Below, piece after piece: positions 1 through 64,000 of a DNA stretch of 64,000 nucleotides (position 1 is its first letter; every line of letters begins with the position of its first letter). The position numbers were made by a program, and so were the translations under genes. Under the pieces are notes generated by a model that had not been told where the DNA came from, searched no databases, and saw nothing but the letters and a program-made list of their open reading frames with translations. The stretch comes from Dastarcus helophoroides (Eukaryota > Arthropoda > Insecta > Coleoptera > Bothrideridae): the NCBI GenBank assembly GCA_028583605.1, contig CM053327.1, positions 42,315,059 to 42,379,058 of the forward strand. The letters are read 5' to 3'.

Positions 1-640
1 GTATTAAACTAAATTGCATTCCCTTAATAAAGTAAGAAAATGTATGATTGTGGTTGGCAATAATAAGCTGATAAGCTCGTGATGTAACATTAGGAGCAAA
101 ATTCGGGAGCATTAAGAGAAGACACGATAAATATACAACGTAGCACAAGATCCCGGCTTAACTCCCAAATTATAGTGGCTTGCGGTGGTGGAGAATATCC
201 TGGAATTGTAGGAGCGGTCGCCGTGACCACTAACAATCCTGGCTTTACCGCTAACCGTCCAGGATTGCTACTGGATTAATTATGGACCGTTGGGACCGTT
301 TACTGTCTAAGCGACAATGGAGCAAGATATTAACAGCAAGCAAGGAATTACGCTCCCTTCAACATGTACGTTATCAGGATGTTCTCACATTTTGCTTAAC
401 AGTTATTTCTCCATCGCGTTATTTATTATATTAATTGTCGTAAAAGGAGACCCCCGGTCATTTCTAAAGAGAATTACCTCGTCCACTGATTCTGAGAATC
501 ACAATTGACAAAGTTGAGGTCTTGATAGGAAACGCACACAAAACCTAAATTGCAATATTTAGGAAAGAATAACGATGGAATCTACTACATACAATAAAAT
601 CTCAAGTACTCTTAGACACTATCATTCAGTATCTCTCCGA
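1..640. other. Unassigned AT-rich flank
   Basis: No gene, RNA or clear repeat is recognised here. Short open frames (for example around 317-508) have no family signature and no splice context. The stretch lies upstream of the satellite arrays and could be intergenic DNA or an intron of a neighbouring gene. Confidence 0.4.
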
Positions 641-1080
641 AGATGACGTCTTGGCTGTCGAAACGCGTTAGAGCAACGTTTGTTGTGTTTTTAATCTGCC
701 TTGATTTCAGGGGACTAGTTTGTGCGTGTTGTGTGTTGTTGTCTGTTTCAATTTTTGAAGATAACCTAGGACTAGTCCGTTCCACCAAGCTATCATTCAT
801 TTCATTTATGTTTATTTGTCTTTCAAGAATATCAGAAATTCAGCAGTTTTTTAACATCCGTCAAGAATGATTTTTTTGTCGTATTTAAACGTCAAGTTTT
901 GGTAAATACTGCAGAAAGTTATTGATGATGTTGGACACTGAAACGAAACCAGAACTCCTGTGAGACAATCTTTAAACTTGAACACAATAGAAACCAGTTT
1001 GATGGAACGGACTGGTCCTTGGTTATCTTCAAAAATTGAAACACAGAACTTGTCCCCTGAAACCAAGAAAAATTAAAAGG
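640..1080. repeat. Foldback repeat fragments (CCCCTGAAACCAAGAAA family)
   Basis: This stretch holds two facing fragments of a dispersed family. The left one reads 'ttgatttcaggggac ... gaagataacctaggactagtccgttccacc'. The right one is its inverse, 'ggaacggactggtccttggttatcttcaaaaattgaaa' (in parts) followed by 'cccctgaaaccaagaaa'. The same inverted motif recurs at 40855-41030, 43030-44700, 46560-46740, 49120-49250, 53300-53370 and 57350-57560. No coding capacity is visible in it. Confidence 0.6.
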
Positions 1081-1084
1081 GGAC

Positions 1085-4000
1085 CCCTCATTAGAAGAAG
1101 CCGTCTGCAGTTTGGTGCTGCGAAGTTTCCTCCTAGAAAATTACTATTTTGAAGGAGTTCTTCTTAATATTCTGGACCTTTCTTATAGTTCGTCTTTACA
1201 GTCTTGATCGTTCCTTTAAGAAGAAAACTTTTCATGTATCTTGTGCCTTGAGACTGCTTTGTATCTTTGAGGATTCTGGTGGTAAAGTCCTTTGTTTTTA
1301 GTTTGGATTTTAGTGAGAGGATCCCTCATTAAAAGAAGTTGTTTGCAGTTTGATGCTGCGAAGTATTCTGCTAGAAAACTAATATTTTGAGGAAGTTCTT
1401 CTTAATAGTCTTGATTGTTCTTCTTAATAATTCTTCTTTATAGTCTTGATTGCTCCTTTAAGAGAAAAACTTGTGCCTTGAGACTACTTTGTATCTTTGA
1501 GGCATCTGGTCGTAAAGTGCTTTGTTTTTCGTTTGGGTTTTGGTGAGGGAATCCCTCATTAGAAGAAACTGTCTGCAGTTTGGTGAAGCGAAGTTTTCTG
1601 CTAGAAAACTACTATTTTAAAGAAGGATATCTGAGAGGTTTATGGTCTTGATCGTTCCTTTAAAAGAAAAACTTTTTATGCATCTTATGCCTTAAAACTG
1701 CTTTATACCTTTGAGGATTCTGGTGGTGAAGTCCTTTGTTTTCTCTTTGGATTTTGGTTAGGGGATTTCTCTTTGGAAGAAGCCACCTTCAGTTTGGTGC
1801 TGCGAAGTTTTCTGCTAGAAAACTAATATTTTAAGGGAGTTCTTTTAAATGGAAGAGGGATATCTGTGAATCCCTCATTAGAAAAAACTGTCTGCAGTTT
1901 GGTGCTATGAAGTTTTCTGCTAGAAAACTACTATTTTAAAGAAGCTATTCTTAATGGAAGAAGGATATCTGAGAAGTTCTATGGTCTTGATCGTTCCTTT
2001 AAAAGGAAAACTTTTCGTGTATCTTGTGTCTTAAAACTGCTTTATACCTTTGAGGATTCTGGTGGTGAAGTCCTTTGTTTTCTCTTTGGATTTTGGTTAG
2101 GGGATTTCTCCTTGAAAGAAGCCACCTTCAGTTTGGTGCTGCGAAGTTTTCTGCTAGAAAACAAATATTTTGAGGGAGTTCTTTTAAATGGAAGAGGGAT
2201 ATCTGTGAAGTTTTATAATCTTGATCGTTCCTTTAAGAGAAAAACTTTTCACGTATCTTGTACCTTGAGATTGCTTTGTACCTTTGAGGATTCTGGTGGT
2301 AAAATCCTTTGTTTTCGAATTGGATTTTGGTTAGGGGGTTCCTCATTTGAAGAAGCCGTCTGCAGTTTGGTGCTGCACAGTTTATTGCTAAAAAACTATT
2401 ATTTTGAGGGAGTTCTTTTTAATAGTCTTAATTGTTTTTCTTAATACTTCTTCTTTATAATCTTGATGGTTCTTTTAAGAGGAAAACTTTTCGTTTATCT
2501 TGTGCTTTGAGAGTACCTTGTACCTTTGAGGATTTTGGTGGTAAAGTCCTTTGTTTTTCGTTTGGATTTTGGTAAGGGGGTTCTTCATTAGAAGAAACCG
2601 TCTTCAGTTTGGTGCTGCGAAGTTTTCTGATAGACAACTAATATTTTGAGAAAATTTTTCTAAATAGAAGAAGAATATCTATGAAGTTTTATAGTCTTGA
2701 TCGTTCTTTTAAAAGGAAAACTTTTCGTTTATCTTATGATTTGAAACTGTTTGGACCTTTGAGAATTCTGGTGGTAAAGTCCTTTGTTTTCGGTTTGGAT
2801 TTTGGTTAGGGAGTTCCCCATTAGAAGAAGCCGTCTGCAATTCGGTGCTGCAAAGTTTATTACTAGAAACCTACTATTTTCAGGGAGTTCTTCTTAATAG
2901 AAGAAGGATATCTGTGAAGTGTTATAGTCTTGATCGTTCCTTTAAGAGAAAACCTTTTCGTTTATCTTGTTCCTTGAAACTGCTTTCTACCTTTAAGGAT
3001 TCTAGTAATGAAGTCCTTTGATTTCCCTTTGTATTTTGGTTAGGGGGTTCCTCTTTGGAAGAAGCCACCTTCAGTTTGATGATACGAAGTTTTCTGCTAG
3101 AAAATTAATACTTTCTTTCTACTCTAAATAGAAGAGGGACATCTGTGAAGTTTTATAGTCTTGATCGTTTCTTTGAGAGAAAAACTTTTCCTGTAACTTG
3201 TGCCTTGAAACTGCTTTGTACCTTTGGGGATTCTGGTGGTGAAGTCCTTTGTTTTCCTTTTGGATTTTGGTTAGGGGGTTCCTCATTGGAAGAAGCCACC
3301 TTTAGTTTAGTGCTGCGAAATTTTTTCCTACAAAACTACTATTTTTAGGGAGTTCTTCTTAATAGTCCTGATTGTTTTTTTTATCAGTTCTCCTTTATAA
3401 TCTTGATCCTTCTTTTGAGAGCAAAACTTTTCGTGTACCTTCTGCTTTGAGACTACTTTGTACCTTTGAGGATTCTGGTGGTGAGGTCCTTTGTTTTTCT
3501 TTTGGATTTTGGTTAGGGGGTTCCTCATTGGAAGAAGCCGCCTTCAGCTTGGTGCTACGAAGTTTTCTGCTAGAAAACTAATGTTTTAAGGGAGTTCTCC
3601 TAAATAGAAGAGCGATATCTATGAAGTTTTATAGTCTTGATCGTTCCATTAAGTGGAAAACTTTTCGTGTATTTTTACCTTGCGACTGCTTCGTACCTTT
3701 GAGAATTCTGGTGGTAAAATCCTTTGTTTTTCGTTTGGATTTTGGAAAGGGATTTCTCATTAGAAGAAGCCGTCTGCAGTTTGGTGCTGCAAGTTTTCTC
3801 CTAGAAAGTTACTATTTTGAGGGAGTTCTTCTTATTAGTCTCGACTTTTCTTATTAGTAGTCCTTCTTCACAGTCTTGATCGTTCCTTTAGAAGGAAAAC
3901 TCTTCATGTATCTTGTGCCTTGAGACTGTTTGGTATCTTTGAGGATTGTGGTGGTAAAGTCCTTTGTTTATCGTTTGGATTTTAGTGAGGGGATCTCTTA

Positions 4001-5765
4001 TTAAAAGAAGCCGTTTGCAATTTGGTGCTACGAAGTTTGCTGCTAGAAAACTAATATTTTGAGGGAGTTCTTCTTAATAGTCTTGATTGCTCTTCTTAAT
4101 AGTTCTTCTTTATGGTCTTGATCGTTTCTTTAAGAGGAAAATTTTTCGTTTATCGTATGTTTTGATACTGCTTTGTACCTTTGAGTATTCTGGTGGTAAA
4201 TTCCTTTGTTTTCGGTTTGGATTTTGGTTAGGGGGTTTCCCATTAGAAGAAGCCGTCTGCAATTCGGTGCTGCAAAGTTTATTGCTAGAAAACTACTATT
4301 TTGAGGCAGTTCTTCTTAATAGAAGAAGGATATCTGTGAAGCGTTATAGTATTTACCGTTTCTTTAAGAGAAAAACGTTTCGTTTGTCTTGAGCCTTGAA
4401 ACTGCTTTGTACCTTTGAGGATTCTAGTGGTAAATTCCTTTGTTTACGGTTTGGATTTTGGTTAGAGGGTTCCTCATTAGAAGAAGCTGTCTTCAGTTTA
4501 GTGTTGCAAAATTTTCTCCTAGAAAACTACTATTTTAAGAGAGTTTTTTTTAATAGTCTTGACTGTTTTTCTTAATAGGTCTTTTTTGTAATCTTAATCG
4601 TTCTTTTGAAAGGAAAACTTTTTGTGTATCTTGTGCTCTGAGACTACTTTGTACCTTTGAGGATTCTGGTGGTAAGGTCCTTTGCTTTTCGTTTGTATTT
4701 TGGCGAAGGAGCCCCTCATTAGAAAAAACCGTCTGTAGTTTGGTGCTTTAAAGTTTTCTGCTAGAAAACTAATATTTTGAAGAAGCTATTCTTAATAGAA
4801 GAAGGATATCTGAGAAGTTTTATAGTCTTGATCGTTCCTTTAAGAGGAAAACTTTTCGTTTATCTTGTGCCTTAAAACTGCTTTCTACCTTTGAGGATTC
4901 CGGTAATGAAGTCCTTTGATTTCCCTTTGGATTTTGGTTAGGGAGTTCCTCATTGGAAGAAGCCACCTTCGGTTTGGTGCTACTAAGTTTTCTGCTAGAA
5001 AACTAATATTTTGATAGAATTCTTCTAAATAGAAAAGGGATATCTGTAAAACTTTATACTCTTGATCGTTCGTTTCGTTTATCTTGTGCCTTGAAACTGC
5101 TTCGTACCTTTGAGGATTCTGGTGGTAAATTCCTTTGTTTTTCGTTTGGATTTTGTTGAGGGGGTTCCCCATTAAAAGAAGCCGTCTTTAGTGTAGTGCT
5201 GCGAAATTTTCTCCTAGAAAACTACTATTTTGAGGGAGTTCTTCTTAATAGTCTTAATTGTTTTTCTTAATAGTTCCTCTTTATAATCTTGATCGTTCTT
5301 TTTAGAGAAAAACTTCTTGTGTATCTTGTACCTTGAGATTTCTTTGTACCTTTGAGGATTCTGGTGGTAAAGTCCTTTGTTTTTGGATTCTGGTGAAAGG
5401 GTTCATCATTAGAAAACCGTTTGCAGTTTGGTGCTGCAAAGTTTTTTGCAGCACCATTTTAAGAGAGTTTTTCTTAATAGATGAAGAATATCTGTGAAAT
5501 TTTATAGTCTTGTTCGTTCCTTTAAGAGGAAAACTTTTCGTGTATCTTGTGCTCTAAGTCTGCTTTGTACCTTTGAGGATTCTGGTGGTAAAGTCTTTTG
5601 TTTTCCTTTTGGATCTTGATAAGTAGGCTCATTAGAAGAAGCCGTGTTCAGTTTGGTGCTGTGAAGTTTTCTGTTCTTCTTAATAGAAGAAGACTATCTA
5701 CGAAATTTTATATTCTTGATCATTCTTTTAAGAGAAAAACATTTTGTCTATCTTGTGCCTTGAAA
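1085..5765 (+). repeat. Satellite array 1, about 235-bp monomers
   Basis: About 19-20 diverged head-to-tail copies. Landmarks repeated in each copy are 'cctttgaggattctggtgg', 'gttttctgctagaaaact', 'cttgatcgttcctttaaga' and 'gaagaagccgtctgcagttt'. Spacing of the 'ggattctgg' landmark is mostly 217-250 bp, with one longer interval near 1714-2053. Short open frames through it differ from copy to copy and are not genes. The last copies run into satellite array 2, which contains a segment of this monomer. Confidence 0.9.
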
Positions 5766-8700
5766 CTGGCCTTGGAAGGAAAAGACTAAACTGATTTTTC
5801 TGATATTCATTATAATTTGATTTTTCTTAGTCGTCTCCAGAAATTTTCGTATTATTACGAGATTTCCAAGCGTTTCCTTTCGTAAAAAGAACTTCCAGTT
5901 TTTTCGAAATTTCAACTTTCTTTCGAAATTTCGTCCTTTTTTCAAATTCGACTTTTTCAAAAAAATCTACCCTTTTAAGAATTTAGATTTTTTCAAAATT
6001 ACGGCTTTTTGAAAATTTCGATTTGGTAAAACCTAAGAAAGCATTTCTTTCGAAAAACTTCAACATTTTTGTTGTACTTTGTTCAGAATGGTGTGTACTT
6101 TTAAAAAGCTGAACTCAGATCTGGGATAAAGTGAAATTTACTTTAAAAAATTTGGCTGACAGTAGGCTAGTGGTTTATAATGTTAGAAAAACCTTACAAA
6201 TGCATGAAATATCTGCTTCCAGAAGAGGATGCCGACAGAAAGAGTCAGGAGGTGCCCTATAATATCTAAGAAGACTATCTAGAAAATTTTGTATTCTTGA
6301 TCATTCTTTTAAGAGGAAAACATTTTGTATATCTTGTGCCTTGAAACTGACCTTGGAAGGAAAAGACTAAACTGATTTTTCTGATATTCATTATAATTTG
6401 ATTTTTCTTAGTCGTCTCCAGAAATTTTCGTATTATCACGAGATTTCCAAGCGTTTCCTTTCGTAAAAAGAACTTCGAGTTTTTTCGAAATTTCAACTGT
6501 CTTTCGAAATTTCGTCCTTTTTTCAAATTCGACTTTTTCAAAAAATCTACCTTTTTAGGAATTTAGATTTTTTCGAAATTACAGCGTTTTGAAAATTTCG
6601 ATTTGGTAAAACTTAAGAAAGCATTTCTTTCGAAAAACTTCAACATTTTTGTTGTACTTTGTTCAGAATGGTGTGTACTTTTAAAAAGCTGAACTCAGAT
6701 CTGGGATAAAGAGAAATTTACTTTAAAAAATCTGGCTGACAGTAGGCTAGTGGTTTATAATGTTAGGAAAACCGTTCAAATGCATGAAATATCTGCTTCC
6801 AGAAGAGGATGCCGACAGAAAGAGTCAGGAGGTGCCCTATAATATGTAAGAAGACTATCTAGGAAATTTTGTATTCTTGATCATTCTTTTAAGAGGAAAA
6901 CATTTTGTATATCTTGTGCCTTGAAACTGACCTTGGAAGGAAAAGACTAAACTGATTTTTCTGATATTCATTATAATTTGATTTTTCTTAGTCGTCTCCA
7001 GAAATTTTCGTATTATCACGAGATTTCCAAGCGTTTCCTTTCGTAAAAGGAACTTCGAGTTTTTTCGAAATTTCAACTTTCTTTCGAAATTTCGTCCTTT
7101 TTTCAAATTCGACTTTTTCAAAAAAATATACCTTTTCCAGAATTTAGATTTTTTCGAAATTACGATTTTTTGAAAATTTCGATTTGGTAAAACTTAAGAA
7201 AGCATTTCCTTCGAAAAACTTCAACATTTTTGTTGTACTTTGTTCAGAATGGTGTGTACTTTTAAAAAGCTGAACTCAGATCTGGGATAAAGTGAAATTT
7301 ACTTTAAAAAATCTGGCTGACAGTAGGCTAGTGGTTTATAATGTTAGAAAAACCTTACAAATGCATGAAATATCTGCTTCCAGAAGAGGATGCCGACAGA
7401 AAGAGTCAGGAGGTGCCCTATAATATGTAAGAAGACCATCTAGGAAATTTTGTATTCTTGATCATTCTTTTAAGAGGAAAACATTTTGTATATCTTGTGC
7501 CTTGAAACTGACCTTGGAAGAAAACGACTAAACTGATTTTCCTAATATTCATTATAATTTGATTTTTCTTAGTCGTCTTCAGAAATTTTCGTATTATCAC
7601 GAGATTTCCAAGCGTTTCCTTTCGTAAAAAGAACTTCGAATTTTTTCGAAATTTCAACTCTCTTTCGAAATTTCGTCCTTTTTTCAAATTCGACTTTTTC
7701 AAAAAAATCTACTTTTTCAGAATTTAGATTTTTTCGAAATTACGATTTTTTGAAAATTTCGATTTGGTAAAACCTAAGAAAGCATTTCTTTCGAAAAACT
7801 TCAACATTTTTGTTGTACTTTGTTCAGAATGGTGTGTACTTTTAAAAAGCTGAACTCAGATCTGGGATAAAGTGGAATTTACTTTAAAAAAATCTGGCTG
7901 ACAGTAGGCTAGTGGTTTATAATGTTAGAAAAACCGTACAAATGCATGAAATATCTGCTTCCAGAAGAGGATGCCGACAGAAAGAGTCAGGAGGTGCCCT
8001 ATAATATGTAAGAAGACTATCTAGGAAACTTTGTATCTTGATCATTCTTTTAAGAGAAAAACATTTTGTATATCTTATGCCTTGAAACTGACCTTGGAAG
8101 AAAAAGACTAAACTGATTTTTCTGATATTCATTATAATTTGATTTTTCTTAGTCGTGTCCAGAAATTTTCGTATTATCACGAGATTTCCAAGCGTTTCCT
8201 TTCGTAAAAAGAACTTCCAGTTTTTTCGAAATTTCAACTCTCATTCGAAATATCGTCCTTTTTTCAAATTCGACTTTTTCAAAAAAATCTACCTTTTTCA
8301 GAATTTAGATTTTTTCGAAATTACGGCTTTTTGAAAATTTCGATTTGGTAAAACCTAAGAAAGCATTTCTTTCGAAAAACTTCAACATTTTTGTTGTACT
8401 TTGTTCAGAATGGTGTGTACTTTTAAAAAGCTGAACTCAGATCTGGGATAAAGTGAAATTTACTTTAAAAAAATCTGGCTGACAGTAGGCTAGTGATTTA
8501 TAATGTTAGAAAAACCGTTCAAATGCATGAAATATCTGCTTCCAGAAGAGGATGCCGACAGAAAGAGTCAGGAGGTGCCCTATAATATGTAATAAGACTA
8601 TCTAGGAAATTTTGTATTCTTGATCATTCTTTTAAGAGGAAAATATTTTGTATATTTTGTGCCTTGAAACTGACCTTGGAAGGAAAAGACTAAACTGATT

Positions 8701-9175
8701 TTTCTAATATTCATTATAATTTGATTTTTCTTAGTCGTCTCCAGAAATTTTCGTATTATCACGAGATTTCCAAGCGTTTCCTTTCGTAAAAAGAACTTTG
8801 AGTTTTTTCGAAATTTCAACTTTCTTTCGAAATTTCGTCCTTTTTTCAAATTCGACTTTTTCAAAAAAATCTTCCTTTTTCAGAATTTAGATTTTTTCGA
8901 AATTACAGCGTTTTGAAAATTTCGATTTGGTAAAACCTAAGAAAGCATTTCCTTCGAAAAACTTCAACATTTTTTTGTACTTTGTTCAAAATGGTGTGTA
9001 CTTTTAAACAGTTGAACTCAGACCTGGGATAAAATGAAATTTACTTTAAAAAATTTGGCTGACAGTAGGCTAGTGGTTTATAATGTTAGAAAAACCTTAC
9101 AAATGCATGAAATATCTGCTTCCAGAAGAGGATGCCGACAGAGAGAGTCGGGAGGTTCCCTCTAATATGTAATAT
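5700..9175 (+). repeat. Satellite array 2, 580-581-bp monomers
   Basis: Six head-to-tail copies. The landmark 'gatgccgacagaaagagtc' occurs at 6228, 6808, 7389, 7970 and 8551, with a variant at 9131, so the spacing is 580, 581, 581, 581 and 580 bp. Copies are very similar, giving near-identical minus-strand open frames of about 88 codons (such as 6275-6541 and 6855-7121). These are lysine-rich low-complexity translations without a known domain and are taken as repeat by-products. The first part of each monomer, 'gatcattcttttaagagg...cttgtgccttgaaactg', is homologous to satellite 1. Confidence 0.92.
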
Positions 9176-9564
9176 GCTATTTAAAATACTGCTTATGTTG
9201 CAGTTTACTTTAAATATATTTCTGTATATTGTTCCCATTTAGATAAAGTGTTTAGTACTAAAATATTTATATATCGCTAGTATTTCATTTGATATTCCTA
9301 GATTACATATTTTTTTGCAGCTAAATAAGAACACATATTAAATAGAACAATAACTCTAATATCTCACGAACTGTGACAAACCGAAAACTCATTATTGTTT
9401 ACTTAATTATAAAATGAACAGCAAGCTGCAATAATTTGCTGAAATTACAATTTTCACTAGTCAGCATCATACGTTGCACTTATTAACTGACCTGTGAAAT
9501 AGTATAATTCAAATACAAGCGATTTAAATTTTTTTGTGATTAAAGTCCTTATTTCTTATTCCAT
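9176..9564 (+). promoter_or_regulatory. Region upstream of the first coding exon
   Basis: A 390-bp AT-rich, non-repetitive stretch between the satellite array and the proposed start codon. If exon 1 is correct it should hold the 5' UTR and promoter. No convincing TATA box or initiator could be assigned by eye. An unseen non-coding exon further upstream is possible. Confidence 0.3.
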
Positions 9565-9661
9565 ATGACTACTAGGCAAGAATCTGAGGAAGTTTCCCCA
9601 AATTCGGAACCATATAAAGAACCAGACGGATTATTTACTGTAGAACTAAGAAGCGATATAC
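9565..9661 (+). CDS. ndl: Nudel-like protease exon 1 (cytoplasmic N-terminus)
   Basis: ATG at 9565 opens 32 codons plus one base, ending at a strong donor (C|gtaagtac at 9662). The peptide begins MTTRQESEEVSPNSEPYKEP, is acidic and hydrophilic, and suits the cytoplasmic tail of a type II membrane protein. Splicing to the acceptor at 12165 restores a codon (C+CC) and continues directly into the transmembrane exon in frame. The exon has no homology that can be recognised by eye, so the call rests on splice phase, the strong donor and position. A different first exon further upstream cannot be excluded. Confidence 0.62.
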
Positions 9662-10809
9662 GTAAGTACAAGCATTTTAACATTTTAAGTAGAAAGTTTT
9701 AATAAATCAAAAATTTTTAATGTCTGCTTGTGATACAGGCGACGTTTCATAAAAATTACTCCACTTATATTTTACTAAAAATAACCAGTTTTTGATGGAT
9801 TGTAAGAGGTTGGTAATTACCTTGTTCATTTATGATATATTAACCAATTTGTTTCCATACATTTTGACATAATTCGTGGACGATTCCAAAAAACGTTTGC
9901 TACTTCCTTGCAAAAAACGAGCCAAATGAATTTCGATGTTGTGATTGATTCAAACTTGATTCAAATTTTGAATTTAGAGCAAATTTGAAGCCTAAACCAT
10001 TGTATGGTTTGTACCACAGTAAACTAAATAATTTTGGCAAGTTATTATCCTTATGTTAATTCTTACATTATCATAATGAAACCCCACCTATTTTTGATAC
10101 CTATTTTTGTTTGCTGGGATGATTCAGTTTGTCCAACAGAGTACCTTTTTGAATTAACTTTGGATAGTGCATTAAAAACTAAAAAAGAATATGCGGTTCA
10201 ATAATTTTATAAAATGGAAACTAATACTTTATAAATATTGATTTTATTTCCTTTAAAGATTAATCCCTATTCGCACTGAATATCTGTTTCTCGTCGTCAG
10301 TTGTTATTGCTTCAGAAATTGACCGGTTTCTTCACATGCAAACCACAGGTCAATGATTTCTATGAGAAAGCTTGAAAGCCAAATTATATTATTTTATAAA
10401 AGGTTTACATTTTTTATTTTCTAAGATTTACCCTTAACGTAAAAGCTTAACCTAATCAGCGCAAACTCACGATACACAAGGCAATACATTCCTTGAAGGA
10501 TGTATAACCAAACGACGAAAATGAAATTGGTTTACTGTTAAACTTTAAGGCTCTTGGTTAGCTTCAAGAGATATCGAAAAGGAGAAGTCGTGTTTTCGAG
10601 TTCGTATCAGAAAAAAGCAATCAATTTTAAGAGACACTCTATGACGAACAACCCGCAGATTCGTTCTGGATGACAAATCCAAAGGGCGGTATTCTGTCAT
10701 TAAATAGGTCAACATTTTGTTAAATTAAAAATCTCAGAAAACCTAAACGCTTCAATTCACTAATGTTGATGGATTTGAACAGCTATCAGCTTCAAAGTTT
10801 GAGAATCAA

Positions 10810-11060
10810 AGACCAATTTCGATCTTGGTAGATCTCACAACTTTGGAACACCTGCTCAAGGACTTATATTCCGTGACAAAACTTAGTCTGTGACTACAGG
10901 ATATCCTTTTCCGGGATTGGACCGTGTCAAAGAACTACTAAAATGTTCGACATTTCGCCCACCGTCATAGGGGCTTTTTCAGGAACCAAGAAAAGAAAAA
11001 TAAGTGAAAAGAAGAATATGAGGAAATATGCAAAAAATTAAAGAAATGAAAAGGCCAATT
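10810..11060 (-). mobile_element. Penelope-like element end with hammerhead-like relics
   Basis: Read on the minus strand, this holds 'GAGATCTACCAAGATCGAAA' (10850 to 10826), a decayed hammerhead core in which the CUGANGA box has become GTTGTGA. It also holds 'CTGAAAAAGCCCC...GGTGGGCGAAATGTCGAAC' (about 10980 to 10942). The second motif recurs, with its flank 'gattggaccgtgtcaaagaac', near 14080, 15180, 41160 and 56310. A CTGAAGA...GCGAAA-type 3' motif is known from Penelope-like retroelements, where it relates to hammerhead ribozymes. Assignment to that class is inference. Confidence 0.5.
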
Positions 11061-11079
11061 CCAAAACATCAGAGTACGG

Positions 11080-11635
11080 TAACTCAGTATGTCCACCATA
11101 CCAGAGGCGAAACTCTTCTGAATTGAAAATTGGTACAAAGGATACAAAGGATAAGAAAGTTTAGACAGAAGAGCACGGTAACTCAGTATGTCCACCATAC
11201 CAGATGCGAAACTCTTATGAAAGAGCCAATTAATAATGGCACAACTGATAGAAAAGATAAAAGACTCAGAGATTTCTTAAACAGAAAAGCATAGTAACTC
11301 AGTATGTCCACCATACCAGAGGCGAAACTCTTCTGAATTGAAAATTGGTACAAAGGATAAGAAAGTTTAGACAGAAGAGCACGGTAACTCAGTATGTCCA
11401 CCATACCAGAGGCGAAACTCTTCTGAATTGAAAATTGGTACAAAGGATAAGAAAGTGTAGACAGAAGAGCACGGTAACTCAGTATGTCCACCATACCAGA
11501 GGCGAAACTCTTCTGACAAAAGAGCACGGTAACTCAGTATGTCCACCATACCAGAGGCGAAACTCTTCTGACAAAAGAGCACGGTAACTCAGTATGTCCA
11601 CCATACCAGAGGCGAAACTCTTCTGACAGGAAAGA
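11080..11635 (+). repeat. Tandem array with 57- to 116-bp units
   Basis: Seven copies of 'aactcagtatgtccaccat' + 'accagaggcgaaactcttctga' at about 11080, 11179, 11295, 11385, 11475, 11532 and 11589. Early units carry an extra spacer ('attgaaaattggtacaaagg...'). The last three are shortened to 57 bp. Overlapping minus-strand open frames simply repeat the array. Confidence 0.88.
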
Positions 11636-11654
11636 GGGAAAGGGAAACTTTATA

Positions 11655-12060
11655 TAACATTTATCTGCGCGATCACTTCCGAAGATTTCCGATGGTTGGT
11701 TTCCAGATGGAGGAAAGCATGTAACCGTCGCCTCTGTTGATGTTTTTGGGGAATTTTTGGATTTCAATGGCCTCGCGTATCTTCCTATTATAGTAATTGG
11801 GAATACTGGATATAATTGAAATATTATCAAACAGAATCTTATGTCCGGTCTCATGTTGCCTTTGTCTGTGACTACTAGGACTAGGTGTTGAACCACCTAT
11901 CATCGTTCCAGTGATGGAAACCGACCTTTGGTAGACCTCATCAGTTTGGAACACCAGCTCAAAGACCAGTGTTCCGTGACAGAGCTTTGTGACTGCTAGG
12001 TGTTGAGCCACCTATCATTGTGCCAGTGATCGAACCTGATCTTTGGTTCCCAAACTTTGT
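11655..12060 (-). pseudogene. 3' end of a Penelope-like element ORF (C-terminal tail) with terminal sequence
   Basis: Minus-strand translation from about 11860 to 11673 gives 'HETGHKILFDN...', then 'KIREAIEIQKF', then 'NRGDGYMLSSIWKPTI'. This is the recurrent C-terminal signature of Penelope-like (PLE) proteins after the GIY-YIG endonuclease, normally close to REAIEI...NREDG...LS..W.P. Upstream on that strand (11880-12060) are repeats of a terminal motif with CTGATGAG (revcomp, about 11945-11938) resembling a decayed hammerhead core. The reverse transcriptase part is absent, so this is a 5'-truncated fossil. Confidence 0.6.
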
Positions 12061-12165
12061 GCTCAAAATTGATTAAGCATTTCCTCCAAAACCTGACCAA
12101 ATATAAATGTTTAGTATGTAACAGCTTGTTTTTATCCAAAACTAAATTAAATCTCTTTTTTACAG

Positions 12166-14029
12166 CCTCCGTTTTAAAGGATTTCTCTAAACAAAAAGAC
12201 ATCAAACTACAGAATGGAAAATACTTAAATATTTTAAAACTTTTTGCTTGGTTCATCCTAATTACATTCCCCTTGTACACCCTAGTTTGTGCCATGTACC
12301 TTTCTAACCTTCCAATATTCAACCTTATGAATAATTTCCAAAATAGAACAGTAATTACCAACAGGACATCCAGTCAAGTTGCATTACACAAATTGAAGGT
12401 ATCGTTTGATGATTGCAAAAAGGAAGATTCCTTAGAAGCATGCTGCTTCCAACTCTTCGGATTGGTTGGAGCGCTTGCGCCTGACAACTGTACCGACGAA
12501 GAAGATATAATGAGGTTGATTGGGAATTGGAACAAAAATTTTAATTACAGTAGAACCACAGCTGAAGAGATGAATCAAAAAAATAAGATGGCACCTATAA
12601 GAGAAAAACGCCAATACAGGAATCATCCGATTCGAGACGAAACCTATTTTCCTGAGAGCGATTACCGTTTGCAATATGATACCCCCCAAGAGAAATACAG
12701 AGAGTACCAACCATCATTCGTCGCTCCACCGAATGAAAATCAATACCTACAACATCCCACAGATTTTATAGTGAAGGATAACAATTATCGAGAAACGTAT
12801 CGTGATGATCCACCACAAGTAAATTACGGAGAACCCCCCGAAAATTCCAATTTTCCATATTTTCAGGTTAAGGTTTCAACAAACGACGAAATAGAGAATA
12901 GAAATTTGCCAAATTTTTACGAAAATGTTTTCACAGAACACCCCTTTATGGAACCACGTCTTTCCGCCCAACACCATAACCCCATCAATCATGTTTCTTC
13001 AAACGTTCATTCTTTCGAAAAGGATCAATCATTTTTAAAACCTGAATCGAATAAGAAACAAATTAAACAAATGGAACACTTGGGGAAGCAATTGGAACAC
13101 TTGGAGAAGGAAATGGAACACTTGGAGAAGCATAAAACAGAACACCAGAAATTGAAGATTTCTAAACCAAATCGGAATATGATGATTAGAAATCATCAAA
13201 CTCTGAAGAAAGACAAAGCAGTACATTTTATCAAAGTAAATGATAAAATCGCAACGCAAAGTGACCCGAAAAAACCGCCGAATATTACGCCCAAAACAAC
13301 AATGGATTTACGAGGCTTAAGTACTTCGACACCGGAAGCCATCACGGACCCTCATCCGCATAGGTTTAATTTATGGGATATAACATCGCCTGCTGCTACC
13401 AAACAAAGATTGGGGAAGGCTAATAATAAAGGAGAAATTTTAAAAGGTGAAAATCCCGCACAGCAAAACTTACAGAATCTTTGTGCATTATCTAATTGTA
13501 CAGACATACAGCTAAGTCCAAGGCTGAATCAAGCTACGGTTAATGAGGAAACACAAATAAATCAACAATCATCTATTAATCCTTGTTTTTATTCGTATCC
13601 AACACCATTTGGGTCACCGTATCGTCTAAATACACCATTCGATGGATCGCAATTCCTAAAGGTCGTCCCTACTACTTCAAATACTGTGAAACCACAACAA
13701 CTACCATTTTACGTGCTAAATCCCCCAATGTACTCCTACATACCTCCACATCCACAATACGTGCAGCCTCAATTCTTACCAAGTTATACTCCACATTTTT
13801 CCCAGTATCCCTACATGTATGGCACCGTTCCAAATACAGTTAGCAGCCCCCCAGTGCAGGTTTCCACCCAAAATGGCCAATACTACATTTGTAGTCCAAT
13901 ACCAGCACCTGGTTCAGCTACTGTCAACCCCAACGTAGCTGGGTTTCCAGGAGTCGAAATTAGAAGTAGTTCCGATGGATTTAACCTACAAGAACTTATG
14001 GAAAATAGTCCTACTGATTTAAATCAAGA
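12166..14029 (+). CDS. ndl: Nudel-like protease exon 2 (transmembrane anchor and long stalk)
   Basis: 1864-nt exon from acceptor acag|CC to donor AGA|gtgagt at 14030. Near its start, after 'NGKYLNILKLF', comes a hydrophobic stretch (FAWFILITFPLYTLVCAMYL) typical of a signal anchor. Everything after it would be extracellular. A small Cys cluster follows (FDDCKKEDSLEACCFQLF), then a basic REKRQYR site, Tyr/Pro-rich stretches, and a short coiled segment made of repeated EHLEK units (about 13070-13150). Next come Asn-glycosylation-type NCT sites and a Pro/Tyr-rich region (about 13690-13830). No catalytic domain is present; this is stalk or matrix-type sequence, as in Nudel N-terminal regions. The 12057 ATG lies in the intron and is not used if exon 1 is right. 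Reading past 14029 meets a stop at once (TGA, 14031), so the donor at 14030 is required. Confidence 0.85.
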
Positions 14030-14039
14030 GTGAGTTTTT

Positions 14040-14161
14040 TATAACGAAGGCTTCCACGTCAGTAAAGGATATACTTCTTCCGGGATTGGACCGCGTCAAA
14101 AAACGTTGAACAATTTTAGTAGTTCTTTGACATGGTCCAATCCCGAAAGAAGTATATTCTG
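14040..14161. mobile_element. 122-bp snapback insertion at the exon 2 donor site
   Basis: Inverted arms ('ggatatacttcttccgggat' + 'tggaccgcgtcaaa' and 'tttgacatggtccaatccc' + 'gaaagaagtatattc') surround a short centre. The insert is flanked by a perfect 12-bp duplication, gagtgagttttt, at 14028-14039 and 14162-14173. The duplicated target includes the 5' splice site of exon 2, so two GTGAGT donors now exist (14030 and 14164). The arms match the dispersed Penelope-like terminal motif at 10915, 15230, 41190 and 56310. Confidence 0.8.
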
Positions 14162-14213
14162 GAGTGAGTTTTTAACTGACAGTTAAGTAATTATTATCAA
14201 TTTAATTTTATAG

Positions 14214-14431
14214 CGATACAGTTAGAGAGTCTTTGATTTGTCCATTCGGAGAGCAAAGTTGTGCTGATGGCAGCAAATGTATTAAGAAAATTCAAGTTTG
14301 CGATAATGAAGTACACTGCAATGATGGTAGTGATGAGGTGATCTGTACTTGCAAGCAGCGTGTTGGTGATCTCAGAAACTGTGATGGATATTTCGATTGT
14401 CCGAATGGGGAAGATGAAGTAGAGTGCTTTG
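14214..14431 (+). CDS. ndl: Nudel-like protease exon 3 (LDL receptor class A repeats)
   Basis: Runs from acceptor atag|C (joins GA+C) to donor G|gtaagt at 14432. It encodes one complete LDLa module: [36 protein letters not shown], including the calcium-binding acidic box DGSDE. A second, shorter module follows: [26 protein letters not shown]. LDLa modules bind calcium and mediate extracellular protein interactions. In Nudel they lie on both sides of the catalytic domain. The exon is followed by the 24-kb intron 3. Confidence 0.9.
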
Positions 14432-14780
14432 GTAAGTTATCTTTAATAATTAACTCAATTGGAAAATCCAGGCTTACATTTGGAACAAAATTCTTAATAA
14501 TACTATTTAACAATGAAGAGGAAATATAACAGATCAATTTCCAGTTTAATACCTTTGTCTGTCATGCATCATTTGATGATGAGCTCATTTTATAATGATC
14601 GGGAAATAGTACTTGGATATCAAGTACTTGATGACAATTGCATCAATTTTTTTCTAAATGTTCTGCACTGTTTACTATTGTACATTCATTTCTAATTTGT
14701 ATAATAAGCGAATAATCCAATGACTTTTTGAGCATCTGTGAGACAAATTACCACTTAATTATTTGCACGTTTTGTTCTGT

Positions 14781-14869
14781 CGTATAACAGATACTTCCAA
14801 CAGATACGTCCTAATTGTTTAGGAACCTAAACAATTAGGAATGTATCTATTGGAAGTATCTGTTATACG
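14781..14869. repeat. Long hairpin (palindrome), about 43-bp arms
   Basis: 'cgtataacagatacttccaa' + 'cagatacgtcctaattgttt...' is followed two bases later by its near-exact reverse complement, ending 'tggaagtatctgttatacg'. A third partial copy of 'cctaaacaattagga' follows at 14879. It may be a small foldback element. No target duplication was identified. Confidence 0.75.
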
Positions 14870-15179
14870 CTGTTATTTCCTAAACAATTAGGAGCTGATT
14901 CAAATGCCATCAGCAAATGCATTGATATATTCCCTAAGTATCACCTTCTGGCACTTCTTGAGTCAAATATAACAAAGATGAAGTCATTATTCACTTATTC
15001 TTATAAAATATCATAAGGCGATTCAAATTAATTTAGTACCCTAGTACTCTTTTATGTCTCCCAATCGCCTTGCAGCTGAATTTGATTTTGTGTTCTTATC
15101 TTAACCCAAATAACCAATTTTTTCTTTTTTTGCATATTCCCTCATATTTTTTTTTTCATCTAATTTTCTTTCTTTGTTC

Positions 15180-15275
15180 CTGAAGAAGCCCCCTACGATA
15201 GTGGACGCAACGTCGAACACTTTAAGTAGTTCTTTGACACGGTCCAATTCCGGAAGAAGTATATCCTGTACCAAA
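15180..15275 (+). mobile_element. Penelope-like terminal motif fragment
   Basis: Contains 'CTGAAGAAGCCCCCTACGAT' followed by 'ACGCAACGTCGAACAC' and 'tagttctttgacacggtcca', the same terminal motif as at 10810-11060. The GAAA box is changed to GCAA here. It directly precedes the 111-bp satellite. Confidence 0.5.
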
Positions 15276-15279
15276 TAAC

Positions 15280-17935
15280 CAAACTTTCCAAAACTGAATG
15301 GTATTATCCACGATTGTTGAAGTTTCTTCAAGATCAAAGAATGATAAAGTTAGAAAGAGCACCATATTGTTACGGGTTTATCGGTTCGAAATAATTTACA
15401 CGTGAATTGAAAATAATACCAACTTTATTACTAAACTAAACTTGGATCACACAATTGGACAATTAACTCATTATTGACATCTACCAACTCACTAATTACA
15501 CTGACTCTAACTGACTTCTCGAGATAAAGCTGACCGCCTTATATAGTTTTGGCCCCCGGCTTCTAGAACTTTTCAGCAGATAAGGCTTATCGTTTGCCGA
15601 AATTTCGGGAAGGCTTATCTGCCGTTTGCTTCGTTATCGCGGTCGCTTTCCCCTTAACAGATCATTCTAGAAACTTTTCTTATGTACTAAATTCTACAAT
15701 TCTATTCTAAATTCTATTCCATCTTTTTACATTGCGTTACAATATTATTTTAAGCCAGACAACTCATGCAAACTTTTCAGTACTCCATTCTATTATCCAT
15801 GACTGTTAAAACTTGGTCAAGATCAAAGAATGATAAAATGAGAAAGCACCACATTATTTTAAGCTAGACAACTCACGCAAAGTTTTCAATACTCTATGGT
15901 ATTATCCATGATTGTCGAAGCTTCTTCAAGATCAAAGAATGATAAAGTTAGAAAGAGCACCATATTATTTTAAGCTACAGAACTCATGCAAACTTTTCAG
16001 TACTCTATTGTATTATCCATGATTCTTGAAACTTCTTCAAGATCAAAGAATGATAAAGTTAGAAAGAACACCATATTATTTTGAGGTAGACAACTCACCC
16101 AAACTTTTCAATACTCTATAGCATTAGCCATGATTGTTGAAGCTTCTTCAAGAACAAAGAATGATAAAGTTAGAAAGAGCACCATATTATTTTAAGCTAG
16201 ACAATTCATGCAAACTTTTCAGTACTCCATTGTATTATCCATGATTGTTGAAGCTTCTTCAAGATCAAAGAATGATTAAGTTAGAAAGAGCACCATATTA
16301 TTTTAAGCTACACAACTCATGCAAACTTTTCAGTACTCTATTGTATTATCCATGATTGTTGAAGCTTCTTCAAGATCAAAGAATGATAAAGTTAGAAAGA
16401 GCACCATATTATTTTAGGGTAGACAACTCATGCAAACTATTCAGTACTCCATTGTATTATCCATGATTGTTGAAGCTTCTTCAAGATCAAAGAATGATAA
16501 AGTTAGAAAGAGCACCATATTATTTTAAGCTAGACAACTCATGCAAACTTTTCAGTACTCTATTGTATTATCCATGATTGTTGAAGCTTCTTCAAGATCA
16601 AAGAATGATAAAGTTATAAAGACCACCATATTATTTTAAGGTAGACAAATCATGCAAACTTTTCAGTACTCTATTGTAATATCCACGATTGTTGAATTGT
16701 ATTATCCACGATTGTTGAAGCTTCCTCGGGATCAAAGAATGATAAAGTTAGAAAGAGCACCATACTATTTTAAGCTAGACAACTCATGCAAACTTTTCAG
16801 TACTCTATTGTATTATCCATGATTGTTAAAGCTTCTTTAAGATCAAAGAATGATAAAATTAGAAAGAGCACCATATTATTTTAAGGTAGACAACTCATGC
16901 AAACTTTTCAGTACTCCATTGTATTATCCATGATTGTTGAAGCTTCTTCAAGATCAAAGAATGATAAAGTTAGAAAGAGCACCATATTATTTTAAGGTAG
17001 ACAACTCATGCAAACTTTTCAGTACTCTATTGTATTATCCACGATTGTTGAAGCTTCTTTAAGATCAAAGAATGATAAAGTTAGAAAGAGCACCACACTA
17101 TTTTAAGCTAGACAAATCATGCAAACTTTTCAGTACTCTATTCTATTATCCATGATTGTTGAAGCTTCTTCAAGATCAAAGAATGATAAAGTTAGAAAGA
17201 GCACCATACTATTTTAAGCTAGACAACTCATGCAAACTTTTCAGTACTCTATTGTATCATCCACGATTGTTGAAGCTTCCTCGGGATCAAAGAATGATAA
17301 AGTTAGAAAGAGCACCACACTATTTTAAGCTAGACAAATCATGCAAACTTTTCAGTACTCTATTCTATTATCCATGATTGTTGAAGCTTCTTCAAGATCA
17401 AAGAATGATAAAGTTAGAAAGAGCACCATATTATTTTAAGGTAGACAACTCATGCAAACTTTTCAGTACTCTATTGTATTATCCATGATTGTTGAAGCTT
17501 CTTTAAGATCAAAGAATGATAAAGTTAGAAAGAGCACCATATTATTTTAAGGTAGACAACTCATGCAAACTTTTCAGTACTCCATTGTATTATCCATGAT
17601 TGTTAAAGCTTCGTCAAGATCAAAGAATGATAAAGTTAGAAAGAGCACCATATTATTTTAAGGTAGACAACTCATGCAAACTATTCAGTACTCCATTGTA
17701 TTATCCATGATTGTTGAAGCTTCTTTAAGATCAAAGAATGATAAAGTCAGAAAGAGCACCATATTATTTCAAGCTAAACAAATGGTGCAAAATTTTCAAT
17801 ACTTTATAGAATTATACACTATTGTTGAAGCTGCTTCAAGATCAAAGAATAATAAAAGCAGGAAAGGCACTATCTTATCTTAGACTTAATAGCTCATGCA
17901 AACTTTCCAATCCTGTATAGTATTATCCACCATAA
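15280..17935 (+). repeat. Satellite array 3, about 111-bp monomers, split by a solo LTR
   Basis: About 20 head-to-tail monomers with landmarks 'caaagaatgataaagttaga', 'aagagcaccatattatttta', 'gacaactcatgcaaactttt' and 'tattatccatgattgttgaa'. Landmark positions 15933, 16044, 16154, 16266 and 16377 give a period of 110-112 bp. The array is interrupted at 15368-15741 by a solo LTR. Copies near the right end are more diverged. One unit near 16690 carries a short internal duplication. Confidence 0.92.
15368..15741. mobile_element. Solo LTR (family A) inside satellite 3
   Basis: A 374-bp sequence beginning TGTTACGGG and ending GCGTTACA (TG...CA) interrupts a satellite monomer. It is flanked by a 4-bp duplication, ATAT (15364-15367 and 15742-15745). 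Removing it and one ATAT restores the monomer text 'gcaccatattattttaag'. Homologous copies lie at 52828-53212 and 54005-54362. Length, termini and the 4-bp duplication indicate a solo LTR of a Ty3/gypsy-type element, left by LTR-LTR recombination. Confidence 0.85.
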
Positions 17936-18149
17936 CTCAGCATCTTAATCATACCAGAGGTGAAGCTATTCTATGAAGAATGTTCTCCTTCAATAAGCTT
18001 CCTCTGATGGACGTCGAGTCTTTTAAATAGAGTCCTGACCAGTGGTGGCTCGTAGCCAAAACTAATGGGGGTGCTGCGACAATGTTTAGTCTTTTATGTT
18101 TAATCTAGAATATCGATTTCTTCAAAATGTTAACTTTTTAAAATTTCGT

Positions 18150-18787
18150 ATGCAAATAGAATGCAACCTAGACAACAAATTCATGCAGCCCTCCAGGCGG
18201 CGTGTATAGTGAATCATAGGTAGCTGAACTACTAATAGTTGAAACACTGCCACCTAGCAAAGTGGTTACTCTCTAGGAAAGTTCCCACAAGACAAGGATT
18301 CTAATGCACAGACCAATAGGTGTGAACATTTATTAGATTCGAAGTTTGGAAACCAAATACCGGTTTCGATCTTGTTAGATCTCGTCAATTTGGTATATTC
18401 AACTCAAATGCTAACAAATGTTCCGACAAGTAAGTACTAAAACATTCACAGGCGTCAAGCGAGTGACTCTTAGTACTACCACCTATTGGTCCATAGAGAA
18501 ACTATGGCCATCGCCAACAATGTCGTATGCAAGTAGAATGCAACCTAGACTACAAATTCATACAGCCCTCCAAGCGTGTATAGCGAATCAAACTTCGAAT
18601 CTAATTAATATGCAAATCTATTGGTCTGTGCATTAGAATCCTTGTCTTCTGGGGACTTTCCCAGAGAGCAACCGCTTCGCTAGGTGACAGTGTTTCAACT
18701 GTTGGTAGTTCAGCTACCTATGATTCACTATACATGCCTGGAGGGCTGCATGAATTTGTAGTCTAGGTTGCATTCTACTCGCATACC
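18150..18787. mobile_element. Hammerhead element copy 1 (inverted pair, inactive core)
   Basis: Bounded by 'tatgcaaatagaatgcaacc' and its inverse 'ggttgcattctactcgcata'. The left half is minus-oriented and the right half is plus-oriented. A hammerhead domain is visible on the minus strand at about 18325-18419, but its first box reads TTGACGA instead of CTGACGA, which should abolish cleavage. The right half lacks the core ('cttcgaatctaattaatatg'). Confidence 0.75.
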
Positions 18788-18789
18788 CA

Positions 18790-21700
18790 ATCTTAAGAAA
18801 AAACATTTTGGAAAACTTTAAGAAATGTCGTAATTTCTAAAAAGTGGAATTGTAAAAGAGACGAAATTTCCAAAAAGAAATTTTTGTAAAAAGAGTTGTA
18901 AATTCCAGAACAAGTCGAATTCAGATAAAAAAAATGCAACTTTTAAAAATAATGACTCCAGAATTTTTATTTTATTTCAATTCTGTCATATTTTTGAAAT
19001 TTTTCAAGAAATCTCGCCTGGAGGGCTGCATGAATTTGTAGTTTAGTTTGCATTCTACTTGCATTTTTATTTTAAGTCCAAAAATTTCAATTCATATCTA
19101 TACTTCAAATTTAAATATTTAGTTTTTAATTTCTGCGAGTTTAAGCCAGCCATTAGAATCAAAATACTAAAATATAAAATTTTCAAAAAATAATACTTTT
19201 TAAAGGAAGTCAAAGGAAGTCCTTAATATAAATCATACTTTTAAAAAAGTCCGAATTTTGATAAAAAAATCGAAGATTTTTAAAATTACTGAAAATTTTG
19301 AGAAAGAGTAGCAATTTTGAAAAACGTGAAAATTCTGAAAATAAAATTAAAAATATTTTGAGGTGCCAAAAATTTTACATTTTCAGAAATAGGTGAAATT
19401 TGGGAAACGAAAAGATAGTCGAACTTTAAAAAAAAAAGCCAAAATTTCCAAAAGAAAAAGTTAATAATTTACAAAAAGTCAAAATCAAGTTAAGAATTGC
19501 AAAAAGTTAATTTCGAGAAAGCTAAAATGTACAAAAAATTCGAATTCTTTTGGGTAAATTTTCAGAGTTTTGAAAAAGTCAAATTTTGTTAAAAATTAAA
19601 TTGTAAAAAAATGAAACCTTCGAAACAGAAATGTCAATTTTTTAAATTTACAAAAAGTCAAAATTTCGACCAACAGTAGAAAATTTGAAGTCAAAATTTT
19701 GAAAAACAACATAGAATGTTAATTAAAATGGGAACTTGAAAAATGTGAAAATTTTGGTAAGTCGATTTTTTTAATAAATCGATGCTGGTTACAATCTTAA
19801 AATTTTGATAAAAAGGCGAAAATTTGAAAACAAAATTTTTGCAAAAAATAGAAATAATGGCAATTTTCAAATGTCGAAATTTACAAAATCATAATTTTCA
19901 TGAAAATCGAATTCATAAAAATGAATAAAAATAATGTTTGAAGGCCATCATTTCGAGGAAAAGCGTAGTTGTTTACAAAAAGGTCCAACTTTTGAAAAAA
20001 GCCAAAATTTTCATTAAAAAGAATTGAAAAAATTTCGAAAAATTATAAAAAAGTCGAAATTTTGAATCAAAGTATAAAATTTAAAAACATTCTTGAAAAA
20101 TAAAGTAAAAATTTCTAGAAAAAGCCAAAATTTTTAGTCAAAATTTTTAAAATAAGTAAAATAAAATTTTCAAAGGTAATCTGAAATTTTGAAGAAGATT
20201 CAAATTTTTAAAATAATTAAAAAAAATGCAAAAAAGTCAAAATTTTGAAATAAGTATCGAAATTCCCAAAATAAACAAAATTTAGAAAAGAAGCCAACAT
20301 TTTAAAGAAGAAATAGAAATTTTGAATAATTAAAATTAATTAATTGAATTAGAATAAAGGAAATTTTTAAATGTCGAAGTTTTAAAGAAGTTGTAATTTT
20401 CAACACAAAAAACTACAAACACTTAAAAATTTTCTAAAAAATCGTTACATTTTACCATAAATACGAAATTCTTAAAAAAATGGAATTCGTTTTTAAAAAA
20501 GTTTTTTATAGTCAACATTTTTGAAGAAATCGAGGTTTTCAGTCAGAATTTTCAAAAAACCTATACAATTTTGAAACAAGTTGGGAGTTTTAAATCGAAA
20601 CTCCGTGATTAAAATCAAAATTTCGAGAAAAAAGTCGGAATTTGAGAGAAAAGTCGAAATTTCGAGAAAAAAAGTCGAAGATTGAGAAAAACGCAAGTCG
20701 AAATTCCGAAAAAAAACTTGAAATTTGAGAAAAAAGTCAAAATTTCTGGAAAAATAGTCGACGTTTTGAATTTAAAGTCGAAATTTCGAGAAAATTGCAG
20801 TAATTTCTATATTAAGGTCAAAATTTCGTGAAAAAAGTCGGAATTTGAGAGAAAAGTCGAAATTTCGAGAAAAAAAGTCGAAGTTTGAGAAAAACGTAAT
20901 TCGAAATTGCGAGAAAAAACTCGAAATTTGAGAAAAAAGTCGAAATTTCTAGAAAAATAGTCGACATTTTGAGCTTAAAGTCGTAATTTCGAGAAAATTT
21001 AATAATTTCTATATTAAGGTCAATATTTCAAGAAAAAAGTCGATATTTGAAAAAATAGTCTAAAATTGAGAAAAGAAGAACGAAATTTCGAGAAAAAAGT
21101 CGAACTTTTCAGATTAAGGTCGAAATTTCAGAATAACATCAAAATTTCGAGAAAAAGTCGAAATTTCGGAATATTTCGAGAAAAAAATCGAAATTTCGGA
21201 ATATTTCGAGAAAAAAGTCGAAATTTGCGAAAAATGACAAGATTTCGAGAAAAAAAGTGTAAATTTGCGAAAAAAATTAAAATTTCGATCAAAAAAGGTC
21301 GAAATTTTGAGTATAAAGTCGAAATTTCGAGAGAAATGTCGAAATTTCGATATTAAGGTGAAAATTTCGAGAAAAAAGTCGATATTTGAGAAAGACGTCG
21401 AAAATTGAGAAGAAAAAAACAAAATTTCGAGAAAAAAGTCGAACTTTTCAGATTAAGGTCAAAAATTCGAGAAAATAGTCGAAATTTAAGAGTAACGTCG
21501 AAATTTTGAGAAAAAAGTTGAATATTTTAAATTAAAGTAAAATTTGCTTAGTGGTCAAATTTTGAAAAAGAAATTTTTCTTTTTTTTAAGAGAAAATCTA
21601 TATTTTAAAAACAGAAAAGTGCAAATTTAAGAAATTTTCAAAAAAAGATTCGAAATAGTTTAATTTACAAAAAGGTCAAAATGTTCAAAAATAGATATTC

Positions 21701-24500
21701 TCTGTAATTTATTTGCGAAGTATTCATATTTTTTTATTCAGTTTATTGGCTTTTTCTTCGGCGGTCACTCCTTTCACAATCCTAAATTTCAGTACCTTCT
21801 ATTAAGGAATGGCAATCTGTTTTAGATTGCCGCAAACAGCGATTGCGTTGGATCTTGGTTTGTCAATCGCTGTTTGGGACTCAACACTGAAAAACACTTA
21901 AAACTATATTAAAAAGTCAAACGACGTAAAAAATAAATAACAACAAGATTATTCAAAATTTTAACGTTTCGGGCAGTGTTATTCTCTGCCCGTCGTCAGA
22001 AAACCAATTCAAATATATTCCTTTACAAAATTTTTTTGTAAGCTGTCAGAATTACTTTCTGACAGCTTACAAAAAAATTTTGTAAAGGAATATATTTGAA
22101 TTGGTTTTCTGACGACGGGCAGAGAATAACACTGCCCGAAACGTTAAAATTTTGAATAATCTTGTTGTTATTTATTTTTTACGTCGTTTGAATTTTAATA
22201 TAGTTTTAAGTGTTTTTCAGTGTTGAGTCCCAAACAGCGATTGACAAACCAAGATCCAACGCAATCGCTGTTTGCGGCAATCTAAAACAGATTGCCATTC
22301 CTTAATAGAAGGTACTGAAATTTAGGATTGTGAAAGGAGTGACCGGCGAAGAAAAAGCCAATAAACTGAATAAAAAAATGTTCAAAAATAGTCGAAATTT
22401 TATTGTCAAAATTTCCAAAAAGTTCGAAATTTTCAAAAAGTCAAAATTTTCAATAATTGCAACATTAAGAGGAGATAGAATTTCTCAAAATGGTTGAAAT
22501 TAAAAATAAGGGAAAGCTTCCAAAAAAAAATCAAAATATTGGGGATGAAAGGTCGAAAGTTTTAAAAAGGTTAAAATTATGAAAAACCTTCATTTCAGAA
22601 AGTTAAAATTTTCAATAAAAGTCGAATATTTTACATTAAAGTCTTTACAGAAAAAGTCGAAATTTCCAAAACCAGTCAAATATTTTAAATAAAAGTCAAA
22701 TTTATATAATGGTCGAAATTTTGCCAAAAGGTCGAAATTTTGCAAGAAGGTCCAAATTTTGCAAAAAGGTCGAAATTTTCAAAAAGTCAAAATTTTCAAT
22801 AATTGCAACATTAAGAGGAGATAGAATTTCTCAAAATGGTTGAAATTAAAAATAAGGGAAAGCTTCCAAAAAAAAAATCAAAATATTGGGGATGAAAGGT
22901 CGAAAGTTTTAAAAAGGTTAAAATTATGAAAAACCTTCATTTCAGAAAGTTAAAATTTTCAATAAAAGTCGAATATTTTACATTAAAGTCTTTACAGAAA
23001 AAGTCGAAATTTCCAAAACCAGTCAAATATTTTAAATAAAAGTCAAATTTATATAATGGTCGAAATTTTGCCAAAAGGTCGAAATTTTGCAAGAAGGTCC
23101 AAATTTTGCAAAAAGGTCGAAATTAGAAAAAAATGAAATTTTCAAAAAGTCAAAATTTTGAGAGAAAACCTAAATTTGAATCAAAGAAAAGTAAAAATTC
23201 ATCAAAAAAAGTCAAAATTTTTAACAAAAAAAAATAATTAAAATAATTGAATTTACAAGAAAGTCAAAATTTTGAAAGAAGGTCGAAATTTGGGGTCATA
23301 ATATTCAAAAGGTTCAAAATTTTAAAAAATCAAAATTTTCACAAAATGTAACGTTAAAAAAACATAGAAATTACCAAAAATGTCAACTTTTTGAAAAACG
23401 GTCGACATTTAGAGTCAAAAAGTCAAAATTTTTACCAGATGCAGCATTAAAAAAAGATAGAATTTTAAAAAAGAGTCCGAATGTCAAAATTTTGAATAAG
23501 ACGTCGAAATTTTTAAAAAAGTCGAAATTAAAAAGTAGGTCAAGGTTTTTAATAAAAAATGTCAAAATATTGGCGGTAAAAGGTCGAAATTTTCAAAAAA
23601 GGTAAAAATCTGGAAGACCTGAAATATTTCAGAAAAGTTGAAATTTTCAAAAAGTCGAAATTTTCAGAAAAAGTCGAATATTTTAAATGAAAGTCATAAT
23701 AATCGAAATTTGAGAAAAGGTCGAAAACTTTGAAAAAAAAATGAAATTTTCAAAACGTCAAAATTTTGAAAGAAGATCTAAATTTGAATCAAAGAAAAGT
23801 GAAAATTCATTAAAAAGAGTCAAAATGTTCAACAACAAAAATAATTAAAATAATTGAATTTACAAGAAAGTCAAAATTTTGAAAAAAGGTCGAAATTTGG
23901 GGTCAGAATGTTTAAAAGGTTCGAAATTTTAAAAAATCAAAATTTTCACAAAATGTAACGTTAAAAAACATAGAAATTTCCAAAAATGTCAACTTTTTGG
24001 AAAACGGTCGACATTTAGAGTCAAAAAGTCAAAATTTTTACCAGATGCAACATTAAAAATAGATAGAATTTTGAAAAAGAGTCCAAATGTCAAAATTTTG
24101 AATAAAACGTCGAAATTTTGAAAAAGGTCGAAATTGAAAAGTAGGTGAAAGTTTTTAATAAAAAAAGTCAAAATATTGGTGGTAAAAGGTCAAAATTTTC
24201 AAAAAAAAAAATTGTAATTTGTCAAAATTTTGAATAAAACGTCGAAATGTTGAAAAAAGTCGAAATTAAAAAGTAGGTGAAAGTTTTTAATAAAAAAAAA
24301 GTCAAAATATTGGCGGTAAAAGGTCGAAATTTTCAAAAAAGTTAAAAATCTGGAAGACCTGAAATATTTCAGAAAAGTTGAAATTTTCAAAACAAGTCGA
24401 ATATTTTAAATGAAAGTCAAACGTACATAATAATCGAAATTTGAGAAAAGGTCGAAAATTTTGAAAAAAAAATAAAATTTTCGAAGTCAAATCTAACGAT
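18790..24500. repeat. A-rich arrays of GAAATTTCGAGAAAAAAGTC type
   Basis: Almost the whole stretch is built from short degenerate units (about 18-30 bp) such as 'aaaaagtcgaaatttcgaga', with A in excess on this strand. It contains a fragment of the hammerhead element (19020-19066) and the Penelope-like snapback (21695-22377). Internal larger duplications are visible: about 346 bp (22425-22775 repeated to about 23120) and about 606 bp (around 23340-23700 repeated at 23940-24310). Occasional open frames are low-complexity and not genes. Confidence 0.85.
21695..22377. mobile_element. Penelope-like terminal repeat, head-to-head snapback
   Basis: Two inverted arms of about 315 bp (about 21725-22040 and 22063-22377), joined near 'ctgtcagaattactttctgacag'. 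The left arm carries a further 30 bases at its outer end. The insert is flanked by a 14-bp direct repeat, atgttcaaaaatag (21681-21694 and 22378-22391). The arm sequence equals the end of the Penelope-like element at 44845-46450. It holds a hammerhead-like motif (CTGACGACGGGCAG ... CTGCCCGAAACG; minus 22000-21963, plus 22109-22144). Stem II carries an unpaired extra base, so activity is doubtful. Confidence 0.8.
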
Positions 24501-24911
24501 CATCGAACGATGAGAGTCGAAACTTAATGTAACTTTGCAGGTAGGATTCTTTTAGAGGAAATCTGTCAGTTTGACAGCGTCATAACGCGATAGGGCGCAA
24601 CTCCTTCTTTTCTCGGTTTCTCTGAGGTTGTAGATGCCAGATCTCCCCTATTTTACGAGTTCGTACAGGATATACTTCTTCTTTACGAGTTCTTCCATAT
24701 TTTGGCAAATTCGTATTTGGAAAAAAATTTCCCCTATTTTATAGTGCAACGGTAACACAAATTTCATAAATAAGAAAGCATATTTGATCCCCACCACCGC
24801 CTATTGCAGAGACAAATAAAAAAATTAAAACAAATGAGTTGATCAGTCAATTCGAGAAATTTAAAAACTTTCTTTAATTTTGCACAGTTTTCCTGTTAAA
24901 TTTTTCTTCTA

Positions 24912-26515
24912 CAGGGTGTTACAAAAGTCCGGGCCGCTACTTCAGGAGCATATTCTACACATTAAAATATGAAAAATGTTGAAATACATTTTTTTCTTTA
25001 AATTGCCTCCTAACGGAGATATGACCATTTAAAGATGGCGCCCCTAAAGTGGTTTTTTTACTACAAAAAGTTAACGGTTAGTAGCAAAGTCATGAAATTG
25101 GGCAAGCAGTTAAAGAATTGGATTAGGCATATTCTCATGTAACATATTTTTTAAATAAGCAGTAGCGTGGTGTGTAGGGGGTTGCCCGCGATTATTTTTT
25201 GCCCTAACTTTTTTGTATTGCAATATTTCGACACAAAAGTGCCATAATAGTAAAAAGCAACATTTTTTATACAAAAAAAGTACTCTTTCTCAAAGTCTCT
25301 AAAAGTAACCGTTTCCGAGAAAAAGACGTTTAAACAAAATTGTTGCATTTATTAGAATTCGTTTTGCAAATTTCTAATTTATCTACTACTGACTGCATTG
25401 ATATAAAAATAGTACAAAATTAAGAAAAAAAAAATCAAAGCAAGTGTTCGAAATTACTGCCCCCTGCAGCAATACATTGCTCGGCTCGTCTTCTAAGGGA
25501 ACTCCTTACTCTTTCGCAAATGCCTGGTGTATTGTGAATCTGGTTGAACCCATTTTCAATTCGTTCACGAAGATCATTGATATTGTCAACTGGTGTGGAG
25601 TAGACGATCTGCTTTAGATGTCCCCATAAGTAGAAATCGAGTGGGTTGAGGTCAGGAGACCTAGCTGGCCATGGTATCGGACCTCCTCGACCTATCCATC
25701 GTTGATGATAGTTGTTATTCAAAAATTCCCTAGCAACTGCACTAAAATGGGCAGGTGCCCCATCGTGCATTATCCACATTCGCTGTCTTGTTATGAGTGG
25801 AACATTTTCAAGTAACACGGGTAACTCTGTTTGCAAAAAATGTCTATATGATGCTCCTTTTAACCTATGAGGTATAAAAAACGTTCCAATTATAGAGTCC
25901 CCTATTATTCCTCCCCAAATGTTAAGTGAAAAATGTTGCTGATGTCTCGACTGAATAACTGCATTGGGATTTTCAACTTGCCACTGATGCATGTTGTGAA
26001 AGTTAAGTATCCCGTTTCTGGTAAAACCCGCTTCGCTCGTAAATAATATGAGCGATGGAAAGTTCTCTCTTATGCAATAGCCAGTTGCAAAATTCTATTC
26101 TTGGAGGATAATCAGCAGCAAGTAACCCTTGCACTCTTTGAAAATGATAGGGGTAAAATTGGTAAAATTTCAAAATTCGCCAGATAGTTACGTGATTTAC
26201 TCCTTCGGCTAAAGCAAGTTGTTTAGTGCTGACGCATGGATCTTCTTCAACTCGTTGAAGCACACGCTCCTCTAAATTAGCAACTTCTGCGTTTGGCCTT
26301 CCAACACGTTCGCCTTTGAAAACAAAATTTCCTGTTTCACATAAACGAGCATGAATTTTCTGGAACAATTTTTCTCCTGGTAGGTGTCTATTAGGAAAAC
26401 GTTCATATCTCCGTTAGGAGGCAATTTAAAGAAAAAAATGTATTTCAACATTTTTCATATTTTAATGTGTAGAATATGCCCCTGAAGTAGCGACCCGGAC
26501 TTTTGTGACACCCTG
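24912..26515 (-). mobile_element. DD41D-type Tc1/mariner element with 113-bp TIRs
   Basis: The terminal inverted repeats begin CAGGGTGT and extend about 113 bp (24912-25024 and 26403-26515) with only a few mismatches. TA dinucleotides flank both ends (24910-24911, 26516-26517). The element is 1604 bp long and carries a damaged transposase on the minus strand. TA duplication, CAGGG ends and the transposase motifs place it in the Tc1/mariner superfamily. Confidence 0.92.
25435..26390 (-). pseudogene. Tc1/mariner transposase, frameshifted and N-truncated
   Basis: The upstream part (about 26390-26060, minus) opens with RFPNRHLPGEK directly at the inner TIR edge. It then gives a helix-turn-helix-like DNA-binding region (VSTKQLALAEGVNHVTIWRI). 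The downstream part (to 25435) contains HDGAPAHF and PARSPDLNPLDFYLWG. The spacing from the Asp of HDG to the Asp of NPLD is 41 residues, indicating the DD41D group. A frameshift near 26045-26070 separates the halves. The segment where the first catalytic Asp is expected reads LFTSEAGFTR, with Ser in place of Asp. The coding sequence seems to have lost its N-terminus by deletion up to the TIR. It is not expected to make active transposase. Confidence 0.88.
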
Positions 26516-26519
26516 TATA

Positions 26520-27110
26520 AATCGTGTTTAGAGAAAAATACAAATTTTATGGAAAAAAAATCAAAATTTCTTGGAAAAAATCGAAATTTGAGAAAAAATT
26601 TGAAATATCTTTACAAAAAGGTTGAAATTGAAATTTTACGAAAATAATCCCAAGACTTGGTTGTTATTTCATTTTAGAAAAATATCGAAATGCGATAGCA
26701 ATTAAAAATTAATTTTTTTCCTAAAGTTTCTTCGTTTTTTCAATATGTTGGAATTTTTATAGAAATTTTAGGGTTTTTTGCTAAACATTTTTATTAAAAT
26801 TAGAAAATAAAATGAACTATGAAATGTCAAAGTCTACTGAAAGAACTTGACATTTTTAAAGCAAATCAGAGGTACATAAAAAAATCTGGAGAAGCTGAAA
26901 TTCCAGAAGAAATTTTAAGGACAAAATTTCCAGAAAAAATAGGAATTTATAAAAAAATTCTTTTTATAAAATTTTTAGAAAAAATGGAAACTCCGCAGAT
27001 AAAATTAAAATTTTCTTAAATAAATCGAAATATCCAGAAGACTCTCAAAATTTTTATACAAAAAGTTGAAATTGAGATTTCAGGTAAAAACTCGAATATT
27101 CGCCATTAAT
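26520..27110. repeat. A-rich GAAATTT-type low-complexity DNA
   Basis: Same style as 18790-24500, on the other side of the mariner insertion, suggesting the mariner landed in that repeat. The open frame at 26819-27019 is lysine-rich low-complexity and not a gene. Confidence 0.6.
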
Positions 27111-28544
27111 TTTTTTAGACAAATATTAAAATGCAAGAAGAGTTGGATTTAGATGGTATTTTGAAATTTTAATTATTTTAGCAAAATGTTTACAAAAATT
27201 AGAAAAAAATTCACAGATTTCGCAATCCTTGCAACCAACGGAGACATTGGAAATGATAACACCAAATAGAAACATAATTAACACTTTATTTAACATACAA
27301 GGTTATACAGGGTATTTACAAATTTCAAAGACAACGTTGGAAGTTGATTCGGAATGATAAATAAATACGAATTACGAAAAAAAATTAATAAAAAATGTTT
27401 ACTTTTCCAATTGCAGACTTTCAAAGTTGTTATAAAAAATAATTTAATTAATCATTTCATAACCTCTTTACCGATCGTGTTGAAATATGAAACCTTTATT
27501 TATTTAGATTATTAAGGCTAGAATCTTAGTGACGAAGACCCTTGTTTTATCCGACATCCCTTGTAATTCACCACGACAATTATCTATGTATCTTCGAAGT
27601 AGTAAATAATAATAATTATATAAAATATGTATTGATTTACAACAATACGTATTACGTTAATTCTGTAATAAACCTTGTGTTATTTATTATTATTATTTTG
27701 TTGTTGCTTAATTCGTGAAGTTTAATATTGTATAATCTTAAGTATAGATTTTATCTCATCATTTTTATATGTAATTATTCAAATTACAAGATGCTCTTTT
27801 TCAAAAAGTTTCGGACTATAAGGGAGAAGTACTCTATAGTTCGCCAAAATTGATTTTCCGATAACACCTTCCAAACATTTTTAGACGGGTCTACTGCATT
27901 CCGAATATTGGGCTAGAAATCTGAACTGCCGATGTCGATCACTATTCGGGTATTTAAATTGATTGTTGTTAAATATTCGAAGGAACAGTACACTATGAGG
28001 CGCCGTTCACAACATAATTATTTTTCATGAATATTTAATAAATCAAACAATATATGTAAAATTTTAAATTAAATATAGTTTCGTTCTTGAAATATACTTC
28101 ATTTCTGTAAAAATGAATATTTATATTCTCCTGATAGAAATTTTACATAAATCTATTTAAATATTTTATATGAAAGTTTTATGTGGTTTTAAAAATATTT
28201 ATATAAACTGCGATACATGAAACAACCGTGAGAGGCGATAGTAGCCGCACGAATCGGGCATGGAGTATGGTATTATTTATATATCAATTTTATTTTTCGT
28301 TGTCGCCACCTGAATCTTGATTATATTTACATATTTATCAATAGCACTAAAATCTGACATAAAAAGTGACAGCATGCTGCTAATAATAATAATAATAATA
28401 ATAACAAAATAATAATAATTAAATAAATAATAAAATAAAAAAAGTTTCAAACCTTAATTTAAGTTCCAGCGCTTCTAGCACCCGCTACGGTGGTTTGATA
28501 TATCACACTTTATATACTATAATGCACAGACCAATAGGTTTGAA

Positions 28545-28638
28545 CATTTATTAGATTCGAAGTTTGGAAACCAAATACCGGTTTCGATCTTGTTAGATCT
28601 CGTCAGTTTGGTATATCCAACTCGAATGCTAATAAATG
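28545..28638 (-). ncRNA. Hammerhead ribozyme (minus-strand copy)
   Basis: Complement of the domain described at 28982-29075. CTGACGA lies at 28606-28600 and the GAAA box at 28585-28582, with intact stem II and stem I. It faces the plus copies, so the left part of the element is a foldback. Confidence 0.85.
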
Positions 28639-28981
28639 TTCCGAGATCTAACAAGATCGAAACCGGTATTTGGTTTCCAAACTTCGAATCTAATAAATGT
28701 TCAAACCTATTGGTCTGTGCATTATAGAATCCTTGTCTTCTGGGAACTCTCCTAGAGAGCAACCGCTTCGCTAGGTGGCAGTGTTTCAACTGTTGGTAGT
28801 TCAGCTACCTATGATTCACATACACGCCTGGAGGGCTGCATGAATTTGTAGTCTGGGTTGCATTCTTCTTGCATACGACATTGTTGGCGATGGCCATAGT
28901 TTCTCTATGGACCAATAGGTGGTAGTACTAAAAAGTCACCCGCTCGACGCCTGTGAAAGTTTTAGTACTTACTTGTCGGAA

Positions 28982-29075
28982 CATTTATTAGCATTCGAGT
29001 TGGATATACCAAACTGACGAGATCTAACAAGATCGAAACCGGTATTTGGTTTCCAAACTTCGAATCTAATAAATG
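28982..29075 (+). ncRNA. Type-I hammerhead ribozyme, unit 1
   Basis: All conserved parts are present. Box 1 is CTGACGA (29014-29020). Stem II is GATCT/AGATC with loop AACA. Box 2 is GAAA (29035-29038). Stem III is the self-complementary ACCGGT. The cleavage triplet is GTA, predicted cut 29044/29045. Stem I is ACCAAA with TTTGGT, then GGA with TCC, and extends through 'cattTattag...cattcgag' paired with 'cttcgaat...ctaataaatg', giving over 20 further pairs. The very short palindromic stem III is typical of metazoan retrozyme and Penelope hammerheads, which are thought to cleave best as dimers. Activity itself is inferred. Confidence 0.92.
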
Positions 29076-29357
29076 TTCAAACCTATTGGTCTGTGCATTA
29101 TAGAATCCTTGTCTTCTGGGAACTCTCCTAGAGAGCAACCGCTTCGCTAGGTGGCAGTGTTTCAACTGTTGGTAGTTCAGCTACCTATGATTCACATACA
29201 CGCCTGGAGGGCTGCATGAATTTGTAGTCTGGGTTGCATTCTTCTTGCATACGACATTGTTGGCGATGGCCATAGTTTCTCTATGGACCAATAGGTGGTA
29301 GTACTAAAAAGTCACCCGCTCGACGCCTGTGAAAGTTTTAGTACTTACTTGTCGGAA

Positions 29358-29451
29358 CATTTATTAGCATTCGAGTTGGATATACCAAACTGACGAGATC
29401 TAACAAGATCGAAACCGGTATTTGGTTTCCAAACTTCGAATCTAATAAATG
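29358..29451 (+). ncRNA. Type-I hammerhead ribozyme, unit 2
   Basis: Same domain exactly 376 bp downstream: CTGACGA at 29390-29396, GAAA at 29411-29414, predicted cut 29420/29421. Cleavage at both sites of a read-through transcript would release a 376-nt RNA spanning 29045-29420. Confidence 0.92.
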
Positions 29452-29850
29452 TTCAAACCTATTGGTCTGTGCATTATAGAATCCTTGTCTTCTGGGAACT
29501 CTCCTAGAGAGCAACCGCTTCGCTAGGTGGCAGTGTTTCAACTGTTGGTAGTTCAGCTACCTTATGATTCACATACACGCCTGGAGGGCTGCATGAATTT
29601 GTAGTCTGGGTTGCATTCTTCTTGCACACTTTATATAAATATTTTTGAAATCACATAAAATCTTTATGAGATATTTAAGAATATTTATATAAAATTTTTA
29701 ACAGAAGATTAAAATATCCATATTCATTAAAATTAAATATACAGCAAGAAATAAATAATATATAATTTCAAATTTAATATAAATTGTTTGATTTATTAAA
29801 TATTCATAAAAAATTATTATGTCCTGAACGGCACCTCATACTACACACTT

Positions 29851-31687
29851 GTTTCAGTTAATAAATCTATTTAGATTATTTCGCATTGAAATCAGGATCA
29901 TCGAAAAAAACATTAGAGGGCAGTTGAATGGCAAATTTATCAATCTTAAAAATTGAGGTTGGTTCTGTGATTTTGTTTATCTTACTCCAGATCACACGTG
30001 AATTCGTTTAGATGTGATTTGATTCATATGGTACATTACTTCAAACTCTTTTAAAGAAAATTACAATTTTTTAACTAATGCTGAAGTAATGATGTTAGCT
30101 CGACACCCTGGATTTAACAACGCTGGACATTGTTTAAAGTTACTGCACCTATTTCTAATTAAAACTAGAGCTGTACTGGTTGTACTGATTGCCATTTTCG
30201 CTTTGCATGATCGTTTAATTTTTCCGCTACTATGGAAATAATAAATAAAATTAATTCCCTTTTTTTGCCGAAAGCTCTAAAACCTTTAATACAGTTAATT
30301 AGTTGTCTTAGACCGGGTTGTGTGGTTTTTGTGAATTAAAAAATGTTTAGGACAGTTGGACCTGTTCTTTTATTTTAAAGCGATCTTGCATAATTAATTA
30401 ATAATAATAATTAGCTGATACTGACAATGATTCAATAACGTCACTTGAATCTCCCTCCACAGAATCGCAAAGATAATGAAATTTCTTAATATCAAAAATA
30501 CGCTTGTCGTAATGAACTGAACACTTAGATGAATCTAAAAACGAAAATGGGAAGCGATAAGGGCTTTAATTTAGCAACATATATGGTATTTAATTATATT
30601 CGCGCCGTTTAATAATAATACATTTCAATTTATGTCAGTTACAGTTTTATCGGATGTTCAAATGTAACAAGTGTGCTCTAATTTTTTTTTAGAAGAGAAC
30701 GTAGCGAACCCGGCACTCGATTACTTATTGATTATTTTGGTTGATCCCTCAAGGGTAATTTTGACGTCTTATTTATCCAGCGAGGTTAAAATTTTCTAAT
30801 CTAAAGAAAATCCTCCAGAAATCTATTTTCTTTCACGTTTTTACGATGATTTGAATTACTAAGATACACAAATTTATAAAACAGTCTAGAGCAGTAACAA
30901 TTTCCATTCTACATCCAAAAAATGAGAATTTTCCATCAGAAAGTTTGTTATGATAGCAATTCAAATGTATTAAAACCTTGCAGTTGTCAATCACTGATAA
31001 TTTCTTTGGGATTTACGTTCATAAAAAATTTTCATTGTCAACTTATTGACTTTTTCATTTGAACGAAACTCAAAATGTCGAAAATTTGTCAAAAATAGAT
31101 TTGAAGTACTCTCTCCAAATTTTTACTCTTCTTTACAAAATTATGCGTTTATGCTTTCAAAATAATTATAAACACAAATTTTGGACTTTTCCGAAATTTA
31201 ATAAATTTTTTCCACAATTTCGACTTTTTTAAATTTTTACATCAAACTTGCAATTTTTGTGTTTTTTCTTAAAACTTCAGATTTCAAACGGATTCAAAAT
31301 TTGAACATCAGTCTTGCGAGTCTAACACAAGTTGTTGCATTAAAAAAATAAATATAGCGTATTTTCTTGAAATTATGACTTTTCTACAAAATTCCTCAAC
31401 CTTTCAAAATGTCATTTATTTTAATTGAACTGTCAATAAATATTTATGTTTTGTTTAAAATTTTTATGTTAAATAATAAATTCTAAATATTTCTAAAGAT
31501 TTTGACTTATTTTCGAAATTTTGACCTCAGCCTAAAAAATTCTTTAAATTACAAATATATAAAATCGAAAACTCAAGATTTTTTATCGAAATTTTGAAAC
31601 GTCAACTTTTTTTTCGAAATTTAAAACCCCCTTTTTTATTAAATCATGAGTGGTGGGTTGCCTCAAATTTTAAAATCCCAAAATTTA
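29851..31687. other. Non-repetitive AT-rich intron DNA
   Basis: No gene or transposon is recognised in 29851-31000. From about 31060 the sequence becomes T-rich with short GAAATTTT/TTTCGA-like units, into which the gypsy element at 31692 is inserted. Confidence 0.4.
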
Positions 31688-31691
31688 AACT

Positions 31692-31901
31692 TGTAACGCG
31701 TAAAATACCAAGAAGCCGACCCTGTCACTTGGCCCGGCAGAGATCGGATGTTTCCGAAGAGTGTTCGGCATATAATCGAGATACCCGCGCTCGTTGTGGT
31801 AACCTAACCTAACTTAACATAATAAACTCCCGCATAGCACAGTTTTCTCTGTTATTTCTGAAAACCCCGAAAAATCTTCACTAACCACCCAGTTAGTTAT
31901 A
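31692..31901 (+). repeat. 5' LTR of the Ty3/gypsy element
   Basis: Begins TGTAACGCG and ends GTTAGTTATA. It is 210 bp and one base different from the 3' LTR. It contains the motif 'aacctaacctaactt', by chance similar to the telomere-type repeat in intron 11. Confidence 0.93.
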
Positions 31902-32219
31902 GTGGCGTCCAACTTGTGGCCAGAGAGACGGAGAAAATAGTGTGTTTATCGAGTTTTAGTGTTTCGTTATACATACGTTCAGTGCATTTTTCATTCACGG
32001 ACAATTTTGGGATTATATGTGCATGACACCCCGACGTCTGTAAAAAAAAAGTGTGTACGAACTCGGTGACTATTAAACAACTTGTTACGTCTACAGACAT
32101 TTTCGTCAGTTACGTGCAAGTTCATCGCTCTATCACCAATCATCAGTTGTTAAGGCTCCGGTATACAGGGTGTAGTAGCCTTAATAGGTTAAAATAGGTG
32201 AATGTAAGTAAGGATACCG

Positions 32220-35200
32220 TTGTGTATGGAACAAACTGACACGAAGGAGAAAGGTAAGCGAGTTTACTTTCTTCGTAGTCATAAAACCGGCAGCATGTCT
32301 CAAGAAGAAAATTGTGCACCACAAAGTCCGACAATGCCAGGAAATATCATGTTTACAAACGAACAATTTGAGACATTCCTATCGAGGTTAACTATAAACA
32401 ATCAACCTAGTAGGGTAATACCAAGTTTAGCACAATCGCAGACTGGTAACTTTTCGAACTGTTCTTCGCGCTTTACCGGAACAAAAGACTCAGATGTAAA
32501 TGCTTTTATAGACGCGATTATTATTTACAAGGACTGCGCGTTAGTATCTAACGAAAACGCCCTCAAAGGACTTCCAATGTTACTTGATGGATTTGCAGCT
32601 ACGTGGTACCAAGGGGTAAAAGCTTCTGTTAATTCATGGGATGAGGCCATAGATCTATTAAAAACTGTTTTCGGACCACAGAAACCACCTTATCGTGTGT
32701 ATCGCGAACTCTTCGCCAATGAACAAGACTTTAATACACCGAGTGATATCTTCATTTGTAAAGCTCGTTCCATTCTTGCGCAAATACCACCAGGCGTACT
32801 AAGTGAAGAGACTCAAATTGACATGGTATATGGACTACTAAACCGCCGTATTCGCGAAAAAGTGTCACGTGAGAGTATATCTACCTTTACTGAACTTTTG
32901 AAAAGTTGTAGGTCAGTTGAAGAAACTTATGTACCGGATACTCGCGCTCCAGTGGAACAAAAAGAAATTAAGCGTCCGCGTTGCCAGTATTGCAAGTACG
33001 TAGGTCATACGAAAGATGAGTGTCGAAAACTTCTATCTAAATCCGAATCTAAATCAAATGAGATGAAAAAGTTAAATACCTCTCAAACACAGAATGCGAC
33101 TAAGTCCCAGGTAGCGCAAACAAATACTCATCCATCAACATCTCAAACCACTGCTGACAATGACAAAGTAACTACTCCTATCCGGTGTTATGGTTGTGGA
33201 AAACCTGGTTACATCCGATCCAAATGTCCTTCGTGCAATGGTATAGAAGCCTCAGCCACGGAATTTATGTGTATGGAAACCCTCATTGCGCCGCGTTCGC
33301 GACCTATTTTGCAAGTAGGAATTTTAGGACACCAAGGAACAGGACTTGTTGATACCGCTGCTAAACAGAGTGTTGCTGGACATTTGTTATACGAAATTTT
33401 AAAGAAAGAAAATCAAAGTTTTAAGGAAAGCTCGATTTTTGTAAAATTAGCTGATGGAAATGGAAAAACAGAAAACATTTTAGTTACTGAACAAAATGTG
33501 TTTTTGCAAGGTCGATGTATCAAAACAAAATTTATTATTTTTCCAGAAGCAAAAGATAACCGTACCCTTTTCGGCATTGATTTCTTACAAGATGCAAAAA
33601 TAACTATTGACTTAGTTCAAAATTCCTGGAATTTTGGTGACGACCCAGATGTAAAATTTTTCCTTAACTATGAAGCGCCACCACCGAAGTTATCCCATAA
33701 TGCAGAGCCTATCGAATTATCATGCTTAGAGGATTTGCGTCCTGAGGAAGGAACCAATTTAGACCAAAAAGAAAAGCAGATTTTAAGTAATTTGCTTCAC
33801 GAAAATGAGGATATCTTTCAAGAGGGGGGAGAGCCAACTCCATATGCAACTCATTTCATTATCACAGGTGACCATCCGCCTATTGCCTTACCTCCTTATC
33901 GAATGACTCCAACACGTAAACAACAACTAAGAAAAGAGCTGGATAAACTACTAGAGAATGGTATCATTGAAGAATGTGAAAGTCCTTGGGCTGCACCGGT
34001 TGTCTTGGTTCCAAAGGATGAAGGTGATGTTCGCTTATGTATCGACTACCAGAGACTGAATGCTGTTATTGTAAGTGATTCTTACCCGCTTCCTCGAATG
34101 GATGACCTTCTGCATGCTGCAAAACGCACTTCCTACATGAGTACCATCGATCTACGTAGTGCTTATCATCAAATCAGTGTTAACGAGGCTGATCGTGATA
34201 AAACCGGTTTTGTGACTCCATTCGGAACTTACCGATATTTGAGAATGCCATTTGGACTTAAAAACGCGCCTAGAACTTTCCAGAGGTTAATCGATCATTT
34301 CCGACGCGGTTGTGGTGACGTATTTGTATTAGCATATCTAGATGACTTGATTGTTCTTTCGCGTTCCTTTGAAGATCACATACCAGACTTACAGGTAGTA
34401 TTTGACAGACTCCGACAGTTCAAGTTACGCGCTAGAAGAGAAAAGTGCCATTTTGCATGTTCTCGAGTAAAATATGTGGGACATTTAATCACCATAGAAG
34501 GAATTTCGGTAGATCCTGATAAAATCTCGGCCATAGCAAATAGACGTGCTCCACGCAACGTATCTGAACTTTTATCATTTCTGCAAACGTGCAGCTGGTA
34601 TCGTCGCTTTATCAAAGACTTTGCGGAAATTTCGCGTCCTCTAAGTGATTTGACCAAAAAGAATATTCCATGGCAATGGAATGAAAAACAACAAGAAGCA
34701 TTTGATCAGTTAAAGAATGCCCTAATTACCGCCCCGGTACTTCAACAAAGTGACGAAACAAAACCATACATCATCCGCACTGATGCAAGCAGTTATGCAT
34801 TAGGAGCTGTACTTTTACAGGGTGAGGGTGCAGATGAGCATCCTGTGGAATATGCCAGCAGACTTCTTACCTCAGCGGAGAGAAACTATAGTACTTCTGA
34901 ACGTGAGGCTTTAGCTGTGATATGGGCTTTAGATAAATTTAGAGGATATATCGAAGCTACTCCCGTGACTATACAGAGTGATCACCAACCTTTACGATGG
35001 CTCTTGAATTTAAAAGCTCCTACTGGACGACTTGCACGATGGGCTTTACAAGTCCAAGGATACGACCTGAAGATAGATTATTTGCCTGGAAAGCGAAACG
35101 TGGTCGCTGACACCTTGTCACGTCCACCTTGTGATCACGAAATCACCTACGACTGTGACATCTGTTATGTAGCAATTGAACTCCCAAGACGTTCAGCCGC

Positions 35201-35390
35201 TGAAATTCGAGAGGAACAACTTAAAGATCCCGACATTGAGAAAATCATTAAGAGTTTTGAAGGACATAACGACGAAGACTTCGCTAGATGGACTGATCGT
35301 GGATACATCATGTCAAGTGGAGTACTCTACCGATATTCATCTGAAGATGACGTAGAAGAGGCGCAACTGGTAGTACCCATCCATGAATGA
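32220..35390 (+). CDS. Gag-Pol of the Ty3/gypsy element (Gag, PR, RT, RNase H), interrupted by a stop
   Basis: 1056 codons from ATG 32220 to an in-frame TGA at 35388. Gag has a nucleocapsid with a normal CCHC knuckle (CQYCKYVGHTKDEC, about residue 255). A second knuckle (CYGCGKPGYIRSKC) has Tyr where His is usual. The aspartic protease site reads LVDTAAKQSV (about residue 378), so the usual DTG is DTA. Reverse transcriptase has the FGLKNAP region and the YLDD catalytic motif (about residue 706). RNase H starts near IRTDASS (about residue 855). After the TGA the same frame continues into integrase, so the stop is most simply a nonsense mutation within pol rather than a natural gene end. CGA to TGA is one possible origin; this is inference. 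Confidence 0.92.
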   Translation: MCMEQTDTKEKGKRVYFLRSHKTGSMSQEENCAPQSPTMPGNIMFTNEQFETFLSRLTINNQPSRVIPSLAQSQTGNFSNCSSRFTGTKDSDVNAFIDAIIIYKDCALVSNENALKGLPMLLDGFAATWYQGVKASVNSWDEAIDLLKTVFGPQKPPYRVYRELFANEQDFNTPSDIFICKARSILAQIPPGVLSEETQIDMVYGLLNRRIREKVSRESISTFTELLKSCRSVEETYVPDTRAPVEQKEIKRPRCQYCKYVGHTKDECRKLLSKSESKSNEMKKLNTSQTQNATKSQVAQTNTHPSTSQTTADNDKVTTPIRCYGCGKPGYIRSKCPSCNGIEASATEFMCMETLIAPRSRPILQVGILGHQGTGLVDTAAKQSVAGHLLYEILKKENQSFKESSIFVKLADGNGKTENILVTEQNVFLQGRCIKTKFIIFPEAKDNRTLFGIDFLQDAKITIDLVQNSWNFGDDPDVKFFLNYEAPPPKLSHNAEPIELSCLEDLRPEEGTNLDQKEKQILSNLLHENEDIFQEGGEPTPYATHFIITGDHPPIALPPYRMTPTRKQQLRKELDKLLENGIIEECESPWAAPVVLVPKDEGDVRLCIDYQRLNAVIVSDSYPLPRMDDLLHAAKRTSYMSTIDLRSAYHQISVNEADRDKTGFVTPFGTYRYLRMPFGLKNAPRTFQRLIDHFRRGCGDVFVLAYLDDLIVLSRSFEDHIPDLQVVFDRLRQFKLRARREKCHFACSRVKYVGHLITIEGISVDPDKISAIANRRAPRNVSELLSFLQTCSWYRRFIKDFAEISRPLSDLTKKNIPWQWNEKQQEAFDQLKNALITAPVLQQSDETKPYIIRTDASSYALGAVLLQGEGADEHPVEYASRLLTSAERNYSTSEREALAVIWALDKFRGYIEATPVTIQSDHQPLRWLLNLKAPTGRLARWALQVQGYDLKIDYLPGKRNVVADTLSRPPCDHEITYDCDICYVAIELPRRSAAEIREEQLKDPDIEKIIKSFEGHNDEDFARWTDRGYIMSSGVLYRYSSEDDVEEAQLVVPIHE

Positions 35391-36575
35391 GAAAAGATCC
35401 TGACAGAATATCACGATGCTCCTACAGCTTCCCATTATGGTGCAGAGCGAACCCTCCAACGTATAGCCAAACGCTACTATTTTCCTGGAATGCGTCGTTT
35501 TATAATCAACTATGTACGAGACTGCCCTGAATGTCAACGATACAAAGCAACTAATCAGAAACCCGCTGGTTTATTACAAACCCCAGCATATGCTCAAAGG
35601 TTCGAAATATTATCGATTGATTTATTTGGACCATTGCCAAAAGATCAAGATGGAAATACTTGGATATTCATCGTGGAAGATGTTTCGACAAAATGGGTTG
35701 AACTATTCCCACTCCAGAAAGCTACAGCCGAAGAATGTGCCCGCGTGCTCATCAATGAAATCTTCTTCAGATATGGACTCGTACGGAAGATCATAAGTGA
35801 CAATGGGCTACAATTCATCTCCTCTGTCATGCAAAAGGTTTGTTTCATTTTGAACATTAAAGAATCATTCACACCATTGTATCATGCTTCTGCCAATATG
35901 GTGGAAAGAAAAAACCGCGACCTGAAGCCAAGGTTAGCTATACTTGTTGAAGATGATCATAGCTCATGGGCTCAGAAGTTGCCTACTATCCGATTTGCTA
36001 TGAATACTGCTTGGTGCGAGGCTACTGGCAAAACAGCAGCTTTTTTAACATTCGCTAGAGAGCTAAGAACATTAGACGACGTATCTCATGATTTGCGTCA
36101 CATTGTCGAAGCCGAAAATTTTGTACCACAAATCACTCCCTACCTCCAGCAAATTACTAGTACCTGGCAAGATGCTAGATCCATAAATGAAAAACAACAG
36201 GATCGTCAGAAGAGTTATTTCGATTCTCACAAGCGAGAGACTATACCATTTGCTATTGGTGATAGAGTTTGGGTAGACACTCATACTCTGAGCAGCTCTG
36301 GAAAAGGCATCACTTCAAAATTTCACCCAAAGCGAGACGGACCTTATGAAATTACCCGAATGATCTCTCCTGTTAGTTTCGAAGTGTCTGATCCCGCGGA
36401 GCCCAGCATTCCTTTAGGTGTATACCATTGTTCCGCTTTAACTCCCGTTCAGGGTCAACCAGCTGAGACACCCGTGGTACCCCTGAAAAGAAGAGGTCGA
36501 CCCCGAAAGAAGAAACGTCCTTCGCCTACTGGTTCCTCCTCGGGTCGAGTTCTGAACCATGGGGGGAGTGTGTAA
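35391..36575 (+). pseudogene. Integrase part of pol, downstream of the stop
   Basis: Same frame as the upstream Gag-Pol, open from 35391 to a TAA in the first bases of the 3' LTR. It has the zinc-binding HHCC region (the His pair around 35415-35440 and CPEC near 35523). The DDE core is complete: IDLFGPL (Asp at about 35619), ISDNGLQF, and ANMVERKNRDLK with the catalytic Glu. A GPYEI motif of the GPY/F module follows near 36340, and a basic tail. The first internal ATG is at 35490, so translation of integrase would need stop read-through or internal initiation. The catalytic residues look intact despite the break. Confidence 0.85.
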
Positions 36576-36780
36576 CGCGTAAAATACCAAGAAGCCGACC
36601 CTGTCACTTGGCCCGGCAGAGATCGGATGTTTCCGAAGAGAGTTCGGCATATAATCGAGATACCCGCGCTCGTTGTGGTAACCTAACCTAACTTAACATA
36701 ATAAACTCCCGCATAGCACAGTTTTCTCTGTTATTTCTGAAAACCCCGAAAAATCTTCACTAACCACCCAGTTAGTTATA
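36571..36780 (+). repeat. 3' LTR of the Ty3/gypsy element
   Basis: 210 bp, one base different from the 5' LTR. It follows a G-rich polypurine tract and is followed by target duplicate AACT. Confidence 0.93.
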
Positions 36781-36784
36781 AACT

Positions 36785-38026
36785 TTACTTTCTACTCTTA
36801 CAATAAAGGTTTCAACCAGTGTTAAAGCTTTAATTTTATATTTTTAAGGTTTTAAATTTAATCAAGACTCTTTTTTTTAAGAACACAAGTCATTTATTTA
36901 AAATCTTGACTTTAAATGAAATATTTTAATTTTTTTCAAATGATTTTGATTTAGTTGCAAAGTTTTATCTTTAACCTCAAAATGTTGACCTATGTTTTGA
37001 AATTTTAGAACATTATGAATTTTTTGAAATCCTGGAATATTTTCCTAAAATTGTCTATTTTTTTTACTATTTTTCTCGCAACTTTTCTGAATTCAAAATT
37101 TTGGCCTTATTTAGCTATTTTTTTTTATTTTCGACCTTAATATCGAAGTATTCGACTTGAGATTTCGAGTGAAAACTTGAATATTCAAATATTTTTCTTT
37201 CGACTTTTTTCTATTTTTAAGGTTATTTCTGCAATGTTTATCTTTTCTAAATTTACAATTTCCATTAGCCAAGTTTCTTCTGAAAGATTATTTTTAAAAT
37301 TGAAATATACTCGTATAACCAAATAGACTACGAAATAATTTAAATCAAAATAATATTAAGGCATCTATGCTCATGGCTCTTGAAAGAAATATTTTAATAC
37401 AAAGCGAAAACAATGAAATATTAAAATATATTTAATCTACAAGCAAAAATTTGTCAACTTTATTGTAAAAGTAATTTACATTTACTCGAGCCGTAAAAAT
37501 TATAAGTGCAGATATTTACCACATTCGTTTACTGAGTACTTCAAGACAGTACGTGAATTGGATTTAGGGTAAGAGTTTACAGCATAATAATGGAATTATA
37601 ACCCCTCACTAAAGGGCCGCTGACTTGAGTAACCCGTGTAAACTTCAGAACTTTTAAGTTTGCGCATCTTTACATGCTCACAATACCGCCTACTGTGTTC
37701 AGTTTTTGTTAGTGGTGTTTTCGTACTTAACTCACTAGATTCTCTATTTTCAATCTCTCGTAAACGTTTTTTACGCTCTCAATATGTCTTACACTTTTCG
37801 CTATTTTTCATACTCTTAATATCCATAGCTGATAGCCTTATCCAATGAAACGTCACTGGGTTAAACGAATATGGTGCACTGCGGTGAACTGTAAACTAAC
37901 ATTCTCTCATAGTTTTTATGTCGGCTTCTCGACGCCGAGAGCGCTCGACTGGCGATCCGAGTATGTCCAACCGACCGACACCTTGTTCTTCAAGCTTGAA
38001 CGAAAACCCGAAACTTCACCCCATAT
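36785..38026. other. Rest of the hAT-bounded block
   Basis: 36800-37260 is T-rich GAAATTT-type DNA continuing from 31690. 37260-38200 is non-repetitive by eye and may hold original hAT interior sequence. No transposase domain could be read in any frame. Confidence 0.35.
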
Positions 38027-38380
38027 CTCAACATAAACATTTCCAATGTTAAAAATAAATTTTAAAATCCTGTTACTTCGTAAAAGAAACTTGACATCTC
38101 TATAAAAAGAAATCAGGAAAAAATTAAACTCTCTTCAAAAAATTGTTCAAGGAAAAGTCTTCGGAAAATTTTGAGAAAAATTCCTAAGCGAAATTGGGGG
38201 TGCTGCCTATGCGCGAGCCACCACTGGTCCTGATATAGATTAACTCCCAAAAGCGTATACTATTTAACTCTGAGGCCACGAACGTCTCCCCAATGGAATT
38301 TGATTATTGTAAATGCCAGTTTTAATTAAGGAGCTGCCCAACAACAAACTCTCCCTACATCATACTCTATTTTTCTTCAG

Positions 38381-38669
38381 GTTGTGCAGCAAATGAATTG
38401 AGTTGTGACGACTGGTCAAGAACTAAACGAGGAACTTGCATACCATTGAACCAGCGCTGCGACGGAATCAGACAATGCGAAGTTACTGGCAAAGACGAGG
38501 AGGACTGCTCCATATTAGTGGATCACGTTGGGGATCAGCAACAAAACAAAGTTTCCAATGCTGTAGGATTTCTCCATCGGAATCACAAGGGGAAGTGGTA
38601 CCCGACGTGTTTTGGTACAGACGTATGGGCAGCTGACGTGTGTTCGATCGAAGGTGGACCGAGCACAGT
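38381..38669 (+). CDS. ndl: Nudel-like protease exon 4 (LDLa and start of an SRCR-like domain)
   Basis: Runs from acceptor ttcttcag|GT (restores GGT) to donor GT|gtaaat at 38670. The first module is LDLa-like: [42 protein letters not shown]. It is followed by an SRCR-like start ([20 protein letters not shown], then [14 protein letters not shown]). The last two bases GT join the A of exon 5. The alternative donor at 38668 would shift the frame and is rejected. The SRCR-like fold continues in exon 5. Confidence 0.88.
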
Positions 38670-38722
38670 GTAAATTCTTTCAAAAGTAGACCATATCAAT
38701 ATAATTGGGCAATATTTTTCAG

Positions 38723-39154
38723 AACCCCAAAAACGCATATGATGTTTACACCTGATAATTATGATGGGGCTTTCATCAATATCCTTCCAGATAATAGAAT
38801 CAGCATAGTTAATACGTGTGTTCAAGATAGAGCGGCATTTGTGGAATGTCCACCAATATTTTGTGGCCTAAGAATGACAATAAAAAATCTATATAGACCA
38901 TCGGAGCTTGATACGGAAATAGAAGATATTATAAACCATTTGGAAAGAGCGAATTTAGAAATGAATTTAGAGTCGACTAATAGCAGTAAAGAGGATTTAG
39001 GGATAATCGATAACAGTAGAGTTGTGGGTGGTACACCTAGTCAGCCTGCGGCTTGGCCATGGATTGTGTCCATTTATAAAAATGGCGTTTTTCACTGCGG
39101 GGGAGTTTTAATTAATGAACTGTGGATAGTGACCGCCGCCCATTGCATTGCTAA
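38723..39154 (+). CDS. ndl: Nudel-like protease exon 5 (SRCR-like end, activation site, catalytic His)
   Basis: Runs from acceptor tttttcag|A to donor AA|gtaaga at 39155. It completes the SRCR-like domain ([19 protein letters not shown]). After an acidic linker it gives the protease activation site [20 protein letters not shown], cleaved after Arg, and the catalytic His in WIVTAAHC. Intron 4 (38670-38722) is only 53 bp. Cleavage at Arg indicates activation by a trypsin-like enzyme, possibly itself, as Nudel is reported to autoactivate (family knowledge). Confidence 0.92.
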
Positions 39155-39185
39155 GTAAGATCTTCTTTGAGAAGTAGTGTTATTT

Positions 39186-39935
39186 CCATTCTTGCTTATT
39201 GGTTTTCCTTCGCCAGTTACTCCTTCCACAATTTTAGATTTCCAAAAACCTTCTGTTGGGGATTGACAACCTCTTATAGATTGCCCCAAGCAGCGATTGC
39301 GTTGGATCTTTATCAATCGCTGTTTGTGATTGAACACTGAAAAATACTCAAAACTATCTTAGGATTTGAACGACGTAAAACCAGTCTTACATGGTGATTG
39401 ACAAATAAAGATGCAACGCAATCGCAATCCCTTAAAGAATGCCCCAAGCAGCGATTGAGTTGCATCTTTGTTTGTCGATCGCTGTTTGTGATTCAACATT
39501 GAAAAGCACTTAAAATGATCTTAGGATTTAAACGATGTAAAACTAGTTTTACATGGCGATTGACAAATGAAGATGCAACGCAATCGCTTGACTTTTTCTT
39601 CGCCAGCTACTCCTTCCACAATTCTAGATTTCCAGTAACCTTCTGTTATGATTTCGCAATCTCTTAAAGATTGCTCCCGGCAGCGATTGAGTTGCATCTT
39701 TGTTTGTCAATCGCTGTTTGTGACTCAACATTGAAAATCACTTAAAATTATCTTAGGATTTAAGCGATGTAAAGCTAGTTTTACATGGTGACTGACAAAC
39801 AAAGATCCAACGCAATGGCTGCTTGGGGCAATCTATAAGAAATTGCCAATCCTTAACAAACGGTTACTGAAAATTTAGAAATGTGGAAGGAATACTGGCG
39901 AAAGAAACAACTAATAAAACATGAATGAAAATTGA
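39186..39935. mobile_element. Diverged Penelope-like terminal repeats in intron 5
   Basis: Repeated units 'ccttcgccagttactccttcc', 'cagcgattgcgttggatctt', 'caatcgctgtttgtgattca' and 'cactgaaaaatactcaaaac' occur two to three times in the same direction. A final inverted piece follows ('gattgccaatccttaac...gtggaaggaatactggcg'). They are diverged relatives of the snapback at 21695-22377 and the element end at 44845. Confidence 0.7.
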
Positions 39936-39985
39936 TAAAGAATAACTGACCAAAGAAGCAACTAATAAAACATGAATGAAAATTG

Positions 39986-40227
39986 TATGCAAGTAGAATG
40001 CAACCTAGACTACAGCCCTCCGGGCGTATAGCGTGTAGATAGCTGAACTACCAACAGTTGAAACACTGCCACCTAGCGAAGCGGTTGCTCTCTAGGAAAA
40101 AGTTCCCAGAAGACAAGGATTCTAATGCACAGACCAATAGGTTTGAACATTTATTAGATTCGAAGTTTGGAAACCAAACTTCGAATCTAGTAAATGTTCA
40201 AACCTATTGGTCTGTGCATTAGAATCC
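39986..40227. mobile_element. Hammerhead element copy 3, short snapback without a core
   Basis: A 242-bp insertion flanked by a perfect 14-bp duplication, atgaatgaaaattg (39972-39985 and 40228-40241). It starts 'tatgcaagtagaatgcaacc' and ends 'tctgtgcattagaatcc'. In the middle 'cgaagtttggaaacc' meets its own inverse, so the ribozyme core is missing. Confidence 0.85.
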
Positions 40228-40318
40228 ATGAATGAAAATTGATAAGTCAGTTCGTTTATTGTCAATTTATGTATATCCACATGATGTATATCCACATGAA
40301 CTTGATACAATTTTTCAG

Positions 40319-40617
40319 ATACTGGCAATATTACTACGAAATTCAAGCGGGTATGCTTCGAAGATTTTCCCATTCACCAATGGAGCAAAATAGATGGGCT
40401 GTGGTAGCCATAGCTCATCATAATTATGACCAAGCTAATTTAAAAAATGACATCGCTGTTATGAGGTTAAATGCTCCACTACGATTCAACAGATATACTC
40501 GACCCATTTGCTTACCATCAGAAACCACCGCTGGAAGAGATTTCATTCATGGTCCTTCGCCTGGAACGATTTGTACGACAGTGGGTTGGGGGGCTACAGT
40601 TGAACATGGCACTGATC
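40319..40617 (+). CDS. ndl: Nudel-like protease exon 6 (catalytic Asp)
   Basis: Runs from acceptor tttttcag|A (AA+A) to donor C|gtaagt at 40618. It encodes the protease middle, [15 protein letters not shown], then NDIAVMRL with the catalytic Asp. PICLPSE and CTTVGWG follow, the usual S1-family Cys and Gly-Trp-Gly turn. Open frames before 40319 are intronic. Confidence 0.93.
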
Positions 40618-41338
40618 GTAAGTCTCTCTCATCTACTATTGGGAACTTGATTTATCACGACGTACTATCCCAAAATTAAAAATAGCTAGATTGTCTATAC
40701 GTCAGATTCCAACATTTTACTTGCTCCAAAAAAATCAAAGAAATGCTTGAGTGTCATAAAATTTTGGAAAAATAGTGAACTTTCTTTAGCGCTCTAACGC
40801 TAACAGTGAGATCATTTTATAGTTTTAATGACTTTTTTTTGGTGGAACGGACTGGTCCTTGGTTATCTTCAAAAATTTTGTCCCCTGAAACCAAGAAAGA
40901 TTAAAAAACAATCTTTCTTGGTTTCAGGGGACAAGATTTTGTACACACATTTTGTCCCCTGAAACCAAGAAGGATTAAAAAACAATCTTTTTTGGTTTCA
41001 GGCGACAAGATTTGCATTTCAAGTTTTAATGACGACAAGAATTCTGGTTTTTGACACCAATGGGATTGGGAGTCAAGTGATAAGTCATTTAAAAGGGTGA
41101 TTCCTTATACTCTAGCTTTCATACACTTTAAATATCGTTAATTTGAGAGATAGTCCAATCGTTAAAGTGTTGAAACACTTTTAGTAGTTCTTTGACACGG
41201 TCCAATCCCCCGGAAGAAGTGTATCCTGTACTTCAAAGCAAGAGTGACAACGGTATAACCGATCTTATTGATTCTACTCCCCCCCCCCATTTTTTGAGCA
41301 CTACTATTTCTACATCACAAGTAACATCTTATTTATAG
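40618..41338 (+). other. Intron 6 with foldback repeat and Penelope-like terminal motif
   Basis: Contains two inverted pairs of the CCCCTGAAACCAAGAAA family (about 40855-40945 and 40955-41010). It also contains a copy of the terminal motif 'tagttctttgacacggtcca' (about 41180-41205). A poly-C run of about ten bases is near 41279-41288. Confidence 0.7.
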
Positions 41339-41614
41339 CTGACCATATGAGAGAAGTTGAAATACCAATTCTGAAGCACTGCAAGCATGTCGAAGACGAA
41401 CAAGGTGATGAAATTTGTGCTGGTCTTCTCGAAGGTGGCAAAGATGCTTGCCAGGGTGATAGCGGAGGGCCTCTTATGTGCAGAAATCCGAATAATCCAG
41501 CCCAATGGTATTTAGCTGGTATTGTGAGTCATGGCGAAGGTTGTGCTAGACCAAACGAACCAGGCGTTTACACGAAAGTTGGCAAATTTGTGAACTGGAT
41601 AGCTGAAAACATTA
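41339..41614 (+). CDS. ndl: Nudel-like protease exon 7 (catalytic Ser)
   Basis: Runs from acceptor tttatag|CT (restores CCT) to donor A|gtaagc at 41615. It contains REVEIPIL, the catalytic serine in [14 protein letters not shown], and [12 protein letters not shown], ending with [14 protein letters not shown]. The Asp six residues before the Ser sets trypsin-like Arg/Lys specificity. With exons 5 and 6 this completes a protease with all three catalytic residues. Confidence 0.95.
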
Positions 41615-41663
41615 GTAAGCTATCGACCTTGCCCCAATCCTCTCACTAACCTTGAGATTACAG

Positions 41664-42015
41664 AGAACGACAAATTAATCACTCGGGTGCCGCTCCAACA
41701 TTGCCCAGGATTCACATGCAAGGGATCGAAGAGGTGTATTCCCAAGAAACGGAGATGTGATAGAATTGTGGATTGTATGATGGGAGATGATGAGATAGGT
41801 TGTGAGCATTCAACGCACCAGATTTTTAAATCAGTAGAGTCGAGTATTTTTAAATTGGCGAAATCATCAAAAGGGGAAAGTGTAAGTAAGGAGTCTGAGC
41901 CATCGGAGGCTATTTTAAAAGCTCAAAGTGAAGTGGATCAACCTCAACAAATCGATAAAGCGATAAAATTTAAATCCGGGAATGAAACATCTTTGGAATA
42001 TTTTAAATGTACAAA
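41664..42015 (+). CDS. ndl: Nudel-like protease exon 8 (LDLa and Ser/Lys-rich linker)
   Basis: Runs from acceptor attacag|AG (joins A+AG) to donor AA|gtaagt at 42016. It encodes an LDLa module [35 protein letters not shown] hydrophilic linker of about 70 residues rich in Ser, Lys and Glu follows, then FKCTK. Intron 7 is 49 bp (41615-41663). Confidence 0.9.
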
Positions 42016-42062
42016 GTAAGTGACCCTTTAAAGTTGTTACGTACTAGCACAACTTCCTTTAG

Positions 42063-42232
42063 AATGTTACAGCTAATTACCTCTAATAAAATGTGCAATA
42101 AAATATTAGACTGCGAGGATGGCACTGATGAAAGAGATTGTTCCTGCGTTGATTACCTCAGACAATCTTATCCATTGGCAATTTGTAATGGAATAACAGA
42201 TTGTGCTGATCTTTCAGATGAGAACGATTGTG
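42063..42232 (+). CDS. ndl: Nudel-like protease exon 9 (LDLa repeats)
   Basis: Runs from acceptor cctttag|A to donor G|gtaagt at 42233, after a 47-bp intron. LDLa end [19 protein letters not shown], then a second short module [21 protein letters not shown]. Calcium-box acidic residues (DGTDE, DLSDE) are kept. The intron-retained reading also stays open, so phase alone does not prove this short intron, but the donor and acceptor are good. Confidence 0.85.
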
Positions 42233-42424
42233 GTAAGTTTGAGTATTATTTTCAGTTTATAAAAGTAATCGCGAAATCCATCATTGTGTTTCGCTTCTAA
42301 TTCATTCGAAACCCTAAAATCTTCATCAGTTTGGTCTTTGAGGCCAAGCAAAGTCGTAAAAGTTGTAAAATTTTAAGAACACTCAGCAACACATATCAAG
42401 AGTTTCTTTTCTCGCTGACAGATC

Positions 42425-43340
42425 TCTTCGAATCATCGGCGTCTCATCCGAGACGTCTTATGATCTTTCTCCTAGCTCCTACGAATAGAGAATACCTGAC
42501 AAAGTAGTCACATTCGTTGGACTCTGTCATTTGATATCCAATTCTCTCGCTGGCAGATCTCTTCAGATCGTCGACGATGGAATCTCATCCGAGACATTTG
42601 CGATTAATACAGGGGTGCCCCAGAGATCTGTTCTGTTTCCTATTGCGTTTCTGTTACACATAAATGATTTCTCAGCTTCAACTTCCAATCCAATATACAG
42701 CTAAGCAGATGAGGGTAGCCTGGTGTCATCTTTTTTTCTCCGACAATCCATTATCTGTTGCTGCTTCAGATCGGTTAAGGGAACAGCAGATATAGATGAT
42801 GAATTTGGATCTCGAAACCATTCTGGTGTAAAGTAAGAAAAATCTGGTCGACTTCAAAGCTTCAAAAATTTAGATCGCCGTTTTCTCTAGAAGAAAACGT
42901 CAAGGGATAATGCAACAAATATACTCATGGGTGGAAAAACCCGATGGAATTTAATCTGTTTTTCATAGGAGCGAATGCGAGCACTAACTTCTCTTGGGAC
43001 GGTCATATGCGCACCATTACCAAGTCCGATTAAAAAACACAACAAAGGTTGCAGCAAGAGTAACCTTTTTTGTGTTTCTTAATCTTTCTTGGTTTCAGGA
43101 GACAAGTTCTGTATTTCAATCTTTCTTTGTAGAAAAGAAAAAAGCTTTTCTACTCTTGGGACGGTCATGTGCCCACCATTACCAAGTCCGCCTCTCAGAA
43201 ACTGGGTTAAAAAGAGCTAAAAAGTACTTCACATTTCATCAGCTGCTCACTCTATACAAAGCTCAATACTGTTCTCGTGTTTGGAGTTCAGCCCCAATGC
43301 GCCCTTTGGCTCTTTGTAGAACTCTTTCTTTGTATGGTAG
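42425..43340 (+). pseudogene. Jockey-like LINE reverse transcriptase fragment
   Basis: Frames on the + strand read CHLISNSLAGRSLQIV, then GVPQRSVLFPIAFLLHINDF (RT core after the catalytic region, from about 42525). Then come REQQ...MNLDLETI, KNLVDFKASK and, after several frame changes, FSWDGHMRTITKS and RAKKYFTFHQLLTLYKAQ (about 43205-43262). This order is that of the RT and thumb of Jockey/CR1-group non-LTR retrotransposons. A short partial duplicate lies at 42415-42470. It is interrupted by foldback repeats (43030-43130) and stops. The same family reappears at 63744-64000. Confidence 0.75.
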
Positions 43341-44844
43341 AACGGACAGGCCCTTGGTTATCTTCAAAAATTGAACCGTCCCAAGAGTAGAAAGGCTTTT
43401 TTCTTGTCTACAAAGAAAGATTGAAATACAGAACTTGTCCCCTGAAACCAAGAAAGATTAAAAAACACAACAAACGTTGCAGCAAGAGCTACCTTTGTTG
43501 TGTTTCTTAATCTTTCTTGGTTTCAGGAGACAAGTTCTGTATTTCAATCTTTCTTTGTAGAAAAGAAAAAAGCTTTGCTATCCTTGGGATGGCCATGTGC
43601 CCACCATTATCAAGTCCGCCTCAGAAGCTAGACTAAAAAGAGTTAAAAGTACTTCACATTTGATCAACTGCTCACTCTATACAAAGCTCAAGTTAGCCAA
43701 CACTAGAATACTATTCTCGTGCTTGGAGTTTAGCCCCAATGCACACTTTGGCTCTTTGTAGGACTCTTTGTATGGTGGAACGGGCTGGCCCTTGGTTATC
43801 TTCAAAAATTGAAATACAGAACTTGTTCCCTGAAACCAAGAAAGATTAAAAAACACAACAAAGGTTGCAGCAAGAGCTACCTTTGTTGTGTTTCTTAATC
43901 TTTCTTTGTAGAAAAGAAAAAAGCTTCTCTACTCTTGGGACGGTCATGTGCCCACCATTATCAAGTCCGCCTCAGAAGCTGGACCAAAAAGAGCTAAAAA
44001 GTACTTCATTTTTGATCAACTGCTCACTCTATACAAAGCTCAAGTTAGCCAACACTAGAATACTGTTCTCGTGTTTGGAGTTCAGCCCCAATGCACACAT
44101 TTTGTAGAGCTCTTTCTTTATATGGTGGAACGGACTGGCCCTTGGTCATCTTCACAAATTGAAATGCAGGACTTGTCTCCTGAATCCAAGAAAGATTAAA
44201 AAACACAACAAAGGTTGCACCAAGAGCTACCTTTGTTGTGTTTTTTAATCTTTCTTGGTTTCAGGGGGCAAGTTCTGTATTTCAATCTTTCTTTGTAGAA
44301 AAGAAAAAAGCTTTTCTACTCTTGGGAAGGTCATGTGCCCACCATTATCAAGTTCGCCTCTCAGAAGCTGGGGTAAAAAGAGCTAAAAAGTACTTCACAT
44401 TTCATCAACTGCTCACTCTATACAAAGCTCAAGTTAGCCAACACTAGAATACTGTTCTTGTGCTTGGAGTTTAGCTCCAATGCACACTTTGGCTCCTTGT
44501 AGAACCCTTTGTATGGTGGAACGGGCTGGCCCTTGGTTATCTTCAAAAATTGAAAAACAGAACTTGTTCCCTGAAACCAAGAAAGATTAAAAAACACAAC
44601 AAAGGTTGCACCAAAAGCTACCTTTGTTGTGTTTTATAATCCTTTTTGGTTTCAGGGAACACGTTCTGTATTTCAATCTTTCTTTGTAGAAAAGAAAAAA
44701 GCTTTTCTACCCTTGGGACGGTCATGTGCCCACCATTATCAAGTTCGCCTCAGAAGCTGGACTAAAAAGAGCTAAAAAGTACTTCACATTTGATCAACTG
44801 CTCACTCTATACAAAGCTCAAGTTAGCCAACACTAGAATACTGT
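43130..44844 (+). repeat. Tandem LINE-thumb plus foldback units
   Basis: Five units of roughly 350-430 bp begin at 'gtagaaaagaaaaaagcttt' (about 43127, 43557, 43910, 44295 and 44686). Each holds the LINE piece 'gacggtcatgtgcccaccat' to 'ctctatacaaagctcaagtt'. Each pair is separated by the inverted 'cccctgaaaccaagaaagat'/'atctttcttggtttcagggg' hairpin. The LINE thumb fragment thus became part of a tandem array. Confidence 0.75.
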
Positions 44845-45226
44845 ATTCTCTGTAATTTATTTGCGAAGTATTCATATTTTTTTATTCAGTTTATTGGCTT
44901 TTTCTTCGCCGGTCACTCCTTTCACAATCCTAAATTTCAGTACCTTCTATTAAGGAATGGCAATCTGTTTTAGATTGCCGCAAACAGCGATTGCGTTGGA
45001 TCTTGGTTTGTCAATCGCTGTTTGGGACTCAACACTGAAAAACACTTAAAACTATATTAAAATTCAAACGACGTAAAAAATAAATAACAACAAGATTATT
45101 CCAAATTTTAACGTTTCGGGCAGTGTTATTCTCTGCCCGTCGTCAGAAAACCAATTCAAAAATATTCCTTTACAAATTTTTTGTAAGCTGTCAGAAAATA
45201 ATTCTGACAGTTTATTAGGTTATTCC

Positions 45227-45560
45227 CTAGGTGATTCTAAGGCGACCCAGTTGTTTTTCTCGTTTTAACAATGGCAGCCACATACCGTTAATATCAATAG
45301 AACAATTTGCGACACAGTTATCTCCATTTAGTAAAATTAAAGCTGCTTCTTTAATTTTTCTTTTTTTATAATGTGTTTCTTTGCCAATAATGCAGGATTT
45401 TGTCCACTGAATTCTGTGATCGTATTGAAAAGAGTGTTCGCAAATTTTCGATTTTGAAAAATCTCCCTTACTTAGGTAATTCTTATGTTCGTTAATACGA
45501 ATCCACATAGGTCTGGATGTTTCACCTATGTAAATTTTGTTGCATTCGCAAGTTATTTTA
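45227..45560 (-). pseudogene. GIY-YIG endonuclease domain of the Penelope-like element
   Basis: Minus strand: NKIYIGETSRPMWIRINEHK followed by CEHSFQYDHRIQW and KKRKIKEAALILLNGDNCVA. This is the YIGxTxR...R..EH pattern and the C-terminal Glu region of GIY-YIG nucleases that follow the RT in Penelope-like elements. It is in a different frame from the RT, so the protein is broken by at least one frameshift. Confidence 0.85.
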
Positions 45561-45683
45561 TAAATACAATTTTTAGTATGTTGTGTTTCATTTTTTGGTT
45601 TTGTATTTACTAGTAATGATCTTAGAGTATTTTGGGTTTTGAATGCTGTACGTATATTGAACTTTTGGCCTATTCGTTTGATT

Positions 45684-46450
45684 TTATCCGAGAGACCTGG
45701 TTATGTATGGAATAATCAAGGTTTTTTTATCTTGAATGGGTGATGTGTTTATGATGCCATGATTATGATTGTGTGATCCTGTTTCTCTTCTGTTTATAAC
45801 TTTTTCCACAAAATCTTTTTGATACCCATTTTTTTGTAATACTGATGTAATATTAATTTTTTCTTTATTATATATTTCAGAACTCGTGCTGATATTTTTA
45901 GCTCTGTCTATTAAAGAAGTTATTACAGCTATTTTTATATTTTTACTATGATTTGATGTGTAATTTAGTGTTTGTTGGTTTCCTATAAACAGATGTGCAT
46001 ATCCCATTTTGGCCCCTCTCAATTAACACATCGAGGAAGGGTAGTTTATTATCTAATTCAATTTCCAATGTAAATTTTATCGTTTGCTCTTGTTCGTTTA
46101 TGAAGTTTAAAAATGGATTTATAGCATCTATTGAATGAGGCCAGATGGCAAGCACATCATCTACATACCTCCACCAGACAAGTGGTCTTTGACTATAGTT
46201 CAGTATGACTTTCTCCAGTTCTTCCATAAATATATTAGCCATAAATGGTGATAACGGCGAACCCATTGCCATACCAAATTCTTGCTGATAGAATTCACTG
46301 TCTGTTTGAAAATATATTGTTTTTACACAGAGTTCAATAAGATCCATAATGGCATCTACATCTAATTTTGTCCTATCTTTGAGACTTTCATCATTTGTGA
46401 GTTTATTTTTTATTATTTCTAGAGTTTTCTCTACAGGTACATTGGTAAAT
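45684..46450 (-). pseudogene. Penelope-like reverse transcriptase (partial)
   Basis: Minus-strand reading from 46450 gives NVPVEKTLEIIKNKL, then FGMAMGSPLSPFMANIFMEE. The catalytic WWRYVDDVLAIW and LPFLDVLIERGQNG...YRKPTNT follow, all diagnostic of Penelope-like RT. The frame breaks near 46010-45950 and continues in another frame (GYAHLFIGNQQTLNYTSNHS). The N-terminal RT motifs are missing. The open frame that seems to start at 46752 only adds unrelated repeat sequence upstream of the target duplication. Confidence 0.87.
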
Positions 46451-46554
46451 ACTAGAATACTGTTGTCGTGCTTGGAGTTCAGCCCCAATGCCCAGTTTGG
46501 CTCTTTGAAGAACTCTTTGTATGGTGAAACGGGCTGGCCCTTGGTTATCTTCAA

Positions 46555-46800
46555 AAATTGAAATACAGAACTTGTCCCCTGAAACCAAAATAGATTAAAA
46601 TACACAACAAAGGTTGCTCTATATCCAGAGCAACTTATCCCCTGAAACAAAGAAAGATTAAAAAACACAACAAAGGTTGCTCTATATATAGAGCAAGCTT
46701 TGTTGTGTGTTTTAATATTTCTTGATTTTAGGGGGCAAGTTCTGTACTTCAATCTTTCTTAGTTAAAAAGAAAAAAGCTTTTCTACAAATACTTTTGTGA
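46555..46800. repeat. Foldback repeat copies next to the Penelope-like element
   Basis: Contains 'cttatcccctgaaacaaaga' and 'cttgtcccctgaaaccaaaa', then the hairpin 'caaaggttgctctatatata' + 'gagcaagctttgttgtg'. It is part of the dispersed foldback family. Together with 44832 it shows the array into which the Penelope-like element inserted. Confidence 0.7.
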
Positions 46801-46824
46801 GAGATGCTTGCAGTAACTAATATA

Positions 46825-48361
46825 GGGTGGGTGCACCAGTAACAAACCATTTAGGAGACATTTTGAAACAAAATTTGATAATGTAACTCAATTATTACAT
46901 CAATCATTATAAAAAAAGTAATCGTATTCCTTGCCTACCATACCATCATATAGTTTATTTCGAGTTTTTTAATAACCATTAGGTTTATTTTTATTCAAAA
47001 GTGAATGTGGCAAGTCTCAATGTGCCTAAGGTGGACCAAATTGTACCAGTAATAGACCAGGTATTGTGCCAATAGTAGACCAGTAAATAAAGTGAATGTT
47101 TTTAATGAAGAATAACTTTATTATCAATAATATTGAACTTAATTAACACAGCACAACAGTCCCAAAAAAATATTCCCTTTCATACTTAACAATTACGAAA
47201 TCGCCTTTCTTTGGTCTTTGGGTGATCTTCAAAGATTTATGAACAAAGAAAAGTATATTTTCATCATCAGAATCTGAATAAATTCTTAATCGTGTTATTA
47301 TTATTATTTTTTTTTTGGAGAGGTTGCTTTTTTTTCATCTGAACCTGTTTCCTGCAGGCAAATCTTACGCTTTTTCTGGTTGCCTTTAATTGGAGATTCA
47401 GATTCACAATTACTGCTGCAAATGCTTGACTTATTGGTTGAAAGTTTTTTCTTCTTTTTTGCCATCGCTATTGTCCAGGGATTTAAGCAATACTTCTTGT
47501 ACGGTCAATATGGTTGGAGGTACCATTTTTCTTTGCAAGGGTATTTCAGTTTCATTTTATTTGTAATTGTTGTGTGAGGAATATTTTGTGGGGAGAATTT
47601 TCGGCATGTTTCTCTTACTTTGGCACCTTTCCTTATTTCTTCTATTGCTTTTATAACGTCTTCCTCTTTATATATGAAAAACGTTCTTTTCGGTGGCAGT
47701 GTCTGTGAAAAAAGTATGAGTGGTAAATTATTGGAACAAATTCATAGCATAGATATCACCACTATTATACCACTGTACATTGTGTATTTTTGAAGAGTTT
47801 GTTATAATACTTTACTAGGGCATCATAAGTGGATATAAATGTAACAGAAAAACTAAAAAAAAATATTACACAGCTTAATCACCAGTTGTTGACCAAATGG
47901 AATATTACTGGAAATCCATAGAATTTGTGCTCCATTATTTTTCCAAAGACAATTATCGATTTAAATTAGTTATTTCTGAGAAAATAATATGTAATATTAT
48001 TGATATATGTATTATAATATGCATTTAACACGAAAATAGCCTACAAAAATTGATGTAAACAAAGATTTAAAAGGATTAAAGTAACTTATGGTCGTACGCG
48101 CGCTTAGTAGAATGGCCACCTAGAACAAAGTGAACGAATCACGTTTTGAGATAGGTTGTTTTAACCAGAGACTAGACTGGTTTTAACCTATGTAGCTAGC
48201 GCTTGAATCACTTTTAGTTATAATTACATGGTTGGTCGAAGTACCCTAAAGCTACCTATCGCAGAAAAATTGGCGAAAAATTTAAAAGAAAGTTAATATT
48301 TATATCTGAAGTTTAAAATGGTGTACTACTGGTTCCTGGTGTGGGACTGGCACACCCACCC
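46825..48361 (-). mobile_element. TA-flanked DNA transposon, GGGTGGGTG ends, degenerate
   Basis: The inverted ends GGGTGGGTGCACCAGT and (reverse) GGGTGGGTGTGCCAGT are flanked by TA (46823-46824 and 48362-48363). It interrupts the repeat text 'aggaactaatataattgatc', whose intact form appears at 49311. A short minus-strand reading frame near 47280-47146 ends in KKGDFVIVKYEREYFFGTVV, followed by a stop. This resembles the C-terminal tail of a domesticated-style or pogo-type transposase, but no catalytic domain was found. 1537 bp; probably an internally deleted Tc1/mariner/pogo element. Confidence 0.65.
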
Positions 48362-48363
48362 TA

Positions 48364-50950
48364 ATTGATCCCTACAAAAATAAGATTTTTAAGACATGCA
48401 AGACAGCAAATTCCTGTGAGGTCCAGCTTGACACAATGAAGACTTCTGTCCATGAAGACTGTTTTCTCTATAGACCTTCCAAGCTGTGAAACTCATTACT
48501 GAACAGAATTTTCCCCCAAAATTCAAACCTATCCTTGTATAAGAAGGCGGTTCATCGCCATCTCTGCTTATTTCCTCATCTTGCTTCCGGTGCTTTGAAA
48601 GCATAATGGGTTTGCCCTTTGCGAGTGAAGTAAACTTTTGTATAAAAGAAAAAAGCTTTTCTCCAAATACTTTTATGAGAGGTGCTTGCAGGAACTAATA
48701 AAATTGATCCCTTCAAGAATAAGGTTTTTAAGATATGCAAGACAGTCAGAGACAGCAAATTCCTTTGCGGTCCAGCTTGACACAATGAAGACTTCTGTCT
48801 AGGAAGACTGTTTTCTCTATAGACCTTCCAAGCTGTGAAACTCGTTACTGAACAGAAATTTTTCCCAAAATTGAAACCTATCCTTGTATAAGAAGGCGGT
48901 TCTTTGCCATCTCTGCTTGTTTCCGCATCTTGCTTCCGGTGCCTTGAAAGCATAATGGGTTTGCCCTTTGCGAGTGAATTAAACTTAAAAAAAAATAGGG
49001 TGTTAAGACTTTAAAGAATTTCTTCTGGAGCACCAAATTGTCAAGAAAAGTATATCTATTGTTTGGCCATAAAATTGTCAGGAAATTTTACCTTGAGTTC
49101 CAACAAGTTCTTATACAGAACTTGTCCCCTGAAACCAAGAAAGATTAAAAAACACAACAAAGGTTGCTCTATGTATAGAGCAGCTTGTCCCCTGAAACCA
49201 AGAAAGATCAAGAAACACACTTGGTTTCAGGGAACAAGTTCTGTATTTCAATCTTTCTTTGTATAAAAGAAAAAAGCTTTTCTACAAATACTTTTATGAG
49301 AGGTGCTTGCAGGAACTAATATAATTGATCCCTTCAAGAATAAGGTTTTTAAAACATGCAAGACAGTCAGAGACAGCAAATTCCTTTGCGGTCCAGCTTG
49401 ACACAATGAAGACGTCTGTCCATGAAGACTGTTTTCTCTATAGACCTTCCAAGCTGTGAAACTCGTTACTGAACAGAAATTTTCCCCAAAATTGAAACCT
49501 ATCCTTGTATAAGAAGGCGGTTTTTTGCCATCTCTGCTTGTTTCGTCATCTTGTTTCCGGTGCTTTGAAAGCATAATGGGTTTGCCCTTTGCGAGTAAAT
49601 TAAACTTAAAAAAAATAGGGTGTTAAGACTTTAAAGAATTTCTTCTGGAGCACCAAATTGTCAAGAAAAGTATATCTATTGTTTGGCCATAAAATTGTCA
49701 GGAAATTTTACCTTGAATTCCAACAAGTTCTTATACAGAACTTGTCCCCTGAAACCAAGAAAGATTAAAAAACACAACAAAGATTGCTCTATGTATAGAG
49801 CAGCTTGTCCCCTGAAACCAAGAAAGATCAAGAAACACACTTGGTTTCAGGGAACAAGTTTTGTATTTCAATCTTTCTTTGTATAAAAGAAAAAAGCTTT
49901 TTTACAAATACTTTTATGAGAGGTGCTTGCAGGAACTAATATAATTGATCCCTTCAAGAATAAGATTTTTAAAACATGCAAGACAGTCAGAGACAGCAAA
50001 TTCCTGTGCGGTCCAGCTTAACACAATGAAGACTTCTGTCTAGGAAGACTGTTTTCTCTATAGACCTTCCAAGCTGTGAAACTCGTTACTGAACAGAAAT
50101 TTTTCCCCAAATTGAAACCTATCCTTGTATAAGAAGGCGGTTCTTAGCCATCTCTGCTTGTTTCCGCATCTTGATTCCGGTGCTCTGAAAGCATAATGGG
50201 TTTGCGTTTACGAGTGAATTAAACTTAAAAAAAAATAGGGTGTTAAGACTTTAAAGAATTTCTTCTGGAGCACCAAATTGTCAATAAAAGTATATCTATT
50301 GTTTGGCCATAAAATTGTCAGGAAATTTTACCTTGAGTTCCAACAAGTTCTTATACAGAACTTGTCCCCTGAAACCAAGAAAGATTAAAAAACACAACAA
50401 AGGTTGCTCTATGTATAGAGCAGTTTGTCCCCTGAAACCAAGAAAGATCAAGAAACACACTTGGTTTCAGGGAACAAGTTCTGTATTTCAATCTTTCTTT
50501 GTGTAAAAGAAAAAAGCTTTTCTACAAATACTTTTATGAGAGGTGCTTGCAGGAACTAATATAATTGATCCCTTCAAGAATAAGGTTTTTAAAACATGCA
50601 AGACAGTCAGAGACAGCAAATTCCTTTGCGGTCCAGCTTGACACAATGAAGACTCCTGTCTAGGAAGACTGTTTTTTCTATAGACCTTCCAATCTGTGAA
50701 AACGTCGTTACTGAACAGAATTTTCCCCCAAAAATTAAAACTTATCCTTGTATAAGAAGGCGGTTCTTTGCCATCTCTGCTTGTTTCCGCATCTTGCTTC
50801 CGGTGCTCTGAAAGCAAAATGGGTTTGCCCTTTGCGAGTGAATTGAGCTTAAAAAAATAGGGTGCTAAGACTAAAGAATTTCTTCAGGGGCACTAAATTG
50901 TCTAGAAAAATATATCTATTGTTTGGCCATAAAATTGTCAGGAAATTTTA
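48364..50950 (+). repeat. 620-bp tandem repeat (about four copies)
   Basis: Landmarks such as 'aggtgcttgcaggaactaat', 'agaccttccaagctgtgaaa' and 'tttggccataaaattgtcag' recur about every 620 bp (the last at 49063, 49683 and 50303). Each unit includes the 'cttgtcccctgaaaccaaga' foldback. The first unit is shorter and adjoins the TA-flanked transposon. Minus-strand open frames of about 108 codons are repeated by-products with no domain. Confidence 0.88.
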
Positions 50951-51526
50951 CCTTGAGTTCCGAAATTTTAAAGCGAAACTATCAAGGGTTTCGCAAGCAG
51001 AGAATAGAAGATTAGAACCTGTTTCAATATTTAGACTCTTCATTGACGTCTAGGGTTGCCAGATCGCCCTAATTTTACAGTATTTTCTATGTAAGCTGTC
51101 TCCACTAAACCAGTATTTGTAGAGAAATATTCCCTAATTCGAAAGAGTTAAGAGAGGACCACATTGAATAAAATATATTAGAAAATACATCTAAAGATGA
51201 AGAGCACTTTTTTACTGATCATTAAACGTTTACAGCAGCAACAGAAATGTTTATATGGAATATATAAGGATCTTTTTTATGTCTTATCAATCAAAAATAT
51301 AACTACATTGGACCATAGTTTCTGAATCAAAATTCTGACAATTTATCTAGTATGCAAGTAGAATGCAACCTAGACTACAAATTCTAGCAGCCCTCCAGGA
51401 GTATATAGTGAATCATAGTTAGCTGAACTACCAACAGTTGAAACACTGCCACCTAGCGAAGCGGTTGCTCTCTAGGGAAGCTCCCAGAAGACAATGATTT
51501 TAATGCACAGACCAATAGGTTTGAAC

Positions 51527-51619
51527 ATTTATTAGACTCGAAGTTTAGAAAACAAATAGCGGTTTTGATGTTGTTAGATCTCGTCAGTTTGGTATATCCA
51601 ACTCGAATACTAACAAATG
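51527..51619 (-). ncRNA. Hammerhead domain, inactive copy
   Basis: Minus strand: CTGACGA and part of stem II are kept. The second box reads AAAA instead of GAAA and the stem II closing strand is mutated (ACATC), so self-cleavage is unlikely. Confidence 0.65.
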
Positions 51620-52431
51620 TTCCGACAAGTAAGTACTAACAAGATCGAAACCGGTATTTGGTTTCCAAACTTCGAATCAAATAAATGTTCAAATCTATTG
51701 GTCTATGCATTAGAATCCTTGTCTTCTGGGAACTTTCCTAGAGACCAACCGCCTCGCTAGGTGGCAGTGTTTCAACTGTTGGTAGTTCGGCTACCTATGA
51801 TTCACTATACACGTCTAGAGGGCTGCATGAATTTGTAGTCTAGGTTGCATTCTACTTGCATACAGAATTCAAATTCAGAAACTATGATCTAATGTAGTTA
51901 TATTTTTAATTGATAATGGCCATCGCCAACAAGGTCGTATGAACATACTAATTTATTAATATGTTTGATAATGTCAGTACTGCTGCCGAAATAGACCAAA
52001 ATTAAAATCATAGTGAGCGGTGAAATAGTACCAACCTTGTATAAATAGAAATACAAAAAAAAAAAGACAAAGAGAAGCTAAGCATTGAGTCAGGTAGGGC
52101 AAAAAATGTTTTTTAATTCATGCAAATTCGAGTAACAGTCGAATGAAATAAATAATAAAAAAATAGAAATAGAAAAAAGACGAAGAGAAGCTAAGCATTT
52201 AGTTAGGTAGAAAAAAAAATGTTTTTTAATTCATGCAAATGCTCGAGTAAAAGTCTTCTGGGCCTTCCACTATATACGCCTGGAGGGCTGCATCAATTTG
52301 TAGTTTAGGTCACATTCTACTTGCATACGACATTGTTGGCGATGGCCGTAGTTTCTCTATGGACCAATAAGTGGTAATACTAAGAGTCACACGCTTGACG
52401 TCTGTGCATCTTTTAGTACTTACTTGTCGGT

Positions 52432-52526
52432 AGATTTGTTAGCGTTCGAGTTGGATATACCAAACTGACGAGATCTTACAAGATCGAAACCGATATTTGG
52501 TTTCCAAACTTCGAATCTAGTAAATG
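52432..52526 (+). ncRNA. Hammerhead ribozyme, intact core, altered stem III
   Basis: CTGACGA (52465-52471), stem II GATCT/AGATC with loop TACA, GAAA (52486-52489), cleavage triplet ATA, predicted cut 52495/52496. Stem I ACCAAA/TTTGGT and its extension are kept. Stem III is ACCGAT rather than the palindromic ACCGGT, so dimer-type pairing would be weaker. Confidence 0.82.
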
Positions 52527-52650
52527 TACAAACCTATTGGTCTGTGCATTAGAATTTATCTAGTATTAAATCCCACTAATATTTAGTTCACTTCAGAACA
52601 TTTTAACTAAGCAGCAACTCCAGTCTCTTCTAATATATTATTTGTTTTAG

Positions 52651-52764
52651 TTAAATGTGAAGAAGAAGAGTTTCTCTGCCGTCGTAGCCAAACATGTATT
52701 CCAATATCCAGTCGTTGTAACAAAAAATACGATTGTCCAATGAAGGAAGACGAGATGGACTGTG
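52651..52764 (+). CDS. ndl: Nudel-like protease exon 10 (single LDLa repeat)
   Basis: Runs from acceptor ttgttttag|TT (restores GTT) to donor G|gttagt at 52765. One LDLa module: [37 protein letters not shown]. All six cysteines and the acidic end are present. The exon sits between a hammerhead element (98 bp upstream) and a solo LTR (63 bp downstream). The donor (gttagt) is weaker than the others. Confidence 0.9.
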
Positions 52765-52827
52765 GTTAGTAATGACTTATGATTTGGAGATATAATGCCA
52801 TTTTAGTAACGACAATGTTAATTATAA

Positions 52828-53212
52828 TGTTACGGGCTTATCGGTACGAATTGATTACACTTATCGAATAATACCCACTTTATAACCAAACTAAACGTGG
52901 ATCACTACAACTGGATAATGAACTCACTTATTGACTTCTTACTAACTCACTAACTACACTGACTTTTAACTAACTGACTTGAGGGAAAGCTGACCGCCTT
53001 TTATAATTTTGGCTCCCGGCTTCTAGAACTTTTCGGCAAATAAGGCTTATCGTTTGCAGAAATTTCTGTAAACGCTTATCTGCCGTTTGTTTCGTTATCG
53101 CGGCCGCTTTCCCCTTATCAGATCCTTCTAGAAACTTTTTTTATTTACTAGATTCTACAATTCTATTTTAAATTCTATTTCATCTATTTACATTGCGTTA
53201 CAATAAATAACT
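52828..53212. mobile_element. Solo LTR (family A), second copy
   Basis: 385 bp, TGTTACGGGC...GCGTTACA, flanked by the 4-bp duplication ATAA (52824-52827 and 53213-53216). It is homologous along its length to 15368-15741, including 'gctgaccgcctt' and 'gccgtttg'. No internal retroelement sequence adjoins it. Confidence 0.85.
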
Positions 53213-53299
53213 CAATATTGGCACATTTAACATGAAACCTACTTAGATACTTGTGTTGCAATATCATGCAAGTAATCTAATGTTGGTTTTTTTTTTGGT

Positions 53300-56030
53300 G
53301 AAACGGATTGGTCCTTGGTTATTTTTAAAAATCAAAATATAGAACTTGTCCCCTGAAACCAAGAAAGATTAAAATTTGAGAGAGACGAATTTCGAGGAGA
53401 AAAAGAGTTTTGGAAGAAAGTTGGAATTTTTAAAAAATCGTGTTTAAAATAAAATCCCAATACCTCGAAAAATCGAAAAATCTCCAAAAATGTTGAAAAT
53501 TCGAAAAAAATTATATTTTTAAAGGTAGAGTTTTATGAAAAATAGACGTAATTTTCAGATACAGTTGGAACTTTGAGAAAAATTGTTCACTGTAAGTGGA
53601 GATTTCCAGAAACATAAAACATCCCTATTTGAAGTACGAGTCAAAGTTTCCAGAATAAGACAAATTTTGAACAACATAAAATATTCGGAAATTTAAATAA
53701 AAAAAAATTCAGAAAACATCGGATATTAAAAAAATGAAAGTTCAATTTTGAGAGAAAAAAAAACTAGACTAAAGTCGTAATTTCGAAAGCGACAAATTTT
53801 GAGAGAAAACCCTATTTTGGGAAAGAATTTTTAGAAAACCAAAATTGAATAAAAACCAAACCTTTCGGAAGAACTCGAAAAATGCTGAAAATTCTAAAAA
53901 TGCCAAGAAAATTTCCAAAGGTCAAATATTGTGAAAAAGTTCGCAATTTTCAAAAACATTTTTCTCGAAATTTTTAATTTTTTATTCTTATTTTGATATA
54001 ATATTGTTGCGGGCTTATCGGTTCGAATGATTAACACATGAATTGTAAAACACTTTATTTGTAAACTGAACTCGGAACACTACAATTGCAATTAAACTCA
54101 CTAACATTTTTTACTTAACTAACTTGACTGACTAACTGCACTGACTTCTGAACTGACTCTCTCATTCAAGGAAAAGGCGACTGCCTTATATAGTTTTGGC
54201 TCCCAGGTTCTAGAAAAATCCCGCAGATAAGACTTATCATTTGCCGAAATTTCTGGAACGCTTATCTGCCGTTTGCTTCGTTATCGCGGCCGCTTTCCCC
54301 TTATCTGAGCTTTCTAGAAAATTTTTTTACGTACTAAATTCTATAATTTACATTTCATTGCAATATTTAAATTTCAATAAAGAGATTGAATGAACAAAAA
54401 ATCTTTTTCTCGAAATTACCAAAAAATACTTTTCTCAACACTTTTAATTTTAGATACTAGGGCGATTTAATTTAAAGGAAACAGACAAATTTCGATAAAA
54501 TTGAAACTTAAAGAAAGAACCAATTTCGAGGAAGGGGTTCAGAAACCCCATTTTGAAATAAAAGTCAAAATTGCAAAAATAAGGCGAAATATGAAGTTGA
54601 AATTTCTGGGGTCCAATTTAAAAAAGTCAAAATTTAAAAAAAAGACAAATATTCAGAAAAGTGGCAGAATTTTGATACAAAAAATGATTTCCGAAAGAAG
54701 AGTCCAAAAAGTAGAATTTTGAGAATAAAGTCAAAATTTCGAAAAAGGCGAATTTAAACTAATTTAAAGAGAAAAATTTAATTCAATATCGAATTTTAAT
54801 ATAAAAACATCAAGAAAAAGACAAATATTAAGAAACCTATTAAAATTTCTGAAAAATCAAATTCTAAAGGTTCTTCAGGAAAATCTGATTTTAATAAAAA
54901 TAAAGGTATTTAGAAAAACGAAATCTCTTAAAAATAGTCTACATTTCTAGAAAAACTACCAAATGAAGCATCAAAGATCGAAATTTTCCAGAAAAAATTG
55001 AAACTAAGAAAAAGTATAATTTTGAGAATAGCCGTTTATGAAAAAAACGACGAAAAGTCAAAATTTTAAGAAAGCTACGAATTTCGAGAAAAAGATATTC
55101 AGATTTCCGGAAACATACAGGATGGAATTTGAGAATAAATCTTAAATTTGAGAAAAAAAAAGGATTTTGAAAAAAATTTCCAAGTTTCGATTTTTTTAAA
55201 TTAGTTTTTTCTGGAAATTACGATTTTTTTCCTTAAAAAAAGATCGAAATTTTGAGAAAACAGTCGAAATTTAGTAAACACTAGAAATTTCAGAGTCATA
55301 GTTTGTCGAAATTTTGGAACAAATTTTGAGGAAAATGTAAGTCTAGAATTTTCTCTTGACCGCTTGAATCAGAGGCAGACATGCGCCCTGGTCTGCCCCA
55401 CTCTAAGTCAGAAAATGTCCAATATTGAGATAAACGTCGAAATTTTGAGAAAAAACTTGTATTTCACTTATAAATCATTCTAGCGAAAATTTTTTTTTCT
55501 AAAAGAGTCATTATAACAATTTTCTGATAAATATTCTTATCAAAAAATCGATCAAATTGAGGAAAAAGATAAATCTTGATAAACAAGTCAAAATGTTCAG
55601 AAAATCAAAATTTAAGGAAAAGTCGAACTTTCCGGAGAAAACGATTTTTGAGAAATGGTAGAATTTCGAAAAATGAAACAATGAATTTTGAGATAAAAAT
55701 TCGAAGTTTTGACCAAAGTCGAATTCTGAAATTTGTAATTTCGAAAGAAATTTATGAAAACAGACGAATTTTGAAAAATAAGTCGAAATTTTGAGAAAAT
55801 GTCAATAGCTTAAAGAAGGACGGCTTTTGTCGAATGAAATTTTTTTAGAGAATGTCTTCTCAGTTGAAAATAAATTTTTGTTTCACTGCATGAGCTAGGC
55901 GGGGGGGCAAACGCCCTAACCTGCCCCATTCTTGCTTCGGCTATGTTAAAACTAATTCCACAAAGACAACGGCCTCGCAAAGATCGACCCGCCCAGAGCC
56001 TCGCAATGACCAAGGCTGCCCCTGATATGA
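53300..56030. repeat. Foldback fragment and A-rich GAAATTTT-type DNA in intron 10
   Basis: 53300-53370 is a fragment of the CCCCTGAAACC foldback family. From about 53380 to 55800 the sequence is A-rich short-unit DNA like 18790-24500, interrupted by the solo LTR at 54005. Two related GC-richer pieces with 'tgccccactct' (55400-55420) and 'ctgccccattc' (55920-55932) are unexplained. Confidence 0.7.
54005..54362. mobile_element. Solo LTR (family A), third copy
   Basis: 358 bp, TGTTGCGGGC...TTGCA, flanked by the 4-bp duplication ATAT (54001-54004 and 54363-54366). It is diverged and slightly shortened compared with the other two copies. Confidence 0.82.
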
Positions 56031-56666
56031 TATAATATGTATTTAAAGTTATCTGTACGCGTTAACCATACACTGAAAGTATATGGCGTTAACTCATCAC
56101 TTTATGACAATATATTCTCGGCACGGCGCGGCGGTATTTACTTTGCTTATTGCATTTCTTTTAAGGCTAAATTGAGAGTCTTTATTCTGCTGCAGAACGA
56201 AAAATGTTGATAATACATGACGTCGATTTAATCACAATTTGACTGTTTCAAAGGTTTTGATGTATGAAAATACAAATGTCTTGGCTTCCACCAGAGTCAG
56301 TACAGGATTTGGACCGTGTGAAAGAACTACTTAAAAGTGTTCGACACTGTTTGAAGCCCTTTTTAAGTTTCAACCGGTTTAATATTTCACAATACGTTCA
56401 AATTGCCAAATTGCTTTTATAAATTATCAGGAAAAAGTAGAATATGCTCAGTTTTATTTTTTAACGATTTCACTTTAATAGTTCGTTTTTGAGAAGACCA
56501 TAAAAATGAAATGAAACGTATTATCGCCACAATCAGAATCAGTGCATCAACTCGCCCAACTAATAGGTCGATTTAATAGATTGAGTGAAGCGAATGCCGG
56601 GCGATTTATATTAGGAGAGAAATATCAGGAAGTGAGAGAGAGTTTTTGTTGATTTTCTTGTTGCAG
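56031..56666 (+). other. End of intron 10
   Basis: Mostly non-repetitive. A fragment of the Penelope-like terminal motif ('aggatttggaccgtgtgaaa' then 'gaactacttaaaagtgttcg') lies at about 56310-56345. The acceptor gttgcag precedes exon 11. Confidence 0.5.
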
Positions 56667-56908
56667 TGGCCCTTACGAATGGCAGGACGTTAGCTTTGGA
56701 CAGTGATTTACGGCCAAAGCTAAACGCGAGTGGTATAATTACAATCAATCGTTCCGGTGTCTGGAGACCACTCTGCACCAACGTGTCCAAGCAAGCAGCC
56801 ACCCTAGCTACAAATGTGTGCAATTTGTTGGGATTCGAAGAATACACCGCCTTCCAACAGCTAAGGATCCAAGATAAGCCCCTGGCGGTCACGCTAGATA
56901 TCTTTAAG
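56667..56908 (+). CDS. ndl: Nudel-like protease exon 11 (SRCR-like)
   Basis: Runs from acceptor cttgttgcag|TG (restores GTG) to donor AAG|gtgaac at 56909, phase 0. The translation VALTNGRTLALDSDLRPKL ... GVWRPLCTNVSKQAATLA ... NVCNLLGFEEYTAF resembles an SRCR-type scavenger domain (W-x-P-L-C, then V-C-x-x-L-G-F). It precedes the second protease-like domain just as exon 4 precedes the first, so the gene looks internally duplicated (LDLa, SRCR, protease, twice). Confidence 0.88.
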
Positions 56909-57349
56909 GTGAACTTTTCCTAAACGGTCGAAGCGATTAAAAGACGAAGCCTTTGGCTGCTTTCATTAAGTTGCTTTTAGTCGTAAATACACTATTGTCG
57001 TTGTCACATCCCTGGGAAAAATGAAATATCATATTGAGAGACCATTTCTAAAATCTCAACATATCAGGATATCGTTACCATTCCAACACAATGAGGAATT
57101 CTATCTATGGAGAGTCTTTTTTCTATATAACTTAGGGCTATGGAACTCTTATAAAAATTTCTACTTTTTATTTCACTGCTTACCTCAAATTGTCGACTTC
57201 TTTCGTTCACTTTGTCTCTTTTCAAAGAAAATGTTGATATACATTTCTAGTTAGTGAATTGGTTAGATAATTTGAGTCAGAAATTTGGAGCATCCTTGTC
57301 GAATTTCTGGATTGGATTGTTTCCAACAGGACGATGCTTCATTCTATAT

Positions 57350-57560
57350 TTAGGTGGAACGAAGTGGTTCCTGATTATCTTCAAAAATTGTCCCCTAAAC
57401 TAAGAAAGATTAAAAAACACAACAACAGTTGCTCTGTTGTAGTGTTTCTTAAAAATCACAACAGAGCTCTGTTGTAGTGTTTCTTAAAAACCACAACAGA
57501 GCTCTGTTGTAGTGTTTTTTATCCTCCTTGGTTTCAAGAGACAAGATTTGTAAATCGATG
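57350..57560. repeat. Foldback family with tandem hairpins
   Basis: 'aggtggaacgaagtggttcc' and 'cccctaaactaagaaagatt' open the repeat. 'cacaacagagctctgttgta' occurs twice and 'cctccttggtttcaagagac' closes it. It is a diverged member of the family at 43030-44700. Confidence 0.7.
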
Positions 57561-57745
57561 CTTAATCGCCAACTCTAGGAACTTGAAATTTTGCACAGAG
57601 GTTCTTTTCGTAATGTAGGTTCACACTAAGAAGGGATTTTTGGAAATTCGACCTCTGAGGGGGCCTAGAGGGGCATTAAAAGTGCTCTCTGACGCCTGTC
57701 AATGTGACAAGTTTCGGTGCCCAAATTCGAGTGGGCAAACAGCAG

Positions 57746-58900
57746 CTAACCTAACCTAACCTAACCTAACTTTACCTAACCTAACCTAACCTAACCTAAC
57801 CTAACCTAATCTAACCTAACCTAACCAAACCTAACCTAACCTAACCCAACCCTAACTTACCTTACCTTATCTTACCTTACCTTACCTTACCTAACTTAAC
57901 CTAACCTAACCTAACCTAACCTAACCTAACCTAACCTAACCTAACCTAACCTAACCTAAACTAACCCAACCTTACCTTACCTTACCTTACCTTACCTTAC
58001 CTTACCTAACCTAACCTAACCTAACCTAACCTAACCTAACCTAACCTTACCTAACCTAACCTAACCTAACCAAACCTAACCAAACCTAACCTAACCTAAT
58101 CTAACCTAACCTAACCTAACCTAACCTTACCTAACCTAACCTAACCTAACCTTACCTAACCTAACCTAACCTAACTTTACCTAACCTAACCTAACCTAAC
58201 CTTACCTAACCTAACCTAACCTAACCTAACCTTACCTAACCTAACGTAACCTAACCTAACGTAACCTTACCTAACCTAACCTAACCTAACCTAACCTAAC
58301 TGACCCTAACCTAACCTAACCTAACCTAACTTAACCTAACCTAACCTAACCCAACCCAACCTAACCTAACCTAACCTAACCTAACCTTACCTAACCTAAC
58401 CTAACCTAACCTAACTTATCCTAACCTAACCTAACCTAACCTAACTTAACCTTACTTTACCTAACCTAACCTAACCTGACCTAACCCAACCTAACCTAAC
58501 CTAACCTAACCTAACTTAACCTTACTTTACCTAACCTAACCTAACCTAACCTAACCTAACCTAACCTAACCTAACCTAACCTACCCTAACCTAACCTACC
58601 CTAACCTAACCTAACTTAATCTTACTTTACCTAACCTAACTTAATCTTACTTTACCTAACCTAACCTAACCTAACCTAACCTAACCTAACCTAATCTAAC
58701 CTAACCTAACCTAATCTAACCTAACCTTACCTAACCTAACCTAACCTAACCTAACCTAACCTAATCTAATCTAACCTATCCTAACCTAACCTAACCTAAC
58801 CTAACCTAACCTAACCTAACCTAACCTAACCTAACTTAACCTAATCTAACCTATCATAACCTAACCTAACCTAACCTAACCTAACCTAACCTAACCTAAT
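57746..58900 (-). repeat. Interstitial telomere-type tract (CCTAA)n = (TTAGG)n
   Basis: 1155 bp of almost pure CCTAA units on the + strand, that is TTAGG on the minus strand, the canonical insect telomeric repeat. Variants include short runs of CCTTA (about 57850-57890 and 57970-58010), CCAAA and CTAAT units. It lies inside intron 11 of a gene and is therefore interstitial. Confidence 0.93.
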
Positions 58901-58969
58901 ACGTTTCGATACATCGGTAAATTTATTCGATATTCGATGTATTGTCTATATATCCAATGCCATACAGCA

Positions 58970-60180
58970 AGTCTTCTCAACCAGCGACCCCCATAATTTC
59001 GCTTTTTCCAAAATTCCTACTTTTTAAAACAAATTTAGACTCATTTGAAAAATTCGACTTTTTTTAAATCTTTACTTTTTTAAATTAAACTTTGAAAATT
59101 GCAATTTTTAATAAAAATTTCAGTTTTCAAGCTTCCCATTTTTTTTTTAAATTGCCGAATCTTTTGAAGAGGTGACATTTTTGTTTGGATTAAACTCAAA
59201 AAATGACGATTTTATTTCAAAATTAGGTCTTCTTTTCTAAGAATTTGCGCTTTATTTAAATTTTTGACTTTAATAATTTTTGATCTTTTTCAAAATTTTT
59301 AATTTTTAAAAATGCCGACTTCGGTTTTTCAAAGGTTCGAACCTTTAGAAAATTTCGACCTTTTTTTTAAAAATTATGAAATTTCAATCAGTTAAATTTT
59401 TTCGAAAATTTCGATTTTTTTTTAAATCTCAACTTTATTGATAATTTCAACCTTTTTTTTTTAAAATTTTTGATTGTTTTTTTCAATTTCGGTCTTTTTT
59501 CGAAATTTCGAATTTCTTTAAAAATCCCAATTTTTTTCTAAATTCCATTTATAATTTAACTTGATTAACTAATTAAATTTTGACTTTGGTTTTCAAACTT
59601 CTGCACTTTTCCCACAATTTTAACTTTTTTAAAAATTCGTTTAAAAAATGTCGACCTTTTTTAAATTTATCTGTTTTCCCAAATTTTGACTTTTTCGAAA
59701 ATTGGAAACTTATTTCGAAATATTTTTTTGATACATTTTTTTAATTTTGAATGTTTTTGAAAAGTCCTCCATTCAATTTTCTAATTTTTTTTTGAAAATT
59801 TTGATTTATTTTGAAAATCGCTTTTTTTGAGTTCTTTGACCATTTGTCAATATTTTGATTTTCTAAATTTATCTAAATTTTTTTCAGAATTTCACTGAAT
59901 TTTTTAAAAAAATTTAACTTTATAAAAATGTCGACATTTCTCGATATTAATTTACAATTTCTACTTTTTTCAAATTTTTACTTTTTTGAAAAATTTGGCT
60001 TCATTCGTCGATTTTTCAAATTGTTAAAAATTTTTCTATATTTTTATTTCACAAAAATTTAGATTTTTCAAATTGTGTGGTCTGGATTCTGGATTCGTTG
60101 TGGGTTGCCTAAGGTTTAGGCCAGCACTTAGGCCACCCTTTCCGGGCCCATTGTGTGGTTTTTTTAGACTCAATATTTAG
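58970..60180. repeat. T-rich low-complexity DNA
   Basis: Short units such as 'ttttcgaaatttcgactttt' with T in excess on this strand, the complement of the A-rich arrays. A small GC-richer island at 60085-60160 ('ggttgcctaaggtttaggcc') is unexplained. Confidence 0.7.
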
Positions 60181-60429
60181 ACTTTTAAAAATTAAATGCG
60201 AAATTTTTGCAAAACTTCAATATTTTTGAAAATTGTGACTTTTTGAAAATTTTAACTTTTTATGAAAATCTCCATTTTTTAAAATTGTTGGATTTATTCA
60301 ACATTTTATCATTTTTGAATATCTCGAATTATTTTTTAATTTTCGAAAAAAGTTTCAACTATTTGTCAAAATTTCGATACTTTTTAGAATTTGGACTTTT
60401 AGAATTGCATTTTTTAATTTTATTAAAAA

Positions 60430-62825
60430 AACTAAAGGAGTAAATAACTAACCATTTAAAAAAATTCAAAATTTAAAAAAAAATCGAATTCTTAAGAATT
60501 AGTTGAAATGTTGATTTTTTAAAGAAAGATCCAAAATTTTAAAAAAAGTCGAAATTCTAAGGAAAGTGTGAATTCTTCGAAAAGTCAAAATTTCCAAAAA
60601 AAAGTCAACATTTTGAAGCTTTCTTAGAAAGTTAAAATTTCCAAAAAAAAACCAACATTTTAATAACTGGCCAAATTTTCGAAACAAAGTTTAAGACTTT
60701 AAAAAAATTCTCTAAAATTTAAAAAATATTCGAAATGATGAAGAAATGTCGAGATTTAAGAAAAAATGAAGGATTTTCGTTAAAAATCTCTTAAAAACCC
60801 AAATTTTCGAAAACCCCAAATTTCGAATAGTCAAAATTACCATAGATTTCAAAATTTAAAAAGTCAATAAGAAACTCAATTAAAAAATGTCGAAGCTTTC
60901 AAAATAAAGATTTTCAAGAAAAGCCAAAATATTAAAAAATCCACATTTTGAAAAAAGTTCAAATTTTCGAAATAAATCAAAAATTTTAAAATGCATCGAT
61001 TATGACGAAATGTCGAGAATTAAAAAAAATTGAAGGATTTTCGTTAAAATCTCCTAAAAACCCAAATTTTCGAGAACCCCAAATTTCGAATAGTCAAAAT
61101 TACCATAGATTTCGAAATTTTAAAAATCAATAAGAAACTCAATTAAAAAATGTCGAAGCTTTCAACAAAAAGATTTTCAAAAAAAGCCAAAATATTAAAA
61201 AATCCACATTTTGAAAAAAGTTTAAATTTTCGAAATAAATCAAAAATTTTAAAATGCAACGAAATGCAAAATAATCGAAATTTTTACAACAGGCGATTTA
61301 AAAAAAAAATAGGTTTTTGATGAAGGCGAAATTTAAAAGAACATGATAATTTTAAAGGTCAAAATTTTGAAAAACGACGGAATTTTCACAGAAAATTATG
61401 ATTTTAAAAAAATTGAAACTTTTAAAAAATAATGTCAACATTTCAAAAAGATTCTGTTAAAAGTTGACCTTTTCAAAAAATTCAAGGATTCTGATAAAAT
61501 AAAAAAAATTTCAAAAAACCTTTAGAAAAGTTGACATTTTGAAAAATAATTTGAATTTCAAAAATAATCAAGATTTTAAAGAAATATGGAGATTTAAAAA
61601 AAATGAAGCATTTTTAGTTAAATTTTCGAAAAAAGCCGAAATTTTCGAAGAGCCTAAATATTGAAGAAAACTGAAAAATTATCAAAAAATTCTAAACTTT
61701 AATAAAAAGTAGAAAAGCAAAAATGTTGGTTAGTTAAAATTTAAAAGGAAAATAAATGTCATTTTTTCAAAAGGTTAAAATTATTGATTGAATATTTAAA
61801 AAAAATTGGAATTTAAAAGAAAAATGATAATTTTAAAAGCCATGGAAATAAATTCGAAATTTTGCAAAATAGTTCAAAATGTTAAAAAACTCGAAATTTT
61901 CGAATAAAATCGAAATTTTTAATAAATTAAAAAAATTCCAGTGTTTTCGAAAAAGGTAGACATTTTTGGAATAGTCGAAATTTACAAAGAGGTTAAATTT
62001 TAAAGAGTAAGAAGTTTAAATTAGGAAAAATGTCAATTTTCAAAAAGTCAAGATTTCCAAAAGGTGTCAAAATTTTGGAAAACAAAATCTACATTTTTAA
62101 AAGCAAAAATTAGAAATAAAAAACAATTTTTGTTAAATGACGGAAGTTTAAAAAAGTCCAAAGTTTGAAAGTCAAAAATGTTAAAAAAACCCAAATTTTG
62201 ATTAGAAGTCGAAATTTCCTAAAAAGAGTCTAAATTTTGAAATAAAATCGAAATTTTGAAATAATAAAATCGAAATTTTGAAAAATAGAACTGGATATTT
62301 AAAAAAATCTTCGGGGTCAAGCTGTCTAAAAAATCTAGAATTTTCGAAAGACGAAGATTTCAAAAAAAATCAAAAGCACCTGAAAACTTGAGATTTTCAA
62401 AAAGTCGAAATTTTCTAAAATGTGTAATTTTAAAAAATGTTAGAATTTTGGACCGTTGAAAATTGTGTAAAAAAAAATGTTAAAGTGAAAGATTTGAAAA
62501 AGTTTTAATAAAGAATTCAAAATTTGAAAATAAAATGGACAGAAAAATTCATTTAAAAAACATGACCATTTTTTTATTTTCAGAGAGGTTGCTTCAGAAA
62601 TATTAGATGAAAAAAGTTGAAATGTTTAAAAAGTCAAATTTTTCAAAAAGGTGAACTATTGGTTAAGTCGAATAAGAATAAAAAAGAACGAAGGTTTCAG
62701 TGAAGTGGTAGTTTTCAAAAAAGGCAAAATTTTTTAAAATGTTTGGATGTTCTGAATAGTCAAACTTTGAAGAGTTGAAATTTTAAAATTCGAAACTTTG
62801 GAAAAAGTCGAAATGTTATAAGTCC
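60430..62825. repeat. A-rich low-complexity DNA
   Basis: Same kind of unit but with A in excess, so the strand bias flips near 60.4 kb. A tandem duplication of about 270 bp is visible ('gaaggattttcgtt' at about 60768 and 61033). No genes were found. Confidence 0.75.
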
Positions 62826-62838
62826 TTTTCAATTTTAG

Positions 62839-63086
62839 AATACATATCCCAAACTTGATACAAAAAGCAGAAATAATATACCAAAGAAGTGTAGAAGTCT
62901 CTATATTAAATGTTCCAACATATCAACATATCTACCGCAACACCATCTCAACAGGCACACGAATGACTTCTACAACATACCCTGGAACGTTATGGTTTAT
63001 TCTGATGGTAAAAGCAAATGTTCCGGAACTTTGATTGATCCATCTTGGGTTATAACTTCCATACGTTGCTTTCCAGGAGTTCTATT
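62839..63086 (+). CDS. ndl: Nudel-like protease exon 12 (SRCR end and start of a protease-like domain)
   Basis: Runs from acceptor caattttag|AAT, phase 0, to donor TT|gtatgt at 63087. CRSLYIKCSN closes the SRCR-like domain. FYNIPWNVMVYSDGKSKCSG then TLIDPSWVITSIRCF corresponds to the N-terminal half of an S1 protease. There is no R-IVGG activation motif, and where T-A-A-H-C is expected it reads T-S-I-R-C, so the catalytic His is absent. A catalytically dead second protease domain fits Nudel family architecture. Confidence 0.88.
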
Positions 63087-63140
63087 GTATGTTATCATGA
63101 TTAAAATACGATTGCGATATTTAACTACTCCCCAATTTAG

Positions 63141-63329
63141 GTTAAAACTTCATTACGTGGCCATCTTAGCAGGAAGAGCAAAAACCAATGTGGGTGTCGA
63201 AGGACCATACGAACAATCAACTAGAATAATTGAGGCCATACGAATAAAGGATACCGATATTGTTCTATTGCGATTGAAAACTCCAATGAGTTTCAACAGA
63301 TACGTACAACAAACTAACTTGAAAGCTAG
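63141..63329 (+). CDS. ndl: Nudel-like protease exon 13 (protease-like domain, middle)
   Basis: Runs from acceptor caatttag|G (TT+G) to donor AG|gtgagt at 63330. It encodes LKLHYVAILAGRAKT and KDTDIVLLRLKTPMSFNRYV. The Asp of the S1 triad position is kept (DIVLL). The 54-bp intron before it (63087-63140) is divisible by three and has no stop, so its retention would add 18 residues. Splicing is preferred because the joined sequence matches protease spacing better. Confidence 0.82.
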
Positions 63330-63381
63330 GTGAGTTTAAAATCGAAATTCAATGAACCACTTAACTACTAAAATTTTTAAG

Positions 63382-63523
63382 GGTGGAAGGAAGTAGAAGA
63401 GAAATCTGTTTCGCTACCGTAGAAAATCAAACAGAAACGACTGTAATTTCGTTGTTACCTTTGAAAAAAACGCAATCAGGTATTAGAAGTTTCCAGCTCA
63501 AAGAAGAATCACCTCTCTGTCAG
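63382..63523 (+). CDS. ndl: Nudel-like protease exon 14 (protease-like domain, continued)
   Basis: Runs from acceptor tttttaag|G (AG+G) to donor CAG|gtaacg at 63524, phase 0. RREICFATVENQTETTVISL and ESPLCQ are consistent with the region between the Asp and Ser parts of an S1 fold. The serine-bearing exon, if any, lies beyond the window, as does the stop codon. Confidence 0.78.
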
Positions 63524-63743
63524 GTAACGTGAATTGTCGATCAGATTTACTTAACAACTGGAATAGCTTAGTGGTGCTCTCGTTTGAAACTTGGTCAATT
63601 AATTCCTAAAACGAAAGTGTTAAAGACAACATAAATTTAAACTCTTATAGTTTCAATCAGCTCTGTTTCTGAGCATCCTATTCACAAAAGCTTATTTACT
63701 TCATTAAAGACTTTTTAAAACCAAACAAACAAACAAACAAAAC

Positions 63744-64000
63744 GGTTTTAGACAACAACGTTCCACTGGCGATCTACTGGCACATGTTACTCATATCTGT
63801 ACCTCAGCTGTGGAAAAACATGGTGAGGCTAGGATTGTGGCATTGGATATCTCAAAGGCTTTCGACAGAGTATCGATCTCTTCTTGCCAAATTAACATCT
63901 TATGGTCTTCCTCCTGGACTCTGTCATTTGATATCCAATTTTCTGGCTGACAGATCTCTTCAGGTTGTCGTCGATGGCACCTCATCCGAGACATTTGCGA
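63744..64000 (+). pseudogene. Jockey-like LINE reverse transcriptase fragment, runs off the window
   Basis: Plus-strand frame from 63744: GFRQQRSTGDLLAHVTHICT, then ARIVALDISKAFDRV with the first catalytic Asp. After a frameshift near 63885 it reads LLAKLTSYGLPPGLCHLISN and FLADRSLQVVVDGTSSETFA. This is the RT of a Jockey-group non-LTR retrotransposon. The same family is seen at 42425-43340, where the homologous text 'gcatttgcga..attaatac' continues further. Confidence 0.87.

Follow-up and report, generated by a model that had tools for sequence, protein, structure and literature searches.

A head-to-head type I hammerhead retrozyme in Dastarcus helophoroides and its probable copying by a Penelope-like element

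The focal insertion and its surroundings

The window considered here is the whole stretch of DNA that was analysed, 64,000 nucleotides of the beetle Dastarcus helophoroides. The focal insertion (28517-29624) is bordered by a target-site duplication, CACACTTTATATA, present on the left at 28504-28516 and on the right at 29625-29637, and the match is perfect over 13 bp, just as a reading of the sequence alone had proposed. The antisense part, the A arm (28517-28641, minus strand), runs over unit positions 86 to 1 and then 376 to 338, its outer end being site A. It is followed by 2.6 sense units, the B arm, which comprises two mutually identical units of 376 nt (28642-29017 and 29018-29393, plus strand) and a partial third one (29394-29624, plus strand) with its outer end in the region of site B. 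The unit of 376 bp has a GC content of 42.8% and its longest stop-to-stop frame is 95 aa. The previous description of the element as a retrozyme that could release a 376-nt RNA is supported by the type I motif, the tandem 376-bp units, the absence of any frame above 95 aa and the target repeats, but the arrangement is a head-to-head pair and not a plain tandem. The focal retrozyme sits at the inner border of an older inverted repeat of 217 bp (27994-28210 and 29627-29840, 80% identity), possibly a MITE-like element in which it landed.

Two type I hammerheads occupy 28996-29067 and 29372-29443 of the plus strand. Their cores, CTGACGAGATCTAACAAGATCGAAACCGGTA, begin at 29014 and 29390, exactly 376 bp apart, and the letters through the predicted cuts at 29044/29045 and 29420/29421 are identical in both motifs, which is the spacing and the pair of cuts that the sequence-only reading had given. 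Both motifs are real, but the count of two was too low, as a third full type I hammerhead is located on the minus strand (28553-28624, core 28606-28582, predicted cut 28576/28575; recognised by HH9, by our structural scanner and by its letters) and a truncated one without the CTGA box stands at 28642, in the first unit of the B arm. Stem III, described as the palindrome ACCGGT, is indeed palindromic; inside one motif, however, it offers a single A-U pair with a CCGG tetraloop, and six pairs are possible only between two copies.

A covariance search of the kind suggested as a check on these motifs was performed over 1351 bases and gave 34.4 bits with the Rfam model HH9 (E 1.5e-6) at 28996-29067(+), 29372-29443(+) and 28624-28553(-), a score which falls short of the HH9 gathering score of 52. 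For this reason the whole-window Rfam scan at gathering thresholds listed nothing. Our own structural scanner passes a site only if the core is present, stem II is perfect, stem III has one closed pair or more and five pairs form in stem I. It accepted four sites in the window (29014+, 29390+, 52465+ and 28606-) and none in 60 dinucleotide shuffles. The simple pattern CTGANGA..GAAA is weak on its own, since it matched the window 13 times against 6.6 expected. The motif region of 108 nt folds with a z of -8.0. On the HH9 score and the structural scanner, a type I hammerhead with a conserved core is present in the focal element. With a loose pattern applied to the examined loci and the window, mostly young copies, the core was identical in 119 of 144 hammerhead regions; searched by exact matches only, the hammerhead pattern had no match in viral_contigs and none in genome_contigs.

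Six more copies or fragments of the unit are found in the window. An older head-to-head copy at 39985-40230 has ends B and A and a 15-bp target repeat. Two other older head-to-head copies (18142-18786 and 51350-51863) have ends B and B, and a target repeat was looked for at each of them and none was found. The copy at 52272-52551 (plus strand) is one-armed, ends at site A and carries the hammerhead core at 52465, the copy at 19015-19064 (plus strand) is 5'-truncated and ends at site B, and 10774-10836 (minus strand) is a unit fragment. The copy at 51350 is bordered by 53-bp inverted repeats (51284-51336 and 51864-51916, 47 of 53 positions identical), the right one of which continues into a 26-nt retrozyme scrap (51916-51941).

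Elsewhere in the window a gypsy-type LTR retrotransposon extends over 32208-36575, with a pol-like frame of 1060 aa and then an integrase-like frame of 394 aa. The most similar named relatives of its Pol come from beetles (Molorchus, 63-65%), and several better-scoring full-length ones come from moths (46-47%). Judged by eye, two frames at 25435-26413 (minus strand) resemble a broken DDE transposase, and frames at 38637-42019 and 62839-63333 resemble exons of an LDL-receptor/trypsin-type serine protease. No homologue of an apparent 667-aa frame was found at E 0.001. GC skew reaches -0.66 in one 2-kb bin (58001-60000), the next largest absolute value being 0.19.

Outer ends, target repeats and arms of the retrozyme across the genome

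The genome (538.9 Mb in 50 contigs) was searched with the focal unit and the best 40 of 590 first-look candidates were scored. The locus set consists of 39 loci from these matches and the focal element, 40 altogether, and because they were chosen as best-matching they are mostly young copies. At 33 of the 40 loci a minus arm is followed by a plus arm, and of the two outer ends one lies at site A (unit position about 86) and one at site B (about 232); the window copy 39985 brings the A/B pairs to 34. Among the two-armed retrozyme loci 34 of 37 are A/B, two are B/B and one has another end; as the main element neither A/A nor B/B occurs in any of the 40 loci. Locus L047 combines end A with an end elsewhere, and five loci of 40 (L009, L022, L026, L034 and L042) are one-armed. 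L036, read by eye as A/B with a B arm of 9 nt, stands outside the count, and so do secondary fragments or copies in L009, L018, L022, L028, L034 and L042; in L034 this secondary copy forms an A/B pair of its own, with ends at 234 and 83.

An exact target repeat of 9-15 bp accompanies every one of the 34 A/B pairs, with 12 bp in 18 of them and 13 bp in nine. After removal of the repeat, site A falls at 85-88 in 27 of 33 cases and site B at 230-234 in 29 of 33. The ribozyme cut corresponds to unit position 27/28, and therefore neither outer end is a ribozyme end. The integrated ends lie about 60 and about 205 nt downstream of the cut. No poly(A) was seen at the retrozyme ends of the mapped loci. 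A further sample of 12 loci with greater divergence, taken from the best 40 of 1308 candidates matching the 51350 copy, contained six A/B loci, five of them with a target repeat by script, two one-armed loci, three incompletely covered ones and one B/B locus without a repeat (L089), which together with the window copies 18142 and 51350 makes three older B/B copies of this kind.

The arms are frequently longer than the unit. The A arm exceeds one unit in 25 of 34 pairs and the B arm in 26 of 34, with medians of 556 and 667 nt and maxima of 1975 nt (A) and 1902 nt (B), so that the longest pass five units. Such multi-unit arms point to a template that would be circular or at least multimeric. Across the 34 A/B pairs the longer arm is A in 15 and B in 19. 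As the two outer ends differ in all 34 pairs and either arm may be the longer one, we interpret each of these insertions as the product of two independent cDNAs, one primed at either target end and joined at their 3' ends.

Whether the two arms of a locus share a template can be approached by their divergence. In a comparison of 199 tours of the unit, divergence was 0.96% between the two arms of a locus, again 0.96% among tours within a single arm, and 1.36% when the tours came from different loci. For the 18 loci whose arms overlap almost completely, the divergence is 0.37% within a locus and 0.67% from one locus to another; a within-locus figure this low did not turn up in 10,000 permutations, from which L043, L031 and the copy 18142 had been left out. 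With all 29 usable loci included, the signal of a common template is weak (1.13% within and 1.39% between loci): a locus' own B arm is unbeaten by any foreign B arm in 19 of 29, and some foreign arm is closer in 10 of 29. Gene conversion between the arms of the palindrome could mimic such a signal. Locus L043 is an outlier in this comparison owing to a deletion of 44 nt in one tour, and its seemingly chimeric arms were for that reason rejected as evidence for two template RNAs.

The inner junctions show an overlap of at least 2 nt in 25 of 33 cases compared with 16% for random junctions, the observed values being BLAST overlaps and the null being exact extension. Ten of 34 junctions join unit positions no more than 20 nt apart, a share for which simple geometry gives about 11%, and some hairpin self-priming may therefore occur.

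The resident Penelope-like element and its target half-site

The window also carries a remnant of a Penelope-like element (PLE) at 45227-46488 on the minus strand. It contains a reverse transcriptase (RT) piece (45946-46488, PF00078), the best-scoring named relatives of which are from beetles with 56-58% identity, and a separate frame (45227-45700). The motif IYK..KIYIGET..R..EH of that frame, read by eye, may be that of a GIY-YIG endonuclease; a Pfam search of the frame gave no GIY-YIG match. The 3' terminal region of the PLE (pLTR) lies at 44844-45214 (minus strand) with a hammerhead-like core at 45146-45114, and the PLE cores of this sort are not accepted by the stricter structural scanner. 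At 21696-22379 two PLE 3' ends form a head-to-head pair with outer ends at 371 (the tail) and 339 and a 17-bp target repeat by script, part of which may coincide with the end of the element by chance. Few-hundred-bp repeats at 43019-44844 adjoin the PLE and share pieces with its upstream side. Sequence related to the PLE 3' end, diverged (about 78-81% in its longer pieces) and inverted several times, occupies 39163-39931 and is followed within about 55 bp by a retrozyme copy. Degenerate GTCGAAATTTTC-like repeats cover about 20600-24500 and parts of about 59300-62600, and the flanks of several PLE insertions elsewhere resemble them by eye.

In a genome search with the PLE 3' region the best 40 of 2116 candidates were scored, and 20 stretches and eight loci were read; the stretches were picked partly for visible pairs, not for end types. 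In all 11 distinct clean head-to-head PLE loci, the window's own included, one outer end falls at 370-371 and its partner at 336-339, and in 10 of the 11 a target repeat of at least 12 bp was found by script. Read by eye, L062 has a 13-bp repeat beyond extra A's, L075 is a further 339/371 pair with a repeat of about 11 bp (outside the count, its arms being beyond the 400-nt limit), and L076 with L064 is a 5'-truncated PLE copy with a repeat of about 10 bp. The decayed pairs L072 and window 39163-39931 and the incompletely covered L066 were left out of the count, and several other PLE loci show a single arm within the examined stretch. Two different fixed outer ends, the "tail" arrangement, are thus found both in the A/B pairs of the retrozyme and in the resident PLE.

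The flanks outside the target repeat were compared for retrozyme and PLE sites only. Reading outwards, PLE flanks approximate GTYAAA on both sides and retrozyme flanks RTYAAA. The triplet RTY occurs in 25 of 66 retrozyme half-sites against 8.8% in the neighbourhood, and in 10 of 20 PLE half-sites against 9.8%. When retrozyme flanks are scored with a weight matrix built from PLE sites, none of 157 other offsets scores as high as the true position, which stands out by about 6 SD, and in the reverse test a retrozyme-derived matrix likewise picks the true position of PLE flanks. Retrozyme and resident PLE have the same target half-site and the same repeat length, while the focal target flanks themselves match the half-site poorly by eye.

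Proposed mechanism, alternatives and relation to known systems

With good confidence the focal element is interpreted as a recent insertion of a non-autonomous type I hammerhead retrozyme, copied by PLE machinery from both target ends at two internal starts, the PLE being very probably the copier to judge from the common insertion signature. What the assembled copies show directly is how the insertions are built, where they end, their target repeats and half-sites, their junctions and the arms of more than one unit. Self-cleavage, the RNA circle, the enzyme involved and the succession of steps are inferred, as follows. A transcript of tandem units would be cut by its hammerheads into 376-nt RNAs, and these would be closed into circles; with nothing but a palindrome for stem III, the hammerheads probably cut as dimers. 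A PLE RT/endonuclease, most likely of the PLE family seen in the window, would cut a palindromic, TTTRAC^N12^GTYAAA-like site on both strands, with about 12 bp between the cuts. Both target 3' ends would then prime cDNA internally on the RNA, one at site A (about 86) and one at site B (about 232), and each cDNA would be extended on the template, in many cases past a full unit, until the two cDNA 3' ends are joined, often via a microhomology of a few nt. The expected product is target repeat, antisense A arm, sense B arm, target repeat. Against this explanation count the one-armed copies (five of 40), the end elsewhere in L047, the three B/B copies without a repeat, the poor match of the focal flanks to the half-site, the weak template signal over the 29 usable loci and the Anolis results in vitro, in which the strands did not differ in their start and hammerhead cleavage was dispensable (PMC11167929).

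Folded as a circle, the 376-nt unit is predicted to form a rod with an energy of -129.7 kcal/mol (z -7.5 relative to 60 shuffles), in which sites A and B face each other; at least four of five pairs are kept in 50 of 54 natural tours, and the pair probability of the A-B helix in the predicted fold of the focal unit is 0.74-0.84. We propose tentatively, with rather more doubt than belief, that the RNA circle has a two-part RT origin, that is to say, A and B, about 148 nt apart and on opposite strands of one predicted helix, would be loaded together by a PLE protein dimer, and each productive insertion would use one A start and one B start, one per target end. The A-B pairing was rejected as proof of such an origin and is a lead only, since 4-12% of distant positions are equally close by chance and the old copy 18142 has no A-B pairing. 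If true, the one-of-each rule would account for the head-to-head arrangement of Penelope elements in general and for their having only one "tail".

Inverted arms could also arise by snap-back or self-priming, in which a single cDNA, or else an antisense transcript, bends back and serves as its own template, as the available text on Adineta Penelope proposes (PMC3846280). Inverted pLTRs with junction palindromes are reported for PLEs, 10 of the 34 retrozyme junctions connect unit positions at most 20 nt apart, and two PLE junctions (window 21696 and L054/L056) fall inside an overlap of 31 bp, all of which would suit such a process; a folded strand, however, would end at the template's own site, and the outer ends differ in all of the 34 A/B pairs with either arm the longer one. 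This makes the snap-back reading very unlikely as a general account and largely excludes it for A/B pairs, and it could apply to the B/B copies without target repeats. Mobilisation by a LINE-type element, with the inverted segment produced by ordinary L1-like twin priming, appears the least credible of the readings weighed here. Twin priming also yields inverted 5' segments, and target-primed reverse transcription with target repeats suits any non-LTR element. In twin priming, though, the inner primer sits at variable sites, whereas both outer ends are fixed in the retrozyme, whose ends show no poly(A) and whose half-site, repeat length and end rule all match the PLE; the fixed outer ends and the lack of poly(A) do not fit L1-type twin priming. 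In its available parts, the 2020 description of animal retrozymes leaves LINEs open as drivers (PMC7229834).

Two further doubts concern the RNA. The template may have been a linear multimeric RNA, transcribed from a tandem copy in the genome and left uncut, and not a circle made by the ribozyme; this touches one step only and is compatible with the rest of the PLE explanation, and we consider it unlikely, though worth more weight than the snap-back and LINE readings. Genomic copies do carry multi-unit sense arms, yet with arms above five units and medians of 556 and 667 nt a linear source must be among the longest arrays. That the hammerheads are dead relics and the repeat a passively spreading satellite would agree with the minimal stem III and with Rfam scores under the gathering cut-off. 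It is hard to reconcile with a core that is identical in most hammerhead regions, mostly of young copies, with the dispersal of copies bearing target repeats and with reports of minimal hammerheads of PLEs and amphibians working as dimers, and it seems highly improbable. The preferred explanation of PLE copying draws on three separately measured features common to retrozyme and PLE, namely two fixed different ends, a 12-13-bp repeat and a palindromic half-site, and these make the PLE answer concrete and testable. The retrozyme may be regarded as a stripped-down 376-nt substrate for reading the poorly known PLE insertion, with its two starts, one per target end, and head-to-head joining.

Animal non-LTR retrozymes were described by Cervera and de la Pena in 2020 as circles of about 170-400 nt, and their driver was left open with PLEs named as a strong candidate, as far as the available text goes (PMC7229834). 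The present element resembles them in its type I hammerhead, its non-coding tandem unit within 170-400 nt (376 bp here), low GC (below 50%), target repeats above 4 bp without an LTR and a co-existing PLE, represented by the RT piece in the window and the genome copies of its 3' end. It differs in the head-to-head layout, the two fixed internal ends, the fixed 12-bp repeat and the target motif, which find no mention in the accessible portion of that source. The weak stem III, one pair with a palindromic tetraloop, recalls HHR_Amex1 of amphibians when set side by side from its description, a different host in which the ribozyme is efficient only as a dimer (PMC7229834, in part). Plant LTR retrozymes likewise combine a hammerhead-processed circle, which is probable here, with copying by a helper retroelement, but according to the sections available they have a type III hammerhead, LTR, PBS, PPT and 4-bp repeats (PMC7229834, PMC7761336); the type I topology and the 12-13-bp repeats rule out that identity.

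As regards PLEs, the Anolis protein cuts and extends both strands, RT starts at two adjacent internal RNA sites which bound the genomic "tail", the two strands show no preference in vitro for one start or the other, and insertion proceeds without need for hammerhead cleavage, according to the consulted part of that report (PMC11167929). Adineta Penelope, in the text available, has inverted pLTRs with an optional tail on one of them and target repeats of 8-10 bp, and self-priming on an antisense template is offered as the cause (PMC3846280). Inverted ends, a "tail" made by two internal RT starts, target repeats and a minimal hammerhead are features that the retrozyme has in common with these GIY-YIG PLEs, as partly seen in both sources (PMC3846280, PMC11167929). 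Unlike them it has no RT or endonuclease and no frame above 95 aa, its starts are about 146-148 nt apart and not about 33, and its arms pass one unit. The literature search, limited in its coverage, found no paper combining "retrozyme" with "head-to-head". The supposition that the family is undescribed thus fails for the kind of element, published in 2020 (PMC7229834), and may hold only for the family in this host and for the anatomy of its insertions. The animal retrozyme as a kind and heterotypic inverted ends in PLEs are already known; as far as the searches show, the retrozyme family, the rule of one A and one B end in a retrozyme and a target signature common with the resident PLE are new.
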